A DNA stretch of 51,648 nt from Ignavibacteriota bacterium. GTDB lineage: Bacteria > Bacteroidota > Ignavibacteria > Tepidaquicellales > Tepidaquicellaceae. Both the position numbers and the translations under genes were made by a program. Each line of letters opens with the position of its first letter. The first letter of the stretch is position 1. The notes beneath the pieces are model-generated. The model ran no database searches and was not told the origin of the DNA. It saw only the letters and a program-made list of their open reading frames with translations. The DNA lies in NCBI GenBank assembly GCA_020437545.1, contig JAGQWH010000008.1:1-51648 (forward strand), in the 5' to 3' direction. Below are positions 1-51,648 of the stretch, piece after piece.

Positions 1-2
1 CT

Positions 3-1166
3 TACGAACACTTTCCTACAGGCTGGGCTGTTGCATTCTCAACTCCATTCCAGATGTTCAAGCGCTATTCAGAATATTCCGGAGGTACCTGTGACCCGCT
101 GGTGATCAGCTGGCCAAAAGGCATTAAAGCAAAAGGTGAAGTCAGGAACCAGTATCATCATTCAACTGATATAGTCCCGACCATTCTTGATATCTGCGGT
201 CTGGAAATGCCGAAAGTATATAAAGGTGTTGAGCAGTATCCTCTTTCAGGCGTATCAATGCGATATACTTTCGATGCAAAGCCCGATGGAAAAACAAAGA
301 AAGAAGTTCAGTATTATGCAATGCTGGGAACAAGAGCTATCTGGAAAGACGGATGGAAAGCAGTTGCACTACACGTTCCTTTGATCGGAAGAGGTAAATT
401 CGATGAGGATGAATGGGAACTTTATCATGTGGATGAAGACCGTTCCGAATCAAAGAATCTTGCTAAGGAGCATCCGGAAAAGTTGCAGGAATTGATCAAG
501 GTCTGGTTTGATGAAGCTGAGAAGAACATGGTGCTGCCGCTTGACGACCGAAGTGCAATTGAACTTCTCGGGACAGAAAGACCGGCTGAAGAAGCACCGC
601 GTGAAAGATATGTTTATTATCCGGGTACAGCACCAATTCCTGAAGGTGTTGCTGTTAACTGCCGCGGACGTTCATATAAGATACTGGCTGATGTTGAAAT
701 TACGGATCCTGATTGTTCCGGTGTGATCTTTGCACACGGTTCGAGATTCGGAGGACATTCATTGTTCATTAAGGATAAGAAACTTTACTATGTTTACAAT
801 TTCCTTGGTATCAAACCTGAACAGAAATTCATATCCGGTGAGGAATTGAAGCCCGGTAAGTATACATTGGGAATGGAGTTCAATCGAGAAAGCTCAGGAC
901 AGTATCAGGAATCCATAGGCAATACAAAGCTTTACATAAATGAGAAAGTAGTAGCAGAGGGACCTATGAAAACCCAGCCCGGAAAGTTCACTCTTTCAGG
1001 TGATGGTTTATGTATAGGAAATGACAGCGGTGATGCCGTGAGTGAAGAATATAAATCTCCCGGTGAATTCAAAGGCGGGACAATTCTTGGCGTTGGTGTT
1101 TCAGTCGAGAAAATGCAATATCTTGATCTAGAAAAGCTGGCAGCTGCGGCTTTTGCTACGGATTAA
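3..1166 (+). CDS. Arylsulfatase, C-terminal part (cut by window edge)
   Basis: The open frame runs in from the left edge, so the start and the catalytic CxPxR region lie outside the window. The first visible codons (YEHFPTGWAVAFSTPFQMF) align without gaps to the middle of the sulfatase at 13170-15497, and the two stay clearly similar to their last residues, so these are close paralogues. The visible part holds the end of the sulfatase domain (GGTCDPL, SWPKGI, HHSTDIVPTILD) and the C-terminal beta-rich domain (FAHGSRFGGHSLFIKDKKLYY). By homology it hydrolyses sulfate esters; the substrate is unknown. A strong terminator follows at 1200-1258. What is seen is family membership and paralogy; activity is inferred, since the active site is out of view. 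Confidence 0.93.
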   Translation, partial: YEHFPTGWAVAFSTPFQMFKRYSEYSGGTCDPLVISWPKGIKAKGEVRNQYHHSTDIVPTILDICGLEMPKVYKGVEQYPLSGVSMRYTFDAKPDGKTKKEVQYYAMLGTRAIWKDGWKAVALHVPLIGRGKFDEDEWELYHVDEDRSESKNLAKEHPEKLQELIKVWFDEAEKNMVLPLDDRSAIELLGTERPAEEAPRERYVYYPGTAPIPEGVAVNCRGRSYKILADVEITDPDCSGVIFAHGSRFGGHSLFIKDKKLYYVYNFLGIKPEQKFISGEELKPGKYTLGMEFNRESSGQYQESIGNTKLYINEKVVAEGPMKTQPGKFTLSGDGLCIGNDSGDAVSEEYKSPGEFKGGTILGVGVSVEKMQYLDLEKLAAAAFATD

Positions 1167-1199
1167 TGTTTTATAGATATATAATGTAATTGTATAATC

Positions 1200-1258
1200 A
1201 TGTTTGCCTGATTGATAATGTTAAATTTATTTTAAAATCATATCAGGCAAACATTTTT
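1200..1258 (+). terminator. Rho-independent terminator after sulfatase 1
   Basis: A perfect 13-bp stem (ATGTTTGCCTGAT, 1200-1212, with ATCAGGCAAACAT, 1242-1254) is followed by a short T run. It lies 33 bp after the sulfatase stop and separates it from the DUF1622 gene. Confidence 0.85.
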
Positions 1259-1334
1259 AAATTTACACGGTTAATTCTTATAAATTTTACTGACAAGAAT
1301 GTTAACACAATTTTATAAACTTAATATATAAAAA

Positions 1335-1697
1335 ATGGAACTTGATCTGGATAGAGCCATAGAATTTGTAGCTTCGGCAATTGAAGTAATTGCTGTTATT
1401 GTTATTGCGGGATCGATCCTGTTAAGCATATTCAATATTGTTAAAAATTATAGTTCAAGAAAACCCGGATTTTTTAAAAGTTATAAAGACAGGATAGGAA
1501 AGGCATTACAGGCGGGACTCGAGTTTCTGGTTGCAGCTGATATTATCCGTACCGTTATTATAGAACCAACGATTGAGAGCGTTATTATTCTCGGACTTCT
1601 TGTTCTGATCAGGACATTTCTGAGCTGGTCAATAATAGTCGAATCAGAAGAAAGAGTTCCATGGAAGCCGGGGAAAAAAGAAGTTGCGGCAGAGTGA
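1335..1697 (+). CDS. DUF1622-family small membrane protein
   Basis: A 120-residue protein with three predicted membrane helices at about residues 12-36, 59-75 and 80-101, a basic loop between the first two (NYSSRKPGFFKSYKDRIGKALQAGLEF), and a short charged tail. Helix positions and the RIGKALQAGLEFLVAADIIRT-type segment match DUF1622, a family of inner-membrane proteins with no assigned function. It begins after the terminator of sulfatase 1 and faces a minus-strand gene convergently, so it is probably its own transcription unit. No Shine-Dalgarno sequence is evident. No catalytic residue is apparent and I do not assign a role. Confidence 0.8.
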   Translation: MELDLDRAIEFVASAIEVIAVIVIAGSILLSIFNIVKNYSSRKPGFFKSYKDRIGKALQAGLEFLVAADIIRTVIIEPTIESVIILGLLVLIRTFLSWSIIVESEERVPWKPGKKEVAAE

Positions 1698-1943
1698 CTC
1701 AGATACCTCTTTAATTATAAATGAAACTTTTAAGATATTAAAATAGAAGCCGTGCTTTTATGGGTTTATTCTAAAGTTACTGCTTAACGATAAATTTGAT
1801 CTGATAAGAATTAGTTGGTTTAAATATGCTTAAGTAAATTTTTTGAACACTGACAACCCCGGAATAACTTTAAACAGATGAATTGTGGAAAAAGGTATTC
1901 TAAGATATAATTTAAAACGTAAATACAAAACATCTGAGCCACA

Positions 1944-3368
1944 CTAACTTTTCGCTTCATTTATTTTCTCACTAAGCCACTTTCTCCAGAATAATTCTTC
2001 TGCTCTTGAATATTCATGTTCAAGATCATCCAGTATTTTTTTTCTGCCCGTTTCTTTATATCTGATAAGACCATTTAAGATCTTCAGAAAATTTTCAGAA
2101 CCTTTTTTATGAGATTCAGGAAATCCCGAATTTCTGTTCAGATAATCATGAAATCTCTTTTTTATTTTCAGACATTCCAGAATATTTCCGGAATCGTAAT
2201 AAGCAAAGATCTGAACAGTGTAATAATCAAGATCATGAATATAATATACTCTTTTCAATTTTGTTATAAATTTTACTGCATCTTTGTAATTCTTTCTTTT
2301 TAAATTCAGAAATGCAAATGCCGTATTCAGATTATTTTCACGGAGTTCTTCCGGCAGTATTTGTGAATATTCAATTATAAACTCCTCCGCCCATTTATCT
2401 TCATTCAGATTTAAAGCAATATAGACATAATCCCGGAAATGATTTCCTCCTATTTTCGAATTTTTAAGGTCATCCGTCAATCCGCTGTCTAATTTTGATT
2501 TAAGGATCATGAATATTTCACCGTCCAGATTTTTTTTTGTCTTTTGAGCAATTAATGTACAAACATTTAACAGACTATGATACATTTCATTTTTATAATA
2601 ATCCGAAAATAAATCTTTATTTTTAATAAATACCTTCCTTGCTTCTTTGAAATCAGTTATATCCTGAAGTGAATTAACTGCCGAATATAATTTAAACAGA
2701 ATTTCAAATATGACACTGTATTCAGGATAGATACTGTCGACAGTTTTCAGAACTTTGTGAAATTCATATTTCGAAAAAAACTCTTCTTTTATAATAACTG
2801 TATTATCGTTGTAAAACTCCATTCTTATCTTTTTTTCAATCAGTTCTGATATAAGTTCAAAGTAAAAATTCATGAAATTAAAATCTGAATATGTTTTATA
2901 CATTTCTGAAAATTCCTTTGACATGCCTGCCCTTGACAATGCAGGTAAGCATTCAAATGCTGACCTCTGTATTTCATTTAATGTCCGGTAATTAAATTCT
3001 GAGGACTTCAATTTTTTAATATTATTTTTATGATCACTTACCAAAAGCCTTGTAAGATCTCTTTTCCTGAACTGATTCCTTTTTAATCTATGTGCTTCTG
3101 CTTCCTCAGTCATGATCTCTTTAAGTGATAAAAACTGCTCCAGTGAACCTGTGAGCTCCGAGTATATATTCCAGAGACTTCTTTCAGTATATTTTTTTAA
3201 AAAGTAAGCGTGCAGATCTGTTCCTGATTCAATCTTATCAATTATGATCTCAGATAATCTGGTTTTTTTGATAAATGATAGTCTAAGAAATTCACAGAAT
3301 TCTTTTCTTTCTGAATCTGAAAGAGTTCCAAAAACTTTATAAAACTTATTACTATATCCGGAATTCAT
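1944..3368 (-). CDS. All-helical protein of unknown function (paralogue A)
   Basis: A 474-residue protein rich in Lys, Glu, Leu, Phe and Tyr, with no signal peptide, membrane helix or recognisable catalytic motif. It appears to be almost entirely alpha-helical, as in TPR-like or other helical-repeat scaffolds. Its N-terminus (FYKVFGTLSDSERKEFCEFL) resembles that of the 494-residue protein at 11399-12883 (FIKILKTFSRNEMNEFEKFL), and the two share overall length and composition, so they are distant paralogues. Each is transcribed away from a plus-strand unit associated with a sulfatase; here the divergent partner is the lipoprotein at 3584. Function is unknown; a scaffold or regulatory role would be a guess. 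Confidence 0.8.
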   Translation of the reverse strand: MNSGYSNKFYKVFGTLSDSERKEFCEFLRLSFIKKTRLSEIIIDKIESGTDLHAYFLKKYTERSLWNIYSELTGSLEQFLSLKEIMTEEAEAHRLKRNQFRKRDLTRLLVSDHKNNIKKLKSSEFNYRTLNEIQRSAFECLPALSRAGMSKEFSEMYKTYSDFNFMNFYFELISELIEKKIRMEFYNDNTVIIKEEFFSKYEFHKVLKTVDSIYPEYSVIFEILFKLYSAVNSLQDITDFKEARKVFIKNKDLFSDYYKNEMYHSLLNVCTLIAQKTKKNLDGEIFMILKSKLDSGLTDDLKNSKIGGNHFRDYVYIALNLNEDKWAEEFIIEYSQILPEELRENNLNTAFAFLNLKRKNYKDAVKFITKLKRVYYIHDLDYYTVQIFAYYDSGNILECLKIKKRFHDYLNRNSGFPESHKKGSENFLKILNGLIRYKETGRKKILDDLEHEYSRAEELFWRKWLSEKINEAKS

Positions 3369-3583
3369 TTGACTGGTAAGTTTATTTACAATAAATGCAA
3401 TTTACTCCCATAATCAATTAAAATCTATTTATTTACTATGGTAAGTTTGCTTTTAACTGCGTTTTGAAATTGATTTGATTTTAAATAATTTAACCATTCA
3501 AAAATATAAATATTAACAAAACATTTATTTTATTTCTTAAATATTAGAAGCATTTAAATATTCATAAATCAAAACTAAAACAT

Positions 3584-4021
3584 ATGCGAAAAATAATTTC
3601 AGCAGTATCAATTTTCTTTTTAACTCTAGTCTTTTTAGCCGGATGTTCCGGAAGTAAATCTACAACCGGTAAAGTATCACAATCCTCAATGATCAATAGT
3701 TTATCGAAAGAACTCGGGATGACAAAAGATCAGACAGAAGCAGGATTAGGTGCAATGATGATGCTTTCAAAAAATAAGCTTTCACCTGAAGATTTTACCA
3801 AACTCAGCAAAGGTATTCCCGGAGGCAGCAGCAGTTTGATAAATAAAGCCTCTGACCTTGGTGTAGTTCCGGGATCTGTATCTACAACTGCTGACATAAT
3901 AAGTGTACTTACAAAATTAGGAGTAAGTCCTGTTCAGGCAGCTAAATTCACCGGATCGGTTTTGAAATTTGCAGGTGGACTGGGAGGAAGTACATTAGGA
4001 TTGCTCTCAAAAGTTTTTTAA
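3584..4021 (+). CDS. DUF2780-like lipoprotein (paralogue 1)
   Basis: A 145-residue protein with an N-terminal signal peptide and lipobox (FLAGC, lipidated Cys21), so a membrane-anchored lipoprotein. The mature part carries a DUF2780-like pattern: LGMTKDQTEAGLGAMMML, then FTKLSKGIPGG, then LGVSPVQAAKFTGSVL. DUF2780 has no known biochemical function. A paralogue with the same layout lies at 18447-18890. It sits 75 bp ahead of the sulfatase at 4097 on the same strand with no terminator between, so the two are probably co-transcribed. Family assignment is from pattern memory and is fairly confident. Confidence 0.8.
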   Translation: MRKIISAVSIFFLTLVFLAGCSGSKSTTGKVSQSSMINSLSKELGMTKDQTEAGLGAMMMLSKNKLSPEDFTKLSKGIPGGSSSLINKASDLGVVPGSVSTTADIISVLTKLGVSPVQAAKFTGSVLKFAGGLGGSTLGLLSKVF

Positions 4022-4096
4022 TACAATATATTGAGATACATAATCTGCAATAAAAAGAATCAATAAAATTTTTTTAATAATAAAATCAAATTAAAA

Positions 4097-6451
4097 ATGT
4101 CATTAAAAGAATATAAATCTGGACAGACATTTCCCGGAGTAATAGGTAGAACTTATGACCAGTCACAACCTGCCTGGCCGGAGCCTAACCGGGCAAAGGA
4201 AGGTTCGCCGAATGTTTTATTCATTGTACTTGATGACACAGGATTCGGTCATCTCGGCTGCTACGGCAGTCCGATCAAAACACCTAACATAGATAAACTT
4301 GCTGCAAAAGGACTTCTTTTCAGCAATATGCATACAACAGCACTCTGCTCTCCTACAAGATCATGCATCCTTACAGGAAGAAATCATCACTCAAATCATG
4401 TCGGATGTCTTACGAACGGCTCGACCGGGTATCCCGGATACGACGGATATATGCCGTTTGAAAACGGAACCATGGCCGAAATACTTAAAGAGAACGGATA
4501 TAATACTTATTGTATCGGCAAGTGGCATCTTGCGCCGGAAGAAACCATGTCGGCTGCAGGACCTTATGACCGCTGGCCGCTTGGAAGAGGCTTCGAAAGA
4601 TTTTACGGATTTCTCGGCGGAGACACTCATCAGTATTATCCGGAACTTGTAAGAGACAACACTCAAACGGAACCTGAAAAAACTCCTGAGGAGGGATATC
4701 ATTTTACGGAAGATATTGTCGAACAGGCAAAATCAATGATCGCGGATTCAAAGCAGATAGCACCTGATAAACCATTCTATATGTATTTTGCTCCGGGAGC
4801 AATGCATTCCCCTCATCACGTTCCGAAGGAATGGGCTGATAAATACAAAGGCAAATTTGATAAAGGTTGGGACGTGTACAGGAAAGAGACATTTGCAAGA
4901 CAGAAGAAACTCGGTATCATCCCGAAGAATGCAAAACTTTCAAGACATGATCCTGATGTACAGGACTGGGAAAAACTTTCAAAGAAAGAGAAGACTGTCT
5001 TTGCCAGAATGATGGAAGTCTTTGCAGGCTTTCTTGAGCATACGGATCATTACATCGGTGAACTTATTGATTTTCTTAAGCAGATCGGTGAATATGAAAA
5101 TACTCTCATAATGCTGATATCTGACAACGGTTCAAGCGCTGAAGGCGGTCCGACAGGATCTGTGAATGAATGCAGATTCTTCAATAACCTTCCCGATACG
5201 ATCGATGAGATCTATGAGAATCTCGATAAGATCGGGGGACCTGAATGCTTTAATCATTTTCCTTGGGGATGGACTTATGCCGGCAACACACCATTTAAAA
5301 GATGGAAGCGGGAAACATACAGAGGCGGCGTAAGCGATCCTTTCATTATTCACTGGCCTAAAGGAATTAAATCAAAAAATAATGTCCGGACACAATATGC
5401 TCATGCCATCGATATGGTGCCAACTGTACTTGAAGCTGTGGGGATTGAACCTCCTTCGGCAATAAAGGGAATCACTCAGGCTCCAATAGAAGGAGTAAGT
5501 CTGGTAAGCACATTCAATAATGAAAAAGAACCGGATAAGCATGTTACTCAGTATTTTGAAATGCTCGGACATCGTTCACTATATCACGACGGATGGAGAG
5601 CAGTATGTCCCTGGCCCGGAACCTCCTTTTCGGAATCGGGAAGAAAGTTCGGAACACCCGTGGATGATAAAACTCTTACTGCACTCGATACAAAAGGATG
5701 GGAGCTCTATAATTTAAAAGAAGATTTCGCAGAGACAATTAATCTTGCTGCAAAAGAAAGAGACAGACTTATTGCTATGATCGGTATGTGGTATAATGAA
5801 GCAGGCAAGTATAATGTGCTTCCCGTTGACGGACGGGGAACGCAGAGGATTGCCGAGCAAAGACCTCAGATATCCGGTGCCAGGAGCAGGTATGTTCTTT
5901 ATAACGGTACTCAGGCTATACCGGCTAATGCGGCTCCGAAAATTCTTAACAGAAATTATTCCATCACTGCTGATGTAGTAATTCCTAAAAGCGGAGCAGA
6001 AGGTGTATTATTGAGCATGGGCGGAAATGACGGCGGAATTACATTTTATGTGCAGGATGGTAAATTATGTTTTGGACATAATTATGTGACGATAGATTAT
6101 TTCTATGCAAAGTCAGATAAAGATATTCCTGCAGGTAAGCATTTTCTGAGCATGGAATTTACGCCGACAGGAAAAGCTGATCCGAAGAATGGAAAAGGTA
6201 CTCCCGGAAATGTTTCTCTTATGATTGATGGTAAAGTAGTTGGTAAAGCAAAATTCCCTGTAACTACACCGATCAGACTCGGACAGGGAGCGCAAATGCT
6301 TGTAGGTTCTGATTCCGGTTCGTCAGTAATACCGGATTACAAACCGCCGTTTAAATTTACAGGAAAAATAAATAAAGTGATAGTAGATGTCAGCGGAGAG
6401 CATGTGGTTGATCATGAGTCTGAGATGAAAGTTGCATTGATGAAACAATGA
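4097..6451 (+). CDS. Type I arylsulfatase, large form, no signal peptide
   Basis: A 784-residue sulfatase. Metal ligands DD at 46-47, the CSPTR motif with Cys84 and Arg88 (the cysteine is converted to formylglycine in this family), Lys142-x-His144 in GKWH, His237 and His240 in the PGAMHSPHH segment, and Asp343-Asn344 in SDNG are all present, so the active site looks complete. Residues from about 600 form a C-terminal beta-sandwich-like domain, as in other sulfatases of about 780 residues. The N-terminus (MSLKEYKSGQTFPGVIGRTY) is polar and is not a signal peptide, which implies a cytosolic enzyme. It likely shares a transcript with the lipoprotein upstream and ends at the terminator at 6546. 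No formylglycine-generating enzyme is encoded in the window. Substrate unknown. Confidence 0.95.
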   Translation: MSLKEYKSGQTFPGVIGRTYDQSQPAWPEPNRAKEGSPNVLFIVLDDTGFGHLGCYGSPIKTPNIDKLAAKGLLFSNMHTTALCSPTRSCILTGRNHHSNHVGCLTNGSTGYPGYDGYMPFENGTMAEILKENGYNTYCIGKWHLAPEETMSAAGPYDRWPLGRGFERFYGFLGGDTHQYYPELVRDNTQTEPEKTPEEGYHFTEDIVEQAKSMIADSKQIAPDKPFYMYFAPGAMHSPHHVPKEWADKYKGKFDKGWDVYRKETFARQKKLGIIPKNAKLSRHDPDVQDWEKLSKKEKTVFARMMEVFAGFLEHTDHYIGELIDFLKQIGEYENTLIMLISDNGSSAEGGPTGSVNECRFFNNLPDTIDEIYENLDKIGGPECFNHFPWGWTYAGNTPFKRWKRETYRGGVSDPFIIHWPKGIKSKNNVRTQYAHAIDMVPTVLEAVGIEPPSAIKGITQAPIEGVSLVSTFNNEKEPDKHVTQYFEMLGHRSLYHDGWRAVCPWPGTSFSESGRKFGTPVDDKTLTALDTKGWELYNLKEDFAETINLAAKERDRLIAMIGMWYNEAGKYNVLPVDGRGTQRIAEQRPQISGARSRYVLYNGTQAIPANAAPKILNRNYSITADVVIPKSGAEGVLLSMGGNDGGITFYVQDGKLCFGHNYVTIDYFYAKSDKDIPAGKHFLSMEFTPTGKADPKNGKGTPGNVSLMIDGKVVGKAKFPVTTPIRLGQGAQMLVGSDSGSSVIPDYKPPFKFTGKINKVIVDVSGEHVVDHESEMKVALMKQ

Positions 6452-6498
6452 TTTTTGATCTTTGATCTTTGATTTTTGATCTTTGATCTTTCATTTTT
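6450..6498 (+). repeat. Heptamer tract, 7 units (GATCTTT/GATTTTT)
   Basis: Seven consecutive 7-bp units: GATTTTT, GATCTTT, GATCTTT, GATTTTT, GATCTTT, GATCTTT, CATTTTT. The first base is the middle base of the TGA stop codon of the sulfatase, so the tract starts on the stop codon. Confidence 0.9.
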
Positions 6499-6545
6499 GA
6501 TTTGAATGAAAAAAATTCCTGACAATAGATTTTTATTTATGTATT

Positions 6546-6618
6546 GTCTGTCTGCTTTTTCGCGGGTTTCATGATTATTCCCGCCTATGAATATTCAAAA
6601 AAGCAGACAGACTTTTTT
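6546..6618 (+). terminator. Strong terminator after sulfatase 2
   Basis: An outer stem of 15 bp (GTCTGTCTGCTTTTT, 6546-6560, with AAAAAGCAGACAGAC, 6598-6612) and an inner GCGGG/CCCGC stem (6562-6566 with 6580-6584) are followed by six T. It closes the lipoprotein-sulfatase unit. Confidence 0.9.
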
Positions 6619-6666
6619 AAAAAAAATATATAGTTAATGATACAATAAATTAAAATATTTTTAACT

Positions 6667-6996
6667 ATGAAATAAAATTTTTAATAGTTTTTCTTTTTTA
6701 CTTGCTCAGCAGTTTTTCTCTTTCACAGGCAGTGAAACAAGAGAGGATATAAACTTCATGCTTATTCAGCTGATATGCATAAGATATTTGAAGGCTGATA
6801 CTTTATGCAGTTTTCTCCGATCATGAAATTCGACTGGGAAAAACAAAAGTATAATATACCATTAAGATTTGCATTCGGGAAAGCATTCGCTAAGAATCTT
6901 TCAATGTTTGCAGCGAGAGAATACGTGGTCAGCGGTCCGGGTTAAAATGATTTCACAATAAGAATAAATGTTAATGCCATGTTTGCAGCTCTTTAA
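6667..6996 (+). pseudogene. Remnant of an outer-membrane channel-like protein
   Basis: Two coding fragments survive. The first, in a shifted frame, reads like a signal peptide and mature N-terminus (SFLLAQQFFSFTGSETRED). The second, from about 6790, reads YFMQFSPIMKFDWEKQKYNI, then PLRFAFGKAFAKNLSMFAAR, and ends NDFTIRINVNAMF. It resembles the last strands of transporter-like barrels, where a Pro-Leu-Gly-Gly-like strand is followed by a final amphipathic strand. Stops interrupt it (TGA near 6798, TAA at 6943-6945) and the middle of the gene is missing. It is therefore an internally deleted pseudogene lying just before an intact outer-membrane protein gene. The identification rests on short similarity. 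Confidence 0.6.
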
Positions 6997-7014
6997 ACTT
7001 TAAATAAAATAAAT

Positions 7015-7968
7015 TTGAATAAATTTTTAATTGTATTTGCAGTTACATTAATACTTATGTGTTATTCTGTGAATGATCTTCATGCACAGGGTGACGGACC
7101 CCGTGCATTTATGCTTGCCCCAAAAGGGGTATTTGGTTTAAATCCAAAATGGATAAATCTGAATCAGAATTTTCTTCCGGGCAGCAATATTCTTGTTGAA
7201 ACAGCTGATCTTAATATTAATGTTTTCCCTACAACATTATTTTATACTTTCGGGATAGGAGATCACTATGCTCAGGCAATGTTTATGCTCAATCCCGGAA
7301 ATGCAACCGGAAGCATTACATCGGATCTAAACCTGCCTTATACTAATCTTAATGCAAGTGGATTTTCAGACGGATTTTTCGGATTCAAATTAGGTTTGAT
7401 CGGAGCGCCTGCACTTAATTTATTACAGTTTGCCAAACATAAACCGGATTTTTCATTGATGAGTTATTTCAGACTCTGGTATTCCGGTACATATGACAGC
7501 AGCAATGCACTCAATTTAGGTTCAAACCGTCTGACCTATGAAATGGGACTTCCTATGAGCATTCCAGTATTTAAAAATGCTAAACATCCTTTGTGGATTG
7601 AAGCATATCCTTTTATACAGTTTTACTCTACAAATACTGAACCGTCCTTTATTTCCCGGGCAAATGACTCTTATCAGAAACCGCTCTTCGGACTTGAAAC
7701 TCATTACACATATAACATTACTGATAAATTCTGGGCGGGAATAGATTTACGATATCAATACGGAGGCGCTGTAGAGTTAGACGGTGTGACACAGGATAAT
7801 AAAATTAATGTTTTAGGGGGAGGTTTATCAGCTGGATATCAGTTTCTTAATTTCTTGAGCGGGAGTGCCTCATATGGGAAAATTTTAACAGGGGATAACA
7901 ATGCAAGTTCGGATTTGATCCGATTGAGCTTAATATTTGTTTATGCCAATACGAAAAATTTAAAATGA
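7015..7968 (+). CDS. Outer-membrane channel-like beta-barrel (phenol-degradation-channel type)
   Basis: A 317-residue protein starting at TTG, chosen because it gives a full signal peptide (cleavage near LHA-Q, residue 24); the next Met would destroy it. The mature protein begins GDGPRAFMLAPKG and continues with alternating amphipathic strands (NPKWINLNQNFLPG, LVETADLNINVFPTTLFYTF), ending in a Phe/Tyr-rich last strand. This is the layout of the Phenol_MetA_deg-like outer-membrane family, proposed to pass hydrophobic or aromatic solutes. It lies between two sulfatase genes on the same strand, 71 bp ahead of the second, so a channel for their substrate is plausible but not shown. Confidence 0.8.
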   Translation: MNKFLIVFAVTLILMCYSVNDLHAQGDGPRAFMLAPKGVFGLNPKWINLNQNFLPGSNILVETADLNINVFPTTLFYTFGIGDHYAQAMFMLNPGNATGSITSDLNLPYTNLNASGFSDGFFGFKLGLIGAPALNLLQFAKHKPDFSLMSYFRLWYSGTYDSSNALNLGSNRLTYEMGLPMSIPVFKNAKHPLWIEAYPFIQFYSTNTEPSFISRANDSYQKPLFGLETHYTYNITDKFWAGIDLRYQYGGAVELDGVTQDNKINVLGGGLSAGYQFLNFLSGSASYGKILTGDNNASSDLIRLSLIFVYANTKNLK

Positions 7969-8039
7969 AAAATTATCCTTGAGACCCATGAAGGAATAAT
8001 GAATGAATTAAAAATTATTTAAAATCCTAAAAATAAAAA

Positions 8040-10361
8040 ATGAGAAATTCAAAAAGTAAAATTAAAACGGGAACTAAGAATTCAGGAAAAGTGCTTCCAT
8101 TCCAGCCTGTACCTACAGCGAGTATCGCAGGACCGACCTTAGCAAAAAGCAAACATGTAAGAAGACCGCAGCCGGATTATCTGCCTGAAGATGCTCCGAA
8201 TGTACTTATCATATTAATGGATGATGTGGGTTTCGGACAGACGGATACATTTGGAGGGGAAGTACATACTCCCGCTTTGACAAAACTCAGGAATGAAGGT
8301 ATTGCATATAATACATTCCATACAACTTCTATCTGTTCGCCGACAAGAGCTTCTCTTCTGACGGGACGCAATCATACCCGTGTTCATTCCGGAACTATAG
8401 CCGAGCGCGCTCTGGACTTTGACGGATATACCGGAGTCATTCCTTTTACATCTGCGACAGTAGCTGAAGTACTTAAAGAATACGGATATAAAACAGCAGC
8501 TTTCGGTAAATGGCACAATACTCCTGCAGATCAGACCACTTCAATGGGACCGTTTGACCGCTGGCCGACTGGTCATGGGTTTGATCATTTCTACGGATTC
8601 CTTGCCGGTGAGACTTCTCAGTATGAACCAAGACTTGTCGAAAATATTAATCAGATAGAACCTCCGGAAATAGAAGACTATCATCTTTCCGAAGACATTG
8701 CTGATAAAGCTTTGGAGTGGCTAAAAAAGCACAGAGCATTTTCACCTGACAAACCTTTCTTCATGTACTGGGCTCCGGGAGCTTGTCACGGTCCGCATCA
8801 TATTCCTAAGAAATGGGCTGATAAGTATAAAGGTAAATTCAATGACGGCTGGGATAAATACAGAGAAAGAGTTTTCAAAAGACAGAAAGAACTTGGCTGG
8901 ATTCCAAAGGATACAGTATTGACCGAACGTCATGAAACAATGGCTGCATGGGACGACATACCGGAAAATCAGAAAGCTTTTCAAAGAAGACTGATGGAAG
9001 TATTTGCCGGATTCGGGGAACATGCGGATATTCAGGCTGGGAGACTGATAGACGGCATAGAAGAAATGGGATTAAAGGATAATACTTTGATATTTTATAT
9101 CTGGGGTGATAACGGTTCGAGCGCAGAAGGGCAGAACGGATCCATATCAGAATTACTTGCACAGAATCAGATCCCGAATACTATCGAACAGCAATTAGAA
9201 ACTTTAGAAGAACTGGGAGGACTGGATGCTTTGGGTTCATCGAAAACAGACAACATGTATCACGCTTCCTGGGCATGGGCCGGAACTGTCCCTTTCAAAT
9301 ATACAAAACTTATTGCATCGCATTTCGGAGGTACAAGAAATCCAATGGTAGTTTCGTGGCCAAAGAAGATCAGACATGACAAAAAACCGAGAGGACAGTT
9401 TCATCACGTAAATGATATTGCTCCTACTATTTATGATGCTATAGGAATCACTCATCCCGAAGTTGTAAACGGATTCAAGCAGGATCCGCTTGACGGAGTG
9501 AGTATGAAATATACTTTTGACAGTGCTGATGCAAAAGGAAAGAAAGAAACTCAATTCTTTGACAACAATGGCAGCAGGGGAATCTATCATAAAGGCTGGT
9601 TTGCATGTACATTCGGTCCTCTTTATCCATGGCTTAATCACAGTCCGGGGATTGAGACATGGGATTCGGAAAAGGATGTCTGGGAATTGTATGATCTTAC
9701 AAAAGATTTTTCACAGGCAAATGATCTGGCTTCAAAGTATCCTGAGAAAGTGAAAGAGTTAAAAAAAATATTCATGAAAGAGGCAAAGAATAATCTTGAT
9801 CTTCCGATAGGAGCAGGGATATGGACAAGGCTTCATCCGGAGGATGTGCTTACCAGTCCCTACAGAAGCTGGACGTTTGATGATACTACCGTCAGGATGC
9901 CTGAATTTACTGCGCCGGGGATTGGCAAAAAGAGCAACAAAGTAGTGATCGATCTGGAAACCGGAAATAATTCTTCGGGTGTGTTGTATGCACTTGGAGG
10001 CTTCTCAGGTGGTCTGAGTTTATTCATGGATAAAGGTAAACTTATTTATGAATATAATATGATGATGATTGAAAGGTATATTGGCGAAAGTAAATCAAAA
10101 TTATCTAAGGGCAATCACAAGATTGAAGTAGTTACAAAACTTAAAAAAGGACCTGGTTCTGCAGCAGATGTATCAATAAACATCGATGGTAAGAAAGCAT
10201 TTGCAGTTGATGTAAAAAGAACCGTGCCGGGTGCCTTCACTGCAAGCGAATCATTTGATGTAGGTGTTGATCTTGGTTCACCTGTATCTGCAAGATATTT
10301 TGACAGAGCACCGTTTAAGTTTGACGGAAAGATCAAAAATGTAAAAGTAAACCTAATATAG
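8040..10361 (+). CDS. Type I arylsulfatase, no signal peptide
   Basis: A 773-residue sulfatase with metal ligands DD at 61-62, CSPTR with Cys99 and Arg103, the GKWHNTP motif, PGACHGPHH and WGDNGSSAEG, then the same C-terminal beta-rich domain as its paralogues. The catalytic set looks complete. The N-terminus is Lys/Ser-rich (MRNSKSKIKTGTKNSGK) without a hydrophobic core, so it is probably cytosolic. It follows the outer-membrane protein by 71 bp. Unlike the other sulfatases here, it has no strong terminator before the next gene: a BASS-type permease starts 116 bp later. This suggests a transcript joining channel, sulfatase and permease. It is the most divergent of the four in the region before the C-terminal domain. 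Substrate unknown. Confidence 0.95.
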   Translation: MRNSKSKIKTGTKNSGKVLPFQPVPTASIAGPTLAKSKHVRRPQPDYLPEDAPNVLIILMDDVGFGQTDTFGGEVHTPALTKLRNEGIAYNTFHTTSICSPTRASLLTGRNHTRVHSGTIAERALDFDGYTGVIPFTSATVAEVLKEYGYKTAAFGKWHNTPADQTTSMGPFDRWPTGHGFDHFYGFLAGETSQYEPRLVENINQIEPPEIEDYHLSEDIADKALEWLKKHRAFSPDKPFFMYWAPGACHGPHHIPKKWADKYKGKFNDGWDKYRERVFKRQKELGWIPKDTVLTERHETMAAWDDIPENQKAFQRRLMEVFAGFGEHADIQAGRLIDGIEEMGLKDNTLIFYIWGDNGSSAEGQNGSISELLAQNQIPNTIEQQLETLEELGGLDALGSSKTDNMYHASWAWAGTVPFKYTKLIASHFGGTRNPMVVSWPKKIRHDKKPRGQFHHVNDIAPTIYDAIGITHPEVVNGFKQDPLDGVSMKYTFDSADAKGKKETQFFDNNGSRGIYHKGWFACTFGPLYPWLNHSPGIETWDSEKDVWELYDLTKDFSQANDLASKYPEKVKELKKIFMKEAKNNLDLPIGAGIWTRLHPEDVLTSPYRSWTFDDTTVRMPEFTAPGIGKKSNKVVIDLETGNNSSGVLYALGGFSGGLSLFMDKGKLIYEYNMMMIERYIGESKSKLSKGNHKIEVVTKLKKGPGSAADVSINIDGKKAFAVDVKRTVPGAFTASESFDVGVDLGSPVSARYFDRAPFKFDGKIKNVKVNLI

Positions 10362-10395
10362 ATTTTAGAATTTAGATATTAGGTTTTTGATTTGT
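10361..10395 (+). repeat. Degenerate heptamer tract at sulfatase stop
   Basis: Period-7 units GATTTTA, GAATTTA, GATATTA, GGTTTTT, GATTTGT start on the last base of the TAG stop codon. They are imperfect but in phase. Confidence 0.6.
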
Positions 10396-10439
10396 TTTGA
10401 TAAAGTAGTTTTGATTTAATATTATTGAAATTCACCTTT

Positions 10440-10455
10440 ATCCGCCGCGGCGGAT
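10440..10455. repeat. GC-rich palindrome ATCCGCCGCGGCGGAT
   Basis: A perfect 16-bp palindrome in AT-rich surroundings. Related copies occur at 16316-16329 and 46092-46109. With no loop it is a poor terminator; it looks like a dispersed repeat. Confidence 0.75.
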
Positions 10456-10475
10456 TTAACTTTTTACTTTTAACT
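10455..10475 (+). repeat. Short heptamer tract, 3 units
   Basis: TTTAACT, TTTTACT, TTTAACT lie between the palindrome and the TTG start of the permease gene. Confidence 0.6.
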
Positions 10476-10477
10476 CA

Positions 10478-11329
10478 TTGGCAAATATACTTTTAACTGT
10501 CATCGGTATAAGCGCGATACTGGCTATCCCTACTCAGTCTATTGTGCTTGGACTTAAAGCAGGCAGACCATTTTTCAGGGAATTATTTTCTCAGAAACTT
10601 CTTCTGGTAAGATTCATAATTACAATGTTTTTGATCATACCCGGAGTTGCTGTTTTATTTTCATACTTTACCGGAAATCTTATAGCTATATGGAGTGTCG
10701 TACTCATCATTTCGGTAGCTCCTGCATCTCCCGGAGTAATAAAAGGTATGGCAAAACTGGAGGGGAATCAGAATGTCAGCATTGCATGGATGATACTTAC
10801 CATGCTTCTCTCAGTTATATTTTTTCCACTGATAATACTGATACTTCAGGCGTATCTCGGAATAGATCTTAAACTGGGGATAGGGGAAGTTGTGATCAAG
10901 CTAATGATCCTGTTCATTGTTCCGATGGGAATAGGCTTTCTGTTATCAAAATATTTTAAAGATAAAGCCGGGACCTTAGTAAAGATACTTGATCCCGTCT
11001 CGAAAACCGCAATGCTTGCTCTGATTATATCACTTCTCGTCTCTTCGGTTCCTATGATAATCAGTAAGGGTATAATCCCTGTTCTGTTGATACTCGCTTT
11101 TATAATTGTTGCGCTTGTCATTGCGCATTTAATGGGATCTCCTGAGAGGGAATTCGGTCCCATTCTTCCTTTTTCAATTGTACACAGATTACCAGCTCCG
11201 GCTATCATACTTACAAAACTAAATGACACCATGGAAATGCATATGCCTGTGATCATTTCTTATACAATTCTTGCGACAATAGTAATGATCATTTACAATA
11301 AGATATTCTTCGGTAATAAAAATAAGTGA
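10478..11329 (+). CDS. BASS-family (bile acid:sodium symporter-like) permease
   Basis: A 283-residue integral membrane protein with about eight to nine hydrophobic helices, starting at TTG. The segment APASPGVIKGMAKLEGNQNV, followed by a helix with prolines (LLSVIFFPLIILIL), matches the crossover region of SBF/BASS transporters, which carry organic anions, including sulfoconjugated steroids in the animal SLC10A6 member, with sodium. It is shorter than typical 300-330 residue members. It lies directly downstream of a cytosolic-type sulfatase with no terminator between. Import of sulfated anions for that enzyme is therefore an attractive inference. The fold is fairly secure; substrate and direction of transport are not. 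Confidence 0.75.
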   Translation: MANILLTVIGISAILAIPTQSIVLGLKAGRPFFRELFSQKLLLVRFIITMFLIIPGVAVLFSYFTGNLIAIWSVVLIISVAPASPGVIKGMAKLEGNQNVSIAWMILTMLLSVIFFPLIILILQAYLGIDLKLGIGEVVIKLMILFIVPMGIGFLLSKYFKDKAGTLVKILDPVSKTAMLALIISLLVSSVPMIISKGIIPVLLILAFIIVALVIAHLMGSPEREFGPILPFSIVHRLPAPAIILTKLNDTMEMHMPVIISYTILATIVMIIYNKIFFGNKNK

Positions 11330-11398
11330 GTGTTTTGATAATACATATATTGGATTAGCTTGCAGGGATATAAAAACCGGATCTATGTGACCGTAAAA

Positions 11399-12883
11399 TT
11401 ATTTTAACCGTTCCCTGATAACTTTCAACATCCAGTCTTTTTCCCGTGTGTTTACGCTTTTTTCCAGTGAAGAATAATGTCTGAGAAGGCTTTCATTATC
11501 TCTTTTAATAATGCATTGAGATATTTTTTTGTAGTATTTTATAAAATTCAGAAAAGAAGTTTTTAAATTATCCGACAACTTTTTGTTGCCTGATATGAAA
11601 TGCCTCAGACTATCAGCTACATATAAAGAGGAATCTAAATACCCCTGATGAAAAAATATTTTTAACTTCAGTACATAAATATCAATCGAAATAGCGATCG
11701 GTTCATTATTTATTTTCAGAAGATTATTCAGGGATTCATTATAATTTGACCTGTGAAAAAGCAGATTAGCATTTGAAAAATAAATTATATTTGATCCGTA
11801 AATTTCAGTTAATCTTCCGGAATTATTTTTTACGAAATTTTCCGCCCACTCTGCTTCATTATTTTTCAAAGCTGAATTGAGTATCTGCTTGAAATCAAGA
11901 AGTGTTATGTTCATGATTTCACTGGAATTAAAAATGTTTTTGTCTATCAGCAATTTATAGTTTTCAAACAGATCTTTGCTTAGATCAGCTTTTCTGACCT
12001 TTTTGCTGATGATACAGTACACATTCATGTTCTGAATAATATAGTACAGCATTCTCGGTGTCAGTTTTTCGAAATTCTCCTTTATAAGTCTTTTAAGTTT
12101 AGAGTAAGCTGCATATCCATTTTCGGATTTATTCATTTTAAAAGTATTGATCAGCAGTTCCATCATAAGCACAAGTCTTTCATTTTTTAAAGCGGGAAAT
12201 TTTTTAATCTTTTTCATGAATTTTTCAATGCCTGAGATCGTATAGAATCCGAGTATCGGTTCAAGATCCTGATTTATTCTGAATGAGTAGTTGTTAGAGA
12301 TGATCTGATTTATGATAGCGTATGAATTGAACAAAAAATATCCTTCAAGATTAAACAATGCTTTCAGGAGAAAATCATTGTTTGGCTTTTCCGGATTTTT
12401 CACACTTTCGAAATTATGCTGTGTTAAATAAAACCTGTACATCATTAATAAATATTCATCATCAATATTACATTCCGGTAAATGTGTTCTCCAGATTGCA
12501 TTAAGTTTTTTACTGTAAACCTCTTTCAGATCTCTTTTGATAAAATCATTCAAAACATTTATTTCCTTGCTTATCCCTTCGGACCTTTTATGCAAAATAT
12601 TCATATACTCCTCGGCGAGCTTATTCAGTCTTGAAATATATTTTCTGAACAATCTGTCATCATATCTGCTCTTGTTTCCTGCCATTGAAAATAATAATTG
12701 TTTTGTGAGCTTTTCATTGTCAAAGCCGGGATAATATTTTTTCAGCCCGCAAAACAGTTTTACAACTGTAGAATGGTTATTGTAAAAAGGAGATCTGAGG
12801 AATTTTTCAAACTCGTTCATTTCATTTCTTGAAAATGTTTTCAGGATTTTAATGAACGTAAAATGTGAGATGTTCTGATTCAA
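11399..12883 (-). CDS. All-helical protein of unknown function (paralogue B)
   Basis: A 494-residue soluble, strongly helical protein without signal peptide, membrane span or catalytic motif. The N-terminal region (FSRNEMNEFEKFLRSPFYNN, then RLFRKYISRLNKLAEEYM) is the best conserved feature shared with paralogue A at 1944-3368. The rest is Lys/Asn/Leu-rich helix pairs suggestive of a TPR-like scaffold. It is transcribed convergently with the BASS permease and divergently from the sulfatase at 13170. The same arrangement around paralogue A hints at a repeated gene module. No function can be assigned. Confidence 0.8.
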   Translation of the reverse strand: MNQNISHFTFIKILKTFSRNEMNEFEKFLRSPFYNNHSTVVKLFCGLKKYYPGFDNEKLTKQLLFSMAGNKSRYDDRLFRKYISRLNKLAEEYMNILHKRSEGISKEINVLNDFIKRDLKEVYSKKLNAIWRTHLPECNIDDEYLLMMYRFYLTQHNFESVKNPEKPNNDFLLKALFNLEGYFLFNSYAIINQIISNNYSFRINQDLEPILGFYTISGIEKFMKKIKKFPALKNERLVLMMELLINTFKMNKSENGYAAYSKLKRLIKENFEKLTPRMLYYIIQNMNVYCIISKKVRKADLSKDLFENYKLLIDKNIFNSSEIMNITLLDFKQILNSALKNNEAEWAENFVKNNSGRLTEIYGSNIIYFSNANLLFHRSNYNESLNNLLKINNEPIAISIDIYVLKLKIFFHQGYLDSSLYVADSLRHFISGNKKLSDNLKTSFLNFIKYYKKISQCIIKRDNESLLRHYSSLEKSVNTREKDWMLKVIRERLK

Positions 12884-13169
12884 CTTATTTTGATTTGGTT
12901 CACAATTTTAATGTAAAATATCAATTTATGAACGGATTTAGAAGTTAAAAACTGATTAATAGAAGTTTCCGGAATAAATGCAGGTCACAAAATCAGAAAT
13001 CCTTGTATATGTAAATGCATTTAAAAATTTTAAGCACAAGGGTAATTTTATTAAACATCAGAAACATTTCATCTTATCTTATTTCTAATGTAAAGATTAA
13101 TTGTCTGCGTGTTAATCAGAAAACAAAATCACCTCAAAAATAATTTATTAACCTTAAATCTAAGAAATC

Positions 13170-15497
13170 ATGAGCGAGAAAAAATTCAAAGGAGTGATAA
13201 AACTAGATGTCCGCGATTCAAAACCGGACTGGGGACCGTTCACTCTCAAGAGTGCTCCAAAGGGAGCACCCAACGTTTTATTTGTATTGTTTGACGATAC
13301 CGGGATGGCTGCCTGGTCTACTTATGGCGGACGTATCAATATGCCTACGCTTGACAAACTGGCAAAAGGGGGTCTTACTTATACGCAATGGCACACGACT
13401 GCCCTGTGTTCTCCTACGAGATCCACAATCCTTACAGGAAGAAATCATCATCTTAACGGGATGGCCAGTATAACTGAAGGAGCTACCGGATTTCCCGGAG
13501 CCTGCGGAAGAGTGCCTGCAAATTGCGCTTCCATGGCGCAGATACTGCAGGATAACGGATACAGTACATTCTGGATTGGAAAAGATCATAACGTTCCCGA
13601 GCAGGATATTGCAAGCGGAGGAAGCAGATCCGAATGGCCGATGTCAAAAGGATTTGACCGTTTCTACGGATTCCTTGGCGGAGAGACAAATCAATGGTAT
13701 CCTGATCTTGTTGAAGACAGTCGTTTCATTGAACAGCCTTACAGTCCTGAAGAAGGTTACCATCTTTCAAAAGACCTTGCTGATAATGCTATCGAAATGA
13801 TAAAAGATCAGAAATCAGGCAATCCGTCAAAACCCTGGTACATGTGGTTCTGTCCCGGAGCCAACCATGCTCCTCATCAATCCCCTCAGGAGTATATTGA
13901 CAAATATAAAGGAAAGTTTGATGACGGGTATGAAGCATACCGTGAATGGGTTCTGCCGCGTATGATAAAGAAAGGTATTCTTCCTGAAGGAACAAAAATG
14001 ACTCCGTTAAATCCTCTCCCGGAAGATGTTGCCGTTCCCGGGGATATGGTAAGACCATGGGATTCGCTTAATGCAAAAGAGAAGAAATTATTCTCGCGGC
14101 TCGCAGAAGTATATGCAGGATTCAGTGAATATACTGATGCGCAGGTTGGCAGAATTATTGACTATCTTGAAAAGTCAGGACAGCTTGACAATACAATTGT
14201 ATTCTATGCGGCTGACAACGGAGCATCCGGGGAAGGAAGTCCGAACGGATCTGTAAATGAAAATAAATTCTTCAACGGATATCCTGATGATATAGATGAG
14301 AATCTTAAACTAATTAATAAACTCGGAGGTCCTGATACTTATGAACACTACCCGACTGGATGGGCAGCAGCATTCTCAACTCCCTTTCAGATGTTCAAGC
14401 GTTATTCACAGTTCTCCGGAGGTACCTGCGATCCGCTTATAATTCACTGGCCTAAAGTCATAAAGGATAAAGGCGGGATCAGACATCAGTATCATCATTC
14501 CACGGATATAGTTGCAACAATTCTTGATGTGATCGGACTTGAAATGCCGAAAGAATACAGGGGAGTCAAGCAACATCCTTTAAGCGGAATTTCCATGAAA
14601 TATACTTTTGATGCCAAACCTGACGGTAAGACCAGAAAGAAACGTCAGTATTATGAAATGCTCGGTACCAGAGGAATATGGGAAAACGGATGGAAAGCAT
14701 CTGCCGTTCACGCCCCTACAAGCGGAGATGGTCATTTCGATAAGGATAAGTGGGAATTGTATAATGTAGATAAAGACCGTTCCGAATCTACTAACCTTGC
14801 CGATAAACATCCGGAAAAACTGAAAAATCTGATAAAGGTCTGGTTTGATGAAGCGAAGGAAAATAATGTATTGCCTCTTGATGACAGAACAGCCGTTGAA
14901 TTGCTTACTGTCCCGCGTCCGACAGAAGAACCTCCGCGCACCAGTTACATATACTATCCGGATACCTCTCCTGTTCCTGAAGGAGTTGCGGTAAGTATAA
15001 GAGGCAAATCATATAAGATAGTAGCTGATGTAGAAGTTACCAAAGATTCTAAAGGCGTTATTTTTGCTCATGGATCAAGATTCGGCGGACATTCTCTGTT
15101 TATAAAGAATAATAAACTTTATTATGTCTATAATTTCCTTGGCATCAAACCGGAACAGCAGCTGATTTCCGGAATACTGAAACCGGGCAAACGTGTTCTC
15201 GGTGTTGAATTCATCCGGGAAGGAGCCGGGAAATACGGCGAATCTCTCGGAACAGCCAAATTGTATGTAGACAATAAAGTGGTTGCAGAGAAATCCATTC
15301 GAACTCAGATTGGGAAGTTCACGCTTTCAGGTGACGGGCTATGTGTAGGCTATGACAGCGGTGACAATGTCAGTCAGGAATATAAAGCTCCGGCAAAATT
15401 TACAGGAGGCACTATTCTTGGAGTTGGTGTAGATGTAAGCAAAGAATCATATATTGATCTTGAGAAAGATGGCGCTGCCGCTTTTGCAAGAGACTAA
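13170..15497 (+). CDS. Type I arylsulfatase with GKDH variant motif
   Basis: A 775-residue sulfatase, closest to the truncated copy at the left edge. Present are DD at 42-43, CSPTR with Cys80 and Arg84, PGANHAPHQ and ADNGASGEG. The usual GKWH motif reads GKDH (Lys138, His140), keeping the Lys and His ligands but changing the residue between them. The segment before the last metal-proximal Lys reads STPFQMFKR, not NTPFKRWKR. The C-terminal beta-rich domain starts near residue 610. The start Met begins a charged, non-hydrophobic sequence (MSEKKFKGVIKLDVRDSK), so no export signal is seen. An alternative reading frame opening at 13109 overlaps the first codons and is not coding. It ends at its own terminator at 15515. 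Confidence 0.95.
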   Translation: MSEKKFKGVIKLDVRDSKPDWGPFTLKSAPKGAPNVLFVLFDDTGMAAWSTYGGRINMPTLDKLAKGGLTYTQWHTTALCSPTRSTILTGRNHHLNGMASITEGATGFPGACGRVPANCASMAQILQDNGYSTFWIGKDHNVPEQDIASGGSRSEWPMSKGFDRFYGFLGGETNQWYPDLVEDSRFIEQPYSPEEGYHLSKDLADNAIEMIKDQKSGNPSKPWYMWFCPGANHAPHQSPQEYIDKYKGKFDDGYEAYREWVLPRMIKKGILPEGTKMTPLNPLPEDVAVPGDMVRPWDSLNAKEKKLFSRLAEVYAGFSEYTDAQVGRIIDYLEKSGQLDNTIVFYAADNGASGEGSPNGSVNENKFFNGYPDDIDENLKLINKLGGPDTYEHYPTGWAAAFSTPFQMFKRYSQFSGGTCDPLIIHWPKVIKDKGGIRHQYHHSTDIVATILDVIGLEMPKEYRGVKQHPLSGISMKYTFDAKPDGKTRKKRQYYEMLGTRGIWENGWKASAVHAPTSGDGHFDKDKWELYNVDKDRSESTNLADKHPEKLKNLIKVWFDEAKENNVLPLDDRTAVELLTVPRPTEEPPRTSYIYYPDTSPVPEGVAVSIRGKSYKIVADVEVTKDSKGVIFAHGSRFGGHSLFIKNNKLYYVYNFLGIKPEQQLISGILKPGKRVLGVEFIREGAGKYGESLGTAKLYVDNKVVAEKSIRTQIGKFTLSGDGLCVGYDSGDNVSQEYKAPAKFTGGTILGVGVDVSKESYIDLEKDGAAAFARD

Positions 15498-15514
15498 TAC
15501 AAATCATTGACTAT

Positions 15515-15553
15515 CAGGTGGCGGGAAGATAATTCCCGCCGCCTGAATTTTTT
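15515..15553 (+). terminator. Terminator after sulfatase 4
   Basis: A 13-bp stem with one G-T pair (CAGGTGGCGGGAA, 15515-15527, with TTCCCGCCGCCTG, 15533-15545), a 5-nt loop and a T6 run. Confidence 0.92.
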
Positions 15554-15584
15554 AAAATAAACCCAGATTTTTCATTAGAACTAT

Positions 15585-16170
15585 CTAATTGTAAGCAAAC
15601 GGCCAACTAATATTTCTTGATTGCTCCCATAATCCTTTAAAGGATTCCCTTCTTTTCATTGCTAAGGATAATTTTAAAATAGTTTGATTTCCATCTTTTA
15701 TCATATATGCACCAATTGCCATATATTTAAACCGTATTGTTGAAAGAGTATTTTGAACATCTTGCTGAATTACTGCTTGCCTGAACAGACTCATTAAATT
15801 ATAAGCGATCATTGCAAAGTTTATGCTGGCTTCCGTAGCATGAAAATCTTTCATATTGAAGCTGTCAAAACCAAAATCATACTTTAATTCTTTTATTCTA
15901 TTTTCTGCATCAGCTCTTTGCTTATAAAGATGCCAAACTTGTTCAGCGGGTAAATCTATATTGGTAATTATACAACTATATCTATATTTCATATACCAGC
16001 CTTCTTCTTTAAATAAGCGTAAGAGTTTGCCTGTAGCTTTAGGACGATTTGGAACATACTGACGTGTAATTACTATCCTTCTGGATTTTTCCCACAAAGG
16101 ACTCTTGTACATACTTTCGGCAATTTCTATTCCCTCACCCAATTGAAGCCATATTTTCCTGTTTTCAGAG
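15585..16170 (-). pseudogene. IS1380-type transposase remnant (C-terminal part)
   Basis: The reading frame encodes 185 residues from its first Met, and similarity appears to continue a few codons upstream (SENRKIWLQLGEGIEIAESM). The segment RADAENRIKELKYDFGFDSF, followed by the residues ATEASINFAMIAYNLMSLFR, is the hallmark C-terminal part of IS1380-family DDE transposases, including the last acidic catalytic residue. Intact members exceed 400 residues, so the N-terminal half with the first two catalytic acids is gone. No clear terminal inverted repeats bound it. It lies in a decayed stretch between the sulfatase island and a pseudogenised channel. It is not expected to be active. Confidence 0.85.
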
Positions 16171-16275
16171 TTGGGGCACCCAAGAGTTAATTTTGTTTTT
16201 GGGAATCATTTAAACTAATTTTTCCAAAACATTTAATGGAATTATAGAGTGGATTTTAACTTTACTCGGATTTAC

Positions 16276-16307
16276 CTTCTTTCTTTTGAACGATCAAAAG
16301 AAAGAAG
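16276..16307. repeat. Perfect 14-bp hairpin
   Basis: CTTCTTTCTTTTGA (16276-16289) pairs perfectly with TCAAAAGAAAGAAG (16294-16307) around a 4-nt loop (ACGA). No T run follows, so it is probably part of the repeat element that continues to 16489, not a terminator. Confidence 0.8.
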
Positions 16308-16315
16308 CAAAGAAA

Positions 16316-16329
16316 TCCGCCACGGCGGA
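16316..16329. repeat. Variant of the TCCGCC..GGCGGA palindrome
   Basis: TCCGCCACGGCGGA has 6-bp arms around AC and is a one-base variant of the palindrome at 10440. It sits between two hairpins. Confidence 0.7.
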
Positions 16330-16347
16330 CACCCGTCCCGAGTACTC

Positions 16348-16489
16348 GTGAATAAATTGCCGGAGATTCATTCATATTGGCGGAAAAAATTTCAACTCAC
16401 CGACCGTCAGAAAAACACTGCCGGTCGGCTCAAACAGGAAATTTTTGCTTCTCGCCAATACTTTGAATTTCTTTTCGGCAATTTATCAC
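16348..16489. repeat. 142-nt nested inverted-repeat element
   Basis: The whole stretch folds back on itself in nested arms. The outer arm is ATAAATTGCCG (16352-16362) with CGGCAATTTAT (16476-16486), extended by GTG/CAC. The middle arm is TATTGGCG (from 16375) with CGCCAATA (16453-16460), with nearby AAATTTC/GAAATTT. The inner arm is CCGACCG-x-CAG (16400-16410) with CTG-x-CGGTCGG. The loop is roughly AAAAACA. An 84-codon open frame (16249-16503) crosses the element, but its sequence is dictated by the repeats and I do not call it a gene. It resembles a miniature inverted-repeat or a long structured RNA. Confidence 0.75.
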
Positions 16490-16503
16490 AGGCGGGTTTT
16501 TGA

Positions 16504-17002
16504 ATCATGTAAAAAAATGTTTTAATTCCGAAACAAATTTAAAATATTTATTTTAAATAATATTTTTCGCCGAATATCTATGGTTCTTTTGACATTGTAA
16601 TTACTTGGTGATTTGTCTTCAGCTGTACGATTATGCTCCCATTCTTAATTTTCTTTTTTTATAAACACATTGAAGGTTTATGAACGAGGCACCCAAAATT
16701 CAAACTAATATCCAGTATTTATAGAGGTTTACAGACTTTTTTCTTCACTTTATAGAATAGCGCTGAAAACAGGAAAGTACAAGCTTTTTTGATTAAAATC
16801 GAATCTGTCAAATTCGATGAGAATCAATTTTAATTGAAAGTTCAATTAAATCACTACAAACAAACCGCATAATTAATTAAATTTACTGTGATCAAAGAAT
16901 TTAAGAGTTTATTAAGGTTACGCAGTATGTTTTTGTAAAAATATATATTGTATGATTTTTTCTTTAAGATTTTCTTAATTAAATTTCCTTTAAAATTTTT
17001 TC
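16504..17002. other. AT-rich stretch without a recognisable gene
   Basis: About 500 bp with no supported reading frame. It holds two small inverted repeats (ATCGAAT/ATTCGAT at 16798-16818; TAATTGAA/TTCAATTA at 16831-16848). It also has a 14-bp inverted copy (16763-16776) of a sequence inside the transposase remnant (16155-16168), possibly insertion debris. Confidence 0.5.
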
Positions 17003-17011
17003 AGGAGTCAA

Positions 17012-17620
17012 ATGGATTTTATTAAAAATACTTTTTTCAGCGGACTGAAACTTATACTGCCGCTTTTTTTATTGATCTATGTTTTTCAGAACATATATGA
17101 TCTAATTTTAAAATTCTTAAATCCTATTGTTTCTATACTTCCAAGGATACCATATTTCGGACATGAGCTTCTGGATCTGCGGGCTTTTATAACTTTTTTA
17201 GTCTTTATTTTTTTGATTGGTCTTTTAATGTATGCAGGCTTTGGGAAGTTTATAGCTAAAATCATGGCAGGTATATTTTTAAAACTGATTCCCGGATCTC
17301 CAATACTTAATTATATACTTCATGAAAGATCAGGTGATTTAAAAGAGGAGAATGATAAAGTTGTTGTGATAAACATTGATGACGGCTGGGTTTTCGGGAT
17401 TATTATTGAAGATGAAAATGAAGACGGATTTATTATGGTGTATGTTCCCGGCGCTCCAATTCCTACCGGCGGTACTTTTTATATGATGACTGAAGATAAG
17501 ATTAAAAGAGTTAACATTTCTGTTGAAAAAGCACTTACATGTATCTGGCATCTTGGGAAAAATTCAGAAAAAATCTTAAAAGGAAAACTTCCTTCGCATC
17601 CTGCAGCTGAAAAAAACTGA
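17012..17620 (+). CDS. DUF502-family membrane protein
   Basis: A 202-residue protein with a clear AGGAG Shine-Dalgarno (17003-17007) before the ATG, unusual in this window. Two membrane segments lie at about residues 8-30 and 55-80. A soluble domain then carries the DUF502 pattern: DDGWVFGIIIEDENEDGFIM, then YVPGAPIPTGGTFYM, then ISVEKALTCIWHLG. DUF502 proteins are widespread inner-membrane proteins with no established function. It stands alone between insertion debris and a pseudogene. Length and motif order fit the family, so it is probably intact. Confidence 0.88.
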   Translation: MDFIKNTFFSGLKLILPLFLLIYVFQNIYDLILKFLNPIVSILPRIPYFGHELLDLRAFITFLVFIFLIGLLMYAGFGKFIAKIMAGIFLKLIPGSPILNYILHERSGDLKEENDKVVVINIDDGWVFGIIIEDENEDGFIMVYVPGAPIPTGGTFYMMTEDKIKRVNISVEKALTCIWHLGKNSEKILKGKLPSHPAAEKN

Positions 17621-17711
17621 TATTGAATGTTTTGTATTTATGTTGGCAATTTAAAAGAAATATTATTATTCTAAATAAATCTAAAATCCGGTTAACATAA
17701 TCAGATAATTT

Positions 17712-18418
17712 ATGATTTGTAATTATAATCTTTTTAAAGTTTTTTTTACAATATTTATATTCTCAATTTTTATAAATATATAGTATTCAGCTGCTCAGGA
17801 TTCTTTAGTTTCATATAATGAAAATTTATCTCCAAATGAAGACGGACTTACAAAAGTATATGTAAGCTTTATCATTAATAATATCAGTGAGGTAAACGCT
17901 TCAAGTCAGATGATCAAAGTAGACCTTGTCATTTCGGCAAGATGGACAGATCCAAGACTCAAACACAACACTAAAGGCGGCAAGGTAGAAGACCCTGCAA
18001 AACTATGGGGACCATTTCTTACATTCAGCAACCGGTTAAATATTACATAGTCATTTCCGGAACAGGTGACAGTATTCGAAGACGGCACTGTATATTATAT
18101 GCAGAGAATTTTCGGGGATTTTACTCAGAAACTTCATTTCAGGGATTTTCCTTTTGATACACAACAATTTGAGCTGAGACTATGAGACTAATAGATATCG
18201 GTATTAATTCAAATGAGATAGAATTGCTGGCTGACCCTGAAATCAAATCAGGACTGAGTAAAAACTTTACACTTTCGGACTGGAAATTTACTGATTGGAA
18301 AATCAGCAATGCGGAGTATTCTGTAATGGAAGGATCTAAGGCACTTCCGTCAATTGTTTTCACGGTCACAGCTAAAAGAGGAAGCGGTTTTTATCTGCTT
18401 TTTGTTTCTCATTTTTAA
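17712..18418 (+). pseudogene. Pentameric ligand-gated ion channel (Cys-loop-like) pseudogene
   Basis: The frame from the ATG at 17712 encodes a signal-peptide-like start, then YVSFIINNISEVNASSQMIK, the signature ARWTDPRLKHN, a WGPFLTF segment, VTVFEDGTVYYMQRIFG and the FPFDTQQFELRL motif. This is the order found in the extracellular ligand-binding domain of pLGICs. Two in-frame TAG codons (17781 and 18048) each fit a CAG-to-TAG change. An exact 8-bp tandem duplication TGAGACTA at 18175-18190 shifts the frame. Without it the coding runs on through SNEIELL to LPSIVFTVTAKRGSGFYLL, the junction with the first membrane helix. The four-helix pore domain is missing. The decay looks recent because codons are otherwise intact. 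Confidence 0.82.
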
Positions 18419-18446
18419 TATTTCAATTTGATATTAATTATTCATT

Positions 18447-18890
18447 ATGAAAATAAAATATATTTTTCCGGTTTCGCTATTTGTTTTATCATTTTTTGTT
18501 TTTGTCGGATGTTCGGGTGGTAAATCAGATGAAGTGAAAATCACCGAATCCGGATTGATTGAAAAGGTATCAAAATCATCCGGTTTGACAAGAAGCCAGA
18601 CTCAAATAGGATTAAGCGCTCTTATGATGTTGTCTGAAGAAATACTTTTACCGGATGAATTTACAAAACTGACCAAAGATCTTCCGGGAGGAGATAACCT
18701 TTTTGAATTTGCTTCTGATCTTGGATTTACTCCGGGCGCAATCAATACAACTGCAGATATTGTTCAGATATTGATTGATTTAGGAGCTAACCCGGTTGAT
18801 GCAGGTAAGTTCTTAACATCTGTCTTAAGTGTAACGAAAAGTATTGAAGGCGGATCATTCAGTTTGTTGTCTAAGGTTTTTGAAAAGTGA
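18447..18890 (+). CDS. DUF2780-like lipoprotein (paralogue 2)
   Basis: A 147-residue protein with a signal peptide and lipobox-like FVGC (Cys22). The mature domain parallels the lipoprotein at 3584-4021 throughout: SGLTRSQTQIGLSALMMLSE, FTKLTKDLPGG, INTTADIVQILIDLGANP and the closing FSLLSKVF. It is thus a clear paralogue with a DUF2780-like domain of unknown function. It starts 29 bp after the channel pseudogene and leads a run of plus-strand envelope genes to 22.8 kb, although 214 bp separate it from the next one. Role unknown; probably periplasm-facing. Confidence 0.8.
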   Translation: MKIKYIFPVSLFVLSFFVFVGCSGGKSDEVKITESGLIEKVSKSSGLTRSQTQIGLSALMMLSEEILLPDEFTKLTKDLPGGDNLFEFASDLGFTPGAINTTADIVQILIDLGANPVDAGKFLTSVLSVTKSIEGGSFSLLSKVFEK

Positions 18891-19104
18891 TCTCAAATAT
18901 TTTAGAAAAAGTTATAGTTAGTTTTAAATTGAATAAAAAACCATTTCCGGATTCAATAATTTAATGATCCGGATTAAACTATCCGGTTCTGAAAATTTTT
19001 TTTGCTTACATTAATTACTAAATTGTTTGCAAACTTAAATTGAATTAATTTTACACGAAAAATCAGATCCAAATAAATAATAGCTTCAATAAAATAACAA
19101 AAAT

Positions 19105-20361
19105 ATGACTTTGAAAATACTATTTTTAGCTTTAATCTTGCTTACAGGTAATTATATTCATGCACAGGAAAATTCAAAATCGTCAAACCAATCTGACAGC
19201 GCATTTTGGGCCGGTCAGAATGATATTAAAAAGATTTTAAAAAATATATTTGGCAGTAAAAAAAGTCATCTTGACACAATAAAACTTATTCAGACTGAAA
19301 GGGATCTTATTATTAGTTTGCTCCCCGGAATATCATACAATCCGGCTAATGGTCTTATTTTTGGCATGCAGCTTTCAGCATCCTTTTATAACGGTCCGCA
19401 TAAAACCACTACCAATTCATCATTTAATTCCAGTGTTTCATATACTACAAAAGAGCAGTTCAGATTATCAGTTCAAAACAATGTATTCTTTAAAAATGAC
19501 GGTTGGAATTTCCAGGGTGACTGGAGATTATGGAATTACGTCCAGGAAACATATAATCTCGGTTCAAATACTCCCGACAGTAATGCAGAAAACATGAAAT
19601 TCCAGTTTATCAGATTTAATCAAAATGCTTTAAAGAAAATAAAGGGGAGATGGTTTGCCGGGATAGGTTACAGTTTAGAATATTATAATAAAGTAACAAC
19701 TATAAATGATACCGGAATTGCATTTTATCCGAATTATAATAACTCATATAATCAGCTTCACGGATATGATACAACAAGTTATCTTTCATCCGGTTTTGTA
19801 ATAACCTCGGCTTTTGACTCCAGAGATAATACAATCAATCCTTACAAAGGTGTTTTGCTTCAGTCAAATTATTATAATTATAATAAGTTTCTGGGAAGTT
19901 CCAATAACTGGCAAAAATTATATCTGGAGAGCAGATCATATATTAATCTGAGAAATGAAAGAAATCCGTATATAATGGCATTCTGGTTTATGGGTGATCT
20001 GGCTTTAAGCGGAAAAGCTCCTTATATGTCATTGCCTTCCATTGGCTGGGATAAATACAATTCTACCGGAAGGGGTTATACACAAGGGAGATTCAGGGGT
20101 TCAAGTATGCTGTATGCTGAATTTGCAAACCGGATAAATCTTTCTAAAAGCGGATTGTTTGGAATTGCAGTATTTGCAAATTTTTCAACTTACAGTAATG
20201 CTGATACTGGTGAGAATTTGCTTGATTATATAAAACCTGCAGGAGGTGTGGGACTCAGAGTGAAATTTGATTCCAGATCAAGAACAAATTTATGTATAGA
20301 TTATGCTATTGGAGAAGACGGATCGAGCGGAATATTTTTTTCAATGGGTGAATTCTTTTAA
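19105..20361 (+). CDS. Omp85/BamA-type surface-antigen beta-barrel
   Basis: A 418-residue protein with a signal peptide (cleavage near IHA-Q, residue 21) and, after about 70 residues, a run of amphipathic strands. Diagnostic segments are SAFDSRDNTINPYKGVLLQS, a classic bacterial surface antigen strand, and GRGYTQGRFRGSSMLYAEF, matching the conserved (V)RG(Y/F)xxGRxR loop-6 region of Omp85 barrels. There are no visible POTRA domains, so it is a stand-alone barrel, as in patatin-linked or orphan Omp85 proteins. It ends in Phe, as outer-membrane barrels commonly do. The next gene follows by 34 bp, suggesting an operon. The cargo or solute is unknown. Confidence 0.82.
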   Translation: MTLKILFLALILLTGNYIHAQENSKSSNQSDSAFWAGQNDIKKILKNIFGSKKSHLDTIKLIQTERDLIISLLPGISYNPANGLIFGMQLSASFYNGPHKTTTNSSFNSSVSYTTKEQFRLSVQNNVFFKNDGWNFQGDWRLWNYVQETYNLGSNTPDSNAENMKFQFIRFNQNALKKIKGRWFAGIGYSLEYYNKVTTINDTGIAFYPNYNNSYNQLHGYDTTSYLSSGFVITSAFDSRDNTINPYKGVLLQSNYYNYNKFLGSSNNWQKLYLESRSYINLRNERNPYIMAFWFMGDLALSGKAPYMSLPSIGWDKYNSTGRGYTQGRFRGSSMLYAEFANRINLSKSGLFGIAVFANFSTYSNADTGENLLDYIKPAGGVGLRVKFDSRSRTNLCIDYAIGEDGSSGIFFSMGEFF

Positions 20362-20395
20362 AAATTAATTTTTTAACTAAACATAAAATTAAAGC

Positions 20396-21142
20396 ATGAA
20401 AAAAATCAATAAATTTCGGTTTTTATTTATAGTTATTGTTTTTTTATTTCAGAGCTCGAGATCATATTCTCAGTTTGACTCTGCTGCAGTTATGATCCTC
20501 GACAGAATGAGCAACATGATAGCAGGCATGGAGTCTGTAAGTTTTAAAATGAATATTGAGCAGGATAAATTAAGCAGAGGTGCAGGACTTATAAAACACG
20601 GAGTTGAAGCTTCGGTATTTATGAGAGGACCTGATAAGATGCTTGTAGATATAAATGGCGATGACGGGCAAAAAGATTATTTGTATAACGGGAAGACATT
20701 TACTTATTATTCAATGACAAATAATCAATATGCAACTATAGATGCCCCGTCAACCAACATTCAGACCATAGACCTTCTTCATAATGATTACGGTCTGGAT
20801 TTTCCGGCTTCGGACTTTTTCTATCCGAATTTTGTAAATGACTTAATTGCCAATTCAAATAATCTACTTTATCTCGGTATCACTAAAGTAAATGATAAGC
20901 AGTGTTTTCATCTTGCAGGATCCACTTCGGATAAGACTATGACATATCAGTTCTGGATAGCCGACGATGCTTTTTTCCTTCCGGTGAAAATGGCAATCGT
21001 TTATACTGATCAGCCCGGCAATCCTCAGTATCAGGGTTCGATGTATGACTGGGAGATAAATCCGGCACTTCCGGATGCTATGTTTGAATTCAATGTTCCT
21101 CCCGGTGCAAAACAAATTAAATTAAAAAAGAACAGCAATTAG
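20396..21142 (+). CDS. DUF2092-like exported protein
   Basis: A 248-residue protein with a signal peptide ending near SYSQ (residue 26). The mature part carries the DUF2092 pattern: an early helix ILDRMSNMIAGMESVSFKMN, followed by VFMRGPDKMLVDINGD, YLYNGKTFTYYSM, a long middle section and WEINPALPDAMFEFNVPPGA near the end. The fold probably resembles the LolA/LolB-type half-barrel in which such proteins bind lipid or hydrophobic ligands; that is inference from the fold family. It lies 34 bp after the Omp85-like gene and 33 bp before the Gly/Asn-rich protein, in a likely envelope operon. Confidence 0.78.
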   Translation: MKKINKFRFLFIVIVFLFQSSRSYSQFDSAAVMILDRMSNMIAGMESVSFKMNIEQDKLSRGAGLIKHGVEASVFMRGPDKMLVDINGDDGQKDYLYNGKTFTYYSMTNNQYATIDAPSTNIQTIDLLHNDYGLDFPASDFFYPNFVNDLIANSNNLLYLGITKVNDKQCFHLAGSTSDKTMTYQFWIADDAFFLPVKMAIVYTDQPGNPQYQGSMYDWEINPALPDAMFEFNVPPGAKQIKLKKNSN

Positions 21143-21175
21143 TTCAGACATTAATAAAAAATTAAAAATTATAAA

Positions 21176-22030
21176 ATGAAAAAGAAAAATTTTTATCTGG
21201 CAATAATTCTTACAGGATTATTATTGATTATTAATTCAGCAGATCTGTTTGCCCAAAGATTTGGCAGAGGAGGATTCAGCAGAGGCGGAGGATTTGACAG
21301 AGGTGGTGGTTTTGACAGAGGAGGATCGTTTGGCGGAAGAAATGTAAGTGGATTTGACAGGAACTCAGGTTTTAACAGTGACAGAAATTTTGGCAATACA
21401 GGTTTTGATAATTCACGCAGTAACTTTAATAATGATGGAAATTTCAACAGAGGAAACAATAATTTCAATAATGATAATGTAAACAGAAATTATAATTACA
21501 ATAATTATAATCATTACGGAAATACAAACATTTATCATACTAACGGAGCATACGGTTACGGAGCTTATCATCCTTATTATTATCACCCGTATCATCCTGC
21601 TGTGTACGGAGCAGCCTGGTATCCTATCGGTGCTTATACTGCAACAATGTTTGCAACTGCTTCAATGATAAACTATGCAAACCAGAGTTATTATTATAAT
21701 GAAGGAGTTTTCTATGAACCTTCCGGAAGCGGTTATACGGTTGTACAGGCACCATCCGGCGCAGTAGTGAATGTACTTCCTACAGGAAGTACGGAAACGC
21801 AGGTCGTATCGTCAAATTATTATTACTTTGGCGGTGTGTTTTATCAGCAGACCAATTCGGGGTATAAAGTTGTTCCCGCACCGGTTGGTGCTGTTGTGGA
21901 TAATATTCCATCAGGAGCAACAGAAGTCACAAATAGTAATTCACAAACACTTCTGGAATATTACGGGACATATTATCAGCCGATCGTGCAGAACGGACAG
22001 GATGCTTATGAAGTTGTAAATTTAAATTAA
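21176..22030 (+). CDS. DUF6515-like Gly/Asn-rich exported protein
   Basis: A 284-residue protein with a signal peptide (cleavage near LFA-Q, residue 26). Residues 27-110 are low-complexity, first Gly/Arg/Phe repeats (RGGGFDRGGG), then Asn/Tyr-rich. A short hydrophobic stretch at about 150-168 is followed by two copies of a repeat: GVFYEPSGSGYTVVQAPSGA and GVFYQQTNSGYKVVPAPVGA, each followed by V and an LP-x-G or IP-x-G turn. That double repeat matches DUF6515-type proteins as I remember them. It is probably periplasmic or surface-located; function unknown. It sits in the same run of envelope genes as the DUF2092-like protein. Confidence 0.72.
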   Translation: MKKKNFYLAIILTGLLLIINSADLFAQRFGRGGFSRGGGFDRGGGFDRGGSFGGRNVSGFDRNSGFNSDRNFGNTGFDNSRSNFNNDGNFNRGNNNFNNDNVNRNYNYNNYNHYGNTNIYHTNGAYGYGAYHPYYYHPYHPAVYGAAWYPIGAYTATMFATASMINYANQSYYYNEGVFYEPSGSGYTVVQAPSGAVVNVLPTGSTETQVVSSNYYYFGGVFYQQTNSGYKVVPAPVGAVVDNIPSGATEVTNSNSQTLLEYYGTYYQPIVQNGQDAYEVVNLN

Positions 22031-22092
22031 GTATCAATAATCCCTTGTATCCGGGTAATCTCGAATTTAAATTATTTATTGATTAAAAAAGT

Positions 22093-22797
22093 ATGGAAGA
22101 AAGCAGTTTAGAGAAACAAATTGATTCCATAGAAAAAAAACTTGATGAAGTCATAGTTGAAGTTCATCGCAAAAGATCTACCGGTTTTATCGATTTTTTG
22201 ACTGCTGTTCTTTTATCACTGGCGACAGTTGGTTCAGCATGGTGTGCATTTCAGTCTTCATTATGGGACGGTATTCAGACCTTTAAGCTTATGGATGCTC
22301 ACCAGGCAGGAAGAATTGCTTCTCAAAAAGAAGTTGAAGCATATCAGGTCAAAACCATGAATGCTATTTTGCTAATGCAGTATATAGATTATGCAAAAGC
22401 CGGAAATAAAGAACTTGCTGATTTTTATTTCAGCAGATTTGAACCATTATTAAAAGAAGTAACACTGGAGTGGCTGAAAATGGATCCTTTCAACAATGTA
22501 AATGCTCCAAACTCTCCCATGAAACTCGATTCATATAAACTTGATGAAGAAAAGGAATATTCTGAGGAGATGAGCAGATACATAAAGGAACTGGAAAATG
22601 CTAATGAAGCAAATCACAATTCGGATAGTTATTTAATGCTAACAGTGATCTTTGCTGCAGTGTTGTTTTTTGGTGGTATAGCAAGTACACTCAGATCTAA
22701 CCTTATGAGAAATGCATCTATTTTTCTGTCAGCCGTTATATTTATAATTTCTCTTGTAATTTTATTTTCCATGCCTGTTGCTCCTTTCATACGTTAA
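22093..22797 (+). CDS. Three-helix membrane protein with coiled-coil N-terminus
   Basis: A 234-residue protein. Residues 1-27 form an amphipathic helix (LEKQIDSIEKKLDEVIVEV), then there is a membrane helix at about 32-54, a helical domain of about 120 residues, and two more membrane helices at about 181-199 and 208-228. The sequence TVGSAWCAFQSSLWDGIQTF after the first helix is distinctive and recalls the DUF4337 type of small membrane protein, but I am not sure of the family. It is the last gene before a bidirectional terminator and probably ends the envelope operon. No function assigned. Confidence 0.7.
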   Translation: MEESSLEKQIDSIEKKLDEVIVEVHRKRSTGFIDFLTAVLLSLATVGSAWCAFQSSLWDGIQTFKLMDAHQAGRIASQKEVEAYQVKTMNAILLMQYIDYAKAGNKELADFYFSRFEPLLKEVTLEWLKMDPFNNVNAPNSPMKLDSYKLDEEKEYSEEMSRYIKELENANEANHNSDSYLMLTVIFAAVLFFGGIASTLRSNLMRNASIFLSAVIFIISLVILFSMPVAPFIR

Positions 22798-22815
22798 TTA
22801 TTTTCAGAACTATAA

Positions 22816-22855
22816 TAAAAAAGCGTGATACAGATAAATGTATCACGCTTCTTAA
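22816..22855. terminator. Bidirectional terminator
   Basis: A perfect 11-bp stem AAGCGTGATAC/GTATCACGCTT (22821-22831, 22840-22850) with an A tract before it and an AT-rich tail lies between convergent genes. Confidence 0.85.
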
Positions 22856-22876
22856 ATTTAAATCTTATAATATTTC

Positions 22877-23503
22877 TTACCAGCTGTTATATCCGATTCC
22901 TAAATTAACATTAATCCATGACTGCTCGTTACTGTCATCTCCGTTAAGAGCTTCACCGGAACTGAAAGCGTAATTGTATCTCACACTGAGTGTTAAATTG
23001 GTTGTTCTTCCTGCCTGATAATATACGCCTACTTCAGGAGCAAGACCAAAATGCCAGTTATTGCTTTCCAAAGTTGAAACACCTAACTCTAATTGAGTAA
23101 GTATATCATAAGCACCTACATAACCGGTCATATAGAATTTAGTCTTTGCATTTCTGCTTGTGTTTGGAAAATAAGTAGCACTTGCAAGGAACGGCAATGC
23201 ATTTACATAAGAAGCTGTGCTTCCGTAAATTGCTCCGTTTGGAAATGTCTGAAGACCGTCATTTTGCTTGTTGAATACATTCCAGCCGAATAGTAATCCT
23301 ATTGCTGTCTTATTGCTGATGAACTGTTTACCGTCAAAAGATACACCTGCAAAACTTGGATTTTTAATGAAGTCACTTGTTCTTCCGACAGGGAATGACA
23401 TGTTGTAATAAATAGATGCAAGATACTTTCCTTTTTGCTGGGCAAAAGAGGATGAACTTACAAGTATTGTGATAATTATAATTAATACTGATTTTATTTT
23501 CAT
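22877..23503 (-). CDS. Small outer-membrane beta-barrel protein
   Basis: A 208-residue protein with a signal peptide (cleavage at SFA-Q, residue 21) preceded by an AAGGA ribosome-binding sequence. The mature part has eight or so amphipathic strands with Tyr/Phe/Asn-rich turns (YLASIYYNMSFPVGRTSDF, AIGLLFGWNVFN, KFYMTGYVGAYDIL, WINVNLGIGYNSW), typical of OmpA/OmpX-like 8-stranded barrels. It follows the DUF4136-like lipoprotein gene on the same strand by 49 bp. Specific role unknown. Confidence 0.78.
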   Translation of the reverse strand: MKIKSVLIIIITILVSSSSFAQQKGKYLASIYYNMSFPVGRTSDFIKNPSFAGVSFDGKQFISNKTAIGLLFGWNVFNKQNDGLQTFPNGAIYGSTASYVNALPFLASATYFPNTSRNAKTKFYMTGYVGAYDILTQLELGVSTLESNNWHFGLAPEVGVYYQAGRTTNLTLSVRYNYAFSSGEALNGDDSNEQSWINVNLGIGYNSW

Positions 23504-23552
23504 TTAATTTTTTCCTTAATTTAAAATTTTAAAATGTTTGACAAACCTTTAT

Positions 23553-24164
23553 TTACTGATATAAATAAGGTGACTGAGCATTACTGAAAGCCTGGTTTAT
23601 TCCTTCTGTTATTAAACCGGAAGGGTTTGGTTGTCCCACAGGTCCGTTAAGTATTCCTGACCAGATCAATGGTAACTGATCTCCATTTTTATTTTTCTGA
23701 TCAGCCATAGCAATGATTACAGTTCCTGTAGTGTAAGAATAAGAGTATCCTCCGTAATATGGCGGATATCCCCAGTAATAACCACCACCATACCAGTAGT
23801 AATCATTATAGTTTACGGTATATGTTGTTGTTGTTATACCCGTAGAAACTCTCACAACATCATTAGCTAAGGAATCAGACAGACTAGCTTCAGTCCATCC
23901 GAGTTTATTCAAATTAGCTCTTGTTGTGTTGATAATGGTAGAATTAAAAGCATTAGTGATGCTTTGATCACCGATCTTGTTGACGGTAGTATCAAGTATG
24001 TATCTGTTGATTGTATTGAATGGATAAGTATTATCATATCCGGTTACGACGATGTTTGAATTTTCAGAATCAATCCCGTAGTCGTAATAACATGAAGATA
24101 ATACTCCTGCGAAAGATACGATAATCGCTATCGCAAGAATATTCTTTTTGAATTTTTTTAACAT
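23553..24164 (-). CDS. DUF4136-like lipoprotein
   Basis: A 203-residue lipoprotein with lipobox LSSC (Cys25) and an AAAGGA sequence before the ATG. The mature domain shows the DUF4136 order: an early D/S-x-Y-D-x-T-like strand (VTGYDNTYPFNTINRY), a helix with ITNAFNSTIINTTRANLNKL (the part that gives each protein its own copy of the variable-residue helix), and a terminal GLITEGINQAFSNAQSPYLY. A Tyr/Gly-rich insertion (WYGGGYYWGYPPYYGGYSYS) interrupts the domain. DUF4136 proteins are envelope lipoproteins of unknown function. It is first in a likely two-gene unit with the barrel protein at 22877. Confidence 0.8.
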   Translation of the reverse strand: MLKKFKKNILAIAIIVSFAGVLSSCYYDYGIDSENSNIVVTGYDNTYPFNTINRYILDTTVNKIGDQSITNAFNSTIINTTRANLNKLGWTEASLSDSLANDVVRVSTGITTTTYTVNYNDYYWYGGGYYWGYPPYYGGYSYSYTTGTVIIAMADQKNKNGDQLPLIWSGILNGPVGQPNPSGLITEGINQAFSNAQSPYLYQ

Positions 24165-24505
24165 ATTTTCCTTTCGGTTTTTGTTTTTAATTTGTGAATT
24201 TAGTAACTAAAAATATTCGCAAAATATAAATTATAAATAAAAAATGCAGTAATAAACTATTTGCTGAAAAGAATTAATTTTGGAATTTGTTATTGATTTA
24301 ATTTTTAATAATAAATATATACAAAATAAGGAAAAATAAGTTTCAGTTTTCAAAACAATCATTTTTTTACTAATTGTTAAAGAATTGAATTAAACCAATT
24401 ATTAAATTGTAATAGAAAATTACTTTCATTACAAACCTATTTTAGCTAAATTACGCTCACAATTCAAATGGATTTATTAACATTTCATAAATTATATATA
24501 AAGTA
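24165..24505. other. Divergent intergenic region
   Basis: 341 bp of very AT-rich DNA between the divergent DUF4136-like and outer-membrane genes. It must contain promoters for both, but I cannot identify a convincing element, repeat or RNA. Confidence 0.5.
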
Positions 24506-25237
24506 TTGAGATTTAAAATCATTTCTGCAATTGCAGCGCTTTTATTAATTCAAAACATATCTTATTCGCAGGTCTTTCCTAAATTTTCTTTAGCCGGCGG
24601 ACCAACGATCGGCTGGTTCTGGAACAATACTGATGATCTGAATACTCAGCTGAATAAGATCGGTATACCTTCAGTATCTTCAGATGGATTTCTGATACTC
24701 GGCGGCGGGGGTTTTATAGACCTTCCTCTGAAAAACGTAAGATGGCTTCGGCTCGGAGGATCGGGTGAAGGATTTTCAACTTCAACACAGATGATCACCG
24801 GAGATATTACAAGAACTGTCTACTATGAATATGGTTCGGGAGGAATTTCAGCTGAATATGTGAAAAGTTTTGGAAAAACCGTTGAGCTGACTCTCGGTGG
24901 TTATTTTGCTACAGGTCTTCTCACAATTCAGATGTATCAGAATAATTCTTCTTTCGGCAACTGGAACAATATTTTCGGTCAGTACGGTGGAGACAGTACT
25001 ACGCAGAATTTTTCAAATAAACTCAGTGTAAGATTCTTTTCCATAAGACCTAAAATCGGTCTTGGAGTTTTCTTAACTTCATATCTGTATGCAAAACTTG
25101 ATGCAGGATATCAATTCTCTGCAAATAACAACTGGACTGTCGATGATGATATTCCTGTTACAGATGCACCGACAGGTATCAAAGCAGACGGTTTTGTTGT
25201 TAACTTCGGTTTAAACTTCGGATTATTTACAAAATAA
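24506..25237 (+). CDS. Outer-membrane beta-barrel protein of unknown function
   Basis: A 243-residue protein with a TTG start, chosen because it yields a complete signal peptide (cleavage near SYS-Q, residue 22). The mature sequence alternates Gly/aromatic strands (KFSLAGGPTIGWFWNN, ILGGGGFIDLPLKNVRWLRLG, VELTLGGYFATGLLTI) and ends with LNFGLFTK, which suggests a barrel of eight to ten strands. There is no close family I can name. It is followed after 7 bp by rfbB; the tight spacing suggests co-transcription even though the functions appear unrelated. Confidence 0.72.
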   Translation: MRFKIISAIAALLLIQNISYSQVFPKFSLAGGPTIGWFWNNTDDLNTQLNKIGIPSVSSDGFLILGGGGFIDLPLKNVRWLRLGGSGEGFSTSTQMITGDITRTVYYEYGSGGISAEYVKSFGKTVELTLGGYFATGLLTIQMYQNNSSFGNWNNIFGQYGGDSTTQNFSNKLSVRFFSIRPKIGLGVFLTSYLYAKLDAGYQFSANNNWTVDDDIPVTDAPTGIKADGFVVNFGLNFGLFTK

Positions 25238-25244
25238 AATTTTA

Positions 25245-26270
25245 ATGAAAAATATATTGGTGACCGGCGGTGCCGGATTTATAGGCAGTAATTTTATTAA
25301 ATATCTGCTTAACAACTATAATTATAACGTTGTTAATTTTGATAAGCTGACTTATGCAGGCAATCTTGAGAACTTAACTGATATTGAATTCAATGATAAA
25401 TACAAATTCGTAAAAGGTGATATCTGTGAAAAAAGCGAGGTGGAAAAAGCAGTAAAGGAAAATGAAATTGATACGATCGTCAACTTTGCAGCTGAATCTC
25501 ACGTGGACAGAAGCATTCTCGGAGCAAAAGAATTCATTAATACGAATGTAGGCGGAACTCATGTTCTGCTTGAAGTTTTAAAGGATTATAAACTCGAAAA
25601 ATATCTGCAGGTTTCAACTGACGAAGTATATGGTTCTTTGCCAGAAGATAATAAAGAAATTTTATTTACGGAAAAAACACCTATTACAACAAACAGTCCT
25701 TATTCTGCAAGTAAAGCTTCTGCTGATCTTTTATGTAATGCTTTTCATCATACATTTGATCTTCCTATTCTCATTACAAGATGTTCCAATAATTACGGAC
25801 CTTACCAGTTCCCTGAAAAATTAATCCCTCTCATGATTGCAAAAGCCATGGATGGAGAACAGCTTCCTGTATATGGTGACGGTAAGAACATTCGTGACTG
25901 GCTTTATGTGGATGATCATTGTTCGGCAATTCTGACAGTTCTGGAAAAAGGAAAGATCGGCGATGTATATAATATCGGAGGTAATAATGAATGGTATAAT
26001 ATTGATATAGTGAAACTGATATTGAAAAGTCTGAATATTTCAGAGGAAAATATCAGATATGTTAAAGACAGACCCGGACATGACAGGAGATATGCCATTG
26101 ATTCCTCTAAAATTATGAATGAGCTTGGATGGAAACCTGAGTATACTTTTGAAAAAGGGATTGAAAAGACCATCAACTGGTATAAAGAAAATACCGACTG
26201 GTGGAAGAAAGTCATGAGTGGAGAATACCTGAAGTATTATGAGGAGAATTATAAAGATAAAGAGACGTGA
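25245..26270 (+). CDS. rfbB: dTDP-glucose 4,6-dehydratase
   Basis: A 341-residue extended short-chain dehydrogenase. The NAD-binding motif GGAGFIGS is at residues 8-15, the catalytic triplet TDE at 125-127 in STDEVYG, and Tyr153/Lys157 in YSASK. NNYGPYQFPEKLIP and the GDGKNIRDWLYVDDHC segment are diagnostic for RfbB/RmlB. It converts dTDP-glucose to dTDP-4-keto-6-deoxyglucose, the first committed step to dTDP-rhamnose and other deoxysugars for surface polysaccharides. No rmlA, rmlC or rmlD is nearby, so the pathway must be completed elsewhere. The last codons and stop lie inside a heptamer array. Confidence 0.95.
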   Translation: MKNILVTGGAGFIGSNFIKYLLNNYNYNVVNFDKLTYAGNLENLTDIEFNDKYKFVKGDICEKSEVEKAVKENEIDTIVNFAAESHVDRSILGAKEFINTNVGGTHVLLEVLKDYKLEKYLQVSTDEVYGSLPEDNKEILFTEKTPITTNSPYSASKASADLLCNAFHHTFDLPILITRCSNNYGPYQFPEKLIPLMIAKAMDGEQLPVYGDGKNIRDWLYVDDHCSAILTVLEKGKIGDVYNIGGNNEWYNIDIVKLILKSLNISEENIRYVKDRPGHDRRYAIDSSKIMNELGWKPEYTFEKGIEKTINWYKENTDWWKKVMSGEYLKYYEENYKDKET

Positions 26271-26345
26271 AAGGTGAGATATGAGTTATGAGATATGAGA
26301 TATGAGTTATGAGATATGAGTTATGAGATATGAGCCGTGAGAATT
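26262..26345 (+). repeat. Heptamer tract, GAGATAT/GAGTTAT units
   Basis: Twelve in-phase 7-bp units, eight of them exactly GAGATAT or GAGTTAT (26276-26331). They are flanked by degenerate units that begin in the last codons of rfbB, and the rfbB stop lies inside the tract. Confidence 0.9.
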
Positions 26346-26360
26346 AAGACGTGAAAGCTT

Positions 26361-26416
26361 ACTCAATACTCAATACTCAATACTCAATACTCAATACCCA
26401 ATACCCAATACCCAAT
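26361..26416 (+). repeat. Heptamer tract, 5x ACTCAAT + 3x ACCCAAT
   Basis: Eight perfect consecutive 7-bp units: five ACTCAAT then three ACCCAAT. A different unit from the tract just upstream, in the same intergenic gap. Confidence 0.92.
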
Positions 26417-26487
26417 ACTTTTTACTCAAAATTGGTTTGAATTTTTTTTCTAATAAAATTATTTTTGCTGTTATATTTTAAAATACT

Positions 26488-27447
26488 ATGTCAATAAAAA
26501 TTGAAAACTTAACGAAATATTACGGGACGCAGGCAGCTGTTAACGATATTTCGTTTGAAATTAACACAGGCGAGATCGTTGGATTTCTTGGACCAAACGG
26601 TGCAGGTAAATCCACTACCATGAAAATGATCACAACTTATCTGACTCCTTCTTCGGGCAAGATTTATGTAAATGATCTTGAGACTGAAGAAAATTCAATG
26701 GATGTCAGAAAGAAAATAGGATATCTGCCTGAGCAGAATCCGCTTTATCTTGATATGAATGTTCTGGACTATCTAGAATATGCTGCAGCTCTTGAATCAG
26801 TTCCGAAATCTGAAATTAATAAAGCTATAAAGAAGATGGTTGATATCTGCGGTCTGGGTGATGTTCAGCATAAAGATATCGGTGAACTTTCAAAGGGTTT
26901 TAAACAAAGAGTCGGTCTTGCGCAGGCAATGATTCACGAGCCTGAAGTTCTGATACTTGACGAACCGACATCCGGTCTCGATCCAAATCAGATCATTGAG
27001 ATCAGAAAACTTATCAGGCATCTCGGTAAAGAAAAAACTCTTGTTCTCTCTACTCACATACTTGGTGAAGTAGAAGCAACATGCGACAGGGTTCTTATCA
27101 TAAACAAAGGCGAAATAGTTGCAGACGGAACACCGGATTCTTTACAGGATAAATTCAAAGGTCAGGTTACTATCAGTCTCATAGTTAAAAAAGATTCTGT
27201 TGATAAAGATATTATATTGAGAGGTATTTCTTCCGTTAAAAATATTGATAAAGTCAGGATACTGAAAGAAGATGATAATTCCATAAACTTCCATATAACT
27301 GGATTGAAAGGATCGGATGCCCGCGAAGATCTTTTCAGAAAGATAGTTTCAATGAACTCTGTATTGCTTGGACTTCATCAGGAGGAAACTTCACTCGAAG
27401 ATATCTTCAGACAGTTAACAACATCTAAATCTAAAAAAGAAGCTTAA
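26488..27447 (+). CDS. ABC transporter ATPase, GldA-like
   Basis: A 319-residue ABC ATPase with Walker A GPNGAGKST (about 35-43), the Q-loop EQNPLY, the signature LSKGFKQRVGLAQA, Walker B VLILDEPTSGLDP and the H-loop STHILGE. A C-terminal extension of about 90 residues is typical of ATPases paired with ABC-2 permeases. It is the first gene of a tight cassette (permease 7 bp downstream, then a GldG-like protein and a DUF4340 protein). In gliding Bacteroidota this set is called GldA-GldF-GldG, but related cassettes occur in many non-gliders. I therefore do not infer motility. The transported substrate is unknown. Confidence 0.92.
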   Translation: MSIKIENLTKYYGTQAAVNDISFEINTGEIVGFLGPNGAGKSTTMKMITTYLTPSSGKIYVNDLETEENSMDVRKKIGYLPEQNPLYLDMNVLDYLEYAAALESVPKSEINKAIKKMVDICGLGDVQHKDIGELSKGFKQRVGLAQAMIHEPEVLILDEPTSGLDPNQIIEIRKLIRHLGKEKTLVLSTHILGEVEATCDRVLIINKGEIVADGTPDSLQDKFKGQVTISLIVKKDSVDKDIILRGISSVKNIDKVRILKEDDNSINFHITGLKGSDAREDLFRKIVSMNSVLLGLHQEETSLEDIFRQLTTSKSKKEA

Positions 27448-27454
27448 AAAATCT

Positions 27455-28165
27455 ATGAAAAATATATTAACAATATTCAGAAAAGAACTTAAATCATACT
27501 TTAATTCGCCGGTAGCATACATTGTTCTTGTAGTGTTTCTGGTGATCACCGGCTGGTTTTTTACCAGCAGTCTTTTCCTGAGCGGCGTCGTGACAATGAG
27601 AAATGTATTTGATATAATACCATTTATATTTCTATTCTTCATTCCGGCAATATCAATGAGAACGCTTTCCGAGGAAAAAAAATCAGGTACAATAGAGCTT
27701 CTGCTTACAAAACCTGTCTCAGATCTGGATATAGTACTGGGGAAATTTCTTGCTGCTCTTGCTCTTACATGCATAGCACTTGCATTCACTCTGATATATG
27801 TGATCAGTCTTACATTTATCGGGAAGATCGATACGGGCGCTATAATAGGTTCTTATATCGGACTGATATTTATGAGCGGGATCTATATCAGTATCGGAAT
27901 ATTTGCATCGTCTCTGACTGAAAATCAGGTAGTGGCTTTTATTATAAGTTTTCTTATAGTATTTGCATTATTCCTTTTGAATAAAGTTTTGATGTTCCTT
28001 CCTGCAGGAATTGCTTCAATACTTGAATATATCAGTATTGATTATCATTTCAGCAATATTGCAAGAGGTGTTATCGATTCAAGAGATCTTATTTATTATC
28101 TCAGCGGTATTACAATTTTCGTTCTGCTAACAAAAACTTCTCTTGAAAAAAGAAGATGGTCTTAA
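27455..28165 (+). CDS. ABC-2 type permease, GldF-like
   Basis: A 236-residue integral membrane protein with six predicted helices. The N-terminal motif FRKELKSYFNSPVAYIVLVV and the segment SMRTLSEEKKSGTIELLLT, followed by KPVSDLDIVLGKFLA, are the ABC-2 and GldF signatures (coupling helix EEKKSGT). Length fits GldF, about 240 residues. It partners the ATPase 7 bp upstream and the GldG-like protein 43 bp downstream. Together they likely form an exporter or a membrane-complex-assembly ATPase. Confidence 0.9.
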   Translation: MKNILTIFRKELKSYFNSPVAYIVLVVFLVITGWFFTSSLFLSGVVTMRNVFDIIPFIFLFFIPAISMRTLSEEKKSGTIELLLTKPVSDLDIVLGKFLAALALTCIALAFTLIYVISLTFIGKIDTGAIIGSYIGLIFMSGIYISIGIFASSLTENQVVAFIISFLIVFALFLLNKVLMFLPAGIASILEYISIDYHFSNIARGVIDSRDLIYYLSGITIFVLLTKTSLEKRRWS

Positions 28166-28208
28166 ATTTTTGATTTAAAAATTTTTTAATTATACGAAAA
28201 AAGTTATA

Positions 28209-29819
28209 ATGAATAAGAAAGACATATTAATAAAAACAGCGATAATAATAGGTATAATTGTCGTAATAAATATTATAGCAAAAAGAGTTTTCACAAGAAT
28301 AGATCTGACAAAAAATAAAAGCTATACTTTATCCCCGGTCAGTAAGGATATAGTTGCAAATCTTGATGATAAGCTACTTGTAAAAGCATATTTCAGTGAC
28401 AATCTTCCTCCCCCTTATAATAATCTCAGAAGACAGGTACAGGATATACTGGATGACTACAGATCTTATTCAGATGGTAATCTGAATTATGAATTTCTGA
28501 ATCCGACTTCAGAAGGAGAAGGTGAAGGAAATGAACTCGATAAAGAAGCACAGAAATACGGCATTCAGCCTGTTCAGATTCAGGCTATGGATAATGATAA
28601 ACTTGAAGTGAAAAGAGCTTATCTCGGACTCGTATTTTTATATAACGGAAAGCAGGAGACCATCCCTGTTGTCCAGTCTGCAGATAATCTTGAATATGAG
28701 ATCACCAGTCTGATCAAGAAAATGAACACAACCGTAAAACTTAAGGTTGGATTTTTATCAGGTCAGGGCGAACCTGAACTCAGTAAACTCACACAGATCC
28801 AGCAGGTTTTAAATGAACAGTATGAAGTTGTACCGGTTGATCTTAATTCATCTTCTGAGCTGGATCCACTTATGAAATGTCTGATCATAATGTCGCCGAA
28901 AATGCCTTTCACAGAGAGCAATAAATATAAGATCGATCAGTTCATAATGAACGGCGGTAATGTGGCATTCCTTGTTGACAAGATCACACCTGATTTTCAG
29001 CAGCAGATGGTAATGGGAAAGGAAACAAAATTAAATCTTGATGATCTTCTTTTCAAATACGGTATTAAAATTGACAATGATCTTATCAGGGACCTGCAGT
29101 GTTCGCCGGTACAGGTGCAGTCACAGATCGGATTTCCGATATCAGTGAATTATCCGTATTTCCCGGTTATAACAAATATAGCAAAGGATAATCCGGCATT
29201 TCAGAATATTAAAAGTGTAGTACTTACCTTTGCAAGTTCTCTGGATACATCGGTCGCAGCTTCACAGAATATAAATGTTGATCCGCTTCTTGTCACATCA
29301 GACAGATCCGGAAAAGCGGAAGGTTTTTTCTTTTTAAATCTGGAGCAGTTTCAGAGTATGACCAAAGCTTCAGCCGATACATTATTTAATGAGCCGGGTT
29401 ATACAGTCGGAGCAATCTATTCAGGCAAATTCAAAAGCGGATTTGCGAATCTTGATATGCCGACTGATACAACGCAGGGCTGGGTTCAGTTAACCGGTCA
29501 GAGATTAAATGAAGCGGTAAGCGATAAAGTTAAAATTGTTGCAATAGGTGACGGTGATTTTGCCAATGAAGAGAATAAACCTCCGAGAGAGAATATAATT
29601 TTCTTTGTCAATCTGGTTGATTATCTGATGGATGATGTCGGACTTGCTGTAATAAGGACAAAGGTATCTTCTGAATCTCCAATAGAAGAGACTTCGGACA
29701 GCACAAAAAAATTCATAAAGTATTTTAACTTAATATTTCCGCCTGTCCTGGTTCTATTAATAGGATTATATAAATGGAATCAGAGAAAACAGAAAAAGAA
29801 AAATTTACAATTGAAATAA
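28209..29819 (+). CDS. GldG-family ABC transporter auxiliary protein
   Basis: A 536-residue protein with a membrane helix at about 8-26, a large periplasmic region and a second membrane helix near 501-520 followed by a Lys-rich tail (KWNQRKQKKKNLQ). The periplasmic part starts RIDLTKNKSYTLSPVSKDIV, the usual GldG start after the membrane anchor, and contains the GFLSGQGEPELSK segment seen in this family. It is third in the cassette after ATPase and permease. In gliding bacteria GldG is the auxiliary subunit; here its cargo is not known. Confidence 0.9.
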   Translation: MNKKDILIKTAIIIGIIVVINIIAKRVFTRIDLTKNKSYTLSPVSKDIVANLDDKLLVKAYFSDNLPPPYNNLRRQVQDILDDYRSYSDGNLNYEFLNPTSEGEGEGNELDKEAQKYGIQPVQIQAMDNDKLEVKRAYLGLVFLYNGKQETIPVVQSADNLEYEITSLIKKMNTTVKLKVGFLSGQGEPELSKLTQIQQVLNEQYEVVPVDLNSSSELDPLMKCLIIMSPKMPFTESNKYKIDQFIMNGGNVAFLVDKITPDFQQQMVMGKETKLNLDDLLFKYGIKIDNDLIRDLQCSPVQVQSQIGFPISVNYPYFPVITNIAKDNPAFQNIKSVVLTFASSLDTSVAASQNINVDPLLVTSDRSGKAEGFFFLNLEQFQSMTKASADTLFNEPGYTVGAIYSGKFKSGFANLDMPTDTTQGWVQLTGQRLNEAVSDKVKIVAIGDGDFANEENKPPRENIIFFVNLVDYLMDDVGLAVIRTKVSSESPIEETSDSTKKFIKYFNLIFPPVLVLLIGLYKWNQRKQKKKNLQLK

Positions 29820-29835
29820 ATAATTAATTTTAATA

Positions 29836-30744
29836 ATGAAAAGTAAAACTTTATTATATTTAGTGGTTTTTATAGTGCTGGCAGTAGCTGCATATTTCCT
29901 TACTTCAGACAGAGGTGAAAAAACCACAAGTTATGATTTATCGGAAACCAGATTTTTTGAAATTGATTCTGCTAAAGTTGATAAGATCGAAATAAAAAAT
30001 ATTAAAGGAGACGTTGTACTTTCTAAAGCCACCGGTGAATGGAGAATTGAATCTCCGTTTCAGTACAGAACTGTCAGCTCTTATGTTGAAGGAATTGTCT
30101 CAGGACTTAAGAATCTTAAAATTGAAAGCATAGTTTCTACAAATCCTGAAAAGAAAGACACTTACGGATTTACAGATGATAATCAGTCTGAAGTTTCGGT
30201 TTATGAAAATGGAGTTTTAAAGGGAAAATTTATTGTTGGTAGCGCCGCACCTGGAGGTATTTCATCTTATATAAAAAAGCCTGACTCCGAAACTGTTTAT
30301 CTGGCAGATGGAATTGATAAAAATAATTATTTCAGAACGGATATTTCCGAATGGAAAGATAAAAACATTATCTCTATTCCTCAGCAGGGGATCAATTCAA
30401 TTGAGTTTAATACCGGCGGAGAGAATTTTACTGTCGCTAAAAATGCCGAGGGAAAATTTGCAATTGGAAGCGATACTGTTTCTGTTGTTTTTTCCGGAAT
30501 ATTGAATGCTCTGCAGAATTATCAGACAAAAGGTTTCAGTGATACGACACTGACAGATCAGACAGCTTTTACGGATAAGGTCATTGTAGACTGGGGAACA
30601 AAAACTCAGATAAATTTTCTTAAGATCGATTCAGATCCGGTTAAATATCTTGTTATGATTCCGGGTGATCAGCAGATATATGAACTCGATGACATTACCG
30701 CAAAAACTGTTTTAAAATCTAAAAAAGAAATACTCGGAAAATAA
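29836..30744 (+). CDS. DUF4340 protein of the GldAFG-like cassette
   Basis: A 302-residue protein with a single N-terminal membrane anchor (about 5-22) and a periplasmic part with repeated beta units. The segment VDKIEIKNIKGDVVLSKATG, then EWRIESPFQYRT, is the DUF4340 hallmark, followed by a Y-x-F-T-D segment and VYLADGIDKNNYF. DUF4340 genes commonly end GldG-type cassettes, and this one lies 16 bp after the GldG-like gene. Function unknown, presumably part of the same membrane complex. Confidence 0.88.
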   Translation: MKSKTLLYLVVFIVLAVAAYFLTSDRGEKTTSYDLSETRFFEIDSAKVDKIEIKNIKGDVVLSKATGEWRIESPFQYRTVSSYVEGIVSGLKNLKIESIVSTNPEKKDTYGFTDDNQSEVSVYENGVLKGKFIVGSAAPGGISSYIKKPDSETVYLADGIDKNNYFRTDISEWKDKNIISIPQQGINSIEFNTGGENFTVAKNAEGKFAIGSDTVSVVFSGILNALQNYQTKGFSDTTLTDQTAFTDKVIVDWGTKTQINFLKIDSDPVKYLVMIPGDQQIYELDDITAKTVLKSKKEILGK

Positions 30745-30846
30745 AATTTTTTCTTTGCTCAGAATCCGGACTGATATTTACAATATTATAATATTATATC
30801 ACAAGTCTTGGATTTCTTTTAATGTGTTTAACAGCTATTTTTAACA

Positions 30847-31545
30847 ATGCTAAACTTAATTGGTATAATTGTAACAAGTTACCTTATAGGGTCAATTCCA
30901 TCGGCTCTTATTGTCGGTAAATTATTTAAAAAAATTGACATCCGAAATTACGGAAGCGGAAATCTCGGCTCTACAAACGCTTTCAGGGTTTTGGGTGTGC
31001 CGCTCGGTATCCTCGTTCAGGCAATGGATATTTCAAAAGGTCTCATAGCCGTTCTCTTTGTCTCGACTTTTTTCTATGACAATTTACCATTCACAAATTA
31101 TACGCCATTTGAGGATTTAACTGTTCTGAAGATCATAGCCGGAATAAGCGCTGTGCTCGGACATACATTTTCGGTATTTGTTAATTTCAAAGGCGGTAAA
31201 GGTATCAATACAGCTCTCGGAATGCTGATCTCACTGGCTCCTGTCGATGTTGGTATCAGCGTGGGATTTTTTATTTTAATAGTTCTCTCTTCGGGGTACG
31301 TATCACTTGGTTCAATCGTAGCATCTTTTGTTTTCCCCGTAACAATGTTTGTCAGGGAAAATGTTTTTAAAGTTGAGATTTACGGATATAACACTTTGAT
31401 ATTCTTCAGCATAGGAGTCTCATTATTGTTGATTTACAATCATCGTGAAAATATCAAAAGACTTCTTTACGGAAATGAAAACAGATTTGATAAGCTATGG
31501 CTTATCAGAATATTCAAGATAAAGGCACCTTTCTCAAAATCATAA
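30847..31545 (+). CDS. plsY: Glycerol-3-phosphate acyltransferase
   Basis: A 232-residue membrane enzyme, slightly longer than the usual 200-220. It has five or more helices and the three PlsY motifs: GSIPSALIVGK near residue 15, NYGSGNLGSTNAFRVLG near 34-50, and GHTFSVFVNFKGGKGINTALG. It transfers the acyl group from acyl phosphate to glycerol 3-phosphate at the inner membrane, the first step of phospholipid synthesis. gpsA, which makes that substrate, starts 7 bp downstream, so the two form a natural operon. Confidence 0.95.
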   Translation: MLNLIGIIVTSYLIGSIPSALIVGKLFKKIDIRNYGSGNLGSTNAFRVLGVPLGILVQAMDISKGLIAVLFVSTFFYDNLPFTNYTPFEDLTVLKIIAGISAVLGHTFSVFVNFKGGKGINTALGMLISLAPVDVGISVGFFILIVLSSGYVSLGSIVASFVFPVTMFVRENVFKVEIYGYNTLIFFSIGVSLLLIYNHRENIKRLLYGNENRFDKLWLIRIFKIKAPFSKS

Positions 31546-31552
31546 TCTACAA

Positions 31553-32551
31553 ATGAAAATCGCAGTACTTGGCGCAGGAGGTTGGGGTACAACACTCGCG
31601 ATTTTACTCAATGAAAACGGTTTCGATGTAACCCTCTGGGAATTCAATTCTGAATACGCCAGGACCATTGCCGAATACAGGGAAAATTTTTATTATCTCC
31701 CAAAAATTAAGATCCCGCAATCAATTGTTATTACCAATGATCTCGAATTTGCCGCTCAAGGTAAAGACCTGATCGTAATTTCCACTCCCACACAATTTAT
31801 CAGAAAGAGTCTTTCCCCATTATCAGATTTCGATTTTAAAGACGCAATGCTTGTCAGCGTATCTAAAGGTATCGAGAATAAAACATATATGCTTGTTTCT
31901 GATATCCTTTCGGATATTTTTAAGAAAGTAAAAACTGAAAATCTTTTATGTCTGTCAGGACCATCGCATGCAGAAGAAGTTTCCCGGAAGATCCCGACAG
32001 CTGTTGTATGCGCAGGCTCTGATGAAAAGAAAACTAAAATTGTTCAGAAGGTATTCTCCAATAAATATTTCCGGGCATACAGGAATAATGATCTGATCGG
32101 AACAGAAGTCGGCGGTGCTTTAAAGAATGTTATCGCTATTGCAGCCGGTATCTCTGACGGCGCTGGTTTTGGAGATAATACAAAAGCAGCTATAATGACA
32201 AGAGGCGTGAATGAAATAATGCAGCTTGGACTTAAATTAAATGCAAAGAAAGAGACTTTTTTCGGATTATCCGGTCTGGGTGATCTTATCGTTACATGCA
32301 GCTCTGTTCATTCGAGAAACAGAAGTGTCGGCGAACAGATAGGAAGCGGGAAAAAGCTCAAGACAATTCTAAAGGAAATGAAAATGGTTGCAGAAGGCGT
32401 TGCAACTACTAAAGCCGCTTATGAACTTTCAACATCCCTCGGCATCGATCTCCCCATAACTCATCAGGTTTACAATATTCTTTTCAAAGACAAAGATCCG
32501 TATCAGGCTACAGAACAGCTTATGAAGCGTGATCTGAAGGAAGAGAATTAA
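31553..32551 (+). CDS. gpsA: NAD(P)-dependent glycerol-3-phosphate dehydrogenase
   Basis: A 332-residue enzyme of standard GpsA length. The NAD(P)-binding motif GAGGWGTT (7-14), the LSGPSHAEEV segment, the catalytic-Lys region VGGALKNVIAIAAGISDG, the NTKAAIMTRG motif and the GLSGLGDLIVTC segment are all present. It reduces dihydroxyacetone phosphate to sn-glycerol 3-phosphate for phospholipid synthesis. It directly follows plsY, whose substrate it makes. Confidence 0.96.
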   Translation: MKIAVLGAGGWGTTLAILLNENGFDVTLWEFNSEYARTIAEYRENFYYLPKIKIPQSIVITNDLEFAAQGKDLIVISTPTQFIRKSLSPLSDFDFKDAMLVSVSKGIENKTYMLVSDILSDIFKKVKTENLLCLSGPSHAEEVSRKIPTAVVCAGSDEKKTKIVQKVFSNKYFRAYRNNDLIGTEVGGALKNVIAIAAGISDGAGFGDNTKAAIMTRGVNEIMQLGLKLNAKKETFFGLSGLGDLIVTCSSVHSRNRSVGEQIGSGKKLKTILKEMKMVAEGVATTKAAYELSTSLGIDLPITHQVYNILFKDKDPYQATEQLMKRDLKEEN

Positions 32552-32706
32552 AGCTTCATTAATTTATTTTTTCTTCAACTTTCATTGCAGTTGTTTCTCC
32601 AAGTTATATTCAATTATACTCTTAAGTAATTTCCTGAAAGTTAATACCAGCACTCAAAAACCAAACCTTTGCTGCAACAGATTTTGTAGCTTTTAATTTA
32701 TTTTTA

Positions 32707-32726
32707 TAATCGTAATATTACGATTA
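32707..32726. promoter_or_regulatory. ArsR operator palindrome
   Basis: A perfect 20-bp palindrome, TAATCGTAATATTACGATTA, ends 5 bp before the arsR start codon. It contains a TAATAT that could serve as a -10-like element. A dyad of this size at this position is typical of ArsR/SmtB operators, so autorepression is the likely logic. Confidence 0.8.
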
Positions 32727-32731
32727 AAAAA

Positions 32732-33064
32732 ATGGGTATTTCAAAAGCAGAAGAATTCACTTCAAAAGAAAACAGGATTTCACAATATGCAAAGGCTTTA
32801 TCGCATCCGGCGAGAATAGCGATCCTTAAATATCTTTCAAAAAGAAGATCCTGTGTATGCGGTGATATTGTTATTAATATCCCTTTATCCCAAAGCACAA
32901 TCTCCCAGCATCTGAAGGAGTTAAAGGATTCAGGACTTATAAAAGGTGACGTGGAAGGAAAGAAAGTATGTTACTGTATAAATGAAAAAGAATGGTCAAA
33001 AGTCAGAAAGACCTTTACTGATTTTTTAAACATAACAATAGATCTGAAAGACGAATGCTGTTAA
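32732..33064 (+). CDS. arsR: ArsR-family metalloid-responsive repressor
   Basis: A 110-residue winged-helix repressor. The N-terminal AKALSHPARIAILKYLS and recognition helix SQSTISQHLKELKDSGLIKG are classic. Cys41 and Cys43 (SCVCGD) occupy the position of the As(III)-binding CVC motif of ArsR. Additional Cys80/Cys82 and a C-terminal CC (109-110) could add ligands. It sits between a palindromic operator and an ACR3 efflux gene 30 bp downstream, so it most likely senses arsenite or antimonite and represses this pair. A CVC-type site is seen; metal identity is inferred from context. Confidence 0.9.
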   Translation: MGISKAEEFTSKENRISQYAKALSHPARIAILKYLSKRRSCVCGDIVINIPLSQSTISQHLKELKDSGLIKGDVEGKKVCYCINEKEWSKVRKTFTDFLNITIDLKDECC

Positions 33065-33094
33065 AATTTTGTAAAGTAATTTAATTAATCTGCT

Positions 33095-34165
33095 ATGAGT
33101 CAGAAAATCACTGAACCGGAAACAAAAATAAAAAAGTTAAATATAATTGACAGGTTCCTGACTTTATGGATATTTATTGCAATGTTTCTGGGTATTTCCA
33201 TTGGATACTTTATTCCTTCCTCATCCGACTTTATAAACTCATTTTCCAGCGGGACAACAAATATTCCATTGGCTGTCGGACTGATACTTATGATGTATCC
33301 GCCTCTGGCTAAAGTGCGGTATGAAAAAATCGGAGAAGTGTTCAGGAATAAGAAGATACTCAGTGTATCATTATTCCTTAACTGGATTATTGGTCCGGTA
33401 CTTATGTTCATTCTTGCAGTAATATTTCTGAATGGTTATCCCGAATATATGGCAGGTCTTATTCTGATAGGTCTTGCAAGGTGTATTGCAATGGTTATTG
33501 TCTGGAATGAACTTGCGGAAGGTAACAGGGAATATGCAGCCGGTCTTGTGGCGGTAAACAGTATTTTCCAGGTGCTTTTTTACAGTTTGTATGCTTATCT
33601 TTTTATTACACTTATCCCGTCTGCTCTGGGACTTACAGGTATGACGGTAAATATTACCATATCTCAGATCGCGGAAAGTGTTTTGATTTATCTTGGGATT
33701 CCTTTTATCGCGGGAATTATCAGCAGATATTCACTGATAAAGCTTAAAGGAGAGGAGTGGTATCAGAATGTGTTTATTCCGTTGATTTCTCCTGTCACGC
33801 TCATAGCATTACTGCTGACTATAGTATTAATGTTCAGTTTAAAAGGGGAATTGATAGTAAATATCCCGGTTGATGTAGTCAGGATCGCTATACCATTGCT
33901 CCTGTATTTTATCATAATGTTCTTCATAAGTTTCTTTGTCAATAAAAAAATGGGAGCTGATTATCCGAGAAATGCATCTATATCTTTTACAGCTACCGGA
34001 AATAATTTCGAGCTGGCAATTGCTGTTGCAATAGGAGTATTTGGAATAAACAGCGGTCAGGCGTTCACAGGTGTTATCGGACCGCTGGTGGAAGTCCCCG
34101 CACTGATAATTCTTGTCAATGTATCACTCTGGCTTAAAAAGAAATATTATTCTTCGGAAAAATAA
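33095..34165 (+). CDS. acr3: ACR3-family arsenite efflux permease
   Basis: A 356-residue protein with ten predicted helices. The ACR3 hallmark [15 protein letters not shown] contains the essential Cys (Cys130 here), and [16 protein letters not shown] carries the conserved Asn/Glu region. ACR3 exports As(OH)3 or arsenite across the inner membrane driven by the proton gradient. It is co-directional with arsR, 30 bp apart. No arsenate reductase (arsC) is present next to it, so this pair would protect only against As(III) unless arsC is elsewhere. Confidence 0.94.
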
Positions 34166-34323
34166 TTTTATTCAATATCCAAAGTAAGTTTCTAAAATTT
34201 ATAGCAGGGTTTGATGAAATAATGGCTGCCGTTTAACCGCAAAACTCTTATGGATGCTACAACTCTTTTATCTTTAATTATATCCGGTACAGTGAATTAT
34301 ATATTCCTGTAAAAAAAAATACA

Positions 34324-34348
34324 GATAAAAAAGATCATTATATGATCT
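34324..34348 (-). terminator. Terminator of the 14-repeat secreted protein gene
   Basis: A 7-bp stem (AGATCAT, 34332-34338, with ATGATCT, 34342-34348) and a 3-nt loop, followed on the minus strand by a T6 run, just downstream of the minus-strand gene. The neighbouring gene is convergent. Confidence 0.7.
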
Positions 34349-34368
34349 CATGAATTTTAAAACACAAG

Positions 34369-36528
34369 TTACTTGACAAGTATCATCCTTCTGGTTTCCG
34401 CAAATCCTGTCGTTTCCAGTCTGTAAAAATAAACCCCGCTCGATAATTCAAATCCAATCGATGAGACGGAAAAATCAATTTGGTAGAACCCTGCACTTTG
34501 TTTTCCATTCACTAGAGTTGCTATCTCATTTCCAAGCACATCATAAACTATAAGAGAGACATAATCTGAAACCCGTAATTCATAACAGATCTTTGTAACC
34601 GGATTAAATGGATTCGGAAAGTTTTGTGAAAGTGAAAATATCCCGGGTATTAATATTGTAGTTGAAGATTCCCCGACAAGAATACCTCCATTTGTGGTAT
34701 TGAGGATCGTTCCGCCGTTTCCAATTGCCCAACCTTTATAGTTATCTGAAAAATAAATTGAATGAATGTCATTAAATGTTCCGCTTTGCTGAGTTGTCCA
34801 GTTTGACCCTCCGTTTGTTGTTCTGATAATTTTACCTGTACTTCCTGCCGCCCAGCCTGTGCTGCTGTCAGTGAAGAAAACAGAATACAGATATGTGCTT
34901 ACACCTGATTCGGATCGGTGAAATCCTTCACTTGTCTGAAAAGACCAGTTAATTCCTCCGTTTGTAGTTCTGAGTATAGTACCTGATTCGCCGACTGTCC
35001 AGCCGTTACTGCTGTCATTGAAATAAACAGATTTCAGGGATCTTCCTGTGCCGATATTCTGAGCCGACCAGTCTGAACCACCGTTAGAAGTGCTGAGTAT
35101 TATACCCGGATATCCGACAGCCCAGCCTGTATTACTGTTAATGAAGAAAACTGATTCAAGAATATTTGCTACTGTATTTTGATTAGACCAGTTTGTTCCT
35201 CCGTTTGTAGTTTTAAGAATTGTCCCTGAGTCTCCCACTGCCCAGCCTGTGTATATGTCTGTGAAAAAAACAGATCTCAGGGATCTGCCTGTGCCGATAT
35301 TCTGAGCTGTCCAGTTTGTACCTTTGTTTAAAGTTTTTAGAAGAGTACCTGAATCTCCTGCTGTCCATCCTGTATTGCTGTCAATGAAAAATATTGAATT
35401 CAACCTTTTTCGGGTTCCGCTATTCTGAGTTATCCAGTCAGAGCCGCCGCTTGCAGTCATAACAATAGTTCCGCTATCGCCTGAAGCCCAACCTGTATTG
35501 TTGTCAATAAAATAGACAGAAGACAACCTGTTGTGTGAACCTATGGACTGTTCTGACCAGTATATACCCCCGTTTGTTGTATTGAGAATTATTCCCGAAC
35601 TACCGACAGCCCAGCCTTTAATGTTATCTGCGAAAAAAACTGAAATTAAAAAAATACCAGTGCTGCTCTTCTGAAAGTTCCAGTTCACTCCGCCGTTTGT
35701 TGTATTCAGAATAGTACCGTTTCTGCCTGAAGCCCAGCCGATATTACTGTTGATAAAAAATACTGAGCTTAACTGGTTGATTGTCCCGCTTGTCTGAGCT
35801 GACCAGTTTAAACCGCCGTTTGTTGTACTTAATATTGCACCAGGAAAACCTACTGTCCAGCCGGTATAATTGTCTGTAAAGAAAACCGAAGACAATACAT
35901 AATTTGCTCCGGCTGTCGTTGCTGTCCAGTTCAAACCGCTGTTTACCGTTCTGAGAATTATACCGTTATTTCCAACTATCCATCCTGTATTACTATCAGT
36001 AAAAAATACTGAATTAAGTGTCTTATCAGTCCCGCTTGTCTGAGCTATCCAGTCAGTTCCACCGTTTGTAGTTTTGAGAATTGTACCGCTATCTCCGCTG
36101 ATGCCTCCTGCGGTCCATCCGGTATTATTATCTGTAAAAAAAACTGAATTAAAATAATTATTTGAAAGTGATATCTGAGGGGTCCATGTAATGCCGCCGT
36201 CTGTAGTCCTGATTATTTTACCGGTATATGCTCCTTCATAATTCCATCCAACAGCCCAGCCTGAGTTTTGATCCGTGAAATATACTGATTTGCAGTTAAC
36301 ATCAGGTACGCCTGATATTTTTATCCAGTTTACTCCACCGTTTGTTGATTTGATTATTGCACCAAATTCACCAACAGCCCAGCCTGTATTAGAATTAATA
36401 AATCTTACGGAAGTTAAATTGTTTCCCTGAGGCAAAGGATTCTGCCAGTACCAGCCGCTTTGTGAAAACGCATATGATGCAGGCAATTGAAAAATAAACA
36501 ATATTATTATTGCATATATATTCTTCAT
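34369..36528 (-). CDS. Type IX-secreted protein with 14 Ycf48-like repeats
   Basis: A 719-residue secreted protein with an AAGGAG ribosome-binding site and a signal peptide (cleavage near AFS-Q, residue 23). Fourteen repeats of about 45 residues follow, each of the form GW-x-x-G-x-x-G-x-I-x-x-T-x-NGG-x-x-W (for example GWAVGDSGTILKTTNGG). This is the Ycf48/BNR-like blade, so two seven-bladed propellers are possible. The last 90 residues are a type A sorting domain (FPNPFNPVTKICYEL, then YDVLGNEIATLVNG, ending GVYFYRLETTGFAETRRMIL). It is exported by the type IX system and probably surface-attached. In repeat 4 and repeat 9 the NGG is altered (NSG, NKG). Function unknown. Confidence 0.9.
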   Translation of the reverse strand: MKNIYAIIILFIFQLPASYAFSQSGWYWQNPLPQGNNLTSVRFINSNTGWAVGEFGAIIKSTNGGVNWIKISGVPDVNCKSVYFTDQNSGWAVGWNYEGAYTGKIIRTTDGGITWTPQISLSNNYFNSVFFTDNNTGWTAGGISGDSGTILKTTNGGTDWIAQTSGTDKTLNSVFFTDSNTGWIVGNNGIILRTVNSGLNWTATTAGANYVLSSVFFTDNYTGWTVGFPGAILSTTNGGLNWSAQTSGTINQLSSVFFINSNIGWASGRNGTILNTTNGGVNWNFQKSSTGIFLISVFFADNIKGWAVGSSGIILNTTNGGIYWSEQSIGSHNRLSSVYFIDNNTGWASGDSGTIVMTASGGSDWITQNSGTRKRLNSIFFIDSNTGWTAGDSGTLLKTLNKGTNWTAQNIGTGRSLRSVFFTDIYTGWAVGDSGTILKTTNGGTNWSNQNTVANILESVFFINSNTGWAVGYPGIILSTSNGGSDWSAQNIGTGRSLKSVYFNDSSNGWTVGESGTILRTTNGGINWSFQTSEGFHRSESGVSTYLYSVFFTDSSTGWAAGSTGKIIRTTNGGSNWTTQQSGTFNDIHSIYFSDNYKGWAIGNGGTILNTTNGGILVGESSTTILIPGIFSLSQNFPNPFNPVTKICYELRVSDYVSLIVYDVLGNEIATLVNGKQSAGFYQIDFSVSSIGFELSSGVYFYRLETTGFAETRRMILVK

Positions 36529-36614
36529 TTTTATTCTCCTTATTTATTGTCTTTTATTATTCTCCTTAACTAATTTACAAACCTGAATTGATCAAAAAAT
36601 TCAGTTTTAATATT

Positions 36615-38363
36615 TTATTTCAGAAGAAGCATTCTCTTTGTTTCCTTAAAATTACCTGCAATTAATTCATAATAATAAACACCGCTGGCATTGTTATTTC
36701 CATTCCATTCTGCTTTGTATATACCCGGTTGTCTGGTTTCATTTATAAGATTTGCAACTTCATTACCAAGCACATCATAAATTTTCAAACTTACAAATCC
36801 AAAATCCGAAATCCCGAATTCCAAATTGGTTGTAGGATTGAACGGGTTTGGATAATTCTGTCCAAGATAAAATCCATCAGGAGTTTCATTGGAAGATGTG
36901 TTTATACCAAGTGGTCCGGGACCGTTATTAAAAATAAAAAGCAGATCGTCTACCTCATCTATTCCGGAAAGATCAAGGTCTCCGTCGTTATCCCTGTCAT
37001 GAACAGTTATACACGAACCGGATCCTGAAGAGGGAAGTATAACCGGAGTGGTTGACAAAACTCCATTACCCGTATTTTCAAAAACCCTGAAGTCCGCACC
37101 TGCATACTGACTCGAGATAATGTCGAGATCATTGTCACCATCTACATCTCCTATATCTATTGCTAATGGAAAACTTCCTGAAAGATAGTTTGTAACTGTT
37201 CCAAGTCCGCCAGCTCCATCACCGAAAACAATTCCAATCCTGTTGGCAGAAGAAAGACAAGCAGCCACGTCAACATTCCCGTCACCATTGATATCTCCGA
37301 CTACAATTGCCCACGGAGCTCCGTTCAAAGGAGTTCTTGATGAAAAATTAAACCCGCCGTTTCCGTCACCAAGTAATAAAACTAATTCGTTACTCCCATA
37401 ACACCCGATAAATGCATCCTGAATGCCGTCATTGTTAGCATCTGCAATCATAACCGCAGTCTCAGAAGATCCGACAGTATTTATATTGAAAGCCGTACCA
37501 AAAGTCCCGTTACCGTTATTTTTAAACAATGAAATATTGCTTCCTCCGCGGTTAGCAGTTACAACATCATCAAACCCGTCTCCGTCAAAATCTGCAATAG
37601 CAACGCCTCTTACATTATTCGATGCAGTGTAAGGAACTTCAGGCATGAATGCGGCATTGCCGAGTCCCATAAACAAACTCAGCTTATTATTTGCAGCGTT
37701 TCCAATTACTATATCGACAATCCCGTCATGATCAAAATCCGCCGCTTCACTCGGACTTGGAAACGATCCTGCAGGCAAAGGATAGATGGCAAAGATTGAA
37801 TCATAATTAATTCCGTTATTCAGAAATACCCGGAAGTCTCTTGATACTTCATTTACAACTGCAAGATCTGTTCTTCCGTCATTATTAAAGTCACAGCCCA
37901 GTGCTCCGTAACATTGGATAAGTCCTTCACCCGGTCTTCTTACAGGGAGTGTTCTGATAAGTGTCTGGTTCAGCGTCCCCGGCATGGCAATGGTCCAGAA
38001 GTTCCAGTTGTATCCTAGCGCCATGGGAGTATTGTCCGCGCTTTTAATTCCTTTGGATAAATTTACTGTTATCCATTCTCCCGCGAGAAAAGGATTTGCC
38101 GGCGTAAAACTGATTCGTGTATTGCCATTTAATAATTGTATAGTACCCGAAGCCGGACCTGTTTGTTTTCCAAAAACCCTGAACGTAAGACTGTTGACTG
38201 ATGCAGGATCAAGAGCAGTATTGAAATCTGCAGTAATTACAACAGATCTCGGCGCATTTAATATTTGTCTTTGGGGTGATATGGAAGTTACAACGGGAGC
38301 AACGGCAAAAACAAAGTCTAATGAAGACAGAATAATAAATAAGGTTAGTAATAGTTTTTTCAT
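36615..38363 (-). CDS. Type IX-secreted FG-GAP/VCBS propeller protein
   Basis: A 582-residue secreted protein. It has a signal peptide (about 1-20, cleavage near VFA-V), an Ig-like domain of the SbsA/Big_5 type (PVVTSISPQRQILNAPRSVV, then FTPANPFLAGEWITVNLS, ending near residue 125), then seven FG-GAP/VCBS calcium-binding loops (DFNNDGRTDLAV, DFDHDGIVDIVI, DFDGDGFDDVVT, DANNDGIQDAFI, DINGDGNVDVAA, DVDGDNDLDIIS, DRDNDGDLDLSG), enough for a seven-bladed propeller. The C-terminal 90 residues are a type A sorting domain (NYPNPFNPTT, YDVLGNEVANL). Part of that domain is encoded by a period-7 DNA repeat at 36795-36829. It precedes the other secreted protein on the same strand. Substrate or partner unknown. 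Confidence 0.92.
   Translation of the reverse strand: MKKLLLTLFIILSSLDFVFAVAPVVTSISPQRQILNAPRSVVITADFNTALDPASVNSLTFRVFGKQTGPASGTIQLLNGNTRISFTPANPFLAGEWITVNLSKGIKSADNTPMALGYNWNFWTIAMPGTLNQTLIRTLPVRRPGEGLIQCYGALGCDFNNDGRTDLAVVNEVSRDFRVFLNNGINYDSIFAIYPLPAGSFPSPSEAADFDHDGIVDIVIGNAANNKLSLFMGLGNAAFMPEVPYTASNNVRGVAIADFDGDGFDDVVTANRGGSNISLFKNNGNGTFGTAFNINTVGSSETAVMIADANNDGIQDAFIGCYGSNELVLLLGDGNGGFNFSSRTPLNGAPWAIVVGDINGDGNVDVAACLSSANRIGIVFGDGAGGLGTVTNYLSGSFPLAIDIGDVDGDNDLDIISSQYAGADFRVFENTGNGVLSTTPVILPSSGSGSCITVHDRDNDGDLDLSGIDEVDDLLFIFNNGPGPLGINTSSNETPDGFYLGQNYPNPFNPTTNLEFGISDFGFVSLKIYDVLGNEVANLINETRQPGIYKAEWNGNNNASGVYYYELIAGNFKETKRMLLLK
36795..36829 (-). repeat. Period-7 repeat inside the coding region of a sorting domain
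   Basis: Five 7-bp units on the plus strand, AAATCCA, AAATCCG, AAATCCC, GAATTCC, AAATTGG, encode most of the EFGISDFGF segment of the sorting domain in the minus-strand gene. Three such units equal seven codons, so unit number can change in threes without shifting frame. Confidence 0.7.
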
Positions 38364-38450
38364 TTTACCGGGTTAAAATTTTATTTTAATATTAACAATA
38401 ATATAATCAGTTTCAACTGAATTGATAAGAAACATAATTTAAATTTACCC

Positions 38451-38480
38451 CAAAAAAAAACCCGGCAGAATATACCGGGT
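38451..38480 (-). terminator. Terminator after the hrcA-grpE-dnaJ operon
   Basis: ACCCGG (38460-38465) pairs with CCGGGT (38475-38480). On the minus strand a run of at least eight T follows, and it lies just downstream of dnaJ. Confidence 0.85.
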
Positions 38481-38506
38481 CTTAATCATAAATTTAAAAA
38501 TTCAGA

Positions 38507-39694
38507 TCAGCTGAAGACTTTATCAAAGAAACCTTTTTCTTCTTTCTTCTTTGACTTCTGAGCTTTGGATGCTTTTGGCTGAAAGTTTTCGGATTTATTC
38601 AGTTCTCTTAATAATTCTTTTTCTTTTGAATTAATTTTAGACGGAATATGAATATTTACAACTACGATCTGATCACCTCTGCCGTATCCGTTAAGACTTT
38701 TGATACCTTTGTTTTTCATACGGAGCTTTTTACCTGACTGAGTGCCGGGTTCGATCGTAAGTTTTGCTTTACCGCCCAGAGTCGGAACTACCACATCCAC
38801 TCCGAGTATTGCATCTGAAATACTTACTTCGAGATCATAATAAATGTCATCTTCTTCTCTCGTAAATTCCGCATGTTTTTCTTCCTCGATGAAAACAAGC
38901 AGATTCCCTGCGCTTCCGCCTCTGAGACCTGAATTACCCTGACCTCTCAGCGGTATATAATTTCCTTCTTCTACTCCCGCAGGAATGCTGACTTTGATGG
39001 TTGATTCGGATTTAACTCTTCCTTCACCGTGACATTCAGGACATTTCTCTTTTATGATCCTTCCTTCACCGTTACACTGATTACACATTGTCACATTCAC
39101 AAACTGACCGAACATAGAGCGGGTCACCTGACGAATTTCCCCCGAACCGTTACATTGTGTACATTTGGAAAAACCACTTCCGGCTTTTGCACCTGTACTT
39201 TCACAACTCGTACATCCTTTATATTTTTTTATCTTAAGTGTCTTATCCACACCTTCTGCAATCTCTTCAAGTGTAAGTTTAACAGTTATCTTCAGATCGC
39301 TTCCGGTATTATTTTGCTGACGACCTGAACTGCCAGACCCGCCGCCAAAGAATTCATCAAATATACTTCCGCCGCCTCTTCCGCCTCTGCTGCTGAATCC
39401 ACCAAATATATCACCGAATTGTGAGAATATGTCATTGATATCACTGAAGCCATGAGCACCGCCGGGACCATTTACGCCCTGATGACCGAACTGGTCATAT
39501 CGTGATCTTTTATTAGGATCCGATAAAACTTCATAAGCTTCGGCAAGCTCTTTGAATTTTTCTTCAGCTTCTGAATTCCCCGGATTTTTATCCGGATGAT
39601 ATGTCATTGCCAGCTTTCTGTATGATGATTTGATTTCATCATTGGTTGCTGTCCTTGTTACGGACAATATTTCATAATAATCTCTTTTTGTCAT
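38507..39694 (-). CDS. dnaJ: Chaperone DnaJ
   Basis: A 395-residue class I J-protein. The J domain has HPD (about 33-35) in [12 protein letters not shown], followed by a Gly/Phe/Ser-rich linker. Four zinc-binding repeats are present ([32 protein letters not shown]); the first has ESTG where the consensus is GxG, but both Cys are kept. The C-terminal substrate-binding domain ([20 protein letters not shown]) is intact. A short Lys-rich tail ([20 protein letters not shown]) extends it. It stimulates DnaK and delivers clients in the cytosol. Last gene of hrcA-grpE-dnaJ; dnaK is not in this window. Confidence 0.97.
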
Positions 39695-39717
39695 TTTATT
39701 TTTTACTTTCCTTTTGT

Positions 39718-40287
39718 TTAATTTGGTTCACTCGAAACAAGAACCTTCTCGTGCTTTACTACTTTATCTTTTAATTTATAACCTTTCTCTATTACTTCAA
39801 TTACAGTATTGGGTTTTACATCTTTACTTGGTACCTGCATAAGAGCAGAACTCAAATCCACGTCAAATTCTTTTCCAAGTGAATTTATTTCTTTTAATCC
39901 TTCTTTTTCTAGAACACTTTTGAATTTATCATAGATCAGAACAATTCCAGTCTTCAAAGTTTCGAAATCTTTTGTTTCGCCTTTGTTAATTGAGTCAATG
40001 GATCTTCCGAGATCATCATACACAGGGATCAGATCCTTAATTAAACTTTCAGATGCATATTTAATGTAATTTGAAATTTCAGAATCTGTTCTTCTTTTAT
40101 AATTCTCAAATTCAGCCATTTTCCTTAAAAGCGTATCTTTGAGTCTGGCGATCTCAGAATCCTTATCGTTATCATCCCCGTTTTGCTCTTCCTGTTCTTC
40201 TATGATCTCTTCCTCTTCTGTTTCATTTTCAGTTTCTGTATTGTTATTCTTACTGTCTTTGATATTAATATTGTGCTTTTTACTCAT
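39718..40287 (-). CDS. grpE: Nucleotide exchange factor GrpE
   Basis: A 189-residue GrpE. The first 45 residues are acidic and disordered ([20 protein letters not shown]), followed by the long coiled-coil dimerisation helix ([20 protein letters not shown]) and the beta-wing domain ([19 protein letters not shown], then [20 protein letters not shown]). It promotes ADP release from DnaK. A GGAG ribosome-binding site precedes the ATG. It lies between hrcA and dnaJ, 23 bp before dnaJ, the usual gene order. Confidence 0.95.
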
Positions 40288-40337
40288 CTATGTTTACTCC
40301 GTTATTTATTTTTATTTTTTAAAATTTATTTGTATTA

Positions 40338-41378
40338 CTACAGGGATTTCTCATTTATAATTTTTGAAGTGTATTGTAAAAGAGAGATCATCCTTGCATA
40401 ATTCATTCGTTTCGGTCCGATTACTCCGATATTTCCTTTGACATCTCCGGCTTTATAAGAAGTCGTGACTACGCTGTAATTTTTAAGACGCTCTTCCTCG
40501 TTTTCACTTCCTATAGAGATCATCACTTCATTATCAGACTTAAACGAATTCTCGAAAATATGAATTACAAGATTCTTATCTTCCGCCAGATTTATTATTT
40601 CCTTGAAATTTTTTGGATTCTCAAATTCAGGCTGCATTATAAGATCTCCTGTACCTCCTACATAAATTCTGTTACCTTTTTCCTCATCGGAATATAATTT
40701 ATCAAGTGAATTTACAAAAAGTCGGATCAGCTCCGGTTCTTTGTGTTTATAATCTTTTACTCTTTCCGAAAAACTTTCCCGAATCTGATCAAGGGTAAGA
40801 CCCTGCAGTCTTTCATTAAGAAAAGATGAAAGATCATCGAGTCTTGATTTCGGAATCTCGGTGTCGATCTCCATTATAACAGTCTTGACCATCCCTGATT
40901 TAATGTTCAGCACAACAAGAATTTTATTGGATGCCAAACTTACAAACTCCAGCTTATCAAATAATCCTTTGGACATCAGAGGCTGTGAAACTATGCTGAG
41001 TAAATGTGTTATCTTGCCGAGAATTCTTGATGTTTCTATATAAAGATCTCTTGATTCTACAATATTCAGGTTCATATCATCAAACTGGCTTCTTATTCTG
41101 TATTCCTCTTCAAGATTCAGTTTCTCACTGTTCATAAGCATATCTACGTAATATCTGTAACCTTTATCCGTCGGGATTCTGCCTGCTGAAGTATGCGGTG
41201 TATTGAGAAGATCCATTTCCTCAAGATCACTCATTACATTTCTGATCGTAGCAGAGGATAAATTAAGATCGGTTTTCTTCGATACGCTTCTCGACCCGAT
41301 GGGTGATGCTATACGTATAAAATTCTCCACTACGTATTTTAAAACTTCTTTTTCCCTGTCTGTTAATGATTCATTCAT
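40338..41378 (-). CDS. hrcA: Heat-inducible transcription repressor HrcA
   Basis: A 346-residue HrcA. The N-terminal winged helix (LTDREKEVLKYVVENFIRIA, then SPIGSRSVSKKTDLNLSSATIRNVMSDLEEM) and the GRIPTDKGYRYYVD segment are diagnostic. The remaining part is the GAF-like and dimerisation region, ending GVIGPKRMNYARMISLLQYT. In other bacteria HrcA represses chaperone genes at CIRCE (TTAGCACTC-N9-GAGTGCTAA). I see no such sequence in the 180 bp upstream, so the operator may be degenerate, elsewhere, or a different sequence. First gene of the operon with grpE and dnaJ. Confidence 0.95.
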   Translation of the reverse strand: MNESLTDREKEVLKYVVENFIRIASPIGSRSVSKKTDLNLSSATIRNVMSDLEEMDLLNTPHTSAGRIPTDKGYRYYVDMLMNSEKLNLEEEYRIRSQFDDMNLNIVESRDLYIETSRILGKITHLLSIVSQPLMSKGLFDKLEFVSLASNKILVVLNIKSGMVKTVIMEIDTEIPKSRLDDLSSFLNERLQGLTLDQIRESFSERVKDYKHKEPELIRLFVNSLDKLYSDEEKGNRIYVGGTGDLIMQPEFENPKNFKEIINLAEDKNLVIHIFENSFKSDNEVMISIGSENEEERLKNYSVVTTSYKAGDVKGNIGVIGPKRMNYARMISLLQYTSKIINEKSL

Positions 41379-41557
41379 GTTGTTTCTCTAATATTCTCTT
41401 TTGTTTAGCTTAATTTTATATTAAAAATTAAAATGTCCGTCTGATTATAAAACTTTGTTTCCGGACTTTGCAAAAATACTTAATTTCAAAAACTTTTAAA
41501 ATGCTTTTTATAAAGTAAAAAGTTCATTTTACCCTTAAAATTTTCCCTGATATTGTA

Positions 41558-42394
41558 TCAGGAATCAATTTTTTTCAGATTTTTAATGGTCAGATCCAGA
41601 TCTTCATCAAGGAAATGTCTTGCCTGATGTCTGGCTCTTCTTACATTTTCAATGTCAATATTGGCATATATAATATCTTCATCAAAAAGTTTAGCTGCGG
41701 CAATCACATTCCCGAAAGGATCAACTACTTCGCTTCCGCCCCAGAAATTTACTCCGTCTTCATACCCGACTCTGTTGCTGAATATTAAATAACTCGAAAG
41801 AAGTCTTGCATAAGCGCAATGCTGCTGTGAGTTTATTTCGTAATTTTTAAATTTCTCTGAATTTATTGCAAGACGGGTTGGTGAAACTGCAATTCCAACA
41901 ATTATCTGAGCACCGTCCATCGCTACAGTATATGGCAGTGAAATATGCCACAGATCCTCACAGACAAGTAACCCGATCTTTCCGAATTTTGTTTCATGTG
42001 CCTTACATTCATTTCCCTTTGAGAAATAACGAAGCTCTTCAAATAAACCGTATGTCGGCGGATAGATCTTTCTGTGTGAAAATTTTATCTCGCCGTCTGA
42101 AATGAAAACACCGGAATTATATATTGCAAACTTTTCATCCTCTTCGGCTAGTCCGCATATTATTGAGATCTTTTTACTCTTTGCTTTTAGTTTGTCAAGC
42201 AATTTAGTCTCTTTAAGATTCACAGATAGGACGTAATTCAGATCCTTTACGGAATAGCCGGTTAGGGATAATTCCGGAAACACTATCAGATCCGCTTTAT
42301 TCTTTATCGCCCTGTCGCAAAACTCAAGATGATGCTCAATATTTCTTTGAATGTCTCCTAAGACGGCTGTTGTCTGTGCTACTGCTACTTTCAT
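41558..42394 (-). CDS. Carbon-nitrogen hydrolase (nitrilase family)
   Basis: A 278-residue amidohydrolase with the Glu-Lys-Cys triad: Glu41 in FPELSLTGY, Lys109 in HRKIYPPTYG and Cys145 in LVCEDLWH. The first motif and the LVCEDLWH pattern resemble the glutaminase domain of NAD synthetases and stand-alone nitrilase-superfamily amidases, but no synthetase domain is attached. It overlaps the glycosyltransferase upstream by 4 bp (ATGA-type), so the two are translationally coupled. A small 7-bp hairpin covers its stop. Substrate not determined. Confidence 0.92.
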   Translation of the reverse strand: MKVAVAQTTAVLGDIQRNIEHHLEFCDRAIKNKADLIVFPELSLTGYSVKDLNYVLSVNLKETKLLDKLKAKSKKISIICGLAEEDEKFAIYNSGVFISDGEIKFSHRKIYPPTYGLFEELRYFSKGNECKAHETKFGKIGLLVCEDLWHISLPYTVAMDGAQIIVGIAVSPTRLAINSEKFKNYEINSQQHCAYARLLSSYLIFSNRVGYEDGVNFWGGSEVVDPFGNVIAAAKLFDEDIIYANIDIENVRRARHQARHFLDEDLDLTIKNLKKIDS

Positions 42395-43263
42395 TTTCTG
42401 ATTTTATAAAGTAATATTCTGAAAAAACCCGAAACCTTCAGGCTTATATCAAGCCATAATAACAACAATTTATTACTGCTGTATTTTCTGAAATAACTTA
42501 TACAATCTTCATTCCAGACTCTTATCATTTTCTCTCTGTCCTTGTAAATACTTACACCTTTTTCGTGAATGATCTTAGACTTCGGATAAAAAATTATATT
42601 GTATCCCGAATTACAGATTCGTTTGCACAGATCTACATCATTAAAAAACATTTTAAATCTTTCATCAAAATTACCTGTTTTGTTCAACACATCTTTCTTT
42701 ATCATCAGAGCCGCTGCCATTGGCTGATCGACAGAGCATTCCTCGTTATGGCTGAAATAGTTCATTTTCCACCGGCTGAATGTTTTGCTTCTTGGGAATA
42801 TGCTGCTTAGAAAAGTGAATTCACAAAACATATCCCAAAAGTCAGGGAATTTCCTGCAGGATGATTGAATGCTTCCGTCAGGATTCAATAACTGCGGAGC
42901 CGCAGCTCCGGTCTTTGAATCGGATACTAATTTTTCAAGTAAAATATTGATTGAGTCATCCTCAATTACCGTATCCGGATTTAAAAGTAAAATAAATTTT
43001 CCTGATGCAGAGGAAATGCCCTGATTACTGGCTTTTGTATATCCTGTGTTGGTTTTGTTCAGTATTAATTTTATCCTGTGGAAATTTTCTTCACCTATGC
43101 TTCTGATCTCATCTACAGTTTTATCCTTTGAATCATTATCAACTATCACTATCTCATAACTAAGATCTTTTGTATTATCTGTTATAGATCTCAGACAATT
43201 TCCTATCTCATCTTTACTGTTCCAGGTAACTATAACTATTGATAAATCCAAACTGTCAAGCAT
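42391..43263 (-). CDS. Family 2 glycosyltransferase
   Basis: A 290-residue GT-A enzyme. The N-terminal nucleotide-sugar fold (DLSIVIVTWNSKDEIGNCLR, then VIVDNDSKDKTVDEI), the LLLNPDTVI motif (here NPD in place of DxD, common in rhamnosyltransferase-like GT2 members) and the FDERFKMFFNDVDLCKRI segment place it with the WcaA/rhamnosyltransferase-like GT2 group. It has no clear membrane anchor apart from a hydrophobic stretch near its end. It is coupled to the nitrilase-family gene and overlaps the lipoprotein gene upstream by 8 bp. Sugar donor and acceptor unknown; rfbB in the window makes a possible precursor for a dTDP-sugar. Confidence 0.92.
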   Translation of the reverse strand: MLDSLDLSIVIVTWNSKDEIGNCLRSITDNTKDLSYEIVIVDNDSKDKTVDEIRSIGEENFHRIKLILNKTNTGYTKASNQGISSASGKFILLLNPDTVIEDDSINILLEKLVSDSKTGAAAPQLLNPDGSIQSSCRKFPDFWDMFCEFTFLSSIFPRSKTFSRWKMNYFSHNEECSVDQPMAAALMIKKDVLNKTGNFDERFKMFFNDVDLCKRICNSGYNIIFYPKSKIIHEKGVSIYKDREKMIRVWNEDCISYFRKYSSNKLLLLWLDISLKVSGFFRILLYKIRK

Positions 43264-44254
43264 TCGTTGCTGAAGGCAATAATTTTAAAACGAAATTATT
43301 AAGATCCAAAAACTCCGTATCTTCTATATTTTTCTTAAGGTCATTTTTTTCTTCGTCCCAGAATTTTTTTAAATTTATCATGTCGCCTTTTGAATAATAA
43401 TTCACGATTATCTCAGAAGCTTCTCTGTATAGCGGATATGCAAGATTGACAGGCTGCATTCCCATTTCAACTTTCTTTTTTAATCCGTAATAATTTTCTT
43501 TTAACCCGTCTATTTCGGTATCATAAAATTCAGGATAGTCAGAATTCCTCTGCACAAGTTCGTGATTTTCTATTCTGTATATTCCGCTGACATATGATAC
43601 AGCATTATTCGGCGGCATTACGCCATAAAAAAGATCTGATACTACAAGTTCATTCTTACCGTCATTTTTCAGATCCTTTACAGAAGGAGCGCCGGTTTCG
43701 AAATATTTTAATAGATTGATACTGTCCTTTGAAATCATTTCAAAAACAAACATTCCTCCTGATGTTATGGAATCATTTCCTCCTGAATTTGTCACAACAA
43801 GTATCTGCCTGCTTTTGTCATCACTCAGCTCTGCATAATTACATTCTTTTGAATAATCAACAGTATCCGATAATATTTTTACATAAGATTGCTTTTCTGA
43901 ATCCAGCGAAAACACTTCGATCATATCAAAGTTGTAATAATCATTATACTTATCGACGGTATCCTTCAGCACACTCATCACTATTATTTCCTTGATGCCG
44001 TCATTATTAAGATCTTCCTTATCCAGCCTGAAAATTCTACGCGGCATCTGATAATGTACGGAAAATTCATGTCCGCCTTCCTTTACTCCTGCCGAACTGA
44101 GATTTTCCCCCTCAGTGTCCCCGCTTAGTGAATTTATCTCTGATTTTGTATTGTCTTCTTTGGTCTTAGTACAGGATATAATCAGCACCCCTGATAATAA
44201 AATCAGAAGTATTCCGGATAAATACTTTAAATTATATTTGTCGAAATTTTTCAT
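43256..44254 (-). CDS. Lipoprotein with a calcium-loop-like motif
   Basis: A 332-residue protein with signal peptide and lipobox LIISC (Cys28). The mature region contains LDKEDLNNDGIKEIIVMSV, an FG-GAP-like D-x-N-x-D-G loop, and a second weaker one (SVKDLKNDGKNELVVSDL), so it may be an incomplete propeller of integrin-like type. The C-terminal third is charged and helical. No other family is recognised. It overlaps the glycosyltransferase gene by 8 bp, which suggests a shared operon. Function unknown, probably envelope. Confidence 0.75.
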   Translation of the reverse strand: MKNFDKYNLKYLSGILLILLSGVLIISCTKTKEDNTKSEINSLSGDTEGENLSSAGVKEGGHEFSVHYQMPRRIFRLDKEDLNNDGIKEIIVMSVLKDTVDKYNDYYNFDMIEVFSLDSEKQSYVKILSDTVDYSKECNYAELSDDKSRQILVVTNSGGNDSITSGGMFVFEMISKDSINLLKYFETGAPSVKDLKNDGKNELVVSDLFYGVMPPNNAVSYVSGIYRIENHELVQRNSDYPEFYDTEIDGLKENYYGLKKKVEMGMQPVNLAYPLYREASEIIVNYYSKGDMINLKKFWDEEKNDLKKNIEDTEFLDLNNFVLKLLPSATNA

Positions 44255-44299
44255 TCAGATTACTATTGTCTTAAATTAAAAATTAATTACTATTTTTGA

Positions 44300-44327
44300 A
44301 AAATCAAAAATCAAAAATCAAAAATCA
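44300..44327 (-). repeat. Heptamer tract, 4 units (AAAATCA)
   Basis: Four 7-bp units on the plus strand, covering the stop and last codons of nadB on the minus strand. Confidence 0.85.
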
Positions 44328-45994
44328 ATCAAAACCGTGTCTTTCAGGAACTTCTTATCATCCCTTTCAGGATAATCCAGCATATAATGCAATCCTCTGG
44401 ATTCTTTTCTCATCATAGCTGATTTGATTATAAGGTATGCAACTGTTACAAGGTTTCTTAGTTCAAGAAGTTCAACACTTACCTTTGTCTTTTTGTAAAA
44501 GTCTTCGATCTCATCTCTCATCATATTAATTCTTCTGTATGCCCTTTCAAGTCTTAAAGTATTTCTTACGATCCCGACAAAGTCACTCATTACTTCTTTT
44601 ATCTCTTTTCTGTTGTGCGAAATCAGGATCCATTCTTCGTTATTCTCGATACCTTCCTCATTCCAGTCATATATGTTTTTATAAATGCTGTTAAGCGCTT
44701 TCTGAGCTTCTGATTTCTTTTGTTTAATGTTCAGTGTTTTCTGATTCTCTGATTTTAATTTTCTCTCAAGCTCTTCAAAGATTGCATAGGAAAAAACCAT
44801 TGCTTCAAGTAATGAATTGGATGCGAGTCTGTTGGCGCCGTGAACACCCGTCATCGTAACTTCACCGCTTGCATATAAATTCTCCACATTGGTTCTGCCT
44901 TTCAGATCGGTTACAATACCGCCGCACGTGTAATGAGCAGCCGGTACAACAGGGATCATTTCTTTAGTAATATCAATTCCCTTACTTAAACATTTTTTGT
45001 AGATATTCGGGAATTCCTTTTTGATCTTATCAGGATCCAGATGAGTAAGATCAAGACATACATGCGGATCACCGCTTTTCTTCATTTCATTATCAATTGC
45101 TCTTGCGACTATATCTCTCGGAGCAAGTGATTTTCTTTTATCATATTTATGCATAAATTCTTTTCCCTTCATGGTCTTAAGAACTGCTCCTGCGCCTCTT
45201 ACTGCCTCTGATATCAGAAATACCTGAGATGATGTTTCACTGATCTCAGGATCATATAATGTAGTCGGGTGAAATTGTATAAATTCCATATTAGCTATTT
45301 TACATCCGGCTCTGTATCCCATCGCAATTCCGTCACCCGTTGCAATAGCCGGGTTGGAAGTGTGAAGATAGACCTGTCCTGCTCCGCCTGTGGCAAGAAT
45401 TGTTTCGCGGGCAATTATTTTCTCGACTTTATTATTCTTCACGTTCATTGCATAGATACCGTAACATTTCTTTCCTTTGGAATTCTTGCTCTTCAAATTT
45501 TTATTCGTCAGAAAATCTATTGCAAAATAATATTCATATATAGTGATATTCTTCTGTCCGGAGATCTTGTTAAGCAATGCTCTTTCTATCTCTTTGCCGG
45601 TAAGATCGTTGGCATGAATGATACGGTTTCTTGAATGACCGCCTTCTTTGCCAAGTGATAATTTTCCGTTCTCTTTTGAGAATCTTGCGCCGAATTCAAT
45701 TAATTCCCTTACTCGGTCCGGTCCTTCATAAACGATCTTTTCCACTGCCTTCACATTACAAATTCCCGCCCCGCAATCGATCGTATCTTTAATATGCAGA
45801 TCATAATTATCATTCTGATAATCAGTTTCACCGTCATCATACATCACGGCAGCTATTCCGCCCTGAGCATAATTTGTATTTGATTCGGCTTTCTGTTTCT
45901 TTGTGATAACTGAAACAGTACCGAATTCACTTAGCCGTAAAGCAAGCGATAAACCTGCTATCCCGCTGCCGATAATTAAATAATCTGTGATCAA
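44318..45994 (-). CDS. nadB: L-aspartate oxidase
   Basis: A 558-residue flavoenzyme. FAD-binding GSGIAGLSLALRLSEFG lies at about 8-24, followed by NYAQGGIAAVMYDDGET. Conserved catalytic-region segments HSRNRIIHANDLTGKEIE, EFIQFHPTTLY, PAAHYTCGGI and LYASGEVTMTGVHGANRLAS identify the succinate dehydrogenase/aspartate oxidase group. Length and the HPT segment fit NadB better than SdhA. It oxidises L-aspartate to iminoaspartate for quinolinate and NAD synthesis; nadA and nadC are not in the window. Its last residues (LIDF) and stop lie in a heptamer tract. Confidence 0.95.
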   Translation of the reverse strand: MITDYLIIGSGIAGLSLALRLSEFGTVSVITKKQKAESNTNYAQGGIAAVMYDDGETDYQNDNYDLHIKDTIDCGAGICNVKAVEKIVYEGPDRVRELIEFGARFSKENGKLSLGKEGGHSRNRIIHANDLTGKEIERALLNKISGQKNITIYEYYFAIDFLTNKNLKSKNSKGKKCYGIYAMNVKNNKVEKIIARETILATGGAGQVYLHTSNPAIATGDGIAMGYRAGCKIANMEFIQFHPTTLYDPEISETSSQVFLISEAVRGAGAVLKTMKGKEFMHKYDKRKSLAPRDIVARAIDNEMKKSGDPHVCLDLTHLDPDKIKKEFPNIYKKCLSKGIDITKEMIPVVPAAHYTCGGIVTDLKGRTNVENLYASGEVTMTGVHGANRLASNSLLEAMVFSYAIFEELERKLKSENQKTLNIKQKKSEAQKALNSIYKNIYDWNEEGIENNEEWILISHNRKEIKEVMSDFVGIVRNTLRLERAYRRINMMRDEIEDFYKKTKVSVELLELRNLVTVAYLIIKSAMMRKESRGLHYMLDYPERDDKKFLKDTVLIDF

Positions 45995-46082
45995 AAATAT
46001 GTCTTTAAAGATAAATTTAACAACTATATAAAGCTAATCAAAGGTAGAAATAACGAAAGGGAAGAGGGGGAGAACAGTTTGA

Positions 46083-46122
46083 AAAGTTCGTAATCCGCCG
46101 CAGCAGATTGTAAAGTTCGTAA
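46083..46122. repeat. Palindromic element flanked by 11-bp direct repeats
   Basis: AAAGTTCGTAA occurs at 46083-46093 and 46112-46122 on either side of AATCCGCCGCAGCAGATT (46092-46109), a degenerate form of the palindrome at 10440. It looks like an insertion with duplicated target, or a compound repeat. Confidence 0.7.
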
Positions 46123-46160
46123 AGAGAATAGAAATTAGTAACCGGTAACTTGAAACTACA

Positions 46161-46195
46161 AATTCCTAATTCTTAATTCTTAATTTCCAATTCTC
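46161..46195 (-). repeat. Heptamer tract, 5 units (AATTCTT-like)
   Basis: AATTCCT, AATTCTT, AATTCTT, AATTTCC, AATTCTC. The tract covers the stop codon and the last codons (ELEIKN) of the minus-strand flavin-fold gene, so it encodes its C-terminus. Confidence 0.8.
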
Positions 46196-46616
46196 TCGCC
46201 GGAAACCACTTGCTCTCAAATGAACTCACATAAAACTTTTCAATATCGATCCTGACCGGAGTTACCGGTGTATAAGTTTTGAACCAAGGCATTTTCTTTG
46301 TAAGGATATCCCTGACAAAACCTTCTTCAGAGTCTTTTAATATTTCGACAGTGCCGTAACCCTGAAGAAAATCCTGCATGGCATCATTCTTTGAGACCGC
46401 AATTGCAATTCTTTTATTTATTCTCAGATTTACCATTGATTTTCCATCAGTATCTATAAACAGATAGATCTTTAATTCATCACTTGCAAAATAAGCGCTG
46501 AGTATCCAGGGCGAAAGTTCACCGCCCGTTGTCGCAATCGTTATGGCATCATTATTCTTAAAGATCTCTTTGATCTTCTCTTTTACTTCAGTTTCGTTGT
46601 TTGTTATATTATCCAT
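46173..46616 (-). CDS. Pyridoxamine 5'-phosphate oxidase-fold protein
   Basis: A 147-residue protein of the split-barrel FMN-binding fold: ITIATTGGELSPWILSAYFA (strand and flavin contact region), then YLFIDTDGKSMVNLRINKRI, with the RINKRIAIAVSK segment and a C-terminal FYVSSFESKWFPARELEI. Members of this group bind FMN or F420 and have varied reductase or unknown roles; there is no evidence for true pyridoxamine oxidase activity. Its C-terminal residues come from a heptamer tract, so they may not be conserved. It stands between nadB and the aminotransferase gene. Confidence 0.8.
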   Translation of the reverse strand: MDNITNNETEVKEKIKEIFKNNDAITIATTGGELSPWILSAYFASDELKIYLFIDTDGKSMVNLRINKRIAIAVSKNDAMQDFLQGYGTVEILKDSEEGFVRDILTKKMPWFKTYTPVTPVRIDIEKFYVSSFESKWFPARELEIKN

Positions 46617-46709
46617 TTATAAAAATAAAAAAATTAAATTCGTAATTAAAAACTTTACTGTATACAAAATATAGTATTGATATAATAAAGCTATAATCAA
46701 ATATTTAAA

Positions 46710-46786
46710 AAAATCAAAAATCAAAAATCAAAAATCAAAAATCAAAAATCAAAAATCAAAAATCAAAAATCAAAAATCAAAAATCC
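46710..46786 (-). repeat. Heptamer tract, 11 units (AAAATCA)
   Basis: Ten perfect AAAATCA units on the plus strand plus one AAAATCC, ending 6 bp before the stop codon of the aminotransferase gene. This is the longest tract of this unit. Confidence 0.95.
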
Positions 46787-46791
46787 ATAAA

Positions 46792-47949
46792 TCAGATAAT
46801 CTCTTTTATTCTCTTGATAGCTTCCTGAATATTTTCTCTTGAGTTTGCATAAGAGAATCTCAGATATCCTTCACCAAATGCACCGAAAGCAGTTCCGGCA
46901 AGTGATGCAACTCCGCCTTTGTATAAAATGTGATCGCTGAGTTCTTTGGAGGTATATCCTGTTTTGGTAATATTCGGGAAAGCGTAAAACGCGCCATTTG
47001 GAACTATACAGGAAAATCCTTTTATCGAATTTAATCCTTCAACAATGATATCTCTTCTTTTCATAAATTCCTCTTTCATTTTTTCAACGGAATCCTGAGG
47101 TCCTTCATAAGCTTCGATACATGCTTTTTGTACAACTGTATTTGTACATGAATTACTGTTGGTCATCAGCTTTGCGATCTTGGCTGCAAGATCGATGTTC
47201 ATTACACCGTATCCGGCTCTCCAGCCTGTCATTGCATAAGTCTTTGAGAATCCGTCAAGAATAATAGTTCTTTCCTTAAATCCCGGGATCTGTGTAATGC
47301 TGAAATGATCACCTTTAAAAATCAATCTGCTGTATATTTCATCGCTTAGAATTATGATGTCGGGACGATCTTTCAGAACTTCAGCAATCTGCCTGATCTC
47401 TGATTCAGTAAGTATGCCGCCGGTAGGATTCTGCGGAGTATTGATAATGACCATTTTGGTCTTTGGAGTAATGAGTTTTTTCAGATCTGCAACATCAAAT
47501 GCAAAACCCATTTCTTCTTTAAGCTGAAGCGGAACGGGTTTTCCGCCGACAAAATTTATCATGGATTCATAAATCGGGAATCCGGGATTTGGATAAATTA
47601 CTTCATCGCCTTCGTTTATAAGAGCAAGTATAGTAAAGAACATGATTGGCTTTGCTCCCGGTGTCATCACAACCTCATCAGGATGCACCTCGATGCCTCT
47701 AGTCTTGTTAATATATTTTGCGATGCAGTTTCTCATTTCCGGAATTCCGGCTGAAGGAGTGTAATGAGTATCACCTGCTCTGATAGAAGCTATGGCAGCT
47801 TCACAGATATTTTCAGGAGTCGGAAAATCCGGCTCGCCTATCTCAAGATGAATAATGTTCTTTCCTTCTGCTTCAAGTTTTCTAGCTTTAGCCAGTACTT
47901 CAAATGCTGTCTCAGTCCCTAAGTTGGACATTCTGTCTGCGTAAATCAT
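46792..47949 (-). CDS. aspC: Class I aminotransferase, aspartate aminotransferase-like
   Basis: A 385-residue PLP enzyme. EIGEPDFPTPENICEAA starts the fold, THYTPSAGIPEMRNCIA follows, NTPQNPTGG is at 170-178, and the Schiff-base lysine is Lys236 in DGFSKTYAMTGWRAGYG. A C-terminal Arg in LRFSYANSRE is the alpha-carboxylate ligand. This is the subgroup Ibeta-type aspartate/prephenate-like aminotransferase found in many bacteria; substrate scope beyond aspartate is uncertain. Heptamer tracts lie on both sides, one downstream of the stop and one upstream of the start. Confidence 0.9.
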   Translation of the reverse strand: MIYADRMSNLGTETAFEVLAKARKLEAEGKNIIHLEIGEPDFPTPENICEAAIASIRAGDTHYTPSAGIPEMRNCIAKYINKTRGIEVHPDEVVMTPGAKPIMFFTILALINEGDEVIYPNPGFPIYESMINFVGGKPVPLQLKEEMGFAFDVADLKKLITPKTKMVIINTPQNPTGGILTESEIRQIAEVLKDRPDIIILSDEIYSRLIFKGDHFSITQIPGFKERTIILDGFSKTYAMTGWRAGYGVMNIDLAAKIAKLMTNSNSCTNTVVQKACIEAYEGPQDSVEKMKEEFMKRRDIIVEGLNSIKGFSCIVPNGAFYAFPNITKTGYTSKELSDHILYKGGVASLAGTAFGAFGEGYLRFSYANSRENIQEAIKRIKEII

Positions 47950-47958
47950 AATTTTATT

Positions 47959-47993
47959 AGTTAAAAGTTAAAAGTTAAAAGTTAAAAGTTAAA
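47959..47993 (-). repeat. Heptamer tract, 5x AGTTAAA
   Basis: Five perfect units in the 54 bp between the four-helix-bundle gene and the aminotransferase start. Confidence 0.92.
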
Positions 47994-48003
47994 TCTATAT
48001 TGC

Positions 48004-48348
48004 TTACAATGTTTTTATTAAACCCGCTGTCATTCGGGAAATATTTAATGATAACTCTATTAAATCTTTATATTCAGACTCCGAAATGTAGTTTAGTTCA
48101 ATTGATAAATGTAACATATTTCTCACTTCTCCTGTACTCCCCTTTGCAAAATATAAAAACTGTCTGAAGTCTTTGTTGCTTCTCCTTTCAAAACCTTCAG
48201 CTATATTGTTCATTATTGAAACAGAAGCTCTTTCAATTTGTTTTTTAAATCCATAATCGGAATTCTTTTCGAACCTTCGATATATTTTAAGAGTTAATTC
48301 TTTTGCTTTTTGCCAGATTAACAAATCCTCAAATCGTTCTACTTTCAT
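48004..48348 (-). CDS. Four-helix-bundle (S23-like) protein, copy 1
   Basis: A 114-residue protein of the S23 / 23S rRNA intervening-sequence protein type. The signature order is complete: FEDLLIWQKAKELTLKIY, then DYGFKKQIERASVSIMNNIA, EGFERRSNKDFRQFLYFAKG and STGEVRNMLHLSIELNYI. Such proteins form a pentameric four-helix bundle with a basic face and are related to the accessory protein of diversity-generating retroelements. There is no reverse transcriptase or 23S rRNA nearby, so it is a stand-alone copy. It sits between two heptamer tracts. Function unknown. Confidence 0.9.
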   Translation of the reverse strand: MKVERFEDLLIWQKAKELTLKIYRRFEKNSDYGFKKQIERASVSIMNNIAEGFERRSNKDFRQFLYFAKGSTGEVRNMLHLSIELNYISESEYKDLIELSLNISRMTAGLIKTL

Positions 48349-48380
48349 GGCTCATACCTTTCATATTTATTGTTTCATCT

Positions 48381-48464
48381 TCAACAATCAACATTCAACA
48401 TTCAACATTCAACTTTCAACTTTTAACTTTCAACTTTTAACTTTCAACTTTCAACTTTCAACTA
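48381..48464 (-). repeat. Heptamer tract, 12 units (TCAACTT-like)
   Basis: Twelve 7-bp units on the plus strand: TCAACAA, three TCAACAT, two TCAACTT, then TTAACTT/TCAACTT alternation and a last TCAACTA. The livF stop codon is inside the final unit. Confidence 0.93.
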
Positions 48465-49169
48465 CTCTCCAAGATACGCTTTCCTTACTTCTTCATTTTT
48501 TGCCAGTGATTTTGCTTCACCTTCTAAAATAATTTCACCTGTTTCCATAACATAAGCATAGTCTGCAATTGAAAGAGCAATGTTGGCATTCTGTTCTACC
48601 AGTAAAATCGTAAGTCCGGTATCTTTATTCAAGGCTTCAATTTTTTCAAAAATAGTTTTAACAAGAAGCGGGGCGATTCCCAGTGAGGGTTCGTCAAGTA
48701 ATAAGAGTTTCGGTTTCGACATCAGAGCTCTGGAGATGGCGAGCATCTGCTGTTCACCTCCGCTGAGAGTTCCTCCGGGTTGTTTAAGTCTCTCCTTGAA
48801 TATTAAAAAAAAAGTATATATAAATTCAAGATCTTCTTTAAAATTATGTTTGTCGTTTCTTACATAAGCGCCCATCTCAAGATTTTCTTTAACTGTAAGA
48901 TTTGAAAAGATCATCCTTCCTTCAGGTGCCTGGGAGATACCCTTCTCTACTATTTTATTTGGCGCCAGATTCATAATGTTTTCACCTAGAAAATCTATGC
49001 TGCCTGATACAGGATTAAGTATGGAAGAAATTGTCCGTAGCAAAGTCGTCTTACCGGCACCGTTAGCTCCTATCAGAGTAACAATAGATCCCTCTTTCAC
49101 TTCAAGACTGATGCCTTTCAATGCTTTAATTGCGCCGTAGTTTACGTGAAGATCGGTGATCTTTAACAA
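48462..49169 (-). CDS. livF: Branched-chain amino-acid ABC transporter ATPase
   Basis: A 235-residue ABC ATPase. GANGAGKTT is the Walker A, LSGGEQQMLAISRALMS is the signature, LLLLDEPSLGIAP is the Walker B, and the VEQNA segment is the H-loop region with Asn, a feature of LivF. It fits LivF in length (about 235) and in the QAPEGRMIFSNLTVKENLEM segment. It pairs with livG and livM upstream to import branched-chain amino acids or related solutes. A four-helix-bundle gene overlaps its start by 7 bp, placed between livG and livF. Confidence 0.95.
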   Translation of the reverse strand: MLKITDLHVNYGAIKALKGISLEVKEGSIVTLIGANGAGKTTLLRTISSILNPVSGSIDFLGENIMNLAPNKIVEKGISQAPEGRMIFSNLTVKENLEMGAYVRNDKHNFKEDLEFIYTFFLIFKERLKQPGGTLSGGEQQMLAISRALMSKPKLLLLDEPSLGIAPLLVKTIFEKIEALNKDTGLTILLVEQNANIALSIADYAYVMETGEIILEGEAKSLAKNEEVRKAYLGE

Positions 49170-49555
49170 GATTTTTGATTTTTGATTTTGGATCTTTGAT
49201 TTAAAAAATTAACTTTTGCAGTTTTATTGGTAGAAGTGAAAATAGCAGTGAGTTCATCTGCTTCTTTTATTAGGCCATTTATTTTTTCCAATTTAAATAT
49301 GTTTTTTTCCATTATTAACTCTAACCAAAATAGAGATTCATCAGCCTCTTCTTCTACTACTTTTATTCTTGAAACGAATTCCTGTTTTGATCTCGATCTG
49401 CATGCTGCCCTGTAATTTGCACCAACTGAAGTTGCAGATCTAATTAATTGATTACCCAAAACTTTACCGATCATATTATTTAGTAAATTTTCAACAAGTC
49501 TGATTACTCTTAATGCAAATGTCTTTGTCCGTTGTTTTAATTCATCAGAAGTCAT
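49163..49555 (-). CDS. Four-helix-bundle (S23-like) protein, copy 2
   Basis: A 130-residue protein of the same fold class as copy 1 but a different subfamily: LKQRTKTFALRVIRLVENL, then GNQLIRSATSVGANYRAACR, SRSKQEFVSRIKVVEEEADE and SLFWLELIMEKNIF. Its C-terminal tail (NQRSKIKNQKSC) is encoded by a heptamer tract, and its last bases overlap the livF start. It splits livG from livF, which are adjacent in typical liv operons, so it looks like a later insertion. Role unknown; it may bind nucleic acid by analogy to its relatives. Confidence 0.88.
   Translation of the reverse strand: MTSDELKQRTKTFALRVIRLVENLLNNMIGKVLGNQLIRSATSVGANYRAACRSRSKQEFVSRIKVVEEEADESLFWLELIMEKNIFKLEKINGLIKEADELTAIFTSTNKTAKVNFLNQRSKIKNQKSC
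49170..49202 (-). repeat. Heptamer tract encoding a protein tail
   Basis: GATTTTT, GATTTTT, GATTTTG, GATCTTT and a partial unit on the plus strand. Lying inside the 3' coding end of copy 2, it determines its C-terminal residues. Confidence 0.88.
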
Positions 49556-49594
49556 AAAAGTATGTTTATATTAATAAATAAAATCCCATTAATA

Positions 49595-49629
49595 TAAATC
49601 AAAAATGAAAAATCAAAAATCCAAAATCT
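49595..49629 (-). repeat. Heptamer tract, 5 imperfect units
   Basis: TAAATCA, AAAATGA, AAAATCA, AAAATCC, AAAATCT between livG and the four-helix-bundle gene, degenerating towards the livG stop. Confidence 0.75.
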
Positions 49630-49642
49630 GAGAAATCCAAAA

Positions 49643-50407
49643 TCAGTGCGTTTCCCCAAGATAAGCTTCTATCACCTTCGGATCTCTCTTGATCTCCTCC
49701 GGAAGTCCTTCTGCAATTTTTTTGCCGTAATCAAGTACGAATATTCTTTCACAAACACCCATTACAACTTTCATATCATGCTCAATTAAAAATATGGATA
49801 TCCTGAATTTATCTTTTACCATTTTTATCAGATTCATTAATTCGGCTTTCTCGGTCGGATTCATTCCGGCTGCAGGTTCGTCAAGTAAAAGAAGTTTAGG
49901 CGATGTAGCCAGCGCTCTTACAATTTCAACTTTTCTCTGCTCACCGTAAGGCAGCGATTTTGCATTCTCGTCTTCAACTTCTATAAGACCGAATATCTCG
50001 AGCAGTTCGGTGATCTTCTCATCAAACTCTTTTTCTTCTTTCTGAAATCTTCCGAATTGTAAAATTGAATCAAAAAATCCTGCTTTCAGGCTTTTTACAA
50101 ACGATACTCTGATATTGTCCCTGACGCTTAAACTCGGGAAAAGTCTTATGTTCTGAAAAGTTCTGCTGATACCAAGATCCGCAACCTGATAAGGCTTAAA
50201 TGGCACTACACTTGTCCCTGAAAAAGTCACGTCACCTTCAGTAGGTTCATACACTCCCGTAATAATATTAAAAACCGTAGTCTTTCCGGCTCCGTTGGGA
50301 CCGATCATACCAACGAGTTCATCTTTGCCTACATAAGCATTCAGCTTATCCACACAGGTAAGCCCTCCGAATCGCATTGTACAGTCTTTAATTTCGAGTA
50401 AACTCAT
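49643..50407 (-). CDS. livG: Branched-chain amino-acid ABC transporter ATPase
   Basis: A 254-residue ABC ATPase. GPNGAGKTT is the Walker A, LPYGEQRKVEIVRALATSP is the signature region, LLLLDEPAAGMNP is the Walker B, and FLIEHDMKVV is the H-loop. DLGISRTFQNIRLFPSLSV and the final VIEAYLGE are typical of LivG. It forms the other ATPase of the LivFGMHK importer. It lies between livM and the four-helix-bundle gene; heptamer tracts fill both gaps. Confidence 0.96.
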   Translation of the reverse strand: MSLLEIKDCTMRFGGLTCVDKLNAYVGKDELVGMIGPNGAGKTTVFNIITGVYEPTEGDVTFSGTSVVPFKPYQVADLGISRTFQNIRLFPSLSVRDNIRVSFVKSLKAGFFDSILQFGRFQKEEKEFDEKITELLEIFGLIEVEDENAKSLPYGEQRKVEIVRALATSPKLLLLDEPAAGMNPTEKAELMNLIKMVKDKFRISIFLIEHDMKVVMGVCERIFVLDYGKKIAEGLPEEIKRDPKVIEAYLGETH

Positions 50408-50410
50408 TTT

Positions 50411-50475
50411 GATTTTTGATTTTGGATCTTTGATTTTTGATTGAATTATTCAATACACAATACTCAATATTCAAT
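50411..50475 (-). repeat. Two adjacent heptamer tracts (GATTTTT type, ACTCAAT type)
   Basis: GATTTTT, GATTTTG, GATCTTT, GATTTTT (50411-50438), then after a short gap ATTCAAT, ACACAAT, ACTCAAT, ATTCAAT (50448-50475). Together they fill the livM-livG gap and combine the unit types found after the sulfatase (6450) and after rfbB (26361). Confidence 0.85.
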
Positions 50476-50476
50476 A

Positions 50477-51496
50477 CTACTTTTTCTTCTTCCGTTTCAG
50501 CGACACACCGAACAGTCCCTGCGGTCTCGTCAGCATCATTATTATCAGAAGTAAAGAATATATGATCATTCTGTATTCTGAAACAGTTCTGAGAAGTTCA
50601 GGGAGAATAGTCAAAATTACCGCTGCTATTATTACACCGATCATGCTGCCCATTCCTCCGAGGATTACCATTACTACTATCTCAACAGATTTCAGAAAAT
50701 TGAAATCTTCCGGATTCAGATACAGATTAAAATGTCCGTACAAAGCTCCGGCTATTCCCGCAAAGAATGCACCGCTTACAAATGCTATGACTTTGAATTT
50801 TGTAGTATTGACGCCCATTGACTCTGCAGCGACTTCATCATCTTTTACAGCCAGGAATCCTCTTCCGTAAGTAGAATTTATTAAGTTATGTATAAAATAA
50901 ATTATTATTGCAACGAATGCAAACGTCCAGAAAAAATTTGTATATTTCGGTACTTCATAAAAAATATATGGCACATCTGTCATATCCACAGGTATCTGAG
51001 CAGCTTTTACGCCGTTATCAAATATATATGCGCCTCGGAATCCCTGCGATGCTCCGACAACTTCCATGCTCTGAATAACTACTCTGATTATTTCAGCAAA
51101 ACCCAGTGTGGTAATTGCAAGATAATCACCTTTAAGTCTTAATGAAGGAACGCCTACAACTATCCCTGCAACCGCAGCGGCTGAGCCGCCGAGTAATAGT
51201 ACTATAATAAAAGAAATTGTCTGACCGAATGTGCCCGTTCCGAAAGTATTCATAAAAAAAGGCGCAAAATATGTTGAGATTGCTACCGATAAATAAGCGC
51301 CGATAGCCATGAAGCCGGCATGACCGAGTGAGAATTGACCTGTGTAACCGTTAATTAAATTAAGACTTGTAGCCAGTATTATATTGATCCCAATATAAAT
51401 CAATATAGTATAATAATACGGATCAATGTAACTTGTGAAAAGATTGATTATGAAGACTAAAACTAAGGAAGAAAGAAACAGGATTTTACTATTCAT
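50477..51496 (-). CDS. livM: Branched-chain amino-acid ABC transporter permease
   Basis: A 339-residue permease with eight to ten helices. NLINGYTGQFSLGHAGFMAI is the LivM signature, followed by VVGVPSLRLKGDYLAITTLG, FAEIIRVV and the coupling segment AVKDDEVAAESMGVNTTKFK. It forms the membrane pore with LivH, which would lie upstream beyond the right edge, as would the binding protein. A Lys-rich tail (LKRKKKK) ends the protein. Confidence 0.95.
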   Translation of the reverse strand: MNSKILFLSSLVLVFIINLFTSYIDPYYYTILIYIGINIILATSLNLINGYTGQFSLGHAGFMAIGAYLSVAISTYFAPFFMNTFGTGTFGQTISFIIVLLLGGSAAAVAGIVVGVPSLRLKGDYLAITTLGFAEIIRVVIQSMEVVGASQGFRGAYIFDNGVKAAQIPVDMTDVPYIFYEVPKYTNFFWTFAFVAIIIYFIHNLINSTYGRGFLAVKDDEVAAESMGVNTTKFKVIAFVSGAFFAGIAGALYGHFNLYLNPEDFNFLKSVEIVVMVILGGMGSMIGVIIAAVILTILPELLRTVSEYRMIIYSLLLIIMMLTRPQGLFGVSLKRKKKK

Positions 51497-51648
51497 CTAA
51501 ACTTTTATAACTAATTATGAAATCTTTGAGCAAATTTAGTGTCAAAAAGGAAAGGTTCTAATGCGTTATAGTTACAATACTGAATCAAAAATATAAATTC
51601 GTAACTTGTAACTTTTAATTTGTAACTGATTAAAGTGGGCGATTAAGG
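51497..51648. other. Intergenic end of window with a short heptamer tract
   Basis: No gene is visible. A 4-unit period-7 tract lies at 51601-51628 (GTAACTT, GTAACTT, TTAATTT, GTAACTG). Confidence 0.6.

Follow-up and report, generated by a model that had tools for sequence, protein, structure and literature searches.

In soil and in the sea, sulfate esters make up a major pool of sulfur. To our knowledge, little is known, apart from the ABC systems of Pseudomonas, about transporters for organic esters of this kind. In P. aeruginosa, the arylsulfatase PAS (AtsA) is presumably paired with ABC transporter genes, and not with a BASS permease and a COG4313 outer-membrane channel. This 536-residue, Cys-type enzyme corresponds to SulfAtlas subfamily S1_4 (PMC5066984), a number assigned to PAS and not to the proteins described here, and its gene is induced by sulfur starvation (PMC12581299). 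In mammals, SOAT (SLC10A6), a transporter of the BASS/SLC10 fold, imports sulfated steroids ahead of an intracellular steroid sulfatase, in the so-called 'sulfatase pathway' (PMC10298714). At the outer membrane, channels of the COG4313/PF13557 family (Pput2725, SphA, TcpY) are thought to take up hydrophobic molecules. Hydrophilic solutes hardly pass the solved member, Pput2725, in vitro, and in the same paper none of these channels is described with sulfatases (PMC4493636).

Here, we describe a locus from an Ignavibacteriota bacterium where members of these families are found side by side. The window, i.e. the whole stretch of 51,648 nucleotides that was analysed, is a single contig, C418, within a draft genome (G000) of 4.29 Mb that comes in 429 contigs. 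According to the original prediction, small organic sulfate esters would be taken up and then desulfated in the cytosol, by a set of proteins for which no exact described counterpart was known. In the open-access literature, to which the search was confined (most subscription journals lying outside), no described sulfatase-BASS system was found, in line with this claim. The individual pieces are known; it is their combination and its spread that appear new.

Gene organization at the left end of the window

In the list of open reading frames, the first 15.5 kb carry S0, S1, the outer-membrane channel, S2, the BASS-fold permease and S3 on the forward strand, with two reverse-strand genes between them. 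The four large type I sulfatases announced in about 15 kb are indeed there: S0-S3 all match PF00884, and coordinates and gene kinds agree. Likewise, S2 is preceded by the predicted barrel (PF13557) and followed by the permease (PF01758), with Pfam and PDB searches in agreement. S1 (positions 4097-6451; 784 residues; PF00884, 9e-67), S2 (8040-10361; 773 residues; 3e-59) and S3 (13170-15497; 775 residues; 2.5e-62) are complete. S0 (3-1166) resembles S3 and is truncated at the edge of the contig. Its C-terminal 387 residues (PF00884/SGSH_C) remain and are 72% identical to residues 391-775 of S3. The right end of another contig (G000:C66:38463-39383) matches residues 1-307 of S3 with 81% identity, which leaves a gap of about 83 codons to the S0 fragment. 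The N-terminal part of S0 is probably located there, the two contigs being tentatively joined on the basis of their sequences; no signal peptide was seen in this piece by hydrophobicity scan.

The two reverse-strand genes, at 1944-3368 (474 residues) and 11399-12883 (494 residues, divergent from S3), code for members of one family without any match in the Pfam search. This family is a recurrent neighbour of sulfatases and is often divergently transcribed. A second PF01758 protein of the window (33095-34165) was also considered as a part of the system and was rejected, being an ACR3 arsenite permease.

S1 and the channel are set apart by a strong terminator hairpin on the forward strand (6546-6612; stem of -29.5 kcal/mol, then a T run). 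Between S2 and the permease, where the original prediction saw no terminator, the palindrome ATCCGCCGCGGCGGAT (10440-10455, no strand assigned) forms a weak terminator-like hairpin of 6 GC base pairs followed by T-rich sequence, although it may be a dispersed repeat rather than a terminator. Because of the hairpins in these two gaps, the reading of the locus as a single operon is not supported.

The sulfatases, their location and their maturation

The C-x-P-x-R motif and the metal ligands reported at the outset in the three complete sulfatases are confirmed by alignment. Ten catalytic or metal-binding residues (D13, D14, C51, R55, K113, H115, H211, D317, N318 and K375 in PAS numbering) are intact and invariant in S1-S3 and in five relatives. 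The top PDB matches of S1 and S2 include PAS (1hdh), its mutants, and 7all. PAS, the closest solved structure, shares the active site and the Cys type of the window enzymes but is devoid of their extra C-terminal domain of about 200 residues. As judged from sequence, S1-S3 are thus type I (formylglycine) sulfatases, S1_4-like and predicted to be active.

The N-termini were examined with our own hydrophobicity scan, not with SignalP. S1-S3 scored negative and exported controls positive, in a test where the cytosolic control NadB also scored high. A missed upstream start with a signal peptide was considered and rejected, as the in-frame room before S1, S2 and S3 amounts to 10, 1 and 2 codons, respectively. 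Scan and upstream frames therefore bear out the absence of signal peptides that had been proposed, and S1, S2 and S3 are predicted to be cytosolic. Among the other sulfatases of the genome examined with the same scan, those on contigs C66, C133, C54 and C144 are without signal too; a signal, of the lipoprotein type, was seen for the C107 enzyme alone. The premise that a cytosolic location is unusual was, on the other hand, too strong. Cys-type sulfatases are described in a review as typically cytosolic (PMC3920027), so that location alone is not surprising.

Named relatives were collected by a scan of GTDB genomes, and a tree of 103 sulfatases was built. The S2 clade has 11 members. Seven of the eight from outside the family of the window carry a signal peptide, and the N-terminus of the eighth is cut by a contig edge. 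A clear absence is seen only for the window S2 and its orthologues in two family genomes, G002 (same genus) and G023 (another genus). In the simplest reading of these sequences, S2 has apparently lost its export signal in the lineage where channel and BASS lie beside it. Such a move of the enzyme from periplasm to cytosol could be tied to the adjoining transporters. As for the other enzymes, S3 has relatives with and without a signal, namely an exported protein from Cytophagales (75% over 737 columns) and one from Ilumatobacter that lacks it. The S1 clade of this tree contains members of the window's family only. A scan of viral sequences with S2 as query gave no match.

The search for maturation genes elsewhere in the genome, suggested with the original prediction, was successful on both counts. 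A canonical formylglycine-generating enzyme (FGE), with both catalytic cysteines, the motif LCAPNYCxRYRPAAR and no signal peptide, is encoded at G000:C133:1836-2801. An anaerobic sulfatase maturase is found on G000:C87. It is 78% identical to the copy of another family genome, G022, which as a query scores 499 bits against TIGR03942 (cut-off 349). A second FGE-like gene, on C19, was rejected because the cysteine motif is missing.

Permease, channel and their neighbourhood in the family

The permease (10478-11329, forward strand; 283 residues), a candidate sulfate-ester transporter, matches PF01758 with 38.8 bits for a cut-off of 24.3 (1e-9). Its AlphaFold model (pTM 0.77) has TM scores of 0.71-0.76 with the best ASBT_NM and ASBT_Yf structures, and its first 27 fold matches are all ASBT/NTCP proteins (ASBT_NM, ASBT_Yf, NTCP). 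The canonical Na+ ligands (SN in TM4, E..MQ in TM9, at the positions that we take to be those of ASBT_NM) are replaced by APASPG.. and RLPAPA... The coupling ion can therefore not be deduced from these residues, and Na+ coupling is, at the level of sequence, unproven rather than excluded. With the window BASS as query, neither a scan of genome contigs (single-protein query) nor a plasmid search returned any relative. A profile search of 395 genomes of the phylum (E 1e-20) matched the genome of the window only, because the subfamily is narrow.

The channel (7015-7968, forward strand) carries a signal peptide according to the hydrophobicity scan and matches PF13557 above cut-off (4e-8). The best fold match of its model, of low confidence (pLDDT 53), is 4rl8, the COG4313 channel Pput2725. 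Highly polar sulfates would be unlikely cargo, since Pput2725 hardly passes hydrophilic solutes.

The adjacency of permease, channel and sulfatase, whose conservation the original prediction proposed to check, recurs in relatives, where the channel adjoins S2, BASS or FGE. The order channel-S2-BASS is kept in G002 (81, 77 and 80% identity). In G023, S1, channel, a DUF502-like gene, S2 and BASS follow each other, with 48, 79 and 36% identity for channel, S2 and BASS. G001 has the C-terminus of S2 and then BASS, G010 has channel and BASS adjacent, G011 shows BASS, FGE, channel and sulfatase in a row on one strand, and in G022 FGE and channel are followed by a SulP sulfate permease. Across the 25 genomes of the family, the sulfatase set is present in nine, and the channel profile (E<1e-60) is found in exactly the same nine. 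BASS occurs in seven of them, being absent from G006 and G013, and in none of the other family genomes. Canonical FGE also occurs in seven of the nine and nowhere else in the family. The anaerobic maturase is found in six at E<1e-150, and G023 has a weaker, half-length match. Hypergeometric p-values for co-occurrence with the sulfatases are 5e-7 (channel) and 7e-5 (BASS), or 1e-4 and 1e-3 when counted by genus, values which ignore shared descent and the incompleteness of drafts (G001 is 67% complete).

Spread beyond the family and possible roles of the locus

BASS next to a sulfatase is also seen outside the family. In 80 sulfatase neighbourhoods, eight BASS-like reading frames were found, seven of which are the next gene downstream of the sulfatase (six cyanobacterial contigs and a proteobacterial one). 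Among annotated plasmids, FGE, arylsulfatase and BASS stand in this order in two Nostoc and in Halorussus, and as arylsulfatase-BASS-FGE in Halobaculum lipolyticum; in Halobaculum limi, sulfatases lie near BASS. Aliphatic sulfonate transporter genes adjoin the cassette of Nostoc sp. UHCC 0302. Sulfatases next to BASS in haloarchaea share 53-54% identity with S1. For the enzymes of Halorussus and H. limi, inspection revealed no signal peptide, the frame extending upstream by 9 codons at most. In haloarchaea, which have no outer membrane, a cytosolic FGE, a cytosolic S1-type sulfatase and BASS are grouped. By contrast, the cyanobacterial cassette sulfatases are exported, and an export signal is likewise present on the FGE examined there (N. 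edaphicum). Haloarchaeal and rhizobial BASS proteins less than about 37% identical to the cyanobacterial one have no sulfatase alongside, nor does that of Haloarcula pelagica (44%). These plasmid cassettes unite three gene families that also adjoin each other in the lineage of the window. They differ by a BASS of another subfamily, by having no outer-membrane channel noted and, in cyanobacteria, by exported sulfatases. The FGE-sulfatase-BASS cassette is a real functional association, where BASS can pair with sulfatases on either side of the membrane.

With confidence that just passes the halfway mark, we take a module of uptake followed by desulfation, for organic and probably lipophilic sulfate esters, as the best reading of the locus. 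In this module, the COG4313 channel would pass a small, probably lipophilic ester across the outer membrane, and the permease would carry the ester anion across the inner membrane. The sulfatase cysteine would be oxidised to formylglycine by the cytosolic FGE (G000:C133) or by the anaerobic maturase (G000:C87). Cytosolic S2 would then remove the sulfate, S0, S1 and S3 perhaps acting likewise on other esters. From the computations, enzymes without export signal, their intact active sites, the maturases, the conserved neighbourhood and the co-occurrence are at hand, and they sustain this part of the original prediction; what we infer is the direction of transport, the class of substrate and a use as sulfur or carbon source. 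Pairing with BASS did not hold as a proof of ester import, because the cyanobacterial partner sulfatases are exported and BASS there cannot supply them with ester. Mainly because BASS has partner enzymes both in the cytosol and beyond the membrane, confidence in ester import stays only moderate. The missing Na+ residues, the hairpin between S2 and BASS, and the two family genomes with sulfatases and no BASS are further points against the module. The SOAT/steroid sulfatase pathway, its parallel in mammals, differs by the absence of a shared gene cluster, by a canonical Na+-dependent transporter and by a membrane-bound sulfatase.

It may also be envisaged, as a serious possibility somewhat short of an even chance, that the locus is a general sulfatase island where every enzyme has a source of its own and permease and channel serve S2 only, the esters of S0, S1 and S3 being made or imported otherwise. 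This can be compatible with the uptake module. The strong terminator between S1 and channel speaks for such a division, as do S1- and S3-type genes without BASS beside them in G010, G011 and G013. It is less easily reconciled with the channel found downstream of S1 in G000, G002 and G023 (and, truncated, in G022), or with the S1-type enzymes that sit with BASS in haloarchaea.

Rather unlikely, in our opinion, is a BASS that deals with the product of desulfation or with some other organic anion, which it would take up in cyanobacteria and export where the sulfatase is cytosolic, the ester entering otherwise. The six cyanobacterial contigs in which BASS comes right after an exported sulfatase would fit, and the fold does carry many organic anions, such as pantoate in ASBT_NM (8oyg). 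Yet opposite directions would be required in different lineages, and an exporter would leave unexplained why BASS is coupled, in the family of the window, with FGE and the outer-membrane channel. That BASS and channel have unrelated roles and became neighbours by chance is very improbable and already disfavoured: both gene types are common in bacteria and operon structure is unproven, but the adjacency recurs in several arrangements and phyla, presence and absence match, and seven of the eight BASS-like frames lie directly downstream of the sulfatase.

To return to the uptake module, a cassette of enzyme, maturase and permease conserved in bacteria and archaea brings forward a bacterial BASS as a direct candidate for sulfate-ester transport, in parallel with SOAT and steroid sulfatase. 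More tentatively, and with odds a little below even, one may imagine a widespread, so far undescribed organosulfate-uptake system. A dedicated BASS subfamily, apparently without canonical Na+ sites, would be inherited together with arylsulfatase and FGE, in cyanobacteria and haloarchaea as well as in Bacteroidota-like bacteria, and the lineage of the window would have gained the channel and a sulfatase that had lost its export signal. Finally, a plasmid of Roseobacter litoralis carries an S2 orthologue (62%) with a PF13557 gene directly upstream.

Compartments of sulfatases and maturation enzymes

In two genomes, a lipoprotein formylglycine-generating enzyme (FGE) is encoded next to a lipoprotein sulfatase, namely in the relative G023 (C99:1626-5376, locus L210) and on contig C107 of the window's own genome, G000. 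Because of this adjacency, the data suggest that sulfatase/FGE pairs are matched by compartment, one pair being cytosolic and the other exported.

Recurrent neighbours and permeases

DUF1254/DUF1214 proteins are recurrent neighbours of these sulfatases and occur in 13 of 80 named sulfatase loci; in the relative G002, their genes bracket the FGE gene on both sides (C244:202-1626 and 3005-4414). A protein family of about 480-500 residues, without Pfam assignment, is also repeatedly found within a few kb of sulfatases, in a sample of loci that were mostly picked for their sulfatases. Two members are encoded on the minus strand of the window (1944-3368 and 11399-12883), and others on contigs C66, C107, C54 and C25 of G000 and in relatives. 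Their genes are mostly divergent from a sulfatase gene. It is possible that this family is a regulator.

In relatives, SulP sulfate permease genes adjoin FGE-channel or sulfatase genes (G022:C21, L200:9561-11252; G001:C157, L212:48-1688; L131:2936-4636). Perhaps these permeases move the released sulfate. The window gene at 33095-34165 was rejected as part of the sulfatase system: it encodes an ACR3 family arsenite efflux permease, unrelated to the BASS permease though of the same Pfam family.

Remnants, interrupted genes and repeats

An IS1380 transposase fragment (15585-16142) adjoins the sulfatase gene S3. At about 6700-6780 lies the leftover of a 270-residue exported protein, the gene of which is intact in G002, between S1 and the channel gene. 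Two G002 sulfatase genes (C244:44382-46625 and 19412-21667) each contain one in-frame stop, and would be either pseudogenes or assembly errors. Finally, the near-perfect palindrome ATCCGCCGCGGCGGAT, present in three copies in the window (10440-10455, 16315-16330 and 46093-46108) versus 0.04 expected, looks like a dispersed repeat.
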